Origin: Alphaproteobacteria bacterium | Lineage (GTDB): Bacteria > Pseudomonadota > Alphaproteobacteria > Rs-D84 | DNA: 51,868 nucleotides | Reading direction: 5' to 3' | NCBI GenBank assembly: GCA_017616785.1 | Contig: JAFZXK010000010.1 | Coordinates: 1 to 51,868, forward strand | Shown here: positions 1 to 51,868 of the stretch, piece by piece | How positions within the stretch are numbered: position 1 is the stretch's first letter | Layout: each line of letters opens with the position of its first letter | Notes under the pieces: model-generated | The model's database searches: none | What the model was told of the DNA's origin: nothing | What the model saw: only the letters and a program-made list of their open reading frames with translations | Translations under genes and position numbers: made by a program

Positions 1-1107
1 TCGGGACAGATTAATCTGGTTGTTCAATCTTTGTCTGACTTGGATATAGGCGATGATATAATCTGGTTTGCGGACGTGAATACGGATGATGCCGATTTAT
101 TTAATCTGTATTCTGTGTCTGGGTTGGATTACGAATTGGGAGTATATTTTGATGAAGATAATCATAAATACGGATTGCTGAGATTGGGAAATGTTCCGGT
201 GAAAGTTTTGTCTGACGATATGGCGCAACGGGCAAATCACATAGCCGAAACATTGGTTTATACCATCAAGAATCTAACTGGTTCTATGCAAAAACGTGTT
301 GATAACTTACAGTGGTTATCAACAACAGATACTGAAAATCAATCTGGTATAAACAATGCTTTTTGGATGCGCAATACTTACAAAGGGTTTGATGTAAATA
401 AAAGTTCTGTGGCATTGTCGGGTGTAGAATTTGGATATGATGGCATGGTATCGTCAACAGATAATTACAAATGGTATGTCGGCGGATTGGGCTATATTTC
501 TGGTGGTGACAGCAAATTCAAAGATACTAAATTTGATATAACTGGATACGGGTTGGGTGCTTATGTAATAATGCTTGAAAAATCTGGTTGGTTTGGTGAT
601 TTGGTATTTAGGCAACATTTTATTAATCTGGAAGAACCGGGTATAAAAACCGATTATACGGCAAGCAGTTTGAATATTGGCACAGGTAAAGAATTTGTGT
701 TTGGTGAAGATACAGACGAACTGAAATGGTTTGTAAAACCATCCGTCACAGGAACTTATATTGCTATATCAGGAACAGATATCGGTGCGTTCAAAGTCCA
801 AGATATTTCGTCAATTATGGCTTCTTTGTCAGTATCAGCCGGTCCAAGATGGGATTTTGCAAGCGGGCGAAAAATCCAAGCATACGGCAAAGTTGGATAT
901 ACTCTGGATAGTTCTGACGATGTGGACATTGTTGTAGATGGCATAGGCACAAAACAAGCGGTTGCGACAAATACCACAGAATTGGGTATAGGGTTTGATT
1001 ATCGTGGTGTTGATAACTCTGCGGATATATATTTGGAAACATCATATATCACTGGCACTGATTATTCCGAGATATCTGGCAATATCGGTATAAGATACAG
1101 TTTTTGA
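1..1107 (+). CDS. Autotransporter beta-domain protein, C-terminal part (5' end outside window)
   Basis: The reading frame is open from base 1, so the gene begins upstream of the window; a TTG at 31 is only an internal codon. The visible 368 residues look like the end of a classical (type Va) autotransporter: a pertactin-like junction (WMRNTYKGFDV) leads into alternating aromatic and polar strands expected of an outer-membrane beta barrel, and the protein ends in Phe (IRYSF), the usual Bam recognition end. The passenger, which would be displayed or released at the surface, is mostly missing. A second, shorter protein of the same kind lies at 3888-5105, with a cryptic mobile-type element between the two. 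The family call is by motif and strand pattern, not by search. Confidence 0.8.
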   Translation, partial: SGQINLVVQSLSDLDIGDDIIWFADVNTDDADLFNLYSVSGLDYELGVYFDEDNHKYGLLRLGNVPVKVLSDDMAQRANHIAETLVYTIKNLTGSMQKRVDNLQWLSTTDTENQSGINNAFWMRNTYKGFDVNKSSVALSGVEFGYDGMVSSTDNYKWYVGGLGYISGGDSKFKDTKFDITGYGLGAYVIMLEKSGWFGDLVFRQHFINLEEPGIKTDYTASSLNIGTGKEFVFGEDTDELKWFVKPSVTGTYIAISGTDIGAFKVQDISSIMASLSVSAGPRWDFASGRKIQAYGKVGYTLDSSDDVDIVVDGIGTKQAVATNTTELGIGFDYRGVDNSADIYLETSYITGTDYSEISGNIGIRYSF

Positions 1108-1212
1108 TAAAAAATGAGTGTTATTACTGAAATCCAGCGCATGTAATTCAAATTTGACTCAGGTTGTAAAAAAACAGGTCTGGGCTATGGTTATAGGGCG
1201 CAGTATAAAAAC

Positions 1213-1240
1213 ACGCTTCCAGACCCATTACAAGCGTTTT
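1213..1240 (+). terminator. Possible weak terminator after the first autotransporter
   Basis: ACGCTT (1213-1218) pairs with AAGCGT (1232-1237) around a 13-base loop and runs into TTTTA. The short stem and long loop make this a weak candidate. The rest of 1108-1258 shows no convincing gene. Confidence 0.3.
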
Positions 1241-1258
1241 ATAGTATATTGTCGCACA

Positions 1259-1441
1259 CTACCAATGCTTTATGCCATGAGAATCAACCGCTATAGGGTG
1301 GTTGAATGAATTATAAACAATGATATAGTTGCCAGAACGTCGTGCGTATTTCGCCTTTGGAAATTCTAAACTAAATTTGTTCGGTTTGCTGACGACTATG
1401 CTATCATCCGTATATCTGTATCTAAGTCCATTTGTTGCCAT
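1259..1441 (-). CDS. Hypothetical protein, 60 aa
   Basis: A small basic protein I do not recognise. The start is backed by a good Shine-Dalgarno (AAAGGA, 6-8 bases before the ATG) that matches the style of its neighbours. It contains a short beta-rich stretch (GNYIIVYNS) and no signal peptide or membrane segment. It lies directly downstream of the HUH endonuclease gene on the same strand (about 33 bases between them), so it is probably part of the same transcript and the same cryptic element. No function can be assigned. Confidence 0.55.
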   Translation of the reverse strand: MATNGLRYRYTDDSIVVSKPNKFSLEFPKAKYARRSGNYIIVYNSFNHPIAVDSHGIKHW

Positions 1442-1474
1442 GTAAAATCCTTTGTTTGCTATTAGAACTGATTT

Positions 1475-2107
1475 TTATTTGTGCCTATTGTGTTGTATCG
1501 TATATTTCCTAGACAGTATCTGTATCAGGTCTTCAAGGTTGCGCATTTTCCTTATTGGTTTGGGTAGTCCGGTGCGTTTGCGTTTATGTTTTGACGGTTT
1601 ATAGAATATGGTTGCAGGGGTATATATTCGGTCTGTGTGTAGTGTATAATCAAAATATAGTTCCTTGGTGCAGTATTTAATCAGGGTGGGTAGTTTATAA
1701 TATGGCACAAGTTGTATATCATAGTCTGCGCCCCTATTGCTTTTGTAGTGTCGTTTGAATAGATTATTAGCCCCATTGAAACACCATTCTACAAAACTTA
1801 ATACGGGTTGGGTATGGGTCTTTGGGTTGATAAAAGGTGCCAGGATATGAATGTGCCAACTGTCTGTATTCCACTTATTTTCACAAAAGGCATAGAACAT
1901 ATAGGGGTGTTTATTCCAGTTTTTATCATAGCCCAGTAATCTTTTTTCGAATTTAGCCAGTAGGTAGCGTATCGTTGTAATGAATTGGTGTATATCATGG
2001 GTTTTGAGAGAATATGGCAAGTTGATAGTGATAAAATAGAAAGGTGTATCGGCGGGAAATTGGTTATATAGGTAGTTTCGCATTGAGATTAAATCTTGTT
2101 GGGTCAT
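1475..2107 (-). CDS. HUH-superfamily replication/relaxase-type endonuclease (single catalytic Tyr)
   Basis: This 210-residue protein carries the three HUH Rep motifs in order. Motif I is FYFITINL (residues 23-30). Motif II is the metal-binding His-hydrophobic-His, HIH (85-87, in DSWHIHIL). Motif III is Tyr145 followed by Lys148 (YCTK), the YxxK arrangement of rolling-circle initiators. Such enzymes nick one DNA strand and become covalently attached to its 5' end, starting rolling-circle replication of plasmids or single-stranded phages, or DNA transfer. The size fits a minimal Rep. A clear AAAGGA site precedes the ATG. The neighbours are a SpoVG-like gene and small ORFs on the same strand, with iterons and inverted repeats at 2949-3154. 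It may be a plasmid Rep, an inovirus-type initiator or a mobilisation protein; I cannot tell which. Confidence 0.7.
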   Translation of the reverse strand: MTQQDLISMRNYLYNQFPADTPFYFITINLPYSLKTHDIHQFITTIRYLLAKFEKRLLGYDKNWNKHPYMFYAFCENKWNTDSWHIHILAPFINPKTHTQPVLSFVEWCFNGANNLFKRHYKSNRGADYDIQLVPYYKLPTLIKYCTKELYFDYTLHTDRIYTPATIFYKPSKHKRKRTGLPKPIRKMRNLEDLIQILSRKYTIQHNRHK

Positions 2108-2227
2108 TGTTTTTCCTTTGGGTTATAAGTGAAAATAGAAAAACAAGAATAGATTTAGAAAGGTAAAAAAATTGTTGGCTCTCATTACAAGAAACCAGTA
2201 TAAATTTGATGTTTTTTCTGCCGATTT

Positions 2228-2389
2228 CTAAGCCACACATAGATTCCATAAAGGGTGCCGGCTATTCGGTTTTGACATATCATATTGCACCGGAATTCCT
2301 TTTACGTTTGGTGGCAATAAGACGGTTGTGGTGGCTGGTTTTACATTGGTGTTCCCCTGTGGTTTTTCCTGATTAAATATTCGTGCCAT
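2228..2389 (-). CDS. Possible small protein, 53 aa
   Basis: An ATG-started frame of 53 codons (beginning MARIFNQEKP) lies between the SpoVG-like gene and the HUH gene on the same strand. Its middle is rich in Pro, Thr and Val. No convincing Shine-Dalgarno precedes it, and an overlapping frame also looks protein-like but lacks a start codon. It is listed because the 385-base gap between its neighbours would otherwise be empty. It may be noise. Confidence 0.3.
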   Translation of the reverse strand: MARIFNQEKPQGNTNVKPATTTVLLPPNVKGIPVQYDMSKPNSRHPLWNLCVA

Positions 2390-2473
2390 TTTCGCAATAA
2401 AAAGCCGGCAAGCGAAACGTGGCTTTGGTTTTCAGGATGTTTGATAAATTAGCACGTTGGCGGGGAATTATCT

Positions 2474-2512
2474 AAACAGAAACCCCAACCAACGGTCTGT
2501 ATTTGGATGGGG
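2474..2512 (-). terminator. Probable terminator of the SpoVG-like gene
   Basis: On the minus strand CCCCATCCAA pairs with TTGGTTGGGG (one mismatch, 10-base loop; stem arms at 2483-2492 and 2503-2512), followed by TTTCTGTTT. It lies downstream of the SpoVG-like stop codon. It could instead be an origin-associated hairpin of the HUH element. Confidence 0.45.
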
Positions 2513-2633
2513 CTTGCATTAGAAACTGACATCTTTTACAGACCAATTTTATAATGAATGTTTGCCTTGTTGTTTTTCTAATGCACAAACACTCATCATT
2601 TCAAAAAATAGAACTTGGACTTATATGTTTTTT

Positions 2634-2921
2634 CTACTTGGTTGTATTTTTATCGTCATTTAATCGATATGGATGCGCTTTATTTTTGATTATCTCTTTG
2701 TCAATTTGATTCAATACGGTTTTTACTATCTGTTCCCTGATTTTTGGACTATCAACAGTAAAATTGGCAGGGAAAGCGATTGAATACTGATGGCGGGCGG
2801 AACTGTAATAAACCCTGAACCCGTCTAAATGTAGCATCTTATCAAAACAGACACTATATGTTCCAACCAATGTTTCAGTTTGCATATCAAGTTTTTTTAT
2901 GGTGATTTCATTTAGATTCAT
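2634..2921 (-). CDS. SpoVG-like protein, 95 aa
   Basis: The layout resembles SpoVG: a first beta hairpin (ITIKKLDMQTETLVGTYSV), then a segment like the SpoVG consensus for the second hairpin (a hydrophobic FRVYYSSARHQYSIAFP ending at the Phe-Pro where SpoVG has its xMP), and a C-terminal helix. SpoVG proteins are small site-specific nucleic-acid-binding proteins of about 85-100 residues and also occur on phages and plasmids. Shine-Dalgarno AAAGGT precedes the ATG. It is the first gene of the minus-strand cluster that includes the HUH endonuclease, so a role in replication or regulation of that element is plausible. The family assignment rests on pattern similarity only. Confidence 0.45.
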   Translation of the reverse strand: MNLNEITIKKLDMQTETLVGTYSVCFDKMLHLDGFRVYYSSARHQYSIAFPANFTVDSPKIREQIVKTVLNQIDKEIIKNKAHPYRLNDDKNTTK

Positions 2922-2948
2922 TTTTGACCTTTTATAGATGTTAGAACT

Positions 2949-3086
2949 TTATTTAATCGCCCAAAACATCCCATATAGAATACGCAGGTAAAAAGACACC
3001 CCCCCTTGCGCCCATAGCATACATAAAGGGCGATTTTGGGCGAGTATCTACTAAAAAGGTGGCACTTACTAAGGGCGATTAAATAA
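2949..3086. repeat. Inverted repeat with extra GGGCGATT copies, possible origin region
   Basis: TTATTTAATCGCCC (2949-2962) is exactly inverted at 3073-3086, enclosing about 110 bases. A further AAGGGCGATT copy occurs at 3027-3036 and matches 3071-3080. The stretch has no gene and lies upstream of the minus-strand HUH/SpoVG cluster, where a replication origin or shared regulatory region of such an element would be expected. Confidence 0.55.
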
Positions 3087-3132
3087 CTTTACTTTTTTGT
3101 CTGGTGTGGTATAATAGGGGCAAGTGCTAAGG

Positions 3133-3154
3133 GTGATACGAACAGTGATACGAA
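3133..3154 (+). repeat. Two tandem 12-bp iteron-like repeats
   Basis: GTGATACGAA occurs at 3133-3142 and again at 3145-3154, a 12-base period of about one helical turn. Only two copies are visible. With a Rep-like gene close by, this may be a protein-binding site of a replication origin. Confidence 0.45.
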
Positions 3155-3340
3155 TTGGCGCTCAAAGATAAAAAGCGGAACACGAACAAGCCCAGAAAAC
3201 CGGCTTTTTAGCGATTAGTGGTTTTGTTCCTGTACGCTCCGCCATCCGTCTTTGCCGAAGGCAAAGCCGCGCTTGGGTGCCGCGCCGTAACCTTGGCGCT
3301 TGTGCCACAAAGCTTTAGCGAAGTGGCGAAGGCGGGCTTT
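3155..3340. other. Gene-free, GC-rich stretch with a perfect hairpin
   Basis: I see no gene here. CTTTGCC-gaa-GGCAAAG (3250-3266) is a perfect 7-bp stem with a three-base loop. The stretch 3225-3330 is much richer in G and C than the flanking genes and may be a degenerate repeat or an element border. Confidence 0.4.
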
Positions 3341-3583
3341 TTACAACAACCCTTCTAAAAATCTTAAAATTTCACGATTATTAAAATCCAATGCACGCAA
3401 GATTCGTATCAAATCCATAATATCCAAACGGCGTTCGCATGTTTCCGCGCGCCCGACAAAACAATGCGCGACATTCAGTTTTTTTGCCAAATCACGTTGG
3501 GTCAACCCCTGTTGCACGCGCAAAGATTTTAACGAATTTATCATTGCGCGGTATTTCGGGTCAAAAATTGTTTTCTTGGTCAT
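3341..3583 (-). CDS. XRE-family helix-turn-helix regulator, 80 aa
   Basis: A single-domain Cro/CI-type DNA-binding protein. Residues 17-70 form the five-helix fold, with the recognisable LRVQQGLTQRDLAKKLNV helix-turn-helix and a charged C-terminal helix. No Shine-Dalgarno is visible before the ATG, which overlaps one of two TGATATCA palindromes (3583-3590 and 3594-3601), as expected for autoregulation at the start site. It is divergent from a promoter at 3610-3638 that drives the 68-aa ORF and the second autotransporter, so control of that surface protein is the natural inference. It could also be the regulator of the neighbouring HUH element. Confidence 0.8.
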   Translation of the reverse strand: MTKKTIFDPKYRAMINSLKSLRVQQGLTQRDLAKKLNVAHCFVGRAETCERRLDIMDLIRILRALDFNNREILRFLEGLL

Positions 3584-3630
3584 GATATCATTTTGATATC
3601 AAAAAATACTTGAACTCAAATTGAGAACAA
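3583..3630. promoter_or_regulatory. Candidate operators of the XRE regulator
   Basis: TGATATCA, itself a palindrome, occurs twice with an 11-base period (3583-3590, 3594-3601), overlapping the XRE start codon. A second imperfect palindrome, TTGAACTCAA-A-TTGAGAACAA (3610-3630), covers the -35 box and spacer of the plus-strand promoter. Binding by the neighbouring XRE protein is inferred. Confidence 0.5.
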
Positions 3631-3638
3631 AGTAGAAT
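3610..3638 (+). promoter_or_regulatory. Sigma-70 promoter for the 68-aa ORF and autotransporter
   Basis: TTGAAC (3610-3615), a 17-base spacer and TAGAAT (3633-3638). The -10 box ends 30 bases before the ATG at 3669. The -35 box lies inside a palindrome, so a bound repressor would block it. Confidence 0.65.
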
Positions 3639-3668
3639 GTTTTCCGGACAAAAACAAAGGAGTTTCCA

Positions 3669-3875
3669 ATGCAAGAAAAATTAAAAACGGAAATATCGCC
3701 CGACATAATAGATTTTGCATATCACATTATAGATTGGTTATATTTTTGCCCCAGAAGCCACTATAACGAAATACCCTTTTTCAAAAGCGACTTATTGAAA
3801 GTTATGAACGGGTTAAGGCAGAAAAAAGTTGCTGTCAAAATTCATAAAGACATCGAACAACGCGAACATATGTGA
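3669..3875 (+). CDS. Hypothetical protein, 68 aa
   Basis: A small basic protein I do not recognise, with an aromatic-rich middle (IIDWLYFCPRSHY) and no signal peptide. The start is supported by an AAAGGAG Shine-Dalgarno. Only 12 bases separate it from the following autotransporter gene, so the two are probably one transcript driven from 3610-3638. A regulatory or accessory role for the surface protein is possible, but nothing in the sequence shows it. Confidence 0.6.
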   Translation: MQEKLKTEISPDIIDFAYHIIDWLYFCPRSHYNEIPFFKSDLLKVMNGLRQKKVAVKIHKDIEQREHM

Positions 3876-3887
3876 TAGGAGATAAAA

Positions 3888-5105
3888 ATGAAAAAAATAT
3901 TCTTTACTACATTTTGTGTGTTCTTGTTTCATCCAACACTGGCGGATATACTGACCCTTGCTGCGTATGACCCTACATATTATGCAATTATCGACGATTT
4001 AAACACAACAGTTGGTCGTGCGGGGATACTTACAGGGGTTTCGGATATTTACTATTATTATGAACCTTTTTCTGGAAATTTAACGCTTACTCAAACAGAG
4101 TGGTTATCTGATGGCCTTGGGGACGAAGTCCCAGCGGATTATAATTCCACATTTCATTATACCGGCGTCACATTTAACAATATGCACGATATATTATCGG
4201 GTCTTATTAGAGATGTTGATATAGAAAATTTAAGGAACCAATTTATTGAATACCAATTAACATACAGCCAACCACAAATAAAAATAATTCATTCTCTTCG
4301 GTATATTTTATTACAACAAGACACGAATATCATGAATTTGACGATTAACCGGCTACATAATCACAATGGTAAAAACAAAAATGCATTTAGAATATGGGCT
4401 CAAACACTATATAATCATTCTAAATATACCGGTGAAACAGGATTTTCTAGCGGTGCTTTTGGTGTCGCATTCGGGTTTGATAACAAGATAACAAATTCTT
4501 TTGTATATGGAATTGGTTATAATTACAATTCAACCAGTATACAAAACGTTAGTGCCGGTAATAACATTTTGTTTGCCTATGGACAATATCACCTAAACTA
4601 TTTATTCATAGATGCAACTGTTGGTTATAATACTGGCGATTATGATATGGATAATAATATAAAAGGAAAAACAAACAGTTATTTCGGGGACTTTACTTTA
4701 ACTTATGAAAATGATTATAACATTATGCCGTCTGTTGGCTTACGGTATATACATAATGCAATTTCACCAGATAATAAAAACATCAATAAATATGACACAA
4801 ATTTAATGATGTTTGTTTCTGGGCTTGCATACGATTATCAATCCAGCAATGATGGATTACATCTAAAAGCCAGTTTTAGTTTAACTTACGATATCGCAAA
4901 GTCCGACAAGGATATTATTATAAATATTCCAGAAGTAAACTATACATTCGGATTAAACGAAACCATATCGCCACTCGGTTTAGAAGCAGGGTTCCTTGTA
5001 AATTTACCTATTGGACGGACAAACCTGTCAATTGAATATGATATCGGGGCGCGTTCAAACTATATCAGTCATACAGGCGCGTTGCGTTTAGCGTATAAAT
5101 TTTAA
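3888..5105 (+). CDS. Autotransporter-type outer-membrane beta-barrel protein, 405 aa
   Basis: Residues 1-19 form a Sec signal peptide (hydrophobic core, cut after TLA). Residues 20 to about 160 are a short unrecognised passenger rich in Tyr and Asn. From about 165 (FRIWAQTLYNHSKY) to the end the protein has amphipathic beta strands typical of an autotransporter barrel, closing with RLAYKF and a terminal Phe. It is much shorter than typical autotransporters, whose passengers usually exceed 500 residues, so the exposed part may be only a small plug or ligand. Shine-Dalgarno TAGGAG precedes the ATG. It converges with accDA, with ten bases between stop codons and no terminator visible. Confidence 0.8.
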   Translation: MKKIFFTTFCVFLFHPTLADILTLAAYDPTYYAIIDDLNTTVGRAGILTGVSDIYYYYEPFSGNLTLTQTEWLSDGLGDEVPADYNSTFHYTGVTFNNMHDILSGLIRDVDIENLRNQFIEYQLTYSQPQIKIIHSLRYILLQQDTNIMNLTINRLHNHNGKNKNAFRIWAQTLYNHSKYTGETGFSSGAFGVAFGFDNKITNSFVYGIGYNYNSTSIQNVSAGNNILFAYGQYHLNYLFIDATVGYNTGDYDMDNNIKGKTNSYFGDFTLTYENDYNIMPSVGLRYIHNAISPDNKNINKYDTNLMMFVSGLAYDYQSSNDGLHLKASFSLTYDIAKSDKDIIINIPEVNYTFGLNETISPLGLEAGFLVNLPIGRTNLSIEYDIGARSNYISHTGALRLAYKF

Positions 5106-5115
5106 TGGTGGTTGC

Positions 5116-6870
5116 TTACTTTCCTCGCTTCGCGGATTCGCCGTCGACTTTACGGGTCATTTTAAGGAATTTTTCTGCACGCAATTCCGGCAGTTTTTCC
5201 GGCGCGGTCTTTTGCAGTAACTTTATTTGCTCGCTAACCGTATCCGCCAAATTTTGCATTGTTGTTTGCCAATCGGTATGTGCACCGCCCGCGGGTTCGG
5301 GAATAATTTTATCAATAACCCGCATTTCCATCATATCATTCGCGGTCAGTTTCATTGCCGCCGCCGCGGTTGCCTTGAATTTATTATCTTTCCACAAAAT
5401 ACTTGCACAAGATTCCGGTGCAATTACCGAATAAATCGCATTTTCAAGCATCAATACGCGGTCGCCGGTGCCGATTGCGATCGCGCCGCCGGATCCACCT
5501 TCGCCCACGTTTACGGCGATGTACGGGGTTTTAATTGATAAACCCGTTTGAATCGATGTTGCGATTGCTTCTGACTGGCCACGTTCTTCGGCCGCCGAAC
5601 CCGCAAATGCGCCCGCCGTATCAAAGAGCGATATTACCGGCAAATCAAACCGTTCCGCAAGGCGCATCAGGCGTTGCGCCTTACGATACCCCTCGGGATT
5701 CGGCATACCGAAACGATGCAGTTGGCGCGTTTCAATGGTGCGACCTTTTTCCTGACCCAAAATCACCGCAGGGATACCGTTCCAAAAGCCAATACCGCCA
5801 CACATTGCCGCATCTTCACCAAACAAACGGTCGCCGGCAAGGTATGTCCAATCGTCAACGATTCCATTTATATAGTCCAAGAAATGTGGGCGATTTTCGT
5901 TCCGCGCAAGCAAAACCTTGTCATATGCGGGTGTTTCACCCATACCACGTGCCTTTTTCGATGTTTCGTTTGTGGCCGGCGGTGTTTGCACCGAAATTGT
6001 GTGTGCCGGGCCCGGTTCATGCATCAACACGCGCAAGATTTTTTCAAGACGCGATTTTAATTCCGCCCTTGGCACGACCATATCAACCATGCCATGTTCA
6101 TACAAATAATCCGCAGTTTGGAAATTCGCCGGCAATTTTTCACGAATATTTTGTTCAATCACGCGACGACCGGCAAAGCCGATACGCGCGCCGGATTCCG
6201 CAATGTTTATATCGCCCAACATTGCAAAAGACGCCGTCACGCCGCCGTATGTTGGGTCGGTCAACAACACGATATATGGAATCTTGGCCGCATGCAATTT
6301 ATTGACCGCGACCGTTGTGCGTGCCATCTGCATCAACGAAAGTATGTTTTCCTGCATCCGGGCACCGCCACTGCACGCGACCATAATCAAAGGTTGATGC
6401 GTGTCGATTGCATGCTGTGCACTGGCGACAATACCTTCGCCCGCAACGCGGCCCATTGAACCCATCATAAATTCGCCATTTAGAATACATATTGTCGTCG
6501 GAATTCCGCCAATCTTGCCATCTGCCGTCGTGACCGCATCGTTATATCCGGTGTCGGTTCGTGCCTCGGTCAATCTTTCTGAATACGGTATGCGGTCAAC
6601 AAAGTTTAGCGGATCATCAGGCATTGTTGGCAACGCAATCTTTTCCCACGTCCGGTCATCAAACAGCAAATCAAAACGTTGCTTTGGGTTCATGATGAAC
6701 GCCCGCCCGCAACGCGGACATATATAATGATTGTTTTTATAATCCTTGTAATAAACCAATTTTCCGCAAGATTCGCACTTTATCCACATAAGTTTGCGGA
6801 CGCGGTCATATTTTTCGCGATTCTTGTTTTTTATTCCGGAACTTTTACCGAACAACATAATATTACCCAT
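5116..6870 (-). CDS. accDA: Fused acetyl-CoA carboxylase carboxyltransferase, beta + alpha subunits (AccD-AccA)
   Basis: A single 584-residue frame encodes both carboxyltransferase subunits, which transfer the carboxyl group from biotin on AccB to acetyl-CoA, the first step of fatty-acid synthesis. Residues 1-285 are AccD: a zinc ribbon (Cys32, Cys35, Cys51, Cys54), then the crotonase-like fold with SGGARMQE (167-174). Residues 286-315 are a Thr/Pro/Lys linker. From about 316 to the end is AccA, with NPEGYRKAQRLM (391-402) and GGSGGA (458-463). Separate E. coli subunits total about 620 residues, so neither half is truncated, but the AccA N-terminal part looks shortened. The ATG overlaps the end of the IHF/HU gene by eight bases; an in-frame ATG at 6858 is the alternative. 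Neither start has a clear Shine-Dalgarno, suggesting translational coupling. Confidence 0.93.
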   Translation of the reverse strand: MGNIMLFGKSSGIKNKNREKYDRVRKLMWIKCESCGKLVYYKDYKNNHYICPRCGRAFIMNPKQRFDLLFDDRTWEKIALPTMPDDPLNFVDRIPYSERLTEARTDTGYNDAVTTADGKIGGIPTTICILNGEFMMGSMGRVAGEGIVASAQHAIDTHQPLIMVACSGGARMQENILSLMQMARTTVAVNKLHAAKIPYIVLLTDPTYGGVTASFAMLGDINIAESGARIGFAGRRVIEQNIREKLPANFQTADYLYEHGMVDMVVPRAELKSRLEKILRVLMHEPGPAHTISVQTPPATNETSKKARGMGETPAYDKVLLARNENRPHFLDYINGIVDDWTYLAGDRLFGEDAAMCGGIGFWNGIPAVILGQEKGRTIETRQLHRFGMPNPEGYRKAQRLMRLAERFDLPVISLFDTAGAFAGSAAEERGQSEAIATSIQTGLSIKTPYIAVNVGEGGSGGAIAIGTGDRVLMLENAIYSVIAPESCASILWKDNKFKATAAAAMKLTANDMMEMRVIDKIIPEPAGGAHTDWQTTMQNLADTVSEQIKLLQKTAPEKLPELRAEKFLKMTRKVDGESAKRGK

Positions 6871-7141
6871 TCATTTTTTTGGTTAGTTCACGACTCGGTC
6901 GAAATAAAATCGTCGTGTTCGCAGGCAAATTCATCGGCCGATGCGTTACGGGATTATATCCAACCTTGGTTGCACGCGGGCGCGGGCGAATCGTGCCAAA
7001 GCCCCGAATTTCAATACGGTCGCCATTTGCCACCGCATCAATCATTGCATTCACCACCGTGTCAATTACCGCCGCGGCATCCGACATGCGCATGCGTTTG
7101 AATTGAACCTTGATAGTGCGTATAATATCAGAACGTTTCAT
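6863..7141 (-). CDS. Integration host factor / HU-family DNA-bending protein
   Basis: A 92-residue member of the HU/IHF family. The beta-arm signature is clear (RIEIRGFGTI, then RPRATKVGYNPVTHRPMNLPA), and the IEIRGFG wording is closest to the IHF beta subunit. It bends DNA as a dimer and helps organise the nucleoid, replication and recombination. The ATG at 7141 was chosen over an upstream start because AAAGGG stands at the right distance before it and the family begins with this sequence. It is the first gene of a two-gene transcript with accDA, driven from 7164-7192. HU or the IHF alpha subunit remain possible. Confidence 0.85.
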   Translation of the reverse strand: MKRSDIIRTIKVQFKRMRMSDAAAVIDTVVNAMIDAVANGDRIEIRGFGTIRPRPRATKVGYNPVTHRPMNLPANTTILFRPSRELTKKMNG

Positions 7142-7163
7142 ATCTATACCCTTTTGGACTTTT

Positions 7164-7192
7164 ATAGTAACACCAATGGAAAAATAATTCAA
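7164..7192 (-). promoter_or_regulatory. Promoter of the IHF/HU-accDA operon
   Basis: On the minus strand TTGAAT (7187-7192), 17 bases, TACTAT (7164-7169). The -10 box ends 22 bases before the ATG at 7141. Confidence 0.6.
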
Positions 7193-7293
7193 GTGTTAGT
7201 GTTAGTAGTTGGTGAAAAGTTTCATAAGAATTCTATCTTGGGGAAAAGTGTTTCGGTTTTCGGTATCATATCAATAACCAAAGGGGGAAATTT

Positions 7294-8040
7294 ATGAAAG
7301 AAATTATAAACGATTTTGATTATGATAACAATATACCGCTTATCGGCGAAGCCGCGCCTGAATTCGGTGCAATTACAACGAACGGCTATATCCATTTTCC
7401 ACACGATTACCGCGGGCATTGGGTTGTGTTCTTTTCGCATCCGGGCGATTTTACGCCGGTTTGCACAACTGAATTTATGACCTTTCAATCAATGATAGAC
7501 GAATTTCGCGCGTTAAATACCGAACTGGTCGGGTTATCTGTTGATTCAAACGCGTCGCATATCGCATGGATTCAAACAATTCGCAATGATATAACTTTCC
7601 AAGGATGGAAAAACATGGAAATAACTTTTCCAGTTGTTGCGGATGTATCTGGCGAAATTGCGCGCAGGTACGGAATGTTACAACCAAGTGCCGGCGACAC
7701 GGACACTGTGCGCGCAGTTTTCATAATTGACCCGCGCGGTGTTATTCGCACAATTCTTTACTATCCAAAATCGGTCGGGCGCAACATTACGGAAATAAAG
7801 CGCATTGTTATCGCACTGCAAACATCAGACGCGTTCCATGTTGCAACGCCCGCCGAATGGATTCCGGGCGATGACGTTATTGTTCCCGCGCCGGGCAAGG
7901 TTTCTGATATTCGCCGGGGTGCGGAACGCGATTGGTTTTTGAAATTCAAATCGATAAGTCCCGAAATGATTCTAAATAAAATCACAAACAGAAAATTTAT
8001 CAACGATGACAAGAAACACATGAAACATAAAAAGAAATAA
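7294..8040 (+). CDS. Peroxiredoxin, Prx6-like, single cysteine
   Basis: A 248-residue thiol peroxidase that reduces hydrogen and organic peroxides in the cytoplasm. The peroxidatic Cys57 sits in HPGDFTPVCTTE. The long C-terminal domain with ATPAEWIPGDDVIVPAP is characteristic of the Prx6 / archaeal-type group. Cys57 is the only cysteine in the protein, so there is no resolving cysteine and the enzyme must work by a 1-Cys mechanism with an outside reductant. The C-terminus ends in a Lys/His-rich tail. An AAAGGGGG Shine-Dalgarno supports the ATG. A hairpin terminator follows at 8067-8090. It stands alone, divergent from the IHF/HU operon. Confidence 0.9.
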   Translation: MKEIINDFDYDNNIPLIGEAAPEFGAITTNGYIHFPHDYRGHWVVFFSHPGDFTPVCTTEFMTFQSMIDEFRALNTELVGLSVDSNASHIAWIQTIRNDITFQGWKNMEITFPVVADVSGEIARRYGMLQPSAGDTDTVRAVFIIDPRGVIRTILYYPKSVGRNITEIKRIVIALQTSDAFHVATPAEWIPGDDVIVPAPGKVSDIRRGAERDWFLKFKSISPEMILNKITNRKFINDDKKHMKHKKK

Positions 8041-8066
8041 CGGTTATATCTCTTTCTTATTAGCAC

Positions 8067-8090
8067 ATCCCGCCACATGCGGGATATTTT
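8067..8090 (+). terminator. Rho-independent terminator of the peroxiredoxin gene
   Basis: ATCCCGC (8067-8073), loop CACAT, GCGGGAT (8079-8085), then ATTTT. Confidence 0.75.
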
Positions 8091-8101
8091 GTTAAAACGT
8101 A

Positions 8102-8130
8102 TTGACAATTTGTGTTTTTGAATATATAAT
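8102..8130 (+). promoter_or_regulatory. Perfect-consensus sigma-70 promoter
   Basis: TTGACA (8102-8107), 17 bases, TATAAT (8125-8130): both boxes match the sigma-70 consensus exactly. It lies 29 bases before the ATG of the lipoprotein gene. Confidence 0.85.
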
Positions 8131-8159
8131 ACAAATACACAATAGTAAAGGGGTTAAAT

Positions 8160-9152
8160 ATGAAAAAACTGAACAATTTTCTTAAAGTGCGCGCTGTCAA
8201 TGCGTTGTTACTGCTTATGATGCCGGTTTTGATGTCTTGTAAAAAGCAACCTTTTCCCGAAGAACCGCATGATAACACAACGACCGAAACACCAAGCGTG
8301 GATTCAACCTGGACGGGCGGGCACAACGCAAATGGAACGGAACCAGGTTTGTCTTATGATGGAAAAATTGAATTTAGTTGGGAATACTTTCTGATCGGTC
8401 CGCATTATGATCACATATTGTCTTATGCCGATGACCCGATGTGCTCTTCGGTGTGTGTGATATCGGATACAACCGGGCGGTCAGGCAAAAGTTCGTCTTG
8501 GCTTACGCCAGAATGGTGGAATATGGTCGCCGATTGGTGGGAATTTTATCATCAACAAACAAATGGAAAAGTAATGTATGACGGTGTTATCAAGACCGCA
8601 GAAATTTCGAATTATGCGAAATGGTCCGGAATGCACCAAGAAACAGCGGAACGTTTTGCAACCATGGGGGTCACCGTTGTGGATACACTTGGCAATGTTG
8701 TGCGGGGGGTAAAAAATGCAAAAAAAGCAATGCCTTGGAACACGGCACAAAAAATGGTTGCTAATGACCGATACAATGATAAAACCATTACGTGGGGATT
8801 TAATTATTTTCCTGGGGCGCTGTGTGAAGACCACATAATGCGCGCTGTTAATAATCCGGACAATGTATCCGTTACTTTGACACCGGAAAGTTCAGATTAT
8901 TCTGTTATGGCGGCGTTGCAGTTATCCGCGGAAGATTGGGACCGTATCGCACAGATATTTCTAAAATGCCATAATAACGATATGAATCACAAATTGAAAT
9001 TCCGTGGAACCATTAATTATTTTCCAAATCGTATGAGTCCGGAAACAAAACACATTTTTGAAACACTGGGATATCAAGTGGTGGAAACAACGGATGCCAA
9101 AGGGTATGGAATCGGAAATTCACCATACAATATGAAAAATAGATCCAGATAA
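8160..9152 (+). CDS. Putative lipoprotein of unknown function, 330 aa
   Basis: The N-terminus is a lipoprotein signal peptide: a basic start, a Leu/Met-rich core and a lipobox with Cys27 (VLMSC), followed by an acidic Thr/Pro linker. The mature part is rich in Trp, Tyr and His (for example WWNMVADWWEFYHQQ) and contains a few further cysteines. I recognise no family. The gene has its own strong promoter (8102-8130), an AAAGGGG Shine-Dalgarno and a terminator at 9166-9187, so it is an independent, probably well expressed, single-gene unit. Membrane anchoring is inferred from the lipobox; the function is unknown. Confidence 0.75.
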   Translation: MKKLNNFLKVRAVNALLLLMMPVLMSCKKQPFPEEPHDNTTTETPSVDSTWTGGHNANGTEPGLSYDGKIEFSWEYFLIGPHYDHILSYADDPMCSSVCVISDTTGRSGKSSSWLTPEWWNMVADWWEFYHQQTNGKVMYDGVIKTAEISNYAKWSGMHQETAERFATMGVTVVDTLGNVVRGVKNAKKAMPWNTAQKMVANDRYNDKTITWGFNYFPGALCEDHIMRAVNNPDNVSVTLTPESSDYSVMAALQLSAEDWDRIAQIFLKCHNNDMNHKLKFRGTINYFPNRMSPETKHIFETLGYQVVETTDAKGYGIGNSPYNMKNRSR

Positions 9153-9165
9153 TAAGTATAAAAAT

Positions 9166-9187
9166 GGGCGCGTATCGCCCGTTTTTA
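9166..9187 (+). terminator. Terminator of the lipoprotein gene
   Basis: GGGCG (9166-9170), loop CGTAT, CGCCC (9176-9180), then GTTTTTA. Confidence 0.7.
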
Positions 9188-9538
9188 TTAAAACTTTAAC
9201 GGCCAATCGCGAATGTCGGCGGGCATAGATTCACTTTCCGGTTGCCATTGGAAATCCGGTAACTTTACGCGTTTATCCCTGGTGAATTTAACACCTTCGG
9301 CCTTTAATGCCTTGTACGCTTGGTCAAAAAATTGTTGGCTGCAAATACTGCCGTCTTTGAACACAACGCGGTGCCATGGCAAGTACCAACTTTTTTGATT
9401 GTTCGATGCGTACCCCACAAACCGTGCCATTTTCGGTCGGCCAATCATACGTGCAATTTGACCGAAAGTCGCCACACGCCCAGATGGGATTTTTGCGACA
9501 ATTTCATAAACACTTTCGTTGAAACTTTTTCCCGACAT
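9188..9538 (-). CDS. Alkyltransferase-like protein (ATL), MGMT family without catalytic Cys
   Basis: A 116-residue protein matching the C-terminal DNA-binding domain of O6-alkylguanine-DNA alkyltransferase, including the helix-turn-helix region (PSGRVATFGQIARMIGRP) and FVGYASN. The active-site PCHR motif reads PWHRVV here (residues 54-59), with Trp55 in place of the alkyl-accepting Cys. This is the hallmark of ATL proteins, which bind and flip O6-alkylguanine lesions and pass them to nucleotide excision repair instead of repairing them directly. The start codon overlaps the stop of the upstream gene (TAATG), so translation is probably coupled. Confidence 0.88.
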   Translation of the reverse strand: MSGKSFNESVYEIVAKIPSGRVATFGQIARMIGRPKMARFVGYASNNQKSWYLPWHRVVFKDGSICSQQFFDQAYKALKAEGVKFTRDKRVKLPDFQWQPESESMPADIRDWPLKF

Positions 9539-10257
9539 TAGTGCCCCCGCAAAACACCACGTGCACGCGCATCGCCAACCAACCTTTGCACACGCGCATA
9601 TTCACAAAGTGCGATTTTTGCGCGCAATATATCCTCGAATTGGTCCTGGCGAATATTTGCGTTTATTTCCATTGGATTTGTCTTGTACAAACCCATGTTT
9701 TCTTTGGGGTGCATGTAAAACAGAATCGCACGCATGCGGATATCCGCATCAAGCGGGCTAAGCTCTGGGAAAAACATGTCGATAATATGTGCCGCTTCGT
9801 GTCGCAGATGCTTTAAGAAAGTGACCAGGTCGTTCTTGTATTCTGGCACATCGGGGTTAACATTTACAACGCCATCCGATGTGACAGACATGAACCCAGT
9901 CGCCGAACGGGCAACATGAATTTTGGGCGGTGTCGCGTTAGCTGGTTCGCCTTCTTGGCCACCACGTCCCATGTTCGCAGACCGTAAACGTTCAACAAAC
10001 CGACGAATTATATTATCCGCAATCGTCAGTTTTTCAAATTCAGATTTCTTTGCCCAATCGCGTGCCATTTCAAATACTTTCAATTCGTCACAAATGGCTA
10101 TGAAATTCCATTCTATATAATCTTTTGCGAATTGCTCTGCCTTGGCCTGGTTCACCTTGCCAGATACATCTTTGGCCTGTGATTCTTTATATTGATTCCA
10201 ACCAGATGATTGGGTTAAAAGCCGTGGTAAAACCCTTGTAAAGAAATTCCAATTCAT
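9538..10257 (-). CDS. Putative zinc-metallopeptidase-like protein with HExxH motif, 239 aa
   Basis: The family is not recognised, but residues 153-157 read HEAAH inside a predicted helix (FLKHLRHEAAHIIDMFFPEL), a classical HExxH zinc site. Glu197 in NPMEINAN, about 40 residues later, could be the third ligand, as in gluzincins. There is no signal peptide, so it is cytoplasmic. The ATG at 10257 was chosen because AGAGGTG stands just upstream; an earlier in-frame ATG lacks a site. Its stop overlaps the start of the ATL gene, so the two are one operon, hinting at a DNA-damage or protein-repair context (inference). Peptidase activity is not shown. Confidence 0.65.
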   Translation of the reverse strand: MNWNFFTRVLPRLLTQSSGWNQYKESQAKDVSGKVNQAKAEQFAKDYIEWNFIAICDELKVFEMARDWAKKSEFEKLTIADNIIRRFVERLRSANMGRGGQEGEPANATPPKIHVARSATGFMSVTSDGVVNVNPDVPEYKNDLVTFLKHLRHEAAHIIDMFFPELSPLDADIRMRAILFYMHPKENMGLYKTNPMEINANIRQDQFEDILRAKIALCEYARVQRLVGDARARGVLRGH

Positions 10258-10339
10258 GATGGCACCTCTTGGCTCTGTCATCTTATTATATAGGAAAATC
10301 GCCCGCGGTTTCAATGGGGAAATAGTGTAAAATTTGACC

Positions 10340-10367
10340 TTGCAAAATATCTAAACAGGTGTATAAT
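10340..10367 (+). promoter_or_regulatory. Promoter of tRNA-Ser(CGA)
   Basis: TTGCAA (10340-10345), 16 bases, TATAAT (10362-10367). The -10 box ends nine bases before the tRNA 5' end. Confidence 0.7.
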
Positions 10368-10376
10368 GCCCGCACC

Positions 10377-10467
10377 GGAGATATGGCAGAGCTGGTTGAA
10401 TGCGCACGACTCGAAATCGTGTATACAGGAAACTGTATCGAGGGTTCGAATCCCCCTATCTCCGCCA
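10377..10467 (+). tRNA. tRNA-Ser(CGA)
   Basis: The acceptor stem GGAGATA pairs with TATCTCC (10457-10463), followed by G and an encoded CCA (10465-10467). The anticodon stem CACGA/TCGTG holds the loop CTCGAAA, giving anticodon CGA at 10412-10414, which reads UCG. A long variable arm (GTATACAGGAAACTGTATC region) marks a class II tRNA, as expected for serine. The T arm GGGTTCGAATCCC is canonical. Confidence 0.95.
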
Positions 10468-10482
10468 CAATAAAATCTTAAA

Positions 10483-10507
10483 AAATTCGCTTTATGCGAA
10501 TTTTTTT
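10483..10507 (+). terminator. Terminator of tRNA-Ser
   Basis: AAATTCGC (10483-10490), loop TTTAT, GCGAATTT (10496-10503), then further T residues. Confidence 0.75.
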
Positions 10508-10516
10508 GATTTTATC

Positions 10517-10669
10517 GGCGGAGATAGGGGGATGTGTGCGAGTGGCAACGCCACGCAGCACACAATACGAAGATACACAATTAGAAAAATCATAAAAACA
10601 GAGTTTTTGTCCCCACGAGTTTTTATAGATTTTTCTTATTGTGTATCGAGGACAGGAACTATCTCCGCC
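10517..10669. repeat. Nested palindromic element carrying copies of the tRNA-Ser 3' end
   Basis: The outer arms GGCGGAGATAG (10517-10527) and CTATCTCCGCC (10659-10669) are perfect inverted repeats, and both repeat the tRNA-Ser 3' end, one inverted and one direct. Inside, a 28-29 base imperfect inverted repeat (10572-10599 against 10619-10647) and a smaller hairpin around 10535-10563 can form. The right border (TGTATCGAGG then CTATCTCCGCCA) resembles a shortened copy of the tRNA 3' half. No protein is encoded. Confidence 0.7.
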
Positions 10670-10683
10670 ATGAATAGAAAAAT

Positions 10684-10704
10684 GACCCACGGGGTCGTTT
10701 TTTT
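10684..10704. terminator. Hairpin terminator, usable on both strands
   Basis: GACCC (10684-10688), loop ACG, GGGTC (10692-10696), with T runs on either side. On the minus strand it would terminate amiC. Confidence 0.6.
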
Positions 10705-10731
10705 ATTCATCGGATATTCACCAGAGTGAGC

Positions 10732-11883
10732 TTACGCTTCGAAATCGTAATTTTTTATGGACTTTACAATTGCGGCGACAAGTTTATCTTGGTGGGACGA
10801 ACTTTTCAGCAATTTTTCTTCGGCTTTGTTCGACAAATGTCCACATTCAATCAACGCACCCGGCACGGTTGAACGCAACACCGCAAGTGGCGCATGACGC
10901 ACGGCGGGCCCGGCCTGTTGTTCAATGCCCGCGCGATTAAATGCGCGTGCGCATCCGTTGGCGTATTCTTCGGACATTTCCGCCACCGCGTGTTGTTGCA
11001 GTGACGAAAGCGCGATGCGAATATCCTTGGAAAAACTTTCAAATCCAGACACATCAATCTTGTCCGCGGCATTTTCAGCATCGGCCAATTTTTGTGCTTC
11101 TTCGTCGGATGCCTTTTCCGAAAGCGTATAGATTGAAAAACCCTTGACTGAACGACTTGGGTTCGCGTTCGCATGAATCGAAAGGAAAAGGTCCGCATGC
11201 CGCTTTTCCGCGATTTCCGCACGTTCGTTTAATTTCAGGTAATTATCATCACTGCGCGTCATATAGACCGTAAAACCGGCGTCTTTTAACGAATTACGCA
11301 ATTTCCGCGCGACCGAAAGAACAACATCTTTTTCTTTGGTGCCGCCCTTGCCTATGCATCCCGGGTCTTTGCCACCGTGCCCCGCATCAATGACAACAAT
11401 ATGCTTTTTTTCGGGCGTCTTGGTTGCCGCCGCGGTTGTTGTGGTTGAATTCGCCTTGGTCGTTCCGGCGACGAAATCAAGAACCAACCTGTAATCATTA
11501 TCGCCGTTCGGTTCAAGAATCATAATTTGATTCTTTGGAATTTCCGCGACCGGTTTTTTCAGGTCTAAAACAATATTCACGGAATCGCCAATTTGTGTCT
11601 GGCTAATATTTCGCACCAATGTTCCCGATGCCAATTTTGCTGACACTGAATTATCCGCCGGCGTATTTGATAATTTGACCGTAAGGGTATTTTCACCATA
11701 GACAAGTGTATATGATGGTCGATTTGCCGTTTCAACAACGAAACGGGTTTTGCCGCCGGGCTGAACCCCGGTGCGCATGGATTTTATTGCGTTGCGCGCC
11801 GCAAAGGCCATGCGCGGAAACACGCCGGCAACAACAATACCGACACCGGTAATTTGTAAAAGATGACGTCTGGATACCCTCAT
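10732..11883 (-). CDS. amiC: N-acetylmuramoyl-L-alanine amidase (AmiC-type)
   Basis: A periplasmic zinc amidase that cleaves septal peptidoglycan so that daughter cells can separate. Starting at the ATG at 11883 it has 383 residues: a twin-arginine signal (SRRHLLQITG, cut near AFA), an AMIN targeting domain (about 35-140), a Thr/Ala linker, and an Amidase_3 domain with zinc ligands at DAGHGG (His169), the NERAEIA Glu (219) and LSIHAN (His236), plus the catalytic Glu of ALIECGHLSN. Export by Tat matches AmiA/AmiC of enterobacteria. There is no Shine-Dalgarno. A TTGCAC-17-TATAAT promoter ends ten bases before this ATG, so the mRNA is probably leaderless. A longer in-frame start at 11922 would overlap the -35 box and is less likely. 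Confidence 0.92.
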   Translation of the reverse strand: MRVSRRHLLQITGVGIVVAGVFPRMAFAARNAIKSMRTGVQPGGKTRFVVETANRPSYTLVYGENTLTVKLSNTPADNSVSAKLASGTLVRNISQTQIGDSVNIVLDLKKPVAEIPKNQIMILEPNGDNDYRLVLDFVAGTTKANSTTTTAAATKTPEKKHIVVIDAGHGGKDPGCIGKGGTKEKDVVLSVARKLRNSLKDAGFTVYMTRSDDNYLKLNERAEIAEKRHADLFLSIHANANPSRSVKGFSIYTLSEKASDEEAQKLADAENAADKIDVSGFESFSKDIRIALSSLQQHAVAEMSEEYANGCARAFNRAGIEQQAGPAVRHAPLAVLRSTVPGALIECGHLSNKAEEKLLKSSSHQDKLVAAIVKSIKNYDFEA

Positions 11884-11893
11884 ACTGATGGGT

Positions 11894-11922
11894 ATTATAT
11901 CAAATTTTTTTTTAGTGTGCAA
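11894..11922 (-). promoter_or_regulatory. amiC promoter, predicted leaderless transcript
   Basis: On the minus strand TTGCAC (11917-11922), 17 bases, TATAAT (11894-11899), with only ten bases to the ATG. The start point would fall within a few bases of the start codon. Confidence 0.65.
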
Positions 11923-11932
11923 GGTGATGATA

Positions 11933-12062
11933 AGTGTTAGTGATTAGTCCCTTTTTACCGTCATACCGCTGCAAAGCAGTATCTTGGCAGTATTGACGAA
12001 TGCGTGCAGATTACCGGCTTTCGCCGGCATGACGTCACTGACACACACTATCCACTAACACT
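11933..12062. repeat. MITE-like intergenic element with 10-bp terminal inverted repeats
   Basis: AGTGTTAGTG (11933-11942) is exactly inverted as CACTAACACT (12053-12062). Inside are two related half-units in opposite orientation: CCGTCATACCGCTGCAAAG, with a CTGC-AAA-GCAG hairpin, and the inverse ending CCGGCATGACG, with a CCGGC-TTTC-GCCGG hairpin. It carries no gene. Solitary GTTAGTG motifs also occur near 7193 and 36758. Confidence 0.6.
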
Positions 12063-12123
12063 AAAATTAGATTTGCTTTTTGTTTTCTTGGGTGTTATTC
12101 TTATGGACCGTGGAAGGTTTATG

Positions 12124-13149
12124 ATGTCAATCAAGGCAAAAAAGTTATTCAAAAAACTTATTGGTTATTCGGGTATATTGTTCTTTTGTTTGGCCGCCGC
12201 TATGCTTTGGTGGCAATTAAAAGATTATTCTTTGGGTGATATTGCCCGGGCATTGTTGGATATCCCGTTTGTGAACCTTGTAGCGGCGTCGGTTGCGTGC
12301 TTTGCCGGCTATGTCGCATTGGCGCTGTATGATTATTTGGCGTTGAACTATGTCGGCGCGGGGGGCAAGGTTTCTTGGTGGAAATGGATGTTGGCCGGAA
12401 TGTTGGGTTTCGCAATAAGCAACAATGCCGGGCACGCGGTGGTTTCGGGTGGCGCAATTCGTTATCGCCTTTATACACGGTGGCGCATTCGCGGTGGCGA
12501 CATTGTAAAGATTGTTACAATAAATGGTTTTACATATTTCCTTGGGGCGACGGCGATTGCGGTGGTTGGATATTTCCTTATTCCACATGATATTTTTGCC
12601 GAATCGGTTGGCGCATCAATCGGTTTGAACACATTATTTATATTCTGTTTGGCGGCATTGCTCGCCTATTTTGCGATTACAATCATTTTCCACAACAAAA
12701 GTATTAAGGTCGGGCAACTTAAATTTAATGTCCCGTCAACACGGATGGCATTTATGCAAACACTGCTCGGCATGACTGATAGTGTTTTGGCTGGATTGGT
12801 CCTTTATTTCTGTATGATTCCGTTTGTGCAGATTCCGTTTGGAACATTTATCGGCCTGTTCGTTGTGGCGCAAACAACCGGCGTTTTTAGCCAGGTTCCC
12901 GGCGGAATTGGTGTGTTTGAAAGCGTTTTCCTGATCGCCCTGCCCGACGATATTGACAAGGCAAGTATTTTCGGCGCGTTGTTGGCGTATCGTATAATTT
13001 ACTATGTGTTGCCACTTATTGGTGTTGGTGGTTTGTTCTTTATCTATGAACGTTGGTTGCGCGCGCGCATGAAACGCTGGCTTAATGAAGCGAAACAACG
13101 AATCCCGCATTTTCCGGGCTTTTCAAAGAATAAGAACACCGATAAATAA
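12124..13149 (+). CDS. YbhN/MprF-N-like integral membrane protein (UPF0104-type)
   Basis: A 341-residue polytopic membrane protein with about eight hydrophobic segments, a conserved GHAVVSGGAIRYRLY loop and QVPGGIGVFES near the C-terminus. These are hallmarks of the lysylphosphatidylglycerol synthetase transmembrane-region / YbhN family, whose members act in lipid flipping or unknown envelope functions. The soluble aminoacyl-transferase domain of MprF is absent, so lipid aminoacylation is not expected. The ATG at 12124 is favoured because GGAAGG stands six bases upstream; the open frame before it runs through the intergenic repeat. The basic C-terminal tail is probably cytoplasmic. Confidence 0.82.
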   Translation: MSIKAKKLFKKLIGYSGILFFCLAAAMLWWQLKDYSLGDIARALLDIPFVNLVAASVACFAGYVALALYDYLALNYVGAGGKVSWWKWMLAGMLGFAISNNAGHAVVSGGAIRYRLYTRWRIRGGDIVKIVTINGFTYFLGATAIAVVGYFLIPHDIFAESVGASIGLNTLFIFCLAALLAYFAITIIFHNKSIKVGQLKFNVPSTRMAFMQTLLGMTDSVLAGLVLYFCMIPFVQIPFGTFIGLFVVAQTTGVFSQVPGGIGVFESVFLIALPDDIDKASIFGALLAYRIIYYVLPLIGVGGLFFIYERWLRARMKRWLNEAKQRIPHFPGFSKNKNTDK

Positions 13150-13195
13150 AATATCTTGCCAAATGATTAGGGGCGTGATAGAATCCCACACAGTG

Positions 13196-13355
13196 TATAA
13201 TATGGGGTTATAAAAGGTGTTATTTTTATTTCCTTTGACTTTAATTCGATACGCGCTTATGACGATTGTGGCGCATTCCCTTGGCATGGGCTGGGACGCC
13301 CCACGGGGACGGATTACTGCCCGTATATACGCAATAAACGCAAAAGGATTACATA
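13196..13355 (+). promoter_or_regulatory. Possible rne promoter and long 5' leader
   Basis: TATAAT (13196-13201) has only a weak -35 box. About 150 bases then lead to the rne ATG, including a CCCC-AC-GGGG hairpin near 13299-13308 and an AAAGGA site close to the start. Long structured leaders of rne mediate RNase E feedback control in enterobacteria; the same role here is only a guess. Confidence 0.4.
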
Positions 13356-15161
13356 ATGTCAAAAAAGATATATGTGGACGCAGTCCACCCGGAAGAGACA
13401 CGCGTTGTCGTTGTCGATTCATCCAATAATCGCGTTTCTGATTTTGATGTTGAAACCACGACCAAGCCCCAAATAAAAGGGAACATTTATTTGGCCAAGG
13501 TTATAAGGGTTGAGGCATCGCTTCAGGCCGCGTTTGTTGATTACGGAACGGGGAAAAATGGATTTTTGCCGTTTTCGGAAATTCATCCGGACTATTACCA
13601 AATAACGCCGGAACAGAAAAAGAAACTTATCGAACTTGCGCATGCGAATATGGTCGAAGATGACATTGACCCCGATGACGAGGTTGACGAGGTTGCAGAA
13701 TATGATGACCACAGTGCGGGTGAAGATAACAAAGAATTTGCAAAACGCGCACGCGAATTCAAAATCCAAGATGTAATTAAACCAAAGCAAATCTTGCTGG
13801 TCCAAGGGGTAAAGGAAGAACGCGGACAAAAAGGCGCGTCGATGACGACATATTTGTCACTCGCGGGACGCTTTGCCGTGTTGATGCCGAATTCGCGCAA
13901 ACGCAACAGTTACGGGATTTCCAAAAAGATTTCCGACCGGACCGAGCGCGCACGCCTGCGTGAAATTTTGCACACACTAAAAATCCCAAAGGGCATGACG
14001 GTTGTGTTGCGCACCGCGGCGATGGGTGCAACACCGGCGGAAATCGCGGCGGACTATGATTACCTTGTGAACCTTTGGAACGAAATTCGCAAGACAACAC
14101 TGGAATCGGTTGCGCCGGTCGTGATTCATACCGAAGATTCACTTTTGCGCCGTGTCGTCCGTGATTTCCTTTCATCCAAGGACGATGTTTTGACAATCCA
14201 AGGGGACGAAGCGTTCGAAGCCGCCAAGAATTACTTTCAACAAATGTATGGTCATGCGCCACGTAAACAGTTGGTTTTGTACAAGGATGACGCGGTGCCG
14301 TTGATGGTCAAGGCCGGTGTTGAAAAACAACTTGAAGGGTTACATGGACCGTATGTTCAATTGCCGTCTGGCGGTTCGATTGTTATAAATCAGACCGAAG
14401 CAATGGTAACAATTGACGTCAATTCTTCGCGCGCGATAAAGGAAAAAGATATTGAACAAACGGCGCTCAATACTAATTTAGAGGCGGCGGAAGAAATTGC
14501 GTTGCAATTGCGCCTGCGCGATTTGGCGGGAATTGTTGCAATTGACTTTATCGATATGGAAGAAGAACGCAATAACCGCAAACTGGAAATGAAAATGCGC
14601 GAAATTATGAAGCATGACCGCGCCCGGACCCAGGTTGCAAAGATAAACGCGTTCGGCGTATTGATGCTGTCACGGCAAAGATTGCGCAGCAGTTTTATCG
14701 AATCTTCGTATGTCGCGTGTCCGCACTGTATGGGTGCCGGCGTTGTGCCGAGTATTCAAACGGCGTCAATTATTCTGTTCCGGCATTTACAGGAAAAATT
14801 GTTGGCCAAGGCCGCACAGAAAATCATTATGACCGTGCCTACCGATGTTGCAATTTATATCTTGAACCACAAACGCGCGGAACTTAATGCGATGGAAAAT
14901 GAATTTGGAACGGAAATCGTGATTGTTGGTGACGACAGTTTGATGAACATTGACCAATATTCAATTCAACGCGTCGCGCCCGAACAGGTAAAAACCGATG
15001 AAGTTTTAATGGCTAACGCCCCATCAACCGATGCGAAAAAGAAAAATGCCCAGCATGCCGAGGCAAAGCGGACAACAATGACCGCGCCGCATCGCACGCG
15101 CAAACGCCAAAATCAAAAAGGCAAAAAGAAAACCAGTTTATGGCGAAAATTGGTTGGGTAA
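13356..15161 (+). CDS. rne: Ribonuclease E/G family endoribonuclease, compact form
   Basis: A 601-residue endoribonuclease for mRNA decay and for rRNA and tRNA processing. It has an S1 domain (about 36-165) interrupted by a very acidic insert (101-129), an RNase H-like and 5'-sensor region, catalytic aspartates Asp354 (TIDVNSS) and Asp397 (AIDFIDM), and the zinc-link CPHC (455-458) used for tetramer assembly. The C-terminal tail (about 560-601) is short and very basic. The large scaffold domain that assembles the degradosome in many proteobacteria is missing, so size and layout lie between RNase G and RNase E. AAAGGA precedes the ATG, and a strong terminator follows. Confidence 0.92.
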   Translation: MSKKIYVDAVHPEETRVVVVDSSNNRVSDFDVETTTKPQIKGNIYLAKVIRVEASLQAAFVDYGTGKNGFLPFSEIHPDYYQITPEQKKKLIELAHANMVEDDIDPDDEVDEVAEYDDHSAGEDNKEFAKRAREFKIQDVIKPKQILLVQGVKEERGQKGASMTTYLSLAGRFAVLMPNSRKRNSYGISKKISDRTERARLREILHTLKIPKGMTVVLRTAAMGATPAEIAADYDYLVNLWNEIRKTTLESVAPVVIHTEDSLLRRVVRDFLSSKDDVLTIQGDEAFEAAKNYFQQMYGHAPRKQLVLYKDDAVPLMVKAGVEKQLEGLHGPYVQLPSGGSIVINQTEAMVTIDVNSSRAIKEKDIEQTALNTNLEAAEEIALQLRLRDLAGIVAIDFIDMEEERNNRKLEMKMREIMKHDRARTQVAKINAFGVLMLSRQRLRSSFIESSYVACPHCMGAGVVPSIQTASIILFRHLQEKLLAKAAQKIIMTVPTDVAIYILNHKRAELNAMENEFGTEIVIVGDDSLMNIDQYSIQRVAPEQVKTDEVLMANAPSTDAKKKNAQHAEAKRTTMTAPHRTRKRQNQKGKKKTSLWRKLVG

Positions 15162-15171
15162 AAGAAACCAG

Positions 15172-15197
15172 AAACTCCCCAAAACGGGGAGTTTTTC
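15172..15197. terminator. Bidirectional terminator between rne and the mla operon
   Basis: AAACTCCCC (15172-15180), loop AAAAC, GGGGAGTTT (15186-15194), with T runs on both strands. Confidence 0.85.
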
Positions 15198-15201
15198 ACA
15201 C

Positions 15202-15807
15202 CTATTTTAATTCAGTTATCACATCGGCGATTTTGTATGATAATTTTGCAATCAATTTACTCTGCATGGCGACAATCGCATCATAGTTTGGATATCCCGC
15301 ATCAAGTTCCGGCGTATCTGCGGTTTGTGTCATTTTCTTTTGCGCGATAATTTCACCCCTATTATTTGACAGTGTCCACCAGGCGGATATCGTAATCTTG
15401 CCATTTAGTTCGGTTTCAAATTTAACAAAGTCGATTGACAACAGGTATTTCGCATTGCGCGCTTCGACCGAATTACGCGTTGGCTTCGCACTGATGTTTT
15501 TCGCATATTGGTTCATATTTTCCGAAATTACAACTGGCAACGCATTTGCCGGCCCGTCAATCCAGCGATCAAATTCCGACACCATCATTTGATTTGAATT
15601 TTTATATTTGATGACGATTTGCGGACGGTCAATCGCCTGGGGAACCGTGACATTTTCGATTGCAACGGTTGTGGTTTTTGCCGGGCCGCGAATTTGCGAA
15701 ACTTCGGGTGTTGTAAAGGTATAAAAACGTGCGGGTTCGGTTGTGCGCCAAAACGCGCATGCGGAAAGCACAAATGTTGCAACAATCAAATAAATATATT
15801 TTTTCAT
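15202..15807 (-). CDS. PqiC-like auxiliary lipoprotein of an MCE transport system
   Basis: A 201-residue lipoprotein with lipobox Cys17 (FVLSAC). The conserved block FDRWIDGPANALPVVISENM matches the ABC-type transport auxiliary lipoprotein (PqiC / DUF330) family, outer-membrane-anchored partners of MCE proteins. It is the last gene of the four-gene operon mlaE-mlaF-mlaD-this, starting one base after the mlaD stop, so it probably receives or guides phospholipid at the outer membrane. No mlaC or mlaB gene is present in this cluster, so PqiC may stand in for the periplasmic carrier (inference). Confidence 0.85.
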   Translation of the reverse strand: MKKYIYLIVATFVLSACAFWRTTEPARFYTFTTPEVSQIRGPAKTTTVAIENVTVPQAIDRPQIVIKYKNSNQMMVSEFDRWIDGPANALPVVISENMNQYAKNISAKPTRNSVEARNAKYLLSIDFVKFETELNGKITISAWWTLSNNRGEIIAQKKMTQTADTPELDAGYPNYDAIVAMQSKLIAKLSYKIADVITELK

Positions 15808-15808
15808 T

Positions 15809-16585
15809 TTAATATCCCCCTTTTCCTTTTAATAATGCCTCTGGATGCCGTTCAAGATAATCGCTAAGCCGCGATACGGCACGCGCCGCGTCACTAACAT
15901 CGCGAATCATTTTGTTAAAGTCCGCAAGCGTTGTTGTTCCCGGTCCCGCAATCGAATCTGCAAGACGATTTATACTGGTTACCGCCGCGGTCGATTGGCG
16001 CATTAGTGCCGGCATATCTTCGTGTAATTGTTGCAACACGCCGTTTATGTTTGTTGATATGTCGGACAACGGAATTTTCCCAAGGTTTTGGGAAATTTCT
16101 TGGAACATTGATGGAACAGTCGGGATTTCTATGTCATCGATACCGTATTTTTCCGCCAACAAATGTGCCGGATAGCGCGGATAAAAATCAAGTTCGATTG
16201 TCATTTGCCCCGTCAAAACATTTTGCGATTGCAATTTACCCTTTAATCCATGGCTGATTAAATCGTTTATCCAATCTTTCATTTCCGAACGCGTCATTTC
16301 GCCATCTGCGGTCATGCGCGGATCGATGCGAACATAAACAGGAATAATAATTTTATCTTCGTTATTCGGAATAAGTTGTATTTTATCAACACGCCCAATC
16401 GGCACACCGCGAAAGTAAACATTTGAACCAACCGATAGGCCCTTTACCGAACCTTCAAAGAATAAAACCGGCGTTATATAATTCCGGTCAAACCGCCGCC
16501 CGAAAAAGAATACTATTGTTCCGAAAATAAGCAAGATAACCAGAAAGATAAACCCGCCAATCGCACGCCGTGATGGTTGTTTCAT
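15809..16585 (-). CDS. mlaD: MlaD-type MCE-domain substrate-binding protein
   Basis: A 258-residue inner-membrane-anchored protein. Residues 10-30 form the transmembrane anchor (GGFIFLVILLIFGTIVFFF), and about 38-125 an MCE domain (FFEGSVKGLSVGSNVYFRGVPIG...). The C-terminal half is helical and lengthens the periplasmic ring compared with E. coli MlaD (183 residues), closer to the MCE subunits of Mla systems in other proteobacteria. It forms the hexameric lipid-binding ring above the MlaE permease. Its ATG overlaps the mlaF stop (ATGA), showing tight coupling. Confidence 0.9.
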   Translation of the reverse strand: MKQPSRRAIGGFIFLVILLIFGTIVFFFGRRFDRNYITPVLFFEGSVKGLSVGSNVYFRGVPIGRVDKIQLIPNNEDKIIIPVYVRIDPRMTADGEMTRSEMKDWINDLISHGLKGKLQSQNVLTGQMTIELDFYPRYPAHLLAEKYGIDDIEIPTVPSMFQEISQNLGKIPLSDISTNINGVLQQLHEDMPALMRQSTAAVTSINRLADSIAGPGTTTLADFNKMIRDVSDAARAVSRLSDYLERHPEALLKGKGGY

Positions 16586-17352
16586 TTTTTACCCCCTTTG
16601 CATTTTGTTTCACGTGTTAGAAATTCAATAATTTCTTTGTTCTTGGTCGTTTGTAAAATCTTTTGGGGCGCACCGTATGCGAGCACCGTTTTATTTCCGA
16701 TATACACCGCATTCGTTGCAATTGACATTATCGATGACAATTCGTGCGTTACCAATACGATTGTTGTCCCAAATTTTTTGTTTATTTCAACAATCAAATC
16801 ATCTAACTGCTTTGAACGAACGGGGTCAAGACCGGCGGATGGTTCATCGAAAAACAACGCACGCGGATTCAACGCCATTGCCCGCGCAAGTGCCGCACGC
16901 TTTATCATTCCACCACTGGCCTCGGTCGGGTAAAGATGCCAGTAACCACCGAGTCCAACAAGTTGAAGTTTTTTATCAACTTCCTTCTTTATCTCTTTAT
17001 TTGACATATTTGTTTTCATTTCCATCGGCAACGCAACATTTTCGCCCAACGTCATTGATGAAAATAATGCGCCACTTTGATATGACACACCAAATGTTTC
17101 AATTATACCATCGCGCGCATCCGCGGGCAGTGCCCAAATATCTTGTCCGCCAACGAATATATTTCCGCACATCGGCCTGTTCAGTCCAATAATTGAACGC
17201 ATAATTGTACTTTTGCCGCAACCGGACAATCCCATTATCACAAATATATCGCCGGTGTTTATATTGAAATTCAGATTTTCCACAACTACATTCCCGCCGT
17301 ACCCCAGCGTCAGATTTTCAATACTAATAAAAGGTTTCGCATTCGTACGCAT
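16582..17352 (-). CDS. mlaF: MlaF-type phospholipid ABC transporter ATPase
   Basis: A 256-residue ABC ATPase that powers phospholipid movement between the membranes. Walker A is GLSGCGKS (41-48), the signature is EASGGMIKRAALARA, and Walker B is ALFFDEPSAGLDP, followed by the switch His (VTHELSS). The wording around the signature (SGGMxKRxALARA) is typical of MlaF. The ATG at 17352 overlaps the mlaE stop (TAATG) and is preferred to a TTG five codons upstream. Confidence 0.93.
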   Translation of the reverse strand: MRTNAKPFISIENLTLGYGGNVVVENLNFNINTGDIFVIMGLSGCGKSTIMRSIIGLNRPMCGNIFVGGQDIWALPADARDGIIETFGVSYQSGALFSSMTLGENVALPMEMKTNMSNKEIKKEVDKKLQLVGLGGYWHLYPTEASGGMIKRAALARAMALNPRALFFDEPSAGLDPVRSKQLDDLIVEINKKFGTTIVLVTHELSSIMSIATNAVYIGNKTVLAYGAPQKILQTTKNKEIIEFLTRETKCKGGKK

Positions 17353-18200
17353 TATATATCCAACCAATTAAATATCACCGTTAGTATTGCGGTCGCGATA
17401 ATACAGCCAACAATACCTAACACAACCGCACGCGTTGTTGCGCGCCCTATGCCGTCCGCATTTTTATCGGCCCGCAATCCACAAATGCACCCGGTAATCG
17501 CAATTATCCAACCGAAAATCCATCCATGAAAGACACCGACCGCGAAATTCTTGAACGAAATCCAATTCAATGTCATTTGCCAATATTCGGCCACAGACAC
17601 ATTCATTATTGCCATCGCAACGCACATGCCGCCCAATATGGAAACCACATCCGCGATTATGGTAAGGAACGGCATAGTTATCGTCAGCGCGAACACACGC
17701 GGCAAAACCAAAAACTCCATAGGCGAAATTCCCATGGTTTTAAGTGCATCGATTTCATCATTTGCCCGCATAGACCCGATTTCCGCGGCATAAGATGCGC
17801 CTGTGCGACCCGCCATAATAATTCCGGCCATAATTGCGCCAACTATACGTACCATCGAAATCGCAACCAGTGCCGCCACATAAATTTCTGCACCGAAAAG
17901 TTCCAATTGCATATGGCCAACAAACGCGATAATAAGGCCAATCATAAAACTAATTAGACATATAATCGGAATCGCGCGCAGGCCGGCCTTGTCAATTTCA
18001 ACCCACAAATCAACACGGCGCATATCGCCACGTCCACGCAATGTATAATACATCGCACGAAAGACACGAAATACAAAACGGAAATTTTTATGAACCGATT
18101 GCGCTACACAAAAAGAACAATCACCAAGACGCCCAAAGATATCTATTTTATTTTTGGGCGTTTGGCTTGATGATTTTAATTTTTTTCTCCCCCCGTGCAT
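17352..18200 (-). CDS. mlaE: MlaE-type phospholipid ABC transporter permease
   Basis: A 282-residue permease with five to six hydrophobic segments and the conserved MlaE core (AGRTGASYAAEIGSMRANDEIDAL), the stretch that contacts MlaF. It works with MlaF and MlaD in maintaining outer-membrane lipid asymmetry. The N-terminal 45 residues are basic and longer than in E. coli. The start is supported by AAGGA, which overlaps the stop codon of the giant upstream gene only 12 bases away, with no terminator between them. The operon may therefore be read from the giant gene promoter or from a promoter hidden inside its 3' end. Confidence 0.92.
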   Translation of the reverse strand: MHGGRKKLKSSSQTPKNKIDIFGRLGDCSFCVAQSVHKNFRFVFRVFRAMYYTLRGRGDMRRVDLWVEIDKAGLRAIPIICLISFMIGLIIAFVGHMQLELFGAEIYVAALVAISMVRIVGAIMAGIIMAGRTGASYAAEIGSMRANDEIDALKTMGISPMEFLVLPRVFALTITMPFLTIIADVVSILGGMCVAMAIMNVSVAEYWQMTLNWISFKNFAVGVFHGWIFGWIIAITGCICGLRADKNADGIGRATTRAVVLGIVGCIIATAILTVIFNWLDI

Positions 18201-18212
18201 GTGATTCTGTCC

Positions 18213-21200
18213 TTACCACATCTTGTATCCTGGGTTACAGGTTCGGATACATTTCTTGGTGCGTTCATCCCAAACCTTGGTCCCGGTTTCGTCAGATGCA
18301 TTTTCACAAATCGGAACACATTCGTTATTTTGCAGCGCGTATTTCTGACCTTGGTACATACACGCGGCAATTTCGCATTCGTATATATAGCCACTGACCG
18401 CAACCTCACCATTCACACGACGATTAGCGCATTCATCACACGCGGTGTAACCACTGTTCGGTTCATATCCCGGATCGCATTTTGTAACATCACAATCAGA
18501 CCATCTCGATTCATTATTAATCCATGTACGGGTACCCTGTCCATGTTCCATAGTGCAGGTTTCCGTATCCTTTACACACGCATTACCGGAAACATGATAA
18601 CCTGGGTTGCATTCGCTAACGGTGCATGGGCCATATGTTCCGATTGCCGGATTCCATACACGAACCGCCCCGGTTCCTGGTGCATCCGGCACCGAACACG
18701 CCTTGACATTTGGTGTGCAGACGCCATGTTCAATGTGTTCGTCTTCGGCGCAACACATCGGATCAACGAAACATTCCTTGATCGATGTAGCGCCAGCCAG
18801 TGATGTCTGACAGGTCGGACAAGGTGTGCAGACCTCACCATCTTGGTATGTGCCGGCCGGACACTGCGTGCATGTCGCTTGGCACAATTGATTATTGTCG
18901 CCATCACAAACTATGTTCGGATAAGCATAACCCGGACGACAGGTTGCCGGTCCCCAGCCACACATATTATCAGTTATCGACTTTGTTCCGCACGATGTCG
19001 CACCTGTTTCAGTATTGGGTTCACATTTGCATTCTTCGCAAACACCATTGACCTCTACATCCGTACATTCTGTACAAGACGCAGTGCAATTTGTTGTATC
19101 ATCATTACACACGAGTGTCGGATCAACATAACCGGTTGAACAAGTCACAGGGCCCCAATTGCATGTATTCGTATCTGTTGCCACTGTTCCACAATCCGCC
19201 CCATTAGTACCCGAACAAACACACTGTTTACAAGTGTTGTTTGATAACGATATTTCATCATTTGCACATTCTTCCCAAATCGCCCTTAACCCCGTGTTAC
19301 CAACATAATCATATGTGTATGTATGACCTAATTCTGGGAAGTTACCGCCGGACACGCTATCCCATTGCGTCATTTTATGATGCGCATATGTGAACGTTGT
19401 ACCGCCTTTTGTTTCAAATGTTGCATCGTATGTAACCTGCTGGCTTACAGTTTGATTTTGACCGTTATTAGAGTTATATGTAACAGTGTATTCATCTGGA
19501 TCGCACCCACCACCATTTACATGATACCCCGGATCACATGTCAATGTACATGAACAAACGCCAGGTTCAGGCATAGTCAGAACATTTGTTCCATGCGCCA
19601 CAATCGCGCAATTGTCGCAATACACCGCACTAAAGTCCTTGCTTTCTGTGTAGTTCCATGTAACCACATCGCCCACCAAGTGCACCACTTGATCGCCGTT
19701 AAAGTACCAACCGGCAAATGTGGAATTATCACGGTGGCACCCAACAACCGCAAGGTTGTCAAGAACAGTATGTGTCGCACCATAGGTCATAGCAACACTG
19801 TTCGGTGCGATACCTTCGCCACTGCCGCAATTATAGTTTGCATAGGATGTGGCGAGTGTACAGGTCGCATTACATGTCGCCCCTGTGCAATTTGATTGCG
19901 GATTTGCATACCCTGTTTCACAGGTAACAACCGCATCGCAGGTATTATTTGCACTGAACGGATCGCAAGTATCGACACCCGCACCAGGGTTACACACACA
20001 CTGTGTGCAAACATATCCCGTTGCCGCCGTAGAGATATATCCATCGGCGCACTGTGTCCAATGTGCGTACAATGTCATGTTTTCTTCGACCCCAAATGGT
20101 GCAGATACCTGAACACCGCCGGTTGCCGCATTCCACCAACCCTTAAATTCGTATCCGTCACGTGTCGGTTCCGGCAAAGAATTCACGGTTGCCGCCAACC
20201 AATGTGCATACCATGTTTGGTCGTCCGCAGTGTTGATACCCGCGTTGTTACCATCCGCATTAATATACCAATTATCGTTGCTCGTATTCTGTGCTATATA
20301 TTGCTGACCATTAAATTGTGATTCGTAATAACCCAAGAACGACAACGAAAGTGTTGTTACATCATCATTTGTTGTCGGTGTTGCACATGAATTATTTTCG
20401 CCATCGCAATACTTTAATGTCAGATTTGCGGACTTTGTCGGGACAGCCGTCAACGGATATTGTGTTTCCGTCATTTGCTTGGTCCGTGCCTCATCACGAT
20501 ATACACCCGTGCCAAATATGGTATAAAGTGTGCCCTGGCCATTTGTCCCGGTTGCGTTATCACCAATCATATCATCCAGTGTGATTATATATTGGTCCGC
20601 AGAACACACTGCAACAATGTTTGCATCATAGCGTCTATTCCACTGATAACTGTTACCATTGTATTCTTCGGGTATAAGGTCACCGTTTTCCTGAATCTGC
20701 CATTTGGTACACGTGGTTCCGGTGGTTTCACAACTTGACGGATTTGGTACATTTACGTAACCACCATAATTTACATCATTGTATGTAACAAACGGATCTG
20801 CATTAGCCGTGCACTTGAATCGAACTGTGAATGGTCCGTCATTGTTGTTCCAATGCGCAATCCAAGTTTGACTTTCCGCTATATTTGGTGACGGCACAAT
20901 TATACCGTTCGCGGTAATCATTTGGTCCGCACCAAGATAGTAACCACCAAATACTAAACTCTGGTTTGGCACACCGGGCAATTCATCAGTGTTCAAACTT
21001 GTCAACGTGAATGGACCTTCTGGATCTTTGCTCCAACCATAGTTATACTTTTCATACAACTTGCCCACAAAGTTCGAATCAGTTATACCGCCATTGGCAT
21101 CCAATGTAAACGAATAAACGTTCGCGGTACACTCGGAAGTACATGTTGCACCATTGCAATTCGAGCTGAAATTACCGTAACCTGTTTTGCATTCGCCATT

Positions 21201-24200
21201 TGCTACGCATTGATTACTGTTATTCGAAGTGGCACTGCAAGAATAGACACCTTCACCGTTGATGCAATCACATGACAAGCACACACCATTATACCATATT
21301 TCCCCAGGATTGCACGGTGTGCAGGTCGCGGTGCAACTGGTGGTATCTTCGGAACAATTGATGGTCGGATTAATGTACATTGGATTACAAGTTGGTGACC
21401 ATGTACAAATATTTCCATTTGTTGACAATGAACCACAAGATGCGGTGTCACTATCGTTGCATGTACACGGTTTGCAAACACCACCGACCCAGATTTCATT
21501 CGCGGCACACGGCACGCATTCTGTTCCACTCCAAACGGTGTATCCCTGACATTGTTGACAAGTACCATTTATCAAGTGATAACCATTAACCTCGTCACAT
21601 ACGCAAACACCATTGACCCAGATTTCACCCAATCCGCATGGGCTATACTGTGCGGTGAATGTTTGATTCGATGTATAGTTCCACATATGCTGATCATCAG
21701 GTACCCGATCACCCGGTTGATATGTCAGGCCATTACCACTGAACTTCCAACCGCTAAATTCGTATCCAGATTTCGAACAATGTATGAATGGAAGTGAATT
21801 ATCTTTTACAGTATAGGGTTGGTCATATGTTGCAGTATCATACGCAGGTCCACCATTATCATCACCACAATCGTATGTGACATTATATTGATGCGGTGTG
21901 CATGTTGGATTACATGTGTATGTCGTTGGTCGATCGTATCCGTCGAAACATGTCGTAAAACATACACAAATTCCACTGCTGTTCATAGCATAACAATCCT
22001 GAACATGTGAATCATCAGAATACGTACATTGACAAACATCCCATTGTGCTTGAATCTCGGTACTTATTCCACTGGTTACACCGGTTTCACCGACTGTGTC
22101 GAATGTGCACATTGCAGAAGTTCCGGCGGATCTAATATCACCGTTCGCCAATTTCCAACCCTGGAACACTGCACTGTTATGTGCCGGTGCATTTGCTAAG
22201 GTCAACATGTTTTCTGGATCCGTGTAACATGATTGACAGGATATGGAATCACAACCATTGGTACAGAATTTACAACTGCCGTTATCGATTGTATTACCAC
22301 CGTTTTCATCCCAATCGATTGTGATTGTGTTACCAACGCATTGTGTATGGTCAACTTGATGATACCCAGAATCGCACGGTTCACATTGTGTCGCACCGGC
22401 CCCGGATACAGTATTTCCCGTACATGGCGAACATTGGGTGCCATTTTGATATGTTCCGGCTGGGCACTGCGTGCAACTAACATTAAGTATGTTATTGCAT
22501 TCCCCACTATAGCCGTATGATGCAACAGGAACATATCCGCCATAGCACGCAAACGTCGGAACACAAGTATTGTTTGACACCGATGCCGAGCACGATTGAA
22601 CACCTGTTCCAGAATTACACAAGCATTCCGCCCAATGCGCTTTTAATGTCGTGTCTTGGTTAACGTTGTATGTATATCCATGACTCAACAATGGGAACAG
22701 GCCACCAGACACGGTATCCCACTGGCAATTTATACTGTCTGTTTTGGTAATGTCGTTTCCACCAAGCGTTGTAAATGATTGATTATATGTCATGTTATAC
22801 ACGGTTTGGACACCGTTACTCACCGTTCCACCATTTGGATCATATGTCAATGTCAAACCGGTCGCCGCGACACAAGCACATTGTGTTTCATCCCAAGCAT
22901 ATCCAGTATTGCATGCAAATGTAACTTGGCAATTTTGGGCATTGCATGATCCGTTTTGTATGCTGGTATCTGGGCAACTTTCACACCAATGCGCATACAA
23001 GGTCGTATTTTCACCTATTTCAGTGTTATAATCAACTTGTGTTCCACCCGTTGGTTCGGTCCACCAACCATAGAATGCGTTCACCGCACAGGCATTCGTA
23101 TGTGACGGATTGCTTGGCCATCTTTGGCTGCCAATAGGACTTGCCAACCAATGGGCATACCATGTTTGGCTGTTGTCCGTGTACCCTTTACCCGCATTCA
23201 TACCACTTTCAGTGATATACCCTTTTAACACGCTGGATTCAGAGCGTGGTTCTATGTAACGCGTACCGCTGGTTAAATTGCTATAATACCCATTGAACGG
23301 CAAATCAACAGTTACTGGGTTGACCGATGAAACGCATTCCGGACAATTAAATGTCACAACGGCGTTATTAGTTGGCAAGTTTTCTTTTTCCAATGGGTTT
23401 TGGTTGGTCGTCATCTTATGTGTTCGTGCCGATTCAAGATAGACACCGGTATTATAAATTGTATAGAGTTTATCTTGTCCAGCATAGACCCCAGAGTTAT
23501 TATTCAAATTCGGATCAAGTGTGATTGTATATTCATCCTGTCTTACACAATGTCTGCCACAACTGGGGTCATCAGGGAAATAACCCGCACCTTGGTCGCA
23601 CCAGACACACCATCCGCAATTTTCTACCGCGGCATCACAAGAACCACCGAAATATTGCGTACCAGTATAATTCACGTTAGTGTAAGTACACGCAAGCGCA
23701 CCCGGTTCATGGTTCTCTACCGGTGGGCAAACCTCTGTACATGGAAGTTCGCAATCATCCTTGTAACAATGCTGTGGCGATGTTGCATCTATGTTGGAAT
23801 GCGGATAGCCATCCGGGCATTGGTTACATACGCCATTTGCGTAATATGTTCCATCACCGCATTCTGTATAATTGGCCGTAAAGGTTGGATTATCAATCGT
23901 AAATGTCCAAGGATTAAATGTGAACCCAGGATTATAGTTCGCATAATTGCCACTGAAGTTCCAATTTACGAATTCTTCGGCCCTTCTTCCTTCTATCACA
24001 TTGGCGGGTTTTGAACATGATACCACACCACCATTGCCTCTGCCATTTGGCAGAACGGTGTATGTTCCATTGTAATATACCGGATGTTGCGAATCTTGGG
24101 CACTTCCACCTTGGCCATCACCGCAATCGTATGTTACATCCGCATCGTTTCGATTCCAGTGTGCGTACAGTGTTATATTCACAGACACCGTCGCAGGATT

Positions 24201-27200
24201 AGATACCATCGTTCCGGTTTCATCCACTGTTGTCCACCAACCGGTAAACGCATAACCTGTACGTGTCGGGGTTGGCAAAATGGCCGAACCGTTACCAAAT
24301 TGTGCGTACCATGTATGTGGTTCTGTATAACCAATACCGGCAAGGCGTCCAGAATCAGTTATAAATGCGTATTCGGTATTATTTATGGTGCGAAGCGCGA
24401 TGTACGGTGCCACAAAACCCGGGGTTTCAGAGTTATAGAACCCATTGAATGAAAGCGGGACCTGGGCCGTACGTATTTCACCGCTGTTTCCACCCCAATT
24501 AACCGTACCGCCATTGGCATTAAGTGTTACGGCAACATTCTTTTCCGGATATGCACGCAACGGGTATTCATCAGGTGTCATCATTTGTGTCCGATTATAG
24601 TCACGATACACACCAACATTTTCGGTTGTATATAGCGTTGATGGGGTGGCCACACTGCCGCCATTGGAATCAAGCGTGATATAGGTCTTGGTATCCGGTA
24701 CACACTGATTGTTAACAATATGATAACCTGTTTCACATTCGGTTATACGGCAGTTACAGTCCGGTACAACTTGTGCGTCTGATGGTGACCAAATATCCAA
24801 AATACACCTATTTTCATACCAATTTACACCCGGATATTCAACAATATCAAACGTGGTTGATACAACATGTTCCGTTGGGCAAACTGACTGATTTCGTATG
24901 CATTCTTTTGAACATGATCCATCATAGCATTCTGATAATGAACCAGGCGCCGGGTTGTTGGTGTACGGTTCTGGGCATTCCTTGCAAACACCATTATCGT
25001 AATAGTGATGGTGCGGGCATTGTGTCCATATTGGCCGCCATGTTTCGTTGTTTGCTATCTCTGTATTTGACCCAGGTGTCCACACGCCATTGACGTTGAC
25101 ATTTCCGCGGCTTGCAAGTGTTACCACTTCTTCGAACCCGGCAAAAGAGAACCCTGTTTTCTTTGGCAATTGGTTACCACTTAGTGATGTAATCTGATTT
25201 TGTCCATTGCTATCCAATGCCCACCAACTGTCATACTTTTCATACAAATCCGTCACACCATATGTGGTTGCACCGGTTTGATCTATCGTTACATGATATG
25301 TGTTACCGGCACCATTCCAATCTGGGACGAAAACTTCGCCATAACGATATTCCCAAGGATATAGATAGGTGTTGGTCCTGGCATTAAGCATGGTGCCATG
25401 TTCTGTACCCTTCCATTTAGTAAATGTATAACCAGTACGCGGACACGCAGATTGCGCCTGGACCGTTATATCTTGTCCATACGTTACATTGGCGGTATAA
25501 AACGCATCACCATATTCATCACATTTAAATTGAACTGTGAATGGACCATTATTAGTACTGCAACGCGCATACCAAGTCATATTATTCGCATAGATTGGCC
25601 GTTGCACAACCGTACCATTGGTGCCATTGAAACTGATCATCTGATTACCGCCCGTCGGCGAGTCATAATATCCCAAGAATACGTAATCCGAATTATTTGG
25701 TAACGGCAATTCATTTTGATCCAACACCAAGTATTGTGTGAACCCGTCGGTCGGCGACTTGCTCCAACCAACATTATATTTTTCATACAGGTTTCTTAAG
25801 ATTTCTGTATTAGATTGTGAAACATAACTTGCACAATTATTCCAGTTCAATGTAACCGTATATATCAAATCGGTCCAACGTGCGTACAATGTTACATCAT
25901 TGTTCACAATACTGCTTGCAGTCACACGATTGCCGTATTCATCGTACCATCCGGCGAATGTATATCCTGGGCGCGTTGGTGTCGGGATAGAACCATTTTG
26001 ACTTACTGTGCCAAGTGCTTGCCCTTGCCACTGTGCGACCCATACCAAATCACTTCTGGTCCCTTTACCAACACTTTGCCCCTGTGCCGTGATAAGACCT
26101 GCGTCCGATATATATTCTGATGGACCTGTTGCAGAATCAAAGAACCCAAGGAACCCAAATGAAACATTTGCGCTCATAACATCCGGATAGGTGTATGTTT
26201 GACCATTCCAGTTGAATGTCGCACCCTCACCGTTTAGGTTGAATTTTGCAATGGCATAATTACTTGGTGTACGATTTAGTGGATGCGTACTTGGGGTCAT
26301 TTGGTATTGATCAATATAATCTTCGGCCAAATACACACCCTTGTTATGCCATGTATACAGGAATGCTGGATTACTGCTGGTACCATGTAACAAATTTGGA
26401 TCCAATCTTATTGTCCAATGTGAATCTTCTATACACACATGATTATTATTTGGATTTTGGACATAACCCGGCTCACATTCCACATAGTAATCGCACGCAG
26501 GGATAATACCATCGGAATTTGTGCATACGTTCAACGGGTTCGGATAGTAAACCATTCCGCTATACTGTTGTACGTCGTAAACACATTCACTAATGTGATT
26601 CTGATGTGCGACACACCCCGTGCTGTCGCAAGTGCCGGTACAATTTTTATAGCAATCTTCATGCACGACTGGGGACGGATTGTCATGATAATTTAAATCA
26701 CACTCTTTACATTGTTCGGTTCCATAGTCATAGTAATAATAGTTCGGGCAAGAACTCCACTGCGCTTTCCAAATCTCATTACTGCTTAGATCCGTTGTTT
26801 GTGGCAACACCCACCTATCACCATTGAAATATCCACGTTGTGTACCGGATTCATTCTTGTATCCTGCAAATCTAAGTGGCGCATTTGTTGGTAATTGATT
26901 ACCGCTAAGCGATGTAATCGGATTCGTCAATCCCGCATCCGTGAACCAATCCATGCCGACCGCATCCCACAATTCTGTGACCGAACCGGAATTTCCACCA
27001 TTTGGATTCAGTTCCACATGATACAAATCTTTCGTATTTGGGACAAAAACTTCATCAAACCAATAATTCCATGATGCATATGTACCGGCATCAAGTAAAA
27101 TATCCGGATGCCCGACCCCCTTCCATTGGTTAAACGCATACCCTGAACAGAAACTTGCCGCAGGGACAGTTAAATCATCACCGAAGTGCACGGTTTGAAC

Positions 27201-30200
27201 GGGTATTACATCCGAACCATTTGCGGTGCATCTGAACCTAACGTTAAATGTGGCGTTCGTATTCGGCACATAGTGTGCATACCATGTTTGATCATCGTCG
27301 CCAACCGTATTTGCCGGTAAAGGTGTCGTACCGTTTCTGCTTACGAAACCGTTTGGTTGAATCACCCGGCTGCCCCCGGATGGCGCGGTCCAATAACCAT
27401 CGAATATTTTGGTTGCATCTTGCCATTGTGGTAAATCAGATGAGTCCAAAATAAATTCCAGATTGAAAGTACCATTCCGCAATGTATCCCAACCTGTATC
27501 ATATTTTTCATATAGTGTATCCACGCCTGGAATTCCGCCATTTGCATCCAAACGAACCTCGTAAATATCCGGGTCGCAACGTAACATTATTGCGTTCCAC
27601 TGATAATGATCCGGGCATACAGGATTGCCAAGCAGATTGCATGTATCCGGAATTATTGGATCATCATAGTAAGGATCAAAACATTCCCTGCTGTTTTCTG
27701 TTGGTCTATAACCCTCTTGTGCATTGGGTGATGCGGGATTATATGTGCAAACTGTGCCTTCTGGATAGGTTGGTGTTGGACACGCAACAGGATTCGTCGG
27801 ATATCCAGTCCATGTACAAGGTACTTCACACCTGCGCTTGCATTCACCATGCACCAATATATAACCAGATGGACAATCACTGTAATAGGCCGTAAAGGTC
27901 GGCGGCGTTACACGATAGCGCCAAGGATCAATCATTTGACCTTCGTTATATGTCGTACCAGGGTTACCATTAAATTCCCAATGATTAAACTGACCGGTTG
28001 ATGATGAACAATTAACGACGCTATTATAAAGCACGTTATAAAATCCACCATATGTTATCGGATGCGCCGTGTCAGAATACGTACTGCCCCCGTTACCGCA
28101 CTTGTATTCGGCGGTATATGTTGCCGGTTCACAAACCACACCGTTCAAAGCGTCGCCATCATTAGGTTGACCGGTAATTGTAACTATACCATTGTTACTT
28201 GCACTGTTACCGTAAGTATAGCAATCGTAATAGGACGACATATAGCAAGATTCACATTTGACCTTGTATGTGCAAACACCATTTCCATAAGTTACGGAGT
28301 CCAGTGTTGTATGCGCTGTGTTCGACAACTGTGCCGGGCACATTTCTGATGTTCCGCTACATGTTCCACTAATATACGCCGTCGCGCCGTTTGCATATAC
28401 CCCAAGGTATTCCTTGGTACATGAAATCGATTGACCACCGCTAAATGGTCCCGTATATTGGCTGCCATTTGTGGTCCAAGTATTAAATACATAACTTGAC
28501 CCGACCATTGGTGTTGGTAATGTAAGTTGACCACCATAAGTGCAACTTGATGGTTGCGTTGGTGCGGTGGCACCACATTGATTAGTAAAGTTATAAACTA
28601 TATTTATTGTATTCCCATCACCGCACGTTGTGCCGTTCCAAGTATAACCATCTTCACAACCCCACCATGCATAATAATCCTTGTTGCCACAATCCATGCT
28701 ACTTATTACTGGATTTTGCGTGCAACCCTGGGTCAATTCGGGATCTGTGCACCATCCCTTGAACACCTGATGGGCCTGTGTTGGATTTATTGAACAACTG
28801 ATGGTAACGGTATTTCCAAAGGTATAACTTGTCTGGTAACAACCATTGTATACTGCACTACCATTATGATAAGTAATGGTGTAATTCCCCGCCGTCCAAT
28901 GGGCATACAGATTTGTTGTAGCAACGGTCGGCATATATGTCATACCAGCAGATCCAGCATACCCTAAATCTTCAAATTGATTCGTCCACCAACCGTTAAA
29001 GGTATAGCATTGACGTTGCGCGTCCGGCAATGTTATTGACCCATTTTGCCATTGTGCGTGCCAAACGGTTGAATTACTCTGATTCTGTTGTGCCGCTGTA
29101 TTACCACTGTCCGTTATAGCACCAGTATCAGATATGTACTTTGTTCCACCGATTTCAGAAGGATAAAAACCATTGAACTCGAAATTCACGTTTGTAGTTG
29201 CTTGCGACATCGGATAACCATTCCATGTGACAGTACCGTTATTCCCATACAGATTCACAGTCGCAGATTTTTCCGGCACAGCGTACAACGCATTGCTCCC
29301 ATTGGTGCCCATCTGCAAGGTGCGGGGTTGATCCAAATATGCACCACCGGTTTCTCCGTATCTTGTATAAAGGACCTCTGGCGAGCTAGCGTGACCACCG
29401 AAACCATCAATATGACTATTTAGTGATATCTGATACTCATTCGGAATACATTCGGTGTTGGTCTGATTTTGATGGTAACCCGTTTCACAATCAACCGTAT
29501 AGTTACATGTTATAATTTCGTTGTTAGTATTCACGCAATTCGTTGTGGGGTAATACATATAACCGCTGTAATTATTTTGATTTGTATCATAGTGACATGC
29601 GGTAATATGATCTTCGCCTACGGTGCACCCTGTCTGAACACAAGTATGGCAAATCGCATAGCATCCATTGTGGGTTCCTGGATACATATTGTCATGATAT
29701 GTTTGTTCACACTCTTTGCACTCGCCATTTTCATAATAATAGTACAGTCCACAGGAATTCCATTGTGCATACCATGTTTCATTGCTGGCTATTTGTGGCT
29801 CCACTATTCTCCATCCATTATCAAATAATACTCTCGGTTCACCACCATTTGGTGCGGTGGTGTATCCGTTGAAATTATTATCTTGTTTTGTCGGTAATTG
29901 AGCGGTGGTAAAGTATGAAATCTGACCGCCCTGCTCGTTATTGTTATAGATATAGAATTTATCATCGAATATTTCTAACAACTTATTAACCGAACCCGGT
30001 GTTCCACCGTTTGCATCCAATGTCATTACATATTGGTTTGCATTCCAATCAGCGACAAATGTTTCACCGTGTGTGTGGTTCCATTGGTACTGATATGTTG
30101 CACCAAGAGCGTCAAGCGTTGCCGGGGCATTATTTATGGTCGCCTTCCATTGATTATAAGAATATCCCTCCTTATTGCACGCCGAATCCGACGGAACGGT

Positions 30201-33200
30201 TATATTTTCATTATATGCCACATTGAAATCATATCCACTAATAACCGAACCAGTTTCACTGCACTTGAATTGGACATGATATTTTGTGTCCGGATTCGGC
30301 ACACAATCCCATACATCTGAATTCCAGATGAGTGCAGAATCGTTACACACCACATCGTTCAATGCACACACACCAAGATTTATGATTTGACCGTAATTCG
30401 GGTTACTTGGAAGATATGCACAATTTCCATCATCGTCGATATATCCATCAATCGTTTGTTCGGTATAAGAGCATGTTACATAATTTGGATATGACGGGGT
30501 ATGATCCGGGCATCCACTCGGTACAGTACAAGACCTTTGACACGTATTACGGCATATACCATTCACAACAACTTGATTTGAACCACACGGTGTATAAGTT
30601 GCCGTAAGTGTTCCATTGCCATAAGTCGCGTTCCACGTTATCGATTGACCCGCCAAATAAGTGTATTCGTTACCACTAAACTTCCACCCAGCAAAACCTT
30701 GGTTCGCATTTAACGATGTGCAATATCCCGGCGTACCTATAACGCCACCCGCGCCATTCGGCAATACTGTATATGTGGCGCCCGCGACAACTTGATTTTC
30801 ACTATCCAGGAAGTTACCAGTTGGTGTACCGGCGCCACAATTATAACTGACGGTGTATTTTGTGTTCGGATCAGTCACACAACCGGTACCGTTCCAAATT
30901 TCCCCGGCGGCGCAATACTGTGGGTAAAGGGTGCGGGTGCCAATTTGATTTGCGGACAATGGACTTTGTGCAAATGCGATTGCATTACTACTGTCTAACC
31001 CAAGGGCTTCTGTGACATATTGCGTCGCGTTGCTGCTGGTACTGTCATAATATCCTTTGAACGATGCGGACGGGGCGTCCCCACCATCTGGATTTGGTGC
31101 AAGGTCGGTCGGATAGATTATGAATGTATATTTTATACTGTTATTTTCCGGTGCCACGCTTTGCTGCCCAAGACCGACAACATGACTCCAAATCTTTGTA
31201 TCGCCCGTAAGATATCCAGATTGATTTGGGTTACGATTACCGATTATATAACGTGTTCCAACCTGTGTAGAAGCGCGATCTACAAAACTCATCAACGATT
31301 CCATAGGCTTAAGCGCACTTGTTCCACCGACCAAAACACGCGGACAATATTTTATGCTTCTATCTTCACAGACATTGAAACGATTGGGATTATCCGTTCT
31401 TTCATTCCCATAGAACGCGATTTGTTTGTTACCGGAATTGTTCGCTGGCGACAAGAAATTCACTGTGTCATAACTGGCAAAACCTAAATTATTATCATAG
31501 TCGCATTCCCAATCACAGAACCTGTAACACTGATTTATGCTCCAGTTATATGGGCTGTGGGCATTTGTGTAGCCGGCCGGGCACCCCGTGACCGCCGGAA
31601 CACAAGAAGTTCCATTCCAAACCTGATTATCTGGACATGCGACACAGTCATCTTTGGTATCATTCAAATGATAACGACCATCTGAATCATCGCAAGTCCA
31701 TTGTGCATAAAATATTTTGTTATTGCATGTATTATTTGAAAACTCTCTTGGCATATCGCAATTTGTGGTCAGATCATTATCGTCGCACCACGCCTCAACA
31801 TGACCAATTACCACATTATTTTCATCAAGAAGTTGTGGTGCACCGTTAATGGTTGTTGAAGAACTGTTGCAAGTATAGGATGCGGGCATATTACCGTCAC
31901 CCAATACCAGGGTATGACCGGCCGCAGTATGACCATTGGTGATTGCTGGAATCTTTTCATAAGTTATTGTCCTGGTATTCGAACCTGTCCAAATTGCGGT
32001 AAATGTTTTGTTTTGTGTATAGTTCCATGTAAACTCTTCCCCAGGTTCTTTTGTATCATTTACTTCACCTGATACGCGCCAGCCAGATAATGTATACCCG
32101 CTAATACTATTATTACAATTTGGGGCTGTATTCGCCGCAACAATTTGATTACCGGCGTATATTCCAGTTACTTGATCTGGCGGTGTGCCGTCATCACCAT
32201 CACCGCAAGAATATGTCAATGTATATGTTGGATCCGCCGTGTATTGCGCGTACAGATTGCGGGTATAATTGCTGTCGCCTATAATCGGGCTCATGTTGTT
32301 CATTGCGGGACTTAAATTCGTTGCGTAACCGATGATGTTCGCAGCATTAGCGGCGGTCAAAGCCAAGTTACTTTCAACAAATGTTGTTCCATCACTTTGC
32401 GGATATGCGTAACCCCCAAACGTATAGTGTTGCAGGTTTGTTGCCGCTGGGGCAAGTGCCGCAGGGTATATGATGTTTATAATCGGTTCTGGTTCACTAA
32501 GTTGCGCGGCACCGACAACCTGGCTCCAAGTAAAGCCGTTAGCAAGTGTATAAACACCCCCATTTACACTACGCCCGCCGACAATGTATCGTGGCGAATC
32601 AATTTTTTCATAAGCACCGTTCGCGTCAAGTTTTTGATAAAAGTCGACCGCGGCCGCCATGTTTTTATTGGCACCCGTATACCCCGCCGCCAAAAACCCT
32701 TGAGGACAATACGCCGCGCCCGTCGATTCAAGACAGGTGTTAAACGCACCTGTGGTGGCATATTCATTACCATAGAAAGAAATTTGCTTTCCGGTGGTTC
32801 CATTTATCAAGTCATCCGGCAAAAACTGTTCCATATTATGACCCGACACGAATTCAACAACGGAACACGTTTCTTGCGCACCCGTTCCAGAACCACATTC
32901 ACGATAACATTGTTTTACACTCCAATTATATGGGGCTCTAGTGTTCCAAGTATATGAACGTGCATTTACGTTTCCGTATTCGCCAATCCATTCATTACAA
33001 GTCAAACACCTGTTAGTATTATCATCCCAAAACTCCCCATTATCGCACGTTACACACACGCCGCCTTCATCGTGATATGGGAAATTACATTCATAATGTG
33101 CAAATAACCCGGTATTGTCAGCGACTGTCCAGCTTCCACCGTCCGAAGTTAAGGCACCATTTCCGTCCACACCGTAAAAGATTTGTAAATTCGGGGTTGG

Positions 33201-36200
33201 AGTTTGATCGTAATAACCAACAAATGTCGCATTTTCTTTGGTCGGCAAATGGCCCGCCACGGTCGGATTGTTATCAGGCGTGGTACAGGTTGCATTTGAA
33301 TACCATACGGTATTGTAATCACTGTTGCGATGTTTTTTGTAAAACGCACTGTGCGTACCACTATTGTTTGGCGTGCCACCATTTTCGTTAAATGTTACCG
33401 CATAACATGTCTCGGTCCAACGTGCATATAACGTAAGATTTTCGGATACTTGATTGTACGTTCCCGCGCCAAAAACATAGGTGCCAGTATCTGGAATTTC
33501 CGTTCCATCTGTGGTATACCAACCCTGGAAAGTATGTCCCGCCCATACCGGTTTTGGTAATGTTATCGTGCCATTTTCCCAATGCGCATACCAGGTTGCA
33601 TTGCCTGTATAGTACGTGCCGGTATGAATACCGCCACTGTCACCATTGGTAAGATACCAGCCATCACCATCGTTACCAGATTCATTACGATCTATGTATT
33701 GTGTTGATGTATCTGTACTTGCATAGAAACCGTTAATAGCAAGATTTACAGATGGACTTGCATGATCATTATTCTGATTAGGATAAGTTACACCATCAAA
33801 AACAAAAGATGCGCCATTACCATTCGGATAAAGATTTACCGTAACAGATTTTGTTGGCACTTCATACAACGGGTTATCACTGGCGCTCATTTCTTGTCCC
33901 TGCGGACGGTTTGAATCACGGTATACACCGATACCGTACTTTGTATAAAGTTTCTGTTTGCTTTCTGGTACGGTGCCCCAATCACCATTATTAGCATTCA
34001 ATGTTATGTAATATTCGCCCGGCAACCATTTTGCTACAAATCTTGGACTATTATCAGTACACAACCAACGTTCAATTTCGTCACCATCATCATAAGGCGT
34101 TTCTGTAGAACCACAATGAAGGATCCAACCACCAGGGACAAACCCAACAGGCACATTACATTCAATTATTTCATCATCCGTAAAACTGGAACCCGTGTGT
34201 TGTCTGTTAACTTTATAGTATTCGGCATACGTTGCGCCACCATATTGCCCACCAACCGCATCTGTTGCGGTCTGATTTTGTTGACCGTTGTTACAATCAT
34301 ATGTCACTGTATAACTTATGGCCTCGCAATCATCACCGTTTGGCTGATAGCCCTCTTTACAAGTATATTGTGCATACAATTCAGTAGCATTATCTATCGT
34401 CCAATCAGTACCGTCAGAAGTCAGTTCACCTTGGTAGTCGAAAATGCCAACACCCGATCCGCCAACATTTGTGTTATATCCAATAAATTCTGCATTTTCC
34501 TTGGTGGGCAAATTACGCGTAATCACTTCTTCAACTGATAACTCCTCGCCACTGCAAGTATTATCAGTTGCGGCATACCACGTTGTTTGGTTGATATCTT
34601 TATAAAACGGATCATTTCCACCATTGGTGCTTTGACCATTATTTGCCGTATCATTAAAGGTTACCGCAACACAAGATAACCCCCAATGTGCATACAATGT
34701 GGTATTATCCGTGACAGTATATGGACTGGTGATTTCAGTTCCACCTGTTTCCTCAGTAAACCATCCAAGGAATGTATGTCCCGGCCAAAAATCATCGGAA
34801 ATTGTTGGTAGCGTTACACTGCCGTTACCCCATTGTGCATACCATGTTTTATTGGATGTATAATACTTACCATCAAAATCGCCTTGATAGGTGATATACC
34901 ATTTTTGGGTGGTTGAGTCAAAAGATATGTATGGCGAACCCGAAGTCGCACCCCGATAAAATCCGTCAAACGCTATTTCTACTTCTTGCTCGGTATCCGA
35001 ATGCGTAGGATTTGCACAGGAATCACCATCGCAATATTTAAATGTCACCGTCGCGGTCTTTTCCGGAATCTTTTCCAATGGATTATCGGTGATCGTCATT
35101 TTCTCCCCGGGTTCCCGTGTCGAATTAATATAAACCCCATCGGAATATATGGTATAAAGTTTACGTTTCTCAGCCGGAACATCGTTATTCCATGCGCCAC
35201 TTGTCGGATCTAATGTAATTTCAAATTCGCCTTTGCCCCATGTCGCCGTAAATGTACCATTGTCATCCCAAGTCCATTGTTCTATTGGCTCATGATTATC
35301 GTACGTTCTGCTGTCAAGATTAAACAGCCATCCGGTAAAAACCTTTCCGGGTTGTGGTGTACATTCCACATTTTCATCTTCACCAACAGGCAGTATTGGA
35401 CTATACACAACCCCATTGACTTTGTATGAATCATTGAAATTTACAGTATCTGTCCCGGTATACTGATTGATTTCATTATCACAAATATATGTGACAGTGT
35501 AATTGTTTGCGACACAATCCCCGTTTACAAAATGGTACCCGGTATTACAGTCAAAATGCGCATAAAGTGTACGCCTGTTGGACGTGGCGACCCAAATATT
35601 ATTCGACACCAACGTTGAATAATCCCCGGTGGGATGCGGTTCAAATACATATATTTCGCTCGGCGATGGTCCATAATACCCAGTAAACGTTGCGTTATTT
35701 TTTGTTGGTTTGCCGTCCACCTGTGGATTTTCAATCTGTTTTTTACAACCGGCCTCGTACCATTTATTACCTGTCTCACCATCAATTTTATATAACTTGT
35801 TATGACCACCACTTGGGGCCGTGCCACCATTTGTGATATCATCAAAAATTACTTCTAAACACGTGCCCGTCCAACTTGGAATAAATATGACCGGATCGTT
35901 AACACATGGCCAACTGGCAATTGTTCCACTGCTGGTTCCAGGCATATATGGTCCAGAGTAGTTATCGTTGGTTAATATCCACCCATCAAATTGTTGACCA
36001 TTACTTGGCGGTGTACATAAACTTGCTGAACCCGTCACGGTGTATGGTTGACCATATATGGCATCGTTACCAGTGGCAACAGACACCCCATCTAAAGAAC
36101 ACCGGTACTGTGGGGTTTTATTGGTTTTTGGTACACATGTCTCGCCATCGCTAGAAGGAACATAGCAATATTCATCACAAGTTATCGTTTTACATTCTTG

Positions 36201-36632
36201 CGATATGTTACATTGGGTATCACCGCAGGATAACGTTCCACCTACCGTTTCAATAATTGGGAAACAACCGTTTGCCTCCAAACAGTCGGCGGGTATTATA
36301 CATGCACCACTACATGTTCCTGTGCACGAATCCGCTTCTGCGGCACCCACTCTGGTTGTCAACCAATAATTATTTGTTCCACACTCAGACCTACAAGGTG
36401 CTAGCCCTTGATCTTCTGGGACTTTTTCTTTGTAATTTTCTGCATTCGGACAATAAACCCCCTGGTCAGTGCCATCAATACTTTTGTGTCCAGGGCATTC
36501 TGCACATTGATCACTGCCCGCGGGCAGATATTGTCCCGGATTGCAAACCACGGCCCATGCATCGACAAATGGCGTGATGCCAAGCGTCACAAAAAAGCCC
36601 AGAAAACCGAGGAATCTAGCGAATTTCTTCAT
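18213..36632 (-). CDS. Giant secreted Cys-rich InlB-type repeat protein, 6139 aa (putative adhesin)
   Basis: One uninterrupted frame of 6139 codons. Residues 1-26 are a Sec signal peptide. The rest is built from about forty (my count by eye) Listeria-Bacteroides/InlB B-type repeats, each ending in words such as LYAHW, WYAQW or FTATW after a GYxFxGW core. They alternate with Cys-rich EGF/TNFR-like pieces (CxxGYxxxxxxCxP, CKEC, CPAGTYQ). At least seven copies of a longer unit (LYTIYxxGVYxxxxRxxxM ... TWYAHW ... LYAHW) can be seen, plus two copies of a different module near 30912-31547 and 32241-32927. There is no transmembrane segment, sorting signal or barrel at the C-terminus (ends GYKMW), so how it is held at the surface is unclear. 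Shine-Dalgarno AAGGGAG and a promoter at 36657-36685 support the start. Host or particle adhesion is inference. Confidence 0.85.
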   Translation of the reverse strand: MKKFARFLGFLGFFVTLGITPFVDAWAVVCNPGQYLPAGSDQCAECPGHKSIDGTDQGVYCPNAENYKEKVPEDQGLAPCRSECGTNNYWLTTRVGAAEADSCTGTCSGACIIPADCLEANGCFPIIETVGGTLSCGDTQCNISQECKTITCDEYCYVPSSDGETCVPKTNKTPQYRCSLDGVSVATGNDAIYGQPYTVTGSASLCTPPSNGQQFDGWILTNDNYSGPYMPGTSSGTIASWPCVNDPVIFIPSWTGTCLEVIFDDITNGGTAPSGGHNKLYKIDGETGNKWYEAGCKKQIENPQVDGKPTKNNATFTGYYGPSPSEIYVFEPHPTGDYSTLVSNNIWVATSNRRTLYAHFDCNTGYHFVNGDCVANNYTVTYICDNEINQYTGTDTVNFNDSYKVNGVVYSPILPVGEDENVECTPQPGKVFTGWLFNLDSRTYDNHEPIEQWTWDDNGTFTATWGKGEFEITLDPTSGAWNNDVPAEKRKLYTIYSDGVYINSTREPGEKMTITDNPLEKIPEKTATVTFKYCDGDSCANPTHSDTEQEVEIAFDGFYRGATSGSPYISFDSTTQKWYITYQGDFDGKYYTSNKTWYAQWGNGSVTLPTISDDFWPGHTFLGWFTEETGGTEITSPYTVTDNTTLYAHWGLSCVAVTFNDTANNGQSTNGGNDPFYKDINQTTWYAATDNTCSGEELSVEEVITRNLPTKENAEFIGYNTNVGGSGVGIFDYQGELTSDGTDWTIDNATELYAQYTCKEGYQPNGDDCEAISYTVTYDCNNGQQNQTATDAVGGQYGGATYAEYYKVNRQHTGSSFTDDEIIECNVPVGFVPGGWILHCGSTETPYDDGDEIERWLCTDNSPRFVAKWLPGEYYITLNANNGDWGTVPESKQKLYTKYGIGVYRDSNRPQGQEMSASDNPLYEVPTKSVTVNLYPNGNGASFVFDGVTYPNQNNDHASPSVNLAINGFYASTDTSTQYIDRNESGNDGDGWYLTNGDSGGIHTGTYYTGNATWYAHWENGTITLPKPVWAGHTFQGWYTTDGTEIPDTGTYVFGAGTYNQVSENLTLYARWTETCYAVTFNENGGTPNNSGTHSAFYKKHRNSDYNTVWYSNATCTTPDNNPTVAGHLPTKENATFVGYYDQTPTPNLQIFYGVDGNGALTSDGGSWTVADNTGLFAHYECNFPYHDEGGVCVTCDNGEFWDDNTNRCLTCNEWIGEYGNVNARSYTWNTRAPYNWSVKQCYRECGSGTGAQETCSVVEFVSGHNMEQFLPDDLINGTTGKQISFYGNEYATTGAFNTCLESTGAAYCPQGFLAAGYTGANKNMAAAVDFYQKLDANGAYEKIDSPRYIVGGRSVNGGVYTLANGFTWSQVVGAAQLSEPEPIINIIYPAALAPAATNLQHYTFGGYAYPQSDGTTFVESNLALTAANAANIIGYATNLSPAMNNMSPIIGDSNYTRNLYAQYTADPTYTLTYSCGDGDDGTPPDQVTGIYAGNQIVAANTAPNCNNSISGYTLSGWRVSGEVNDTKEPGEEFTWNYTQNKTFTAIWTGSNTRTITYEKIPAITNGHTAAGHTLVLGDGNMPASYTCNSSSTTINGAPQLLDENNVVIGHVEAWCDDNDLTTNCDMPREFSNNTCNNKIFYAQWTCDDSDGRYHLNDTKDDCVACPDNQVWNGTSCVPAVTGCPAGYTNAHSPYNWSINQCYRFCDWECDYDNNLGFASYDTVNFLSPANNSGNKQIAFYGNERTDNPNRFNVCEDRSIKYCPRVLVGGTSALKPMESLMSFVDRASTQVGTRYIIGNRNPNQSGYLTGDTKIWSHVVGLGQQSVAPENNSIKYTFIIYPTDLAPNPDGGDAPSASFKGYYDSTSSNATQYVTEALGLDSSNAIAFAQSPLSANQIGTRTLYPQYCAAGEIWNGTGCVTDPNTKYTVSYNCGAGTPTGNFLDSENQVVAGATYTVLPNGAGGVIGTPGYCTSLNANQGFAGWKFSGNEYTYLAGQSITWNATYGNGTLTATYTPCGSNQVVVNGICRNTCQRSCTVPSGCPDHTPSYPNYVTCSYTEQTIDGYIDDDGNCAYLPSNPNYGQIINLGVCALNDVVCNDSALIWNSDVWDCVPNPDTKYHVQFKCSETGSVISGYDFNVAYNENITVPSDSACNKEGYSYNQWKATINNAPATLDALGATYQYQWNHTHGETFVADWNANQYVMTLDANGGTPGSVNKLLEIFDDKFYIYNNNEQGGQISYFTTAQLPTKQDNNFNGYTTAPNGGEPRVLFDNGWRIVEPQIASNETWYAQWNSCGLYYYYENGECKECEQTYHDNMYPGTHNGCYAICHTCVQTGCTVGEDHITACHYDTNQNNYSGYMYYPTTNCVNTNNEIITCNYTVDCETGYHQNQTNTECIPNEYQISLNSHIDGFGGHASSPEVLYTRYGETGGAYLDQPRTLQMGTNGSNALYAVPEKSATVNLYGNNGTVTWNGYPMSQATTNVNFEFNGFYPSEIGGTKYISDTGAITDSGNTAAQQNQSNSTVWHAQWQNGSITLPDAQRQCYTFNGWWTNQFEDLGYAGSAGMTYMPTVATTNLYAHWTAGNYTITYHNGSAVYNGCYQTSYTFGNTVTISCSINPTQAHQVFKGWCTDPELTQGCTQNPVISSMDCGNKDYYAWWGCEDGYTWNGTTCGDGNTINIVYNFTNQCGATAPTQPSSCTYGGQLTLPTPMVGSSYVFNTWTTNGSQYTGPFSGGQSISCTKEYLGVYANGATAYISGTCSGTSEMCPAQLSNTAHTTLDSVTYGNGVCTYKVKCESCYMSSYYDCYTYGNSASNNGIVTITGQPNDGDALNGVVCEPATYTAEYKCGNGGSTYSDTAHPITYGGFYNVLYNSVVNCSSSTGQFNHWEFNGNPGTTYNEGQMIDPWRYRVTPPTFTAYYSDCPSGYILVHGECKRRCEVPCTWTGYPTNPVACPTPTYPEGTVCTYNPASPNAQEGYRPTENSRECFDPYYDDPIIPDTCNLLGNPVCPDHYQWNAIMLRCDPDIYEVRLDANGGIPGVDTLYEKYDTGWDTLRNGTFNLEFILDSSDLPQWQDATKIFDGYWTAPSGGSRVIQPNGFVSRNGTTPLPANTVGDDDQTWYAHYVPNTNATFNVRFRCTANGSDVIPVQTVHFGDDLTVPAASFCSGYAFNQWKGVGHPDILLDAGTYASWNYWFDEVFVPNTKDLYHVELNPNGGNSGSVTELWDAVGMDWFTDAGLTNPITSLSGNQLPTNAPLRFAGYKNESGTQRGYFNGDRWVLPQTTDLSSNEIWKAQWSSCPNYYYYDYGTEQCKECDLNYHDNPSPVVHEDCYKNCTGTCDSTGCVAHQNHISECVYDVQQYSGMVYYPNPLNVCTNSDGIIPACDYYVECEPGYVQNPNNNHVCIEDSHWTIRLDPNLLHGTSSNPAFLYTWHNKGVYLAEDYIDQYQMTPSTHPLNRTPSNYAIAKFNLNGEGATFNWNGQTYTYPDVMSANVSFGFLGFFDSATGPSEYISDAGLITAQGQSVGKGTRSDLVWVAQWQGQALGTVSQNGSIPTPTRPGYTFAGWYDEYGNRVTASSIVNNDVTLYARWTDLIYTVTLNWNNCASYVSQSNTEILRNLYEKYNVGWSKSPTDGFTQYLVLDQNELPLPNNSDYVFLGYYDSPTGGNQMISFNGTNGTVVQRPIYANNMTWYARCSTNNGPFTVQFKCDEYGDAFYTANVTYGQDITVQAQSACPRTGYTFTKWKGTEHGTMLNARTNTYLYPWEYRYGEVFVPDWNGAGNTYHVTIDQTGATTYGVTDLYEKYDSWWALDSNGQNQITSLSGNQLPKKTGFSFAGFEEVVTLASRGNVNVNGVWTPGSNTEIANNETWRPIWTQCPHHHYYDNGVCKECPEPYTNNPAPGSLSECYDGSCSKECIRNQSVCPTEHVVSTTFDIVEYPGVNWYENRCILDIWSPSDAQVVPDCNCRITECETGYHIVNNQCVPDTKTYITLDSNGGSVATPSTLYTTENVGVYRDYNRTQMMTPDEYPLRAYPEKNVAVTLNANGGTVNWGGNSGEIRTAQVPLSFNGFYNSETPGFVAPYIALRTINNTEYAFITDSGRLAGIGYTEPHTWYAQFGNGSAILPTPTRTGYAFTGWWTTVDETGTMVSNPATVSVNITLYAHWNRNDADVTYDCGDGQGGSAQDSQHPVYYNGTYTVLPNGRGNGGVVSCSKPANVIEGRRAEEFVNWNFSGNYANYNPGFTFNPWTFTIDNPTFTANYTECGDGTYYANGVCNQCPDGYPHSNIDATSPQHCYKDDCELPCTEVCPPVENHEPGALACTYTNVNYTGTQYFGGSCDAAVENCGWCVWCDQGAGYFPDDPSCGRHCVRQDEYTITLDPNLNNNSGVYAGQDKLYTIYNTGVYLESARTHKMTTNQNPLEKENLPTNNAVVTFNCPECVSSVNPVTVDLPFNGYYSNLTSGTRYIEPRSESSVLKGYITESGMNAGKGYTDNSQTWYAHWLASPIGSQRWPSNPSHTNACAVNAFYGWWTEPTGGTQVDYNTEIGENTTLYAHWCESCPDTSIQNGSCNAQNCQVTFACNTGYAWDETQCACVAATGLTLTYDPNGGTVSNGVQTVYNMTYNQSFTTLGGNDITKTDSINCQWDTVSGGLFPLLSHGYTYNVNQDTTLKAHWAECLCNSGTGVQSCSASVSNNTCVPTFACYGGYVPVASYGYSGECNNILNVSCTQCPAGTYQNGTQCSPCTGNTVSGAGATQCEPCDSGYHQVDHTQCVGNTITIDWDENGGNTIDNGSCKFCTNGCDSISCQSCYTDPENMLTLANAPAHNSAVFQGWKLANGDIRSAGTSAMCTFDTVGETGVTSGISTEIQAQWDVCQCTYSDDSHVQDCYAMNSSGICVCFTTCFDGYDRPTTYTCNPTCTPHQYNVTYDCGDDNGGPAYDTATYDQPYTVKDNSLPFIHCSKSGYEFSGWKFSGNGLTYQPGDRVPDDQHMWNYTSNQTFTAQYSPCGLGEIWVNGVCVCDEVNGYHLINGTCQQCQGYTVWSGTECVPCAANEIWVGGVCKPCTCNDSDTASCGSLSTNGNICTWSPTCNPMYINPTINCSEDTTSCTATCTPCNPGEIWYNGVCLSCDCINGEGVYSCSATSNNSNQCVANGECKTGYGNFSSNCNGATCTSECTANVYSFTLDANGGITDSNFVGKLYEKYNYGWSKDPEGPFTLTSLNTDELPGVPNQSLVFGGYYLGADQMITANGIIVPSPNIAESQTWIAHWNNNDGPFTVRFKCTANADPFVTYNDVNYGGYVNVPNPSSCETTGTTCTKWQIQENGDLIPEEYNGNSYQWNRRYDANIVAVCSADQYIITLDDMIGDNATGTNGQGTLYTIFGTGVYRDEARTKQMTETQYPLTAVPTKSANLTLKYCDGENNSCATPTTNDDVTTLSLSFLGYYESQFNGQQYIAQNTSNDNWYINADGNNAGINTADDQTWYAHWLAATVNSLPEPTRDGYEFKGWWNAATGGVQVSAPFGVEENMTLYAHWTQCADGYISTAATGYVCTQCVCNPGAGVDTCDPFSANNTCDAVVTCETGYANPQSNCTGATCNATCTLATSYANYNCGSGEGIAPNSVAMTYGATHTVLDNLAVVGCHRDNSTFAGWYFNGDQVVHLVGDVVTWNYTESKDFSAVYCDNCAIVAHGTNVLTMPEPGVCSCTLTCDPGYHVNGGGCDPDEYTVTYNSNNGQNQTVSQQVTYDATFETKGGTTFTYAHHKMTQWDSVSGGNFPELGHTYTYDYVGNTGLRAIWEECANDEISLSNNTCKQCVCSGTNGADCGTVATDTNTCNWGPVTCSTGYVDPTLVCNDDTTNCTASCTECTDVEVNGVCEECKCEPNTETGATSCGTKSITDNMCGWGPATCRPGYAYPNIVCDGDNNQLCQATCTQCPAGTYQDGEVCTPCPTCQTSLAGATSIKECFVDPMCCAEDEHIEHGVCTPNVKACSVPDAPGTGAVRVWNPAIGTYGPCTVSECNPGYHVSGNACVKDTETCTMEHGQGTRTWINNESRWSDCDVTKCDPGYEPNSGYTACDECANRRVNGEVAVSGYIYECEIAACMYQGQKYALQNNECVPICENASDETGTKVWDERTKKCIRTCNPGYKMW

Positions 36633-36656
36633 ATTTTCTCCCTTTCATTTACTTTC

Positions 36657-36685
36657 ATCTTAGAAAAATACAAAATCTAAGGCAA
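36657..36685 (-). promoter_or_regulatory. Candidate promoter of the giant repeat-protein gene
   Basis: On the minus strand TTGCCT (36680-36685), 17 bases, TAAGAT (36657-36662), 24 bases before the ATG, with a good Shine-Dalgarno between. Confidence 0.5.
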
Positions 36686-36771
36686 GAGAAAATAGTTGCA
36701 TTTTTTTTATTTTTTTTTCTTGCTAATTCATTGCGAATCGTTATACGTTTTTTTTAGTGGTTAGTGCAATT

Positions 36772-36917
36772 CCCCTTTCCGCCGGAAAGGGGGGGAACCA
36801 CTGGAAGTGGTGGGGTATGGGGCTCATCTATGTTTCATCGCGACAATGTTAATTGGCGCGTTGCGCCAAGAATTACCCCGGCGGGGTTCCCCGCCACCCC
36901 TTCTTGGAAAGAAGGGG
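36772..36917. repeat. Array of five perfect hairpins, each with a three-base loop
   Basis: The stems are CCCCTTTCC-gcc-GGAAAGGGG (36772-36792), ACCACT-gga-AGTGGT (36797-36811), GGCGC-gtt-GCGCC (36855-36867), ACCCC-ggc-GGGGT (36875-36887) and CCCCTTCTT-gga-AAGAAGGGG (36897-36917). No credible gene lies in 36690-36965. The stretch is far more GC-rich than its surroundings. Confidence 0.7.
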
Positions 36918-36966
36918 AACTTGCTTCGTCCCGCGGTCCCCCCCCTTTTTTCACAAGTGAATGGGA

Positions 36967-36998
36967 TTAAAAAACCACGCCGTCAAAAGACGGCGTGG
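36967..36998 (-). terminator. Terminator of the CAU tRNA
   Basis: CCACGCCGTC (36975-36984) pairs with GACGGCGTGG (36989-36998) around a four-base loop. On the minus strand it is followed by TTTTTTAA. Confidence 0.85.
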
Positions 36999-37030
36999 AC
37001 GATTTTTCAATTATAATTGAGAAATCAAGA

Positions 37031-37107
37031 TGGTGGGTTATGTAGGACTCGAACCCACGACCAAAGCGTTATGAGCGCTCCGCTCTAACCAACTGAGCTA
37101 ATAACCC
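37031..37107 (-). tRNA. tRNA with CAU anticodon (probably tRNA-Ile2, lysidine type; elongator Met possible)
   Basis: On the minus strand the acceptor stem GGGTTAT pairs with ATAACCC, followed by A and an encoded CCA. The D arm GCTCAGTTGGTTAGAGC, anticodon loop CTCATAA and T arm GTGGGTTCGAGTCCTAC are normal. The CGCTTTGGTCG passage after the anticodon resembles minor tRNA-Ile(CAU) of proteobacteria more than elongator tRNA-Met. There is no initiator feature: the first base pair is G-C and the anticodon stem lacks three G-C pairs. Identity depends on TilS modification and cannot be settled by eye. Confidence 0.9.
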
Positions 37108-37117
37108 AACGCGCGCA

Positions 37118-37145
37118 TTATTACACAGTTTGTTCTGGGTTGCAA
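37118..37145 (-). promoter_or_regulatory. Promoter of the CAU tRNA
   Basis: On the minus strand TTGCAA (37140-37145), 16 bases, TAATAA (37118-37123), ending ten bases before the tRNA 5' end. Confidence 0.65.
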
Positions 37146-37152
37146 GAAAAAT

Positions 37153-38349
37153 TTAGTGGGCAATCTTTTTCGTTTGGTTGGCCGATATAATGCACGCCAC
37201 AATGTGCGAACAAAACAATATCGCGATAAAGTACTGTAAAACACCGTACAGGTTAAATGTACCGATATACATCAGGCATAAACAGCCAGCCCAACGCCCC
37301 ATGAACAGCACTATATCACGCATAACAAAGTATTCTGTGCGATTATCTTTTGATACAAATTTGGATTGTCCAAGGTTCAAAATATTGGTGCCACATACTT
37401 GATTGGTGGTTACTATGCCGACCGCATAGGCAAACGCGTAAAGCAATATACTAAAACGGTTCACGCCAATTATTAGCGCGGCGGTCGACAAAGCGAATAA
37501 AACAGAGCAAGATATTATAATCCACTTAAAATCACGATTGGAACAAAAGCGCCCAAATGCCCAAGACGCCACAATCGTACAAAACGCAAAAACCGTTGAC
37601 CATATCCCAAGGTTCATATCGGTATGAAATACATTTACGATGTATAACACAACAACTGTTTCCAATATCCATGCGAAACCGCGCAAAGTTTCCGATAAAA
37701 ATATCCTGCGCAACACCGGCGTTTGTTTCAAATGGTTATAAAAAGCAACTAGGTTCACAGGCGACCGTTTTTCGCATTTACATGGGGGCAACAAAAACAA
37801 CATAAAGAATTCTATTATGGCCATAATCATGATAACCCACGCAACATCTTGCAATGATGTTAGTGTCAGCATTGTACCCAATACGATGGGAAGCAAAATT
37901 TTGAATATGTTTCTTATTGCCTCTTTGGTACCGACAAAGAATACCATCCTTTCAGAACAAACTTTTTCCGTTGTAATTAAGTGTATTGGCAAATTATAAA
38001 AACCTTCAAACGCACCATACATTATCCCAAGAACAACCAGCCAACTTGCCGCATCGGATCCCAGCACCGCGATCAATCCCATCAAAGCGATTCGGGTGAC
38101 AATGTTCATTCCGAAAATAACCCGCATGTTGCCATTCTTGCACCAATTGGCCGTCATAATAAATGTTAAACATATTGCCAAAATCTCGAAGAATCTGTAT
38201 GCGGACACGGACACCAATTCATTAATTGAATTGTGTATCAAAAAAGATACAACAAAAGTCCCAAGGAATAAATTTGAAACGGTATGAAAAACCGAAAAAC
38301 CGGTTAATACCCACTCATTCTTGGTTAATCGATGACAATTCTCTCTCAT
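37153..38349 (-). CDS. Major-facilitator-type membrane transporter, substrate unknown
   Basis: A 398-residue polytopic protein with about twelve hydrophobic segments in two halves and a central cytoplasmic loop (PPCKCEKRSPVNLVAFYNHLKQ), the usual MFS layout. Short charged loops such as FGRFCSNRDFK also fit. I see no motif that names a substrate. The ATG at 38349 is preferred to a GTG six codons upstream because the -10 box at 38358-38363 would overlap that GTG. There is no Shine-Dalgarno, so this transcript is predicted to be leaderless. The gene is divergent from a PIF1-like helicase and follows the CAU tRNA promoter region. Confidence 0.75.
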   Translation of the reverse strand: MRENCHRLTKNEWVLTGFSVFHTVSNLFLGTFVVSFLIHNSINELVSVSAYRFFEILAICLTFIMTANWCKNGNMRVIFGMNIVTRIALMGLIAVLGSDAASWLVVLGIMYGAFEGFYNLPIHLITTEKVCSERMVFFVGTKEAIRNIFKILLPIVLGTMLTLTSLQDVAWVIMIMAIIEFFMLFLLPPCKCEKRSPVNLVAFYNHLKQTPVLRRIFLSETLRGFAWILETVVVLYIVNVFHTDMNLGIWSTVFAFCTIVASWAFGRFCSNRDFKWIIISCSVLFALSTAALIIGVNRFSILLYAFAYAVGIVTTNQVCGTNILNLGQSKFVSKDNRTEYFVMRDIVLFMGRWAGCLCLMYIGTFNLYGVLQYFIAILFCSHIVACIISANQTKKIAH

Positions 38350-38357
38350 GTGTGTGA

Positions 38358-38386
38358 ATTTTATCACATTAACGCGGACAAGACAA
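38358..38386 (-). promoter_or_regulatory. Promoter of the MFS gene, predicted leaderless transcript
   Basis: On the minus strand TTGTCT (38381-38386), 17 bases, TAAAAT (38358-38363), eight bases from the ATG. Confidence 0.5.
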
Positions 38387-38431
38387 TATAAATTGCTTTA
38401 TTTTTGGCTTTTTTTGTGCAAGGATATTGCC

Positions 38432-39700
38432 ATGTCTGAAATCGTCCCCATTTTAAGTGATGAACAAATGCGCGCCTTTAATACTATTGAAAAGACGCGT
38501 TCGAATGTTCTGATTTTGGGCAGTGCCGGGACGGGAAAATCGACTTTTGTGAACTATTTGAAATCTGCGACGGCAAAGCGCGTGGTCTGTGCGTGTCCGA
38601 CCGCGGTGGCGGCGCTTAACATTGGTGGACAAACTATACATTCGCTGTTTCAAATTCAGCCACGCGATTTTGTGTTTCCGGAATTTCTAAAACTAAAAGC
38701 CAAAGTGCGAAACATTTTGACCGCGACCGATGTTTTGGTTTTGGACGAAGTGTCTATGATTTCGCCCGATGTGATGGACGCGATGGATATTTTGGCCCGC
38801 CAAGCCCGCCGGAACAATGAACCCTTTGGCGGTATTCAGGTTGTGGCGATTGGTGACTTGTTTCAATTGCCGCCGGTTATAACGCGCGATGCAACCGAAT
38901 ATTTTCGCCAAGCATACGAACATGAACACGCATATTTCTTTGATAGTAATGTATACCGGCGTGCGGATTTTGTGCGGTTTAATTTTGATTTGGTGTATCG
39001 CCAAAGCGATACAGAATTACTTGAAAAACTGAACGCGTTGCGCGATGGTGACGCGGGTGCGCTTGGGTTCTTTAACGCGTGCCGTATTGCAGATGATGCG
39101 CGGCGGCGAAACGCGGTTATAATTACACCTTTTCGCGCGGTCGCCGAACGCATAAATGCCGAACGGCTTGCCGCGATTGGCGCGCCCATGGTGCGATACA
39201 CCGGCGAATTGTCCGGGAACTTTGCCGAACGCGATGTGCCGGCGCCGATGAATTTGGAACTAAAAGTCGGGGCGTTGGTTGTGTTTGTAAAGAACGGCGA
39301 TAAATGGCACAACGGGTCGATGGGAATTGTTCGTTCGCTTGGCGTACGCGATATTACGGTGGAATTGCTGAATCAAAATCGCGATGTGGTTTTGGTTAAA
39401 CCCGAAAAATGGCAAAAGATTGAATACACGCGTGATGAAAACGACAAACTGCAAGAAAACGAAACCGGCGCGTATAAACAATTTCCGCTGAACCTTGGGT
39501 ATGCAATGACAATTCACAAGGCCCAGGGTAAAACACTGGACGCTGTTATTGTTGATATTTCGCGCGGTGCGTTTGAGCATGGCCAAACATATGTCGCACT
39601 TTCACGCACACGCGCCGCGGCTGATATGGATATTGCGCGGCCGCTGTCGCCACGCGATGTTATCTTTGACCCGCGCGTGTTGGAATTTGTCGGAAAATGA
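38432..39700 (+). CDS. PIF1/RecD-like superfamily 1B DNA helicase
   Basis: A 422-residue helicase with the SF1B motifs in order: Walker A GSAGTGKS (30-37), a CACPTAVAALNIGGQTIHS segment (motif Ia and PIF1 type), Walker B LVLDEVSM (102-109), motif III AIGDLFQLPP (139-148), and near the end YAMTIHKAQGKTLD and YVALSRTR (motifs V and VI). PIF1-type enzymes move 5'-3' on single-stranded DNA and resolve replication blocks, G-quadruplexes or R-loops. The ATG at 38432 has AAGGA at the proper distance; the upstream open frame overlaps the divergent MFS promoter and is not used. A bidirectional terminator follows. Confidence 0.9.
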   Translation: MSEIVPILSDEQMRAFNTIEKTRSNVLILGSAGTGKSTFVNYLKSATAKRVVCACPTAVAALNIGGQTIHSLFQIQPRDFVFPEFLKLKAKVRNILTATDVLVLDEVSMISPDVMDAMDILARQARRNNEPFGGIQVVAIGDLFQLPPVITRDATEYFRQAYEHEHAYFFDSNVYRRADFVRFNFDLVYRQSDTELLEKLNALRDGDAGALGFFNACRIADDARRRNAVIITPFRAVAERINAERLAAIGAPMVRYTGELSGNFAERDVPAPMNLELKVGALVVFVKNGDKWHNGSMGIVRSLGVRDITVELLNQNRDVVLVKPEKWQKIEYTRDENDKLQENETGAYKQFPLNLGYAMTIHKAQGKTLDAVIVDISRGAFEHGQTYVALSRTRAAADMDIARPLSPRDVIFDPRVLEFVGK

Positions 39701-39724
39701 AAAAACGGCAAACGCCGTTTTTTC
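39700..39724. terminator. Bidirectional terminator between the helicase and ACP genes
   Basis: AAAAAACGGC, loop AAAC, GCCGTTTTTT; the stem core is 39705-39709 with 39714-39718. Confidence 0.8.
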
Positions 39725-40217
39725 ATTTTTGTATCTGACGCAATTGCATCATCAACCGAATGACATCGCCCATCGGCATTTCAAAAACTTCTTTAACCTT
39801 CATTTCCAATAAATCTTGGGGGGATGTTTTTTCCCGAGGTTTCACGGTCGTGGTCTTTTTAGTTTGGTTTGCTGTTTCAGATTTTTTCTTTGGTGTACCA
39901 GGAACCTTGGCCACTGTTTTTGTTGGGGTCGTTGTTTTTGTCACGTTTTCTGGTTTGCCTGTTCTATTCTGTTCAACAAAAAAAACCACATCACCAACGG
40001 TTTGTATGGCTTCTTGTTTGTCATCCGGAATACTTAGATGAAACATTTTTTCAAATTCCATCATCAGTTCGACCAGATCCAAAGAATCCGCCCCAAGGTC
40101 GTTTACAAATGATGCATCCAGGGTCACCTCAGCCGGGTCCACGGCAAGTCTTTCGGTGACCTGGGGAACAATTTGGTCAAGAATAAGCTGCTGTTTTTGT
40201 GATATTTGTTTTGCCAT
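39723..40217 (-). CDS. Acyl carrier protein with an unusual basic C-terminal extension
   Basis: Residues 1-85 are a complete acyl carrier domain with the phosphopantetheine-accepting Ser45 in GADSLDLVELM and the usual DLGADS turn. Normal ACPs stop there (about 78 residues). This one continues with a Thr/Lys/Pro-rich linker (about 86-130) and a predicted helical C-terminus (SPQDLLEMKVKEVFEMPMG...), 164 residues in all. The extension may attach the carrier to another protein or to the envelope, or be a dedicated partner domain. The ATG at 40217 was chosen for its AAGGA site. A second carrier-like gene lies just upstream on the same strand. Confidence 0.85.
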   Translation of the reverse strand: MAKQISQKQQLILDQIVPQVTERLAVDPAEVTLDASFVNDLGADSLDLVELMMEFEKMFHLSIPDDKQEAIQTVGDVVFFVEQNRTGKPENVTKTTTPTKTVAKVPGTPKKKSETANQTKKTTTVKPREKTSPQDLLEMKVKEVFEMPMGDVIRLMMQLRQIQK

Positions 40218-40277
40218 TTTAGTGTCCTTTTTTACTAAACGGTGTGAGTTTACCACACGAAACAAAGTTGTCAATAA

Positions 40278-40313
40278 TTAAATCTCTTTCTCCATTAAAA
40301 TCGCATCGATGCA
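40278..40313 (-). pseudogene. Copy of the rimI 3' end (gene remnant)
   Basis: Directly after the ACP-like gene the minus strand reads CIDAILMEKEI and stop, matching the true end of RimI, GIDAILMEKNI (at 40707-40742), at 9 of 11 residues and about 27 of 36 bases by hand count. It has no start and is not translated as such. It looks like the scar of a duplication or insertion. Confidence 0.7.
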
Positions 40314-40314
40314 G

Positions 40315-40650
40315 TTATTTTGTTCTTTGTAATTTGTTCTTCTTTCTCGTCGAATTTGTGCGTTTTTGGTTGCTAACGGCAAGCCAAAGTACAGCAGGAC
40401 CCGTTTTACTAACATTCTGAACATATTTAACAATATCGCCAACTGTCTGCAATGTTACATCATCATCAATATCATAATCTGTGTGCAAAAGGATTTGCAT
40501 TACTTTTGATAACAGTTCAATCGCTTCGAAACCTTCTTCATCAAAGTCCCTGATTTGGGATAATGGTAAACCCATTGTCACACGTCCATCATAAAGTACA
40601 TTGTCATCAAGTATTTTTTGAATAACATCTAAAATTTCTTGTTCCGTCAT
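40315..40650 (-). CDS. Acyl-carrier-like protein lacking the phosphopantetheine serine
   Basis: This 111-residue protein has the length spacing of an acyl carrier domain: an N-terminal helix (TEQEILDVIQKIL), a loop, the FEAIELLSKVMQIL helix where ACPs have DSLDxVEL, and VTLQTVGDIVKYVQN at the end. The modified Ser is replaced: the motif aligns as EGF with Gly40 at the Ser position, so it cannot carry acyl groups in the usual way. A basic tail (KRTNSTRKKNKLQRTK) follows. AAAGGC precedes the ATG. It may be a decoy, a structural relative or a decaying paralogue of the neighbouring ACP. Confidence 0.6.
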   Translation of the reverse strand: MTEQEILDVIQKILDDNVLYDGRVTMGLPLSQIRDFDEEGFEAIELLSKVMQILLHTDYDIDDDVTLQTVGDIVKYVQNVSKTGPAVLWLAVSNQKRTNSTRKKNKLQRTK

Positions 40651-40706
40651 AATTTATGCCTTTGTAAATATCTTTGGGAGAAACGATACACCAAATATCA
40701 AAAATA

Positions 40707-41093
40707 TCAAATATTCTTTTCCATTAAAATTGCGTCAATGCCGTCATAGTATTTCGGGCGGCGACCGTTTTCGATAAATCCACACTTTTTGTATAAATTG
40801 ATTGCCGCGGTGTTTTCCGCCGACACATCTAAAAAGATTTTTTTTATGCCGGCCTTTTTAACTTCGTGCTCTAAAAGTCCCAACATTGCCATCGCGATAC
40901 CATTGCCGCGTGCATCGGGGTGAACACCGATTGTGATAATTTCCGCCGTGTCTAAAACACTTCGCCAAACGATAAAGCCATTTTCGGATGCGACAATTTC
41001 GCAACCGGACTTTTTCAAATCCGCAAAATCGGCCGCCGTCCACGGTTTGTGCGGGAAACAAAGTTTATGCAAATCGGCAAGTTTGTTAAACAT
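40707..41093 (-). CDS. rimI: Ribosomal-protein-alanine N-acetyltransferase (RimI-type GNAT)
   Basis: A 128-residue GNAT acetyltransferase. The acetyl-CoA loop is VHPDARGNGIAMAML (RGNGIA at 62-67), and NLYKKCGFIENGRRPKYY near the end is typical of RimI, which acetylates the N-terminus of ribosomal protein S18 and sometimes other proteins. Position right after tsaB in the same operon is a common arrangement. The ATG at 41093 lies two bases after the stop of the 61-aa ORF, implying coupling. Longer in-frame starts would overlap that ORF. Confidence 0.88.
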   Translation of the reverse strand: MFNKLADLHKLCFPHKPWTAADFADLKKSGCEIVASENGFIVWRSVLDTAEIITIGVHPDARGNGIAMAMLGLLEHEVKKAGIKKIFLDVSAENTAAINLYKKCGFIENGRRPKYYDGIDAILMEKNI

Positions 41094-41095
41094 TT

Positions 41096-41281
41096 TTATC
41101 TTGATGTTCGACCGCGTCGTATTGATTCGCATACCGCGGCAACATAGCCGGCAAATATACATCTTTCAGCGACGCTGTGAAACTTATGACAATATATGTC
41201 ATACAAATATTTCTTGGCTTTCGCCGCAGATTTGCAATTTTCCAATTTAATCCTTTTAACCACTTCTTCTTTTTTCAACAT
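41096..41281 (-). CDS. Hypothetical protein between tsaB and rimI, 61 aa
   Basis: A small basic, mostly helical protein (SAAKAKKYLYDIYCHKFHS...) that I do not recognise. Its ATG overlaps the end of tsaB by seven bases and its stop lies two bases before rimI, so it fits the operon exactly, the best evidence that it is real. It has no signal peptide or membrane segment. Confidence 0.65.
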   Translation of the reverse strand: MLKKEEVVKRIKLENCKSAAKAKKYLYDIYCHKFHSVAERCIFAGYVAAVCESIRRGRTSR

Positions 41282-41826
41282 TTTTTGTCCTTTTTCGCTT
41301 CTTCGGCGTAACTTGGGCGCAGGTACATTGGTCGAACCGGTTCGACCGCGCCGCGTGCAATTTTGTCCGCAACAATCGCGGGCGCCAATTTCAAATCAAA
41401 TGGTTTGTGCCCAACGGTGCGTGGACACTTCATTTGTTCGGTTTCCACCTGTTCTATCGTCATTGTACAGGGTTCATGTTGTTGGGACGCCACAAAAAAA
41501 TCGCCGCGTCCGGAATCGATTGCAACAAATGCTTCTGGCGTCGCGCGCAGGTATAAATCAAACGCGCTTATTCCGACAACGGGGACACCAAGGCCCATTG
41601 CCAAACCCTTGGCATAGGCGATTCCCATGCGGATTCCAGTGAAACTGCCCGGGCCGGTGACAACCCCAATTGCGGTTATGTCGCGCCACGTGGCGCCACA
41701 TTCGGTCAAGAATTTTTCCGTTTCCGTGGGCAGTGCCAAAGATTGCTTTTCGACCGCCACCGTTTTATAATGGCTGTCCAAAACAAATTCTAAACCCGCC
41801 CCCGAAGTATTTATAACAAGAATCAT
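41275..41826 (-). CDS. tsaB: TsaB, tRNA threonylcarbamoyladenosine biosynthesis protein
   Basis: A 183-residue member of the TsaB (YeaZ) family, the partner that activates TsaD in making t6A37 in tRNAs reading ANN codons. Typical features are the N-terminal LVINTSGAG, the VTGPGSFTGIRMGIAYAKGLA helix, and the terminal PMYLRPSYAEE. It is somewhat shorter than E. coli TsaB (231), with the middle of the second domain reduced. It starts eight bases after the lon-like stop codon and heads the tsaB-ORF61-rimI run. Confidence 0.92.
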   Translation of the reverse strand: MILVINTSGAGLEFVLDSHYKTVAVEKQSLALPTETEKFLTECGATWRDITAIGVVTGPGSFTGIRMGIAYAKGLAMGLGVPVVGISAFDLYLRATPEAFVAIDSGRGDFFVASQQHEPCTMTIEQVETEQMKCPRTVGHKPFDLKLAPAIVADKIARGAVEPVRPMYLRPSYAEEAKKDKKC

Positions 41827-41834
41827 TTTTAACC

Positions 41835-43592
41835 CTATATGCTAACGCCGAAACCGATGCGCTTTGAAAAACCGGCGGATTGGTGCAGCGAAAGCAAGTC
41901 ATCAATTTTTTGAATTGTGAATTCCGTTGGAATATCTTCGCCATTATTTTCAAGCAGCGACCGGCGCAAAATTGCGGTGATTTCACGCTGCAATTGGCGG
42001 ACGCCCTGTTCCGCCGTATATTTGCGAATAATGTGGCGAATTGCATCGTCGTTCATTGTTATTTTGTTCGCATCCCAACCGGTATCCGCCGCCGCCCGCG
42101 CAATTAAATGTTCGCGCGCAATTTGCACCTTTTCATCTTCGCTGTATCCCGGAATTTCAATGATTTCCATACGGTCTTTTAGGGCGGACGACATATTCAA
42201 ACTGTTCGCGGTCGCGATAAACATGACGTTCGACAGGTCGAAATCAACCTCTAAATAATGGTCGCGAAACGCCCTATTCTGCTCTGGGTCCAATACTTCC
42301 AGTAACGCAGATTCCGGGTCGCCGCGCCAATCGCGTCCCATTTTATCAATTTCGTCCAACACGATAACCGGGTTATTCGATTTTGCACGCTTTAAAGCGT
42401 CCATAATGCGACCGGTTTGCGCACCGATATAGGTTTTGCGATGCCCGCGAAAATGGGCCTCGTCCGAAACGCCACCAAGTGAAATTCGATGGTATTTCCG
42501 CCCAAGTGCCGCCGCGATTGATTTGCAAAGCGATGTTTTCCCAACGCCCGGCGCACCAACAAAGCACAGAATGCTACCCTTGGTGGACCCGGTTTTTTTC
42601 ATAACCGCAATGTGTTCCAAAATGCGTTCTTTGACCGGACGCATGCCGGAATGTTCGCTATCCAATGTTCTGCGGGCAACATCTAAATCGATTTCGGATT
42701 TATCGGCCCTGTCCCATGGCATGGCAAGTAATTCTTCTAAATATGTTTTTATCAAACCGCCTTCGTTAGACATTGGCGACATATTGCGCATACGTTTCAA
42801 TTCCGTCATCGCCTTGTCCTTGACCGCCGCCGGCATTGCGGACTTTTCAATTTTTTTGCGCAAAGACGTCGTGTCTTCCATTTCGTCGTCTTCGCCCATT
42901 TCTTTTTGTATTGCGCGCATTTTTTCTTGTAAAATCGCCTCGCGCCGGCCCTGTTCCATTTGCATGCTGATGCGGCGATTTATGCTGTCTTCGACCTTGG
43001 ATGTTTCCTGAATAACCTTTATCTTTTCATACAGCATAACCATTTTATCGTACCAAAGCGGTGTTGTTAAAACGCGCACCGCGGTATCAGTATCGATTTC
43101 CATCGTCTGAATCACAGAATCCACAAACGCCGGCATTGGATAATTCTGTATCACGCCGCGCAACTTGTCGATTTTAAGTTTGCGAAAACTGGAAATGCTT
43201 TGTATCGTTTCAAAAACCTTTTCCCGCATAAGAACCGTGCGTTCGTCCGCGGCGTCATTGCCCATCGCAATGGTTTCCGTATCGGCACAGAAAACACCGT
43301 CAACAACCGATATGTTATTTAACTTTACAACATTTGTTGTACGAATAATCGAATGAATCGAACCGTCCGGCATACGCAGAATCTGAACAATATCGCCAAT
43401 TGTGCCGTATTCGTATATGTCATCGGGCGCCGTTGGATATGATGCGATGTGTTGCGGAACGATAACAACCCGCTGGGTCATGCCGGCGGCGCTTTCGATA
43501 CAAGAAATCGAAATTGGATTATCGATATAAAGTGGCACCGTCATTTCGGGGTGCACAACCAAATCGCGCGAAGGTAAAATATATTCTTTCAT
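41835..43592 (-). CDS. lon: Lon-type AAA+ protein lacking the proteolytic domain
   Basis: A 585-residue protein containing a full Lon substrate-binding N-domain (about 1-200), a coiled-coil linker (about 200-290, EQGRREAILQEKMRAIQKEMG) and a complete AAA+ module: Walker A GAPGVGKT (346-353), Walker B VIVLDEIDK (409-417), sensor 1 FIATAN (458-463) and sensor 2 GVRQLQRE (530-537). Bacterial Lon is about 780-810 residues, with a C-terminal Ser-Lys protease domain. Here the frame stops (SI*) just where that domain should begin, and tsaB starts eight bases later, so no remnant exists. An ATP-driven unfoldase or chaperone is the inference. The ATG at 43592 is chosen by family alignment; the upstream open frame crosses the promoter and terminator. 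No Shine-Dalgarno is present. Confidence 0.9.
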   Translation of the reverse strand: MKEYILPSRDLVVHPEMTVPLYIDNPISISCIESAAGMTQRVVIVPQHIASYPTAPDDIYEYGTIGDIVQILRMPDGSIHSIIRTTNVVKLNNISVVDGVFCADTETIAMGNDAADERTVLMREKVFETIQSISSFRKLKIDKLRGVIQNYPMPAFVDSVIQTMEIDTDTAVRVLTTPLWYDKMVMLYEKIKVIQETSKVEDSINRRISMQMEQGRREAILQEKMRAIQKEMGEDDEMEDTTSLRKKIEKSAMPAAVKDKAMTELKRMRNMSPMSNEGGLIKTYLEELLAMPWDRADKSEIDLDVARRTLDSEHSGMRPVKERILEHIAVMKKTGSTKGSILCFVGAPGVGKTSLCKSIAAALGRKYHRISLGGVSDEAHFRGHRKTYIGAQTGRIMDALKRAKSNNPVIVLDEIDKMGRDWRGDPESALLEVLDPEQNRAFRDHYLEVDFDLSNVMFIATANSLNMSSALKDRMEIIEIPGYSEDEKVQIAREHLIARAAADTGWDANKITMNDDAIRHIIRKYTAEQGVRQLQREITAILRRSLLENNGEDIPTEFTIQKIDDLLSLHQSAGFSKRIGFGVSI

Positions 43593-43602
43593 AGCGATAT
43601 TA

Positions 43603-43631
43603 AATATAGACCTATTTTTTCCACTTTTCAA
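43603..43631 (-). promoter_or_regulatory. lon promoter, possibly heat-shock type, leaderless
   Basis: On the minus strand CCTTGAAA with TTGAAA at 43626-43631, 17 bases, TATATT at 43603-43608, then ten bases to the ATG. The CTTGAAA wording suits sigma-32 as well as sigma-70. Confidence 0.55.
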
Positions 43632-43638
43632 GGGTAAT

Positions 43639-43660
43639 AAAAAAATCCCCGATTTGGGGA
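43639..43660 (-). terminator. Terminator of the 77-aa membrane-protein gene
   Basis: On the minus strand TCCCC-AAATC-GGGGA (43646-43660) followed by TTTTTTTATT. Confidence 0.8.
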
Positions 43661-43686
43661 CTTTTTGTATGGCGCGATGCCAAAGT

Positions 43687-43920
43687 TTAACGACGACGGG
43701 CGCCGTTGAATCCCGGTTTTTGCTGGGCAACACCACTGCGGCGGGACAAATAACGCGCAGCAATCAATATCAACCATTCAAGTGACAATGCCGCCAAGAA
43801 CATCAATTTTCCTTCGTCCATGGAAATATAGCCCAATACATATACGAACTGTGCAATAAATGAAATATACAATGCACAGAATATTCCACTAAAAAATATT
43901 TTCTTCATTTTTCCTAACAT
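43687..43920 (-). CDS. Small membrane protein, 77 aa, unknown function
   Basis: Two hydrophobic segments (about residues 8-30 and 38-56) are joined by a short acidic turn (SMDEGK) and followed by a strongly basic tail ending GARRR, so both ends are probably cytoplasmic. AAAGGTG supports the first ATG; a second in-frame ATG four codons on (MKKIFF) also has an AGGA upstream. The gene sits just downstream of the tmRNA on the same strand and ends in a terminator. I do not recognise the family. Confidence 0.65.
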   Translation of the reverse strand: MLGKMKKIFFSGIFCALYISFIAQFVYVLGYISMDEGKLMFLAALSLEWLILIAARYLSRRSGVAQQKPGFNGARRR

Positions 43921-43956
43921 TTTTTCACCTTTTTTCTTGTTTGTTTTTTACCTAAA

Positions 43957-44259
43957 GTTGCCGGGATTTCTGGTGCCAGGCACCCGGCGGGCCCCGCAAA
44001 AGCTAAAACGGACATGGTCAACAATCGCCGACCGCGTCCAAGCCATTATTAGGCAGCCATTGCAAGACGAACATTATCGTTCGCATTCATATTTTATTGG
44101 TATTTTACGACAACCATGTCGGATTCAGCCATATGCCTTTATTGCGTCTGTCGAAACTGTTACACCCCCGTATGTTTTATTGGTGGAGGTGCCGGGTACC
44201 GCCCCCGGGTCCAAAACGACTATTCCGCATCGGGTTCAGAATCATCATCACATAAGTGA
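43957..44259 (-). ncRNA. ssrA: Two-piece (circularly permuted) tmRNA
   Basis: On the minus strand the acceptor piece comes first. A 5-bp T-arm-like hairpin (CCGGG/CCCGG) is followed by CACCTCC, A and CCA (44181-44191). Eleven spacer bases later the coding piece begins at 44169 with GGGGGTG, which pairs with CACCTCC, then the tmRNA hallmark GTTTCGACAG. The tag reading frame at 44049-44084 gives Ala-Asn-Asp-Asn-Val-Arg-Leu-Ala-Met-Ala-Ala and stop, a proteolysis tag of alphaproteobacterial style. The outer ends are estimates from the promoter and from a final GCCGGG/CCCGGC helix. tmRNA rescues ribosomes stalled on broken mRNAs. A 121-codon frame on the other strand is a shadow. Confidence 0.93.
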
Positions 44260-44262
44260 TAG

Positions 44263-46027
<1,765 letters not shown>

Positions 46028-46032
46028 TTGTT

Positions 46033-46061
46033 TTGCTTTTTTGCGCAATACTTGTTATTAT
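46033..46061 (+). promoter_or_regulatory. Rubrerythrin promoter
   Basis: TTGCTT (46033-46038), 17 bases, TATTAT (46056-46061), 29 bases before the ATG, with AAGGAG between. Confidence 0.55.
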
Positions 46062-46090
46062 CGGTTCAGTTTTAACCCAAGGAGAAAAAT

Positions 46091-46717
46091 ATGTCCGTAT
46101 CATTAAAAGGAACACAAACTGAAAAAAATCTGCTGGCCGCGTTCGCCGGCGAATCCCAGGCACGCAACCGCTATTCTTTCTTTGCGTCCAAGGCCAAAGA
46201 CGAAGGATATCAGGCGATTGGTAAAATCTTTACGGAAACGGCGGAACAAGAACGCGAACACGCGTCGCGTTTGTTTAAGTTCCTGGAGGGTGGCGCAATC
46301 GAAATAACCGCTGCTTTTCCGGCGGGTAAAATTGGTACGACACTTGAAAACTTGCAAGCGGCCGCGTATGGCGAACACGAAGAAAATACACTTATGTATC
46401 CGCAATTTGCGCAAATCGCCGCCGAAGAAGGTTTTGATTCCATCGCATCGGTGTTGAAAAATATTGGATATGCGGAGCGCTATCATGAATCACGTTTTCG
46501 CGCGTTGATAGATGCAATTGAAAATGGTACATTGTTTAAGCAAGATAAGATCGTCATGTGGCGTTGCACGAATTGCGGCATGTGGCACATTGGAACCGAG
46601 GCACCGACCGTTTGTCCGGCGTGCCTGCACCCCCAGGGTTATTTCATCAGTGAAGGCACAATTTCGCGTTGCGATACAAGCGAGGGTTTCTGTGAATACG
46701 CAAAAATCGATGAATAA
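46091..46717 (+). CDS. Rubrerythrin
   Basis: A 208-residue non-heme diiron peroxidase that reduces hydrogen peroxide, typical of anaerobic or microaerobic cells. The ferritin-like four-helix domain (1-145) has the ligand-type residues Glu21 (FAGESQARNRY), Glu54/His57 (EQEREHASR), Glu95-98 (YGEHEENT) and Glu129/His132 (YAERYHESR). The C-terminal rubredoxin-like domain binds iron through Cys159, Cys162, Cys175 and Cys178 (CTNC...CPAC). It has its own promoter and AAGGAG site. Together with the one-Cys peroxiredoxin it suggests a peroxide defence suited to low oxygen. Confidence 0.95.
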   Translation: MSVSLKGTQTEKNLLAAFAGESQARNRYSFFASKAKDEGYQAIGKIFTETAEQEREHASRLFKFLEGGAIEITAAFPAGKIGTTLENLQAAAYGEHEENTLMYPQFAQIAAEEGFDSIASVLKNIGYAERYHESRFRALIDAIENGTLFKQDKIVMWRCTNCGMWHIGTEAPTVCPACLHPQGYFISEGTISRCDTSEGFCEYAKIDE

Positions 46718-46853
46718 TACACAAAAACCTTTGCTATTAAAAAGAATGTTGCCTATGGCGGAATTTGCAGAAATGATTGTGGAACAATACGCAAAAAAAG
46801 TCCGCCGATTAGCGAAGGAATTTGAGTATTTGTCAAATCAGACATCCAAGTAA
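46710..46853 (+). CDS. Small hypothetical protein, 47 aa, overlapping the rubrerythrin end
   Basis: The ATG overlaps the rubrerythrin stop region by eight bases and the frame ends exactly at a terminator. The product is helical and charged (MAEFAEMIVEQYAKKVRRLAKEFEYL). No clear Shine-Dalgarno is present, so it would depend on coupling. Unknown function; moderate confidence because of its fit between the neighbours. Confidence 0.5.
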   Translation: MNNTQKPLLLKRMLPMAEFAEMIVEQYAKKVRRLAKEFEYLSNQTSK

Positions 46854-46879
46854 AAAAGGTGCGAAATCGCACCTTTTTT
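46852..46879. terminator. Strong bidirectional terminator
   Basis: AAAAAAGGTGCG, loop AAAT, CGCACCTTTTTT. It serves the rubrerythrin operon and the converging minus-strand gene. Confidence 0.85.
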
Positions 46880-47549
46880 ACTTTTCGTTATGCCGCAATT
46901 TATCATATGTGTATCTTTTGGCATAAAGTTTCGCCTTGGCATAAACATCAGGATTTAGTTCCGCAGGTTCAAATTTATTGATAATGCTGACAGCTTTGTC
47001 GGGATTCGTTCTAAGCCCCGCATCAATAATACAGGACCGCATATCCAAATCTTTGACGGTTTCCTTATCGTTTGCGATTAATCTATCAAAAATACCGGGG
47101 TTGTATTTGACTTCGTGACGAGTCAACAAACGCAAAAGTTTCTTGTTCTGTATTTCTTTGTCAAAATCCAGTGTATATCCTGGAAACTTTAAGTATTTAT
47201 AAAATTCTGTTTGAATTGCACGAATATCCTGTTCCATGCTCTCTTTTCTTGCATCGACATTGTATGTTCCCCAATATATCATCGCTAAAAAAGCCACAAA
47301 ATATGGAACAATCAGCCATTCGGGATAATCAAGAATATTTTCCTGTTTTACTGCGACACTTGCGCCACCAACCACAGACATAACCAATGCCGGCCACCAA
47401 TCTTTTATGTTAAAAAGACCCGAACGCACCATTAAAAACGGCGGCAGCCCATTTTTGCGTTTTTCTTGACGTTCACGTTCACGACCGATAACCTTTGCGG
47501 CATATTCATCTTCACGCGCATGTTTATCATTATTTGGTGTATTTGCCAT
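46878..47549 (-). CDS. Predicted inner-membrane protein, 223 aa, unknown
   Basis: The N-terminal 40 residues are charged (EYAAKVIGRERERQEKRKNG), followed by two hydrophobic segments (about 51-67 and 78-95) and a long C-terminal cytoplasmic helical domain (ARKESMEQDIRAIQTEFYKYL...). I recognise no family. The ATG at 47549 has AAAGGG seven bases upstream; the longer frame does not. It follows the small lipoprotein gene on the same strand with about 60 bases between, so the two may share a transcript. Confidence 0.65.
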   Translation of the reverse strand: MANTPNNDKHAREDEYAAKVIGRERERQEKRKNGLPPFLMVRSGLFNIKDWWPALVMSVVGGASVAVKQENILDYPEWLIVPYFVAFLAMIYWGTYNVDARKESMEQDIRAIQTEFYKYLKFPGYTLDFDKEIQNKKLLRLLTRHEVKYNPGIFDRLIANDKETVKDLDMRSCIIDAGLRTNPDKAVSIINKFEPAELNPDVYAKAKLYAKRYTYDKLRHNEK

Positions 47550-47609
47550 ATTTTTACCCTTTTGTTTATCTTTTAGGAATTTTGTCAAAGAAATTTCGAT
47601 TGTCAAGTT

Positions 47610-48047
47610 TTATTCTTTGATTTCCAATTCATCCAAAAATCTATCAAGTTTGCGCAGGGAACTATTCTGGCACCCGCGTCCGCGCCAAGAAAGAATTTCT
47701 TCACCGGTTTTCTGATCCGCGATGGAAACATTAAAACGCCACCACCAAAATCCGTTAAAAATGCACCAATACGGCATAAAGGTTTCCGCCTGTTCACTTA
47801 CGCGAACAACATATTTGGTGTTTTTCGGAATTGTGAATTTATCAACATCAATTGATGATTCATCTTTCAAATTCCCAACATTTACGGTAAAACCACGCTC
47901 TTCAAGTTTTTCCTTGATACCGCGCGTCATAGTATTTCCACCACGCGACGCATACACCATTGAATTCGGTTCCATGGTGTTCGGTTTAAGATAAACACTG
48001 TTACAGGCGGTTAAAAACAATGCGAAAAATAAAGATAAAATTTTCAT
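47610..48047 (-). CDS. Putative small lipoprotein, 145 aa
   Basis: A signal peptide with lipobox Cys15 (LFLTAC) leads into a mature domain that starts with a beta-rich segment ([25 protein letters not shown]) and has a Trp cluster ([11 protein letters not shown]). The shape resembles small outer-membrane lipoproteins with a DUF4136- or TPM-like fold, but I cannot name it. It begins only 19 bases after the CCA of tRNA-Arg, with no terminator or clear promoter between, so it may be cotranscribed with the tRNA. The Shine-Dalgarno is weak. Confidence 0.65.
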
Positions 48048-48066
48048 AATGATAATCCGTTAAAAA

Positions 48067-48143
48067 TGGCGCACCCAGCAGGATTCGAACCTGCAACCTT
48101 GTCCTTCGGAGGGACACGCCATATCCAGTTAGGCCATGGGTGC
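48067..48143 (-). tRNA. tRNA-Arg(CCG)
   Basis: On the minus strand the acceptor stem GCACCCA pairs with TGGGTGC, followed by G and an encoded CCA. The anticodon stem TGTCC/GGACA holds the loop CTCCGAA, anticodon CCG, which reads CGG. The T arm is GCAGGTTCGAATCCTGC. The D arm is normal. Confidence 0.95.
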
Positions 48144-48153
48144 ACTTGTTTTC

Positions 48154-48181
48154 ATTATATATAAAGTTAAATAAAATGCAA
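48154..48181 (-). promoter_or_regulatory. Promoter of tRNA-Arg
   Basis: On the minus strand TTGCAT (48176-48181), 16 bases, TATAAT (48154-48159), ten bases before the tRNA 5' end. Confidence 0.7.
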
Positions 48182-48207
48182 ATTTATTTCATTTTGATTT
48201 TATAACA

Positions 48208-48579
48208 TTATCCGCCGACACATCTGCTGCGGTTTGCGCGTTGATTAAATTGTTCAAGGTACGCATCAACAATGCCGCGCACAGTTTGTTCATCGTTTTC
48301 GGTTTTATACGGAACATTTATTGGGATGTTAAACCAATTCATCCAAACATCCATTTGATAAGCATCAGATATTTTAATAGATTCACAAACCGCATTATCA
48401 ACTTTCGTTCCACCCAATGGGGTGAATTCTATGTTAAACCCCTGCGCATACGGCACCGGAATATCAAACAGCCGCGGCATATGAAAGACATATTTTCCAA
48501 CCAGTTTCCCATCCGCCGAATAGTGTTTATACGGCCTGATATGACTTCTAATAATTTTACCCAACAAGTGCCCGCGCAT
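48208..48579 (-). CDS. Hypothetical protein, 123 aa
   Basis: I do not recognise this protein. It has no signal peptide or membrane segment. The middle is rich in Pro, Phe and Tyr (HMPRLFDIPVPYAQGFNIEF), and the C-terminus has a charged helix followed by a short Cys/Gly end. It is the last gene of a five-gene minus-strand cluster. Its ATG lies two bases after the upstream stop, and its AAAGGAAG site overlaps the end of the upstream gene, so coupling is likely. Confidence 0.6.
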   Translation of the reverse strand: MRGHLLGKIIRSHIRPYKHYSADGKLVGKYVFHMPRLFDIPVPYAQGFNIEFTPLGGTKVDNAVCESIKISDAYQMDVWMNWFNIPINVPYKTENDEQTVRGIVDAYLEQFNQRANRSRCVGG

Positions 48580-48581
48580 TT

Positions 48582-49154
48582 TTATCTTCCTTTGGCGTGC
48601 ATTAAACTATCGCGATAGTGTTCGACCGCCTGTTTATATTCCAAGTAATCCGCCGGGAGAGTTTTTTCATATGCTTCAACCTGTTTATTCACGCGTTGCG
48701 TTTTTTTATTCTCTACATAGCTTATTATACCTATAGCTATAATAATCGATCCCCACAACATGAAGGCAATACCGATTTGTTGTCCCGGGGTCAGATGTTT
48801 TCTATCTGTCTTTTTTCGTTCTTCGATACGCAAAAAATCAAGTGCGTTTTGTTGTCTTTCTTTTGATTTATCGGCATATTTAGAATTACACAACCTATAC
48901 AATTCTTCCAAATCCGGTCGTGACCCATAAAACTTATAAGTTTGGTAGTTTATGTTTATATTGTATTTCGTACCATTATTATAACATCTCTGAATTTGAA
49001 AATATTTTTTCCTACCAATATATACACTGTAAATACCATTATCACATAAATCTTCCACCCAGGCCTTTTTATTGCGGATAATATCCAAACATTTTTGGAT
49101 CATTGGGTCATCAGATTGTATTTCTTTTTTTTCAAAATTATCGTTATCTGTCAT
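48582..49154 (-). CDS. Hypothetical single-pass membrane protein, 190 aa
   Basis: The N-terminal 125 residues are soluble and charged with several cysteines and tyrosines (YIGRKKYFQIQRCYNNGTKYN). One transmembrane segment lies at about 127-147 (IGIAFMLWGSIIIAIGIISYV), and a coiled, charged C-terminal tail follows. The family is not recognised. AAGGAG supports the ATG at 49154. It is part of the same cluster as the flanking unknown genes, 16 bases downstream of the 378-aa gene. Confidence 0.6.
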   Translation of the reverse strand: MTDNDNFEKKEIQSDDPMIQKCLDIIRNKKAWVEDLCDNGIYSVYIGRKKYFQIQRCYNNGTKYNININYQTYKFYGSRPDLEELYRLCNSKYADKSKERQQNALDFLRIEERKKTDRKHLTPGQQIGIAFMLWGSIIIAIGIISYVENKKTQRVNKQVEAYEKTLPADYLEYKQAVEHYRDSLMHAKGR

Positions 49155-49170
49155 CTTGACTCCTTTTTTA

Positions 49171-50307
49171 TTATCTGTTATGACCAAACTGACATGAGTT
49201 ACATATGCCGGTCAATTTATGTCTGCATGCATCTAAATCGGCCTTGTTCGGCAATCTTGCATCCACACAATTTTGTGGTATTGGACGATCAACACCAGTT
49301 ATACGGGTTGTATTCCAATTTATAATATCGCAACTTTCTTTTTTGGCATATTTATATGCGGGGCAATCTTCCACATTGGCTTCACATTTAGCGCAAAGTT
49401 CAAACCATTCTGGACCATCATTTTGCGTAATCGTAAATTTCCTTTCTTGTGGTTTTTGTTTTTCTTTGAACCCCAGGTTGTATTTAACATCGCTCAACAT
49501 TCCATGATCTATTTCATTTGGAATAACATTCGTCCCATTTGTAAAACGTTTGTAATCGCCTTCCAATGCTTCAAAGCCGTATTTTTCTGCGTATGTCAGA
49601 TAACAATCAGCACGCAGATCATAAGGGCAATCACTGTCCAACAAATTAAACACAGCCGGATTCATCCCGTTCCATTTATATGCGTGCCAATGGGTTGCCG
49701 TTGCCATAAAGACATCAATAAAATCTTGTTTGCTTAATTTACCGTATTGCATCCATTTTAATGCACGATAGTTTGCCTTGGCCGCATAAATGCAAATTTC
49801 TTTATATTTACCCGGTTCCAAGAATTCGGGATCCACCAATGCCATCTGTTTTGCATACGTGGGCCCGGCGGTATCATCGATATTTGCGCGCGCCAAGTAA
49901 TGTTCCGCACTTACCGCTATTTTTGCCAATTCATAATATGTTTTCTTGGACAATTTGTGTTCTTTTGGTTTTACCAATATAAATAATCTGCCATCAATTG
50001 ATAATGGGGTCTTGAAAATACGAATATATTGGGATTCGTTGATTTTATATTTTATCGGATCAACAAAAATAAGGTTTTGTTCTGCGTGAATATTCCCAGA
50101 AACAGGTTCCATAAAATCTTCACAGATTTCCGTATATTCTTCGGCATCTTTTGGGCCGCCAATAACATCTATCATTTGCATATATGAACGCAAGTTATAA
50201 CCATTGTCAAAACCTTTTTTAGCATAATCTTGCACCGCATGTTTGTGTTCTTTGCGTGTCTGTTCACGCATCATTTTTTGCATAGGGTTTTCGGTAGTGT
50301 TTGTCAT
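49171..50307 (-). CDS. Hypothetical protein with Cys-rich C-terminus, 378 aa
   Basis: There is no signal peptide. The body is helical and charged, in a pattern like repeated short helical hairpins (KKTYYELAKIAVSAEHYLARANI, KYKEICIYAAKANYRALKWM). The last 90 residues contain eight cysteines (FELCAKCEANVEDCPAYKYAKKESC... CRHKLTGICNSCQFG), suggesting metal binding or disulfides. AAAAGGATG supports the ATG. I know no matching family. It forms one operon with its neighbours. Confidence 0.6.
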   Translation of the reverse strand: MTNTTENPMQKMMREQTRKEHKHAVQDYAKKGFDNGYNLRSYMQMIDVIGGPKDAEEYTEICEDFMEPVSGNIHAEQNLIFVDPIKYKINESQYIRIFKTPLSIDGRLFILVKPKEHKLSKKTYYELAKIAVSAEHYLARANIDDTAGPTYAKQMALVDPEFLEPGKYKEICIYAAKANYRALKWMQYGKLSKQDFIDVFMATATHWHAYKWNGMNPAVFNLLDSDCPYDLRADCYLTYAEKYGFEALEGDYKRFTNGTNVIPNEIDHGMLSDVKYNLGFKEKQKPQERKFTITQNDGPEWFELCAKCEANVEDCPAYKYAKKESCDIINWNTTRITGVDRPIPQNCVDARLPNKADLDACRHKLTGICNSCQFGHNR

Positions 50308-50326
50308 AGTTTCATCCTTTTTGTTT

Positions 50327-51622
50327 TTATAAACCTAAACCAAATATTTTTTCAAATTCTTTCCGGCGCATTTCACTGGCGATCTGTTCTGCTTGTTTTT
50401 TAACCACCCAGGCATAGTGTTCAACCACGCTTTTTGATGGATTTTGAAACAAAGCAAACACTTTTTGTGCGTCAACTCGTTTTGCGTGCGCCAAATCCAG
50501 TAATCCCATATGAACTTGATCATTTTGGTATTTCAAATCCTTGATATTCGGGAAACCACGATATAAAGCAACCAAATATTTATAAAGTTGCGTTGTTTGT
50601 GCCATAACATTTTTCAACTGCTGATATACAGAATCTAATGTGATATTCGATACTATATGTTTTTCCCCGTGGCACATTTTTTCAAATGCGCACAACAATG
50701 CCAATTCCTGTAATGCGGGATATTGAAATTTTATATCGCCAATGCAATCTGGACGACAACGAACCGCTTTTTCTTTGACGGCTTTGCTTGGGTTATGCAT
50801 CTGTCCAACCGTAGAACACTGATGCCACCCAACGGCATTCATCCGAAATGCTTCCAATTGCGCTGGTGTTAAAAATGCAGATTGTGATTCAAATGTTCGA
50901 ACCAATGACATCAAAGTCCCATCAGACCAATAATCTCCATTATCATAATCAAATTCAATCATACGCTTTTTGTGTTCGGTGCTTATTTGATTTAATCTTA
51001 ACACCCCGGCATTTAACGCATCGATTTCGGAACGCATTGTCCTAAAATCCGGTTTTACCAACAATATATTTTTGATGTCACGCCTAACAACCTCGTCAAC
51101 AGCAAAAGAATCTGGTTCGTCCACAAATTGTATGACACGTGGCGATTTCCTGCACGCTATAAGTTGTAAATATCCGGATGGATTGGCACAGCGACTGATA
51201 AGACCCGGTTTTTCAAATAAAACCAATTCTATTTCTTCGTTGGTCATTATTTGTTCTGCCGGATTTGTTTTTTTGTGGCAAGATTCTATACGGCCAACCA
51301 AAAACGACTGTAAAGACCTGTATTCTTGTTGAAATTCTTGATCATCACGCATTGCCTCCATAACATATATACCGCCACAGCATTTAACATCATCACAGGA
51401 ATTTTTACTGCGTTCCTGTTTGGTTTTTTCAACCAACCTGCGATAAACGCCAAGAAATTTTTGGGTACGGAAATCAAAATCTTCCTGTTTACCATATTCT
51501 AAAATACGTTTAATCAAATCGCGCAAATCACGATAGTAGAAATATTCTTTTTTGTCCGCAAAAGCGTATTTGATGTATTCTTTGCGGTGTTCCAATTGGT
51601 AATGTGTAAAATCAGATCCCAT
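50327..51622 (-). CDS. Hypothetical protein, 431 aa
   Basis: A soluble-looking, mostly helical protein with scattered cysteines (SCDDVKCCGGIYVMEAM near residue 80) and repeated motifs of the sort FEKPGLISRCANPSGYLQLIACRKSP and FALFQNPSKSVVEHYAWVV, which faintly recall DUF4116-like or ankyrin-like short helical repeats. I cannot name it. The Shine-Dalgarno is weak (AAGAG). It lies 24 bases after the partial gene at the window edge and 19 bases before the 378-aa gene. Confidence 0.6.
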   Translation of the reverse strand: MGSDFTHYQLEHRKEYIKYAFADKKEYFYYRDLRDLIKRILEYGKQEDFDFRTQKFLGVYRRLVEKTKQERSKNSCDDVKCCGGIYVMEAMRDDQEFQQEYRSLQSFLVGRIESCHKKTNPAEQIMTNEEIELVLFEKPGLISRCANPSGYLQLIACRKSPRVIQFVDEPDSFAVDEVVRRDIKNILLVKPDFRTMRSEIDALNAGVLRLNQISTEHKKRMIEFDYDNGDYWSDGTLMSLVRTFESQSAFLTPAQLEAFRMNAVGWHQCSTVGQMHNPSKAVKEKAVRCRPDCIGDIKFQYPALQELALLCAFEKMCHGEKHIVSNITLDSVYQQLKNVMAQTTQLYKYLVALYRGFPNIKDLKYQNDQVHMGLLDLAHAKRVDAQKVFALFQNPSKSVVEHYAWVVKKQAEQIASEMRRKEFEKIFGLGL

Positions 51623-51646
51623 AACTAAAACTCTTATGTTATTTTA

Positions 51647-51868
51647 TTATCTTTGTTTGCCGTATTTATCGGGCCAGAAAACTTTACCGACATTTTCAAC
51701 GACAAACGGGTCTTTACATTCCCCCCGTTTTAATTTGCGGAAACACCCACCAACACTGCGTGCGCCACATAACGGATTCAGGCCATATACACTGCATACG
51801 CCGTTTTCGATAATGGACTCTATGATTAAAGTTTGCTTAAAATTTTTGTTATACGGATAACCTGTAAA
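51647..51868 (-). CDS. C-terminal part of an unknown Cys-containing protein (continues beyond window)
   Basis: The minus-strand frame is open from the window edge to a stop at 51647, giving 73 residues. The visible part has four cysteines in about 30 residues (GVCSVYGLNPLCGARSVGGC...GEC) and many aromatic and basic residues. The spacing may form a small zinc or disulfide unit. It is the most upstream visible gene of the unknown cluster. No family is recognised. Confidence 0.6.
   Translation of the reverse strand, partial: FTGYPYNKNFKQTLIIESIIENGVCSVYGLNPLCGARSVGGCFRKLKRGECKDPFVVENVGKVFWPDKYGKQR

Follow-up and report, generated by a model that had tools for sequence, protein, structure and literature searches.

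Positions 1-3244 of the window, a stretch of 51,868 nucleotides that makes up the entire contig C23 of genome G000 (1.06 Mb in 25 contigs), hold the right part of an integrative element that is cut by the contig start. In our judgement this region probably represents the right half of a small hitcher-type element, one that would excise, replicate by means of its own Rep protein under the control of a structured leader, and be transferred by a helper. At the level of sequence, comparison with related genomes establishes the element, its ends, target, integrase, empty sites, transfer between species and conserved backbone. A sequence-only reading had described an integrated small rolling-circle plasmid, satellite or phage at 1259-3154. 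The mobile character it assigned is borne out, as is the pairing of an HUH Rep with a SpoVG-like protein encoded on the same strand. The borders differ: the backbone spans about 1150 to 3244, and on the left the element extends beyond the contig start. The isolated cryptic plasmid gives way to a member of a family of tRNA-integrated elements from uncultured gut bacteria. Small tRNA-integrated elements with an integrase and a Rep are a known kind; new are the Rep family, its partner and a covarying pseudoknot. The large family to which the element belongs, which moves swappable cargo between species, is apparently undescribed, and literature searches that reached a minority of subscription journals returned no paper describing the element.

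The ends of the element are marked by a tRNA gene. The last 17 bases of a tRNA-Ser(gct) gene, TCCTGTACGCTCCGCCA, recur exactly at 3228-3244 of the window (attR), matching 7387-7403 of locus L085 on contig C18 of the same genome, where the gene occupies 7315-7403. Directly after this tRNA, 110 bp from the last base of C18, lies a 575-aa Phage_integrase protein (PF00589, E 6.9e-9); we read the end of C18 as the left end of the element, which would supply the tyrosine integrase that had been reported as absent. At base 5 of the repeat, tRNA and attR both carry G in G000 and both carry A in G129 and G131, so that each attR fits the tRNA of its own genome. We infer that C18 and the window join across a middle section that was not assembled. 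Because G113 carries the upstream gene of C18 before its own tRNA-Ser, we take the end of C18 and the start of the window to be two sides of one insertion. Contig C3 of G131 ends 70 bp past its tRNA-Ser, and those 70 bases are identical to those on C18.

The conserved backbone in the window (about 1150 to 3244) is 96.7% identical to its counterpart in G131, 96.8-98.3% to that in G129 and 75.5% to that in G076. It comprises a 60-aa ORF, the HUH rep gene, a folded region, the spoVG-like gene and an inverted repeat with iterons, and exchangeable cargo lies between it and the integrase. The 60-aa ORF (1259-1441, minus strand), present as first described, is kept in G076 and L090 with a dN/dS of 0.12-0.24, and rep, spoVG, the 60-aa ORF and int are all under purifying selection (dN/dS 0.08-0.33 where dS was estimable). 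Left of the backbone limit, G129 and G076 carry other genes than G000: small ORFs in G129 and a 378-aa protein in G076, against an autotransporter-like protein in G000, of which the contig start leaves the C-terminal part (1-1107, plus strand). This fragment matched no Pfam family, and a stretch 79.6% identical to it adjoins another rep-like gene in G169 (L078). The element had been placed between two autotransporter genes; the left one is most likely cargo within the element rather than a flanking gene, and only the right one lies outside.

A search with the C18 tRNA-Ser and its upstream flank yielded six element-free loci. In G113, G122 and G130 the tRNA-Ser joins directly to the sequence that follows attR in G131, and accDA lies within 1 kb after the tRNA in five of the six loci, the remaining one, G122, being cut short by a contig end. 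The upstream gene in G113 is the one found before tRNA-Ser on C18. These empty sites in relatives, a comparison that the sequence-only reading had proposed, rule out a conserved chromosomal locus. One genome does not fit this simple picture: G129 has accDA on the tRNA side of the element and not on the attR side, and we therefore conclude that its chromosome is rearranged there.

Sequence identities further show that the element has moved recently. Between G000 and G129 the integrase end is 98.4% identical over 1,931 bp and the backbone 96.8 and 98.3%, whereas accDA is 71.8% identical and the larger chromosomal matches 65-80%. Between G000 and G131 the element is 96.7% identical, accDA 87% and larger matches 79-86%. 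The chromosomal ranges cover matches of at least 250 bp; some shorter ones exceed 90%, and some lie over the window's tRNA-Ser at 10377-10467. An element 97-98% identical between species whose chromosomes are only 65-80% identical marks a recent horizontal transfer.

The predicted replication initiator of the element is a single-domain HUH protein of 210 aa (1475-2107, minus strand; dN/dS 0.15-0.33). All three motifs ascribed to it are present and conserved (motif I FITINLP, the HUH motif WHIHI, and YCTKE): H85, Y145, K148 and E149 are invariant in nine of nine diverse homologues, although the second histidine of HxH is kept in only eight. An AlphaFold2 model (pLDDT 62, pTM 0.56) has the order beta-alpha-beta-beta-alpha-beta-alpha of HUH enzymes. 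Its best match among solved structures is SIRV1 ORF119 (2x3g; Z 10.2 over 112 residues, 2.4 A, 20% identity in the structural alignment), the HUH Rep of that virus. IS200-type transposases (Z about 8) and AAV Rep (7.6) follow, and with a model of this pLDDT an unrelated designed protein scores 9.2; Foldseek of the model against the PDB gave no match under E 0.001. The family search suggested for this protein found no Pfam family and no known relaxase family. Its PHROG match was at chance level, and its best PDB match by sequence, the replication-associated protein 6q1m (E 0.57), is a hint at most. Neither Rep nor the SpoVG-like protein had a relative in the viral contigs searched or, by tblastn, in the phage and plasmid records. 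Relatives of Rep do occur on contig C25 of G000 (61% identical) and in G016 (42%), and profile searches place them in 49 of the 156 genomes of the genus, in 60 of the 201 genomes of this gut order of small genomes, and in 3 of 385 sampled genomes of the class, G000 among them. Judged by sequence, the protein belongs to an unnamed Rep family.

Upstream of rep lies a gene for a 95-aa protein (2634-2921, minus strand) that we call SpoVG-like because its match to PF04026 (19.3 bits, E 0.0013) falls below the curated cut-off of 29.6 bits. The two best PDB matches of a predicted model (pLDDT 66) are 2ia9, SpoVG of B. subtilis (TM 0.68/0.71), and 2i9z (TM 0.60-0.71 across the two, Foldseek E 0.3); a sequence search of the PDB returned nothing. 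A SpoVG profile matched six of the 156 genus genomes: five with the rep pairing and a sixth, G107, with a weak match. The pairing amounts to six loci in five genomes (two in G000, one each in G016, G076, G129 and G131); in G129 the two genes sit on two contig ends, the break falling inside the element. Across the order, PF04026 itself was found in six of 201 genomes at E 0.001, four of them above the cut-off and the window's gene not among them. In two genomes (G202:C5 and G035:C4) SpoVG adjoins a phrog_702 protein, a replication protein unrelated to the Rep of the element (E 7e-4 and 6e-6), which gives independent support for a role of the SpoVG fold beside replication genes. The pairing of Rep and SpoVG, singled out at the start as unusual, is therefore rare in these genomes, yet recurrent.

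Between spoVG and rep the DNA is conserved and no ORF was seen to be conserved along it; instead, this stretch appears to encode a structured nucleic acid (2403-2599, minus strand). We distinguish two hairpins with complementary loops, forming a kissing pseudoknot, and a third hairpin (2455-2599), followed by a conserved tail (2403-2454). RNAalifold and pair counts revealed compensatory changes, with four doubly changed pairs, a number reached in 2 of 500 shuffles, and pairing falls from 84% to at most 53% when the partners are slid. Counted by hand over the six divergent versions that make up the comparison, hairpin D retains 12-14 of its 14 pairs, hairpin A has all 8 of its pairs in five versions and 7 of them in G016, and hairpin B is complete in five and broken in G130; since the arms were picked by the analyst, these counts lean towards structure. 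The loops of D and A are fully complementary over 10 bases in each of the six versions; in G016 three compensatory changes turn GCATTAGAAA/TTTCTAATGC into ACATTAGTGA/TCACTAATGT while preserving 10 of 10 pairs. Helix A likewise varies from GGTCTGTA/TACAGACC to GTTCATGA/TCATGAAC and GCTCACAA/TTGTGAGC. The case for structure rests on this covariation, as the 526-nt leader, folded as RNA, is only slightly more stable than its shuffles (z -1.68; other strand 0.31).

A covariance model of the region, R1, found it in 8 of the 156 genomes and beside rep in seven loci: all six SpoVG loci and one in G130 (E 1e-10), where it precedes a divergent rep of 301 aa and SpoVG is missing, indicating that the folded region tracks Rep and not SpoVG. 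Weak matches in G020 and G021, at chromosomal loci without rep or integrase, were judged false, and those in L069 (E 0.032) and L068 (E 0.3) were set aside as misplaced relative to rep. Rfam gave nothing at the gathering score and one chance-level match far below it. An AGTTCTA box stands upstream of the folded region, of spoVG and of the 60-aa ORF; over 16 element stretches it shows no enrichment (22 found, 19.8 expected). The box is absent from the remaining 48.6 kb of the window.

On the far side of spoVG, a 14-bp inverted repeat (arms 2949-2962 and 3073-3086) surrounds iterons of the form AGTAnnTACTA and is a candidate origin or operator. The repeat is exact, as originally noted, with 29 of 1000 shuffles of the same stretch reaching 14 bp, and its arms stay complementary in G076 despite changed bases. 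The tandem iterons reported with it are weak in the window itself, where TRF detected no tandem repeat and the two copies of TACTA (3049 and 3067) are within chance (202 of 1000 shuffles). Orthologous stretches hold three, five and eight copies (28, 13 and 0 of 1000 shuffles), and because they exceed shuffles in this way we regard the array as real in the family and reduced in the window. Further right lie two direct copies of GTGATACGAA (3133-3142 and 3145-3154, together 3133-3154), one of which is deleted in G131.

Rep genes elsewhere in these genomes commonly sit in elements of the same build. At C25 of G000 (L014), G016 (L015) and G129 (L066), the far end of the element carries a tyrosine integrase of 564-583 aa that immediately follows a tRNA; at G076 (L067) the start of the contig truncates this integrase. 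Repeats of the tRNA 3' end delimit, for example, a 5,250 bp element at tRNA-Leu (16 nt) and one of 7,825 bp at tRNA-Val (20 nt). Among 26 rep loci taken with larger context, the window not counted, 17 have an integrase. The other nine include five cut by a contig end (L016, L063, L068, L078, L080) and four uncut loci with no such integrase nearby (L021, L064, L069, L071), so a Rep of this family need not always sit in such an element. A tRNA lies just upstream of the integrase in 11 of the 17, and in nine of these 11 its 3' end is repeated at the same locus. The nine complete relatives span 4.5-10.7 kb and occupy genes for tRNA-Leu, Val, Lys, Pro, Gly (two), Thr, Tyr and Gln. The longest match to the tRNA 3' end is 16-24 nt within these loci, whereas between different loci it averages 9.8 nt (n=72), with exceptions of 19 and 22 nt that stem from shared tRNAs.

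The gene content of these relatives varies around int and rep. L018 and L019 have a DUF927 protein in place of spoVG, and in L073 int and rep are separated by a gene for a DUF5906 protein. Selected genes of the sister elements were scanned for cargo: L015 encodes an EcoRI-type methylase and a GmrSD/HNH nuclease (PADLOC call type II), L020 has UzuA and PDC-S57 matches, and L073 and L079 encode DNA methylases. Neither the window ORFs nor the selected genes of relatives included recognisable packaging or capsid genes, and the scanned proteins showed no coupling protein or mobilization gene. In L014, a complete sister of 5.25 kb, the ORFs of at least 60 aa are int, rep, spoVG and two more, a size limit at which small coat genes, such as a filamentous or microvirus prophage would have, could escape notice.

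Based on these features, we propose that excision by the integrase releases the element as a circle and leaves the tRNA restored. By way of its HUH histidines and Y145, Rep would then nick one of the strands, at an origin located either in the folded region or in the inverted-repeat and iteron stretch, and so drive rolling-circle replication together with enzymes of the host. The folded region immediately precedes rep and shares its strand; it may serve as the leader of the rep mRNA or as a single-stranded origin and set the level of Rep, and the SpoVG-like protein, with its nucleic-acid-binding fold, may bind the folded RNA or ssDNA. Transfer between cells would be accomplished by a helper, which could be a conjugative element, a phage or transformation; as neither a transfer apparatus nor a capsid gene was recognised, we file the element as a hitcher with an outside helper.

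The element resembles several known systems in part. With IMEs and other hitchers (a term from PMC11389934) it shares an integrase, a tRNA attachment site, a nickase (here predicted), cargo, a scattered distribution and the lack of a recognised transfer apparatus; it differs in its unnamed HUH family, SpoVG partner and folded region upstream of rep, and any oriT or relaxase function of its own would be conjectural. Like tycheposons, described as 4-200 kb in PMC10872708, it is bordered by a tRNA and has a tyrosine recombinase and variable cargo, but here an HUH Rep backbone recurs, and the likeness is one of description. HUH Reps such as 2x3g share the predicted fold and the order of HUH and Y, whereas identity in the structural alignment is 20% and the Rep of the element has no Pfam family or convincing PHROG. 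In I-complex plasmids an antisense RNA controls rep by kissing with stem-loop I of the rep leader, according to PMC10724649; both leaders precede rep and have a kissing pairing, but sequence, fold and Rep type differ, and in the element the control of Rep by its leader would be an extrapolation. SpoVG of Firmicutes shares the predicted fold; the Listeria protein is described as binding RNA, and ssDNA weakly (PMC4959528), whereas the protein studied here falls below the Pfam cut-off, is element-borne and adjoins rep. These last two parallels and that with ICEBs1, below, are analogies, and none is evidence for the element.

Four other readings of the locus, or of part of it, have to be weighed against the hitcher. 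The HUH protein might be a relaxase acting at an oriT, with plasmid-like replication secondary, which would make this an integrative mobilizable element comparable to ICEs whose relaxases have a rolling-circle role. Int, an HUH nickase and a tRNA site are all compatible with this; ICEBs1, inserted in a leucyl-tRNA gene, couples its integrative life with rolling-circle replication from oriT by its relaxase (PMC9956884), and IMEs can have a relaxase without a mating apparatus (PMC11389934). We nonetheless consider it unlikely, given that Rep falls in no known Pfam relaxase family and that the scanned proteins included no coupling or mobilization gene. Rather improbable, in our estimate, is a phage satellite that a helper phage induces to excise and to replicate by Rep and then packages. 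The element shares with PICIs and other satellites its small size, integrative habit, integrase, replication gene and accessory genes, and the 4.5-10.7 kb of the nine complete relatives, the integrase at a tRNA, the restriction or candidate defence cargo and the DUF927 and DUF5906 proteins of sister elements would all suit such a life. PICIs are, however, defined by phage-dependent induction and packaging (PMC6092414), and no packaging, capsid or phage-interference module was recognised here.

A decayed, immobile remnant of a cryptic plasmid or prophage, its genes mere passengers, would account for the broken contig, the integrase found elsewhere and the reduced iterons of the window. Intact frames under purifying selection, 97-98% identity between species and precise att sites make it very improbable, and on selection and identity we reject it. 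For the folded region by itself, a double- or single-strand origin whose ssDNA hairpins are bound by Rep is a serious possibility, to which we give somewhat less than even credence. HUH proteins often bind hairpins, the region travels with Rep in seven loci and without SpoVG in G130, and the CTAATG loop is unchanged in seven aligned rows. The 10-bp loop-loop pairing and the AGTTCTA box suggest transcription instead, although the box is not enriched over all elements.

What was an orphan HUH gene is thus placed in a mobile element whose exact ends, target and hosts are defined, and its Rep family is present in 60 of the 201 genomes of the order and had no match in the plasmid and phage collections searched. 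The element also offers a testable instance of replication genes accompanied by a SpoVG-like protein, as well as a covarying pseudoknot outside Rfam at the gathering score. We would go further only tentatively and propose a new family of small elements, whose replication may be governed by a hitherto undescribed pseudoknotted RNA (or ssDNA) recognised by their own Rep and SpoVG. The HUH-Rep, SpoVG and structured-leader module would be swappable with Rep and DUF927 or Rep and DUF5906, and the elements would carry defence genes and other cargo from one streamlined gut alphaproteobacterium to another. Small elements like these may be the means by which genes for restriction and other defences move among such bacteria. 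The closest loci lie on named contigs from red deer, goat and sheep gut assemblies, with one more from an assembly of unstated host, and the window probably derives from a gut host of this sort.

The pairing of a SpoVG gene with a replication gene is not confined to the element in the window. It is seen again with a Rep unrelated to the window's Rep in two loci, L149 (contig C5 of genome G202, approximately 1503-2893) and L151 (contig C4 of genome G035, 362-1728), where the SpoVG gene adjoins one for a phrog_702 replication protein.

Within the window's element, the box AGTTCTA occurs on the minus strand upstream of the 60-aa ORF (1463-1469), of the folded region (2609-2615) and of the spoVG-like gene (2942-2948), with no copies in the remaining 48.6 kb of the window. 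Across all elements taken together, the box was not enriched. Four sister elements (L018, L019, L020 and L078) carry a different conserved noncoding stretch of approximately 440-580 nt upstream of rep, which looks structured; the word AACGACATTAT is common to these stretches.

Outside attR, the window encodes an HTH gene (3341-3583, minus strand) and, divergent from it, a 68-aa ORF (3669-3875, plus strand). A homologue of the HTH gene lies upstream of tRNA-Ser in genome G133 (L132, 355-609). In L063 (1979-1995), and likewise after tRNA-Ser in L128, L130 and L133, the att core is present a second time, approximately 171 bp beyond the tRNA end or attR. This second copy terminates a sequence that, judged by eye, resembles a degenerate tRNA, and it may be the scar of an older insertion.

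Assemblies break within these elements in three genomes (G000 between contigs C18 and C23, G131 between C3 and C5, and G129 between C10 and C17), perhaps because co-resident species carry near-identical copies. An 8,174-bp contig (L091) consists of a G016-type element with short flanks, is 100% identical to the G016 locus L015, and ends just outside the att sites. Sister-element cargo in L015 (9275-11436) and L020 (2703-4917) has matches to restriction-modification and candidate defence families. Genome G000 also has a third rep of the family, at 40186-40659 of contig C15 (L068), close to a contig end.

Follow-up and report, generated by a model that had tools for sequence, protein, structure and literature searches.

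The giant gene and its locus

The window analysed here comprises 51,868 nt of contig JAFZXK010000010.1 (assembly GCA_017616785.1), from the 1.06-Mb genome of a Candidatus Enterousia-type gut alphaproteobacterium of the order Rs-D84. One gene occupies 35.5% of it, in agreement with the original prediction that over a third of the window is a single gene, and encodes 6139 residues in one unbroken frame whose ATG lies shortly after the Shine-Dalgarno-like AAAGGGAGAAAAT (Table 1). The alternative forward frames contain 219 and 547 stops, and the GC pattern across codon positions is even over all 18 kb. The predicted protein has a calculated mass of ~670 kDa and a pI of 4.3, is rich in Asn, Thr and Gly, and contains ~300 Cys residues (4.9% of the total). 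Its N-terminus, MKKFARFLGFLGFFVTLGITPFVDAWA followed by VVC, has the form of a Sec-type signal, and the N-termini of its relatives are alike (MGKxRxFLGxxxSLF...A). Hydrophobicity (KD-19) reaches its maximum of 1.72 at the signal vs 1.21 in the rest of the protein. As the signal is thus the sole strongly hydrophobic stretch, no second membrane anchor is visible, and the earlier description of one secreted repeat protein without a visible anchor is upheld.

The gene stands in a recognizable setting, between pif1/lon on one side and, in the ruminant clade, mla/rne on the other. Of the 46 relative loci in which the ORF is complete and upstream DNA is available, 33 have a divergently oriented PIF1-like helicase gene upstream, and lon often lies farther out. 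The window likewise contains pif1 and a Lon-like gene, with an MFS-type gene and a tRNA-Met separating the giant gene from pif1. Downstream of the gene, in the window as well as at eight loci of the ruminant clade, mlaE or its aligned start lies within 0–37 nt of the stop codon; mlaF comes next, then mlaD and a pqiC-like gene. A poultry species (L088) has an HI0933-like flavoprotein gene downstream instead of mlaE, and the mla linkage is therefore clade-specific. A G+C-rich segment of ~50 bp situated upstream of the gene (36869–36922) has ~20 similar copies genome-wide and resembles a REP-type or small mobile repeat.

Table 1. Features of the giant gene and its neighbours, in window coordinates
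Feature	Position	Strand	Evidence or remark
Giant secreted protein gene	18213..36632	-	ATG start, 6139 aa, single unbroken ORF
Sec-type signal sequence, residues 1-27	36552..36632	-	Sequence and hydrophobicity; putative AWA cleavage site
Long unit copy 1 (aa 468-660)	34653..35231	-	E 8e-82
Long unit copy 2 (aa 872-1082)	33387..34019	-	E 4.6e-74
F domain copy 1 (aa 1226-1440)	32313..32957	-	Profile comparison
F domain copy 2 (aa 1690-1886)	30975..31565	-	Profile comparison
Cys module copy 1 (aa 2298-2402)	29427..29741	-	E 1e-40; just ahead of long unit 3
Long unit copy 3 (aa 2394-2590)	28863..29453	-	E 3.1e-71
Cys module copy 2 (aa 3299-3408)	26409..26738	-	E 3.8e-45
Long unit copy 4 (aa 3398-3597)	25842..26441	-	E 1.7e-71
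Cys module copy 3 (aa 3876-3985)	24678..25007	-	E 1.4e-42
Long unit copy 5 (aa 3976-4170)	24123..24707	-	E 2e-78
Cys module copy 4 (aa 4263-4370)	23523..23846	-	E 8.9e-38
Long unit copy 6 (aa 4361-4560)	22953..23552	-	E 3.5e-76
Long unit copy 7 (aa 5342-5534)	20031..20609	-	E 2.9e-82
Cys-rich C-terminal domain (CTD), ~185 residues (aa 5954-6139), ends ..CNPGYKMW-stop	18216..18773	-	Profile searches, alignment and predicted structure
MlaE-family lipid ABC permease	17352..18200	-	PF02405 E 7.9e-68; starts 12 nt past giant gene's stop
mlaF-, mlaD- and pqiC-like genes, mla-type operon continued	15202..17367	-	Profile matches
PIF1-like helicase gene, family's conserved divergent neighbour	38348..39700	+	PF05970 E 1.9e-26

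Repeat and domain architecture

In a Pfam scan of the giant protein, cut-offs were passed by Flg_new and Flg_new_2 only. PF09479 scores 126.4 and 33.3 bits against a curated cut-off of 27, with an E-value of 4.7e-37 in the C-terminal half, and TIGR02543 also matches (23.1 bits vs a cut-off of 20.95). An iterated profile recovers at least 21 B-like domains. These are in part organized into a long unit of ~190 residues that is present in exactly seven copies, each with E<=3.1e-71, holding two B-like domains and, for copies 2 to 7, sharing 33–43% identity with the first. The top match of the long-unit profile in the PDB is the B-repeat of Internalin B (2y5p_A, E 6.9e-8). The InlB-type B repeats and the seven or more diverged long units of the original prediction are thus both present. 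When the protein was searched against itself in pieces, larger duplicated blocks appeared as self-matches spaced 570, ~1000 and ~1580 residues apart, with 34–40% identity. No tandem DNA repeats were found in the gene, which indicates that the repeats of the protein are old.

Two further modules are interspersed among the B-like domains. A Cys module of ~107 residues occurs in four copies, each immediately ahead of one of the long units 3 to 6. The second, termed here the F domain, is an unnamed region of ~215 residues that occurs in two copies, is common to seven ruminant-clade relatives and shows conservation at W, N, G, F and Cys positions. Neither Pfam nor the PDB yielded a family match above threshold; weak single-sequence PDB matches to a C-type lectin and a penton (E 0.01–0.1) disappeared when a profile was used, and both assignments were rejected. 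The expectation of EGF/TNFR-like Cys-rich pieces holds in part: the protein is Cys-rich and a resemblance can be seen, but no EGF or TNFR Pfam model passed its cut-off (cEGF 14.3 bits vs 26.6), and membership in these families was dropped. The Pfam scan likewise found no known adhesive domain, none of the internalin leucine-rich repeats with their cap, and no LPXTG or GW anchor. A type V outer-membrane beta-barrel was not found at the C-terminus either, where no Pfam barrel matches and the predicted fold is soluble and Cys-rich.

A conserved C-terminal domain

The most constant part of the protein is its last ~185 residues, a domain (CTD) that, like the conserved gene neighbourhood, was absent from the original prediction. 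The giant protein's own CTD matches the family profile with an E-value of 1.9e-79 and finishes at the stop codon. Of 59 genomes from the genus, 36 gave matches to the last 400 residues, usually reaching the final residue, and the proteins of relatives also terminate in the domain, for example with CNPGYKMW or CKEGYTMW. Across the order, strong matches (E<=4e-33) occur in 95 of 201 genomes, which come from a single family and represent 10 genera; another 10 genomes give weak matches. In the class, the CTD was found in 4 of 385 genomes, all four from the giant gene's own genus. When ~85,000 species genomes were scanned, 78 loci were returned. Almost all of them carry the labels Alphaproteobacteria, proteobacterium or Rickettsiales and are associated with ruminant, poultry or termite guts; the loci include Candidatus Enterousia intestinigallinarum and one record labelled Clostridia. 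The domain was not found in phages. About half of the order's genomes, some of them nearly complete, are without it, so the CTD is not essential to the lineage.

The CTD matches no Pfam family at its cut-off and no PDB sequence. Structure prediction of the C-terminal region, proposed earlier as a check, yields a confident beta-rich fold: AlphaFold2 with 75 sequences gives a pLDDT of 93.6 and a pTM of 0.71, and the alignment has 29 invariant columns, with most Cys among these. Foldseek searches of the PDB with models built from 12 and from 75 sequences returned nothing at E<=1e-3. Structural alignment gave weak likenesses to TNFR1 (Z 2.6, rmsd 7.9 over 67 residues), laminin LE (Z 2.1) and R-spondin (RSPO, Z 2.0), values too low to mean homology. 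Relative to L056, its nearest relative, the CTD has a dN of 0.15, a dS of 0.70–0.79 and a dN/dS of ~0.2, and is under purifying selection in this comparison; it changes faster than the neighbouring genes. Elsewhere in the order, proteins of ~800–1000 residues show weak partial matches to the first ~70–100 residues of the CTD (for example G143:C4:8265-8468), some of them with stops.

The remainder of the protein behaves differently. Pieces of 120 residues taken from the last ~200 residues match 69 ORFs of relatives, and pieces from elsewhere match 0–25, at 30–60% identity and in changed order. Among complete members, the CTD aligns pairwise over a median fraction of 0.99, and the rest over 0.48. 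Wide conservation is thus confined to the last ~185 residues; the other ~5950 vary greatly in length and order among species. The 51 complete relative ORFs range from 310 to 3428 aa (median 2148), with a usual length of ~2,000–2,500 aa; further listed members reach 4469 aa, and the giant protein is the longest CTD protein among those listed. The nearest complete relative, L057 (2889 aa), has two long units and L064 has one, compared with seven here, which fits the proposed growth by old duplications followed by diversification.

Of the strong selection for an intact gene that had been claimed, one part therefore stands and another does not. That the gene is kept under selection is supported, since 51 relatives carry complete ORFs with the same CTD, and the dN/dS of this domain speaks for constraint; selection over the whole length does not follow, as only the C-terminal end is widely conserved.

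Proposed role

A recognized pattern for fibrillar adhesins, an export signal together with repeated stalk domains, is found in the giant protein. Flg_new is counted as a stalk domain of such proteins (PMC9210967), and List-Bact repeats are counted with the adhesion factors of gut methanogens (PMC7883539). Rs-D84 genomes are without many biosynthetic pathways, and their bearers have been proposed to be partner-dependent (PMC12306168). Taken together, the domain content and the pattern of conservation tip the balance, if narrowly, towards a disulfide-stabilised surface protein of the fibrillar adhesin type, in which a variable B-repeat stalk is joined to a fixed C-terminal surface module and the protein, bound to the cell via its CTD, attaches to cells, mucus or particles. 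Such a protein probably helps a metabolically dependent bacterium to touch other cells. Host contact, the role suggested originally, is a plausible candidate; the protein may instead bind other bacteria, protists, mucus or feed particles.

The giant protein would cross the inner membrane by Sec, be oxidised to form disulfides in the periplasm, and pass to the outside by a route not linked to any named export system. Type I secretion is unlikely given the N-terminal signal. The genome encodes a DsbA-like thioredoxin, one secretin and several TolC-type outer-membrane proteins, none of them linked to the giant gene. The secretin gene is next to one for a TcpQ-domain protein, an arrangement known from type IVb pili, and does not lie in a clear type II secretion cluster. 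Once outside, the CTD would retain the protein on the cell, as its fixed place and conservation suggest, while the stiff, fibre-like middle would reach out and bind other cells, mucus or particles. By changing rapidly, the middle would adjust the reach and specificity of the fibre, and the end module would keep its fixed role. A bolder version, rather unlikely at present, is that an undescribed machinery of the outer surface, dedicated to the attachment or export of giant disulfide-rich fibres, recognises the CTD and is coupled in the ruminant clade to the mla-type lipid transporter whose genes lie 12–37 nt downstream. As for a general sorting tag, this idea is weakened, since the extra CTD proteins of a single genome are paralogues with related passengers, the one exception being L091 (310 aa). 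Separately, the arrangement on contig C11 of the same genome (L151:5830-8580), in which the TcpQ-domain gene directly precedes the sole secretin gene, suggests a type IVb pilus-like or competence system, and stands in a lineage reported to be without motility machinery.

The same features can be read in other ways. The CTD may be a binding tip that is conserved for a constant ligand, with the N-terminal side nearer the cell. The domain is predicted to be well-folded and Cys-rich, is without anchoring hydrophobic residues and weakly resembles the receptor-type Cys ladders named above, but these Z-scores fall short of homology, nothing would hold the N-terminus to the cell if the signal is cleaved, and an adhesive tip usually diversifies more rapidly than its stalk, opposite to the pattern found here; this orientation is considered unlikely, if worth keeping in mind. 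That the protein is not bound to the cell but is a soluble matrix or scavenging protein, such as a mucus-like coat or a means of glycan or nutrient capture, would agree with its single hydrophobic stretch, its acidity and its Asn/Thr/Gly-rich composition. Releasing 670 kDa would, however, be very costly for a partner-dependent cell with a 1-Mb genome, and the fixed C-terminal module suggests constant contact with the producing cell, which makes this quite improbable.

Less credible still is an enzyme or effector carrier, in which the repeats are a mere holder and the F domain or another unnamed region is catalytic or toxic. The conserved positions of the F domain and its presence in seven relatives lend themselves to such a role, but the domain belongs to no family above threshold, shows no recognised catalytic motif and is missing from most of the family. 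Finally, the length itself, which far exceeds the 2148-aa median of the complete relatives and is known from one assembly of the species, might reflect an assembly chimera or neutral expansion in a small population. A chimera of several genes is unlikely given the family-typical N- and C-termini, the syntenic flanks on both sides and the even codon composition of an unbroken frame, and mis-assembly of repeats is unlikely because the copies are only 33–43% alike; the gene is also free of tandem DNA repeats, and other long members reach 3,000–4,500 aa. This last explanation is accordingly given very little weight.

A second giant gene and the significance of the family

The same genome holds a second giant gene (contig C25:36950-59662, L134-L135), located between tolQR/tolA-like genes and secA. 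Its 7570-aa product carries a signal sequence and B-repeats, together with consecutive NMFxxTFxxCxxLTG repeats that are similar to BspA-type leucine-rich repeats, and has no CTD like that of the 6139-aa protein. Its last 150 residues (L135:11211-11660) form a different tail, which recurs on many smaller proteins across 40 of 96 genomes of the genus, with up to 11 per genome, and which resembles a general sorting tail more closely than the CTD does.

A literature search found no paper describing giant proteins in the Rs-D84 lineage. Rs-D84/Enterousia bacteria, whose genomes are ~1 Mb in size, are frequent inhabitants of ruminant, poultry and termite guts, and on their contact with partners one study mentions hypothetical membrane proteins only (PMC12306168). 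The giant protein, with its conserved ends and variable middle, provides a concrete candidate for this contact. The CTD can serve as a marker to find the family in any metagenome and, as an expressible 185-aa domain with a confidently predicted fold, as a handle for antibodies, pull-downs and structure work.

Comparison with known systems

The family is new and has an undescribed CTD, while its kind, giant fibrillar surface proteins, is known, because giant surface proteins of small-genome symbionts have already been reported (PMC12863079, PMC10266531). The B-like domains are those of Internalin B and the Listeria-Bacteroides repeat (PF09479, Flg_new), with 2y5p as best structural profile match. 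InlB, however, is a leucine-rich-repeat protein of ~630 aa from a Gram-positive bacterium with GW anchors, whereas the giant protein is ten times longer, has no known anchor and is interspersed with Cys modules. Fibrillar adhesin-like proteins are similarly long, exported, built on repeated stalk domains including Flg_new, and rapidly evolving (PMC9210967), but the giant protein differs from them in having no known adhesive domain or Gram-positive anchor, in being disulfide-rich, and in its unnamed conserved CTD. Gram-negative C-terminal sorting domains, such as the type IX CTD, also place a fixed C-terminal domain on variable exported proteins; the CTD described here is without a Pfam match and is found on an unrelated passenger in one exception only.

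Among giant proteins, Giant1-5 of Apilactobacillus kunkeei are extracellular proteins of 3,000–8,000 aa that are encoded in a 1.5 Mb symbiont genome and diversify in a fixed locus (PMC12863079). They are, in contrast, Gram-positive, carry beta-solenoid N-terminal heads and are encoded by five consecutive genes, and the likeness is one of description only. The giant SPEARE-type proteins of nanohaloarchaea are acidic surface proteins of 8,900–9,400 aa with a Sec signal and repeated domains, made by partner-dependent cells with tiny genomes (PMC10266531); these are archaeal, with an Ig-like stalk, a membrane anchor and a VirB4-like ATPase domain, none of which is seen in the giant protein.
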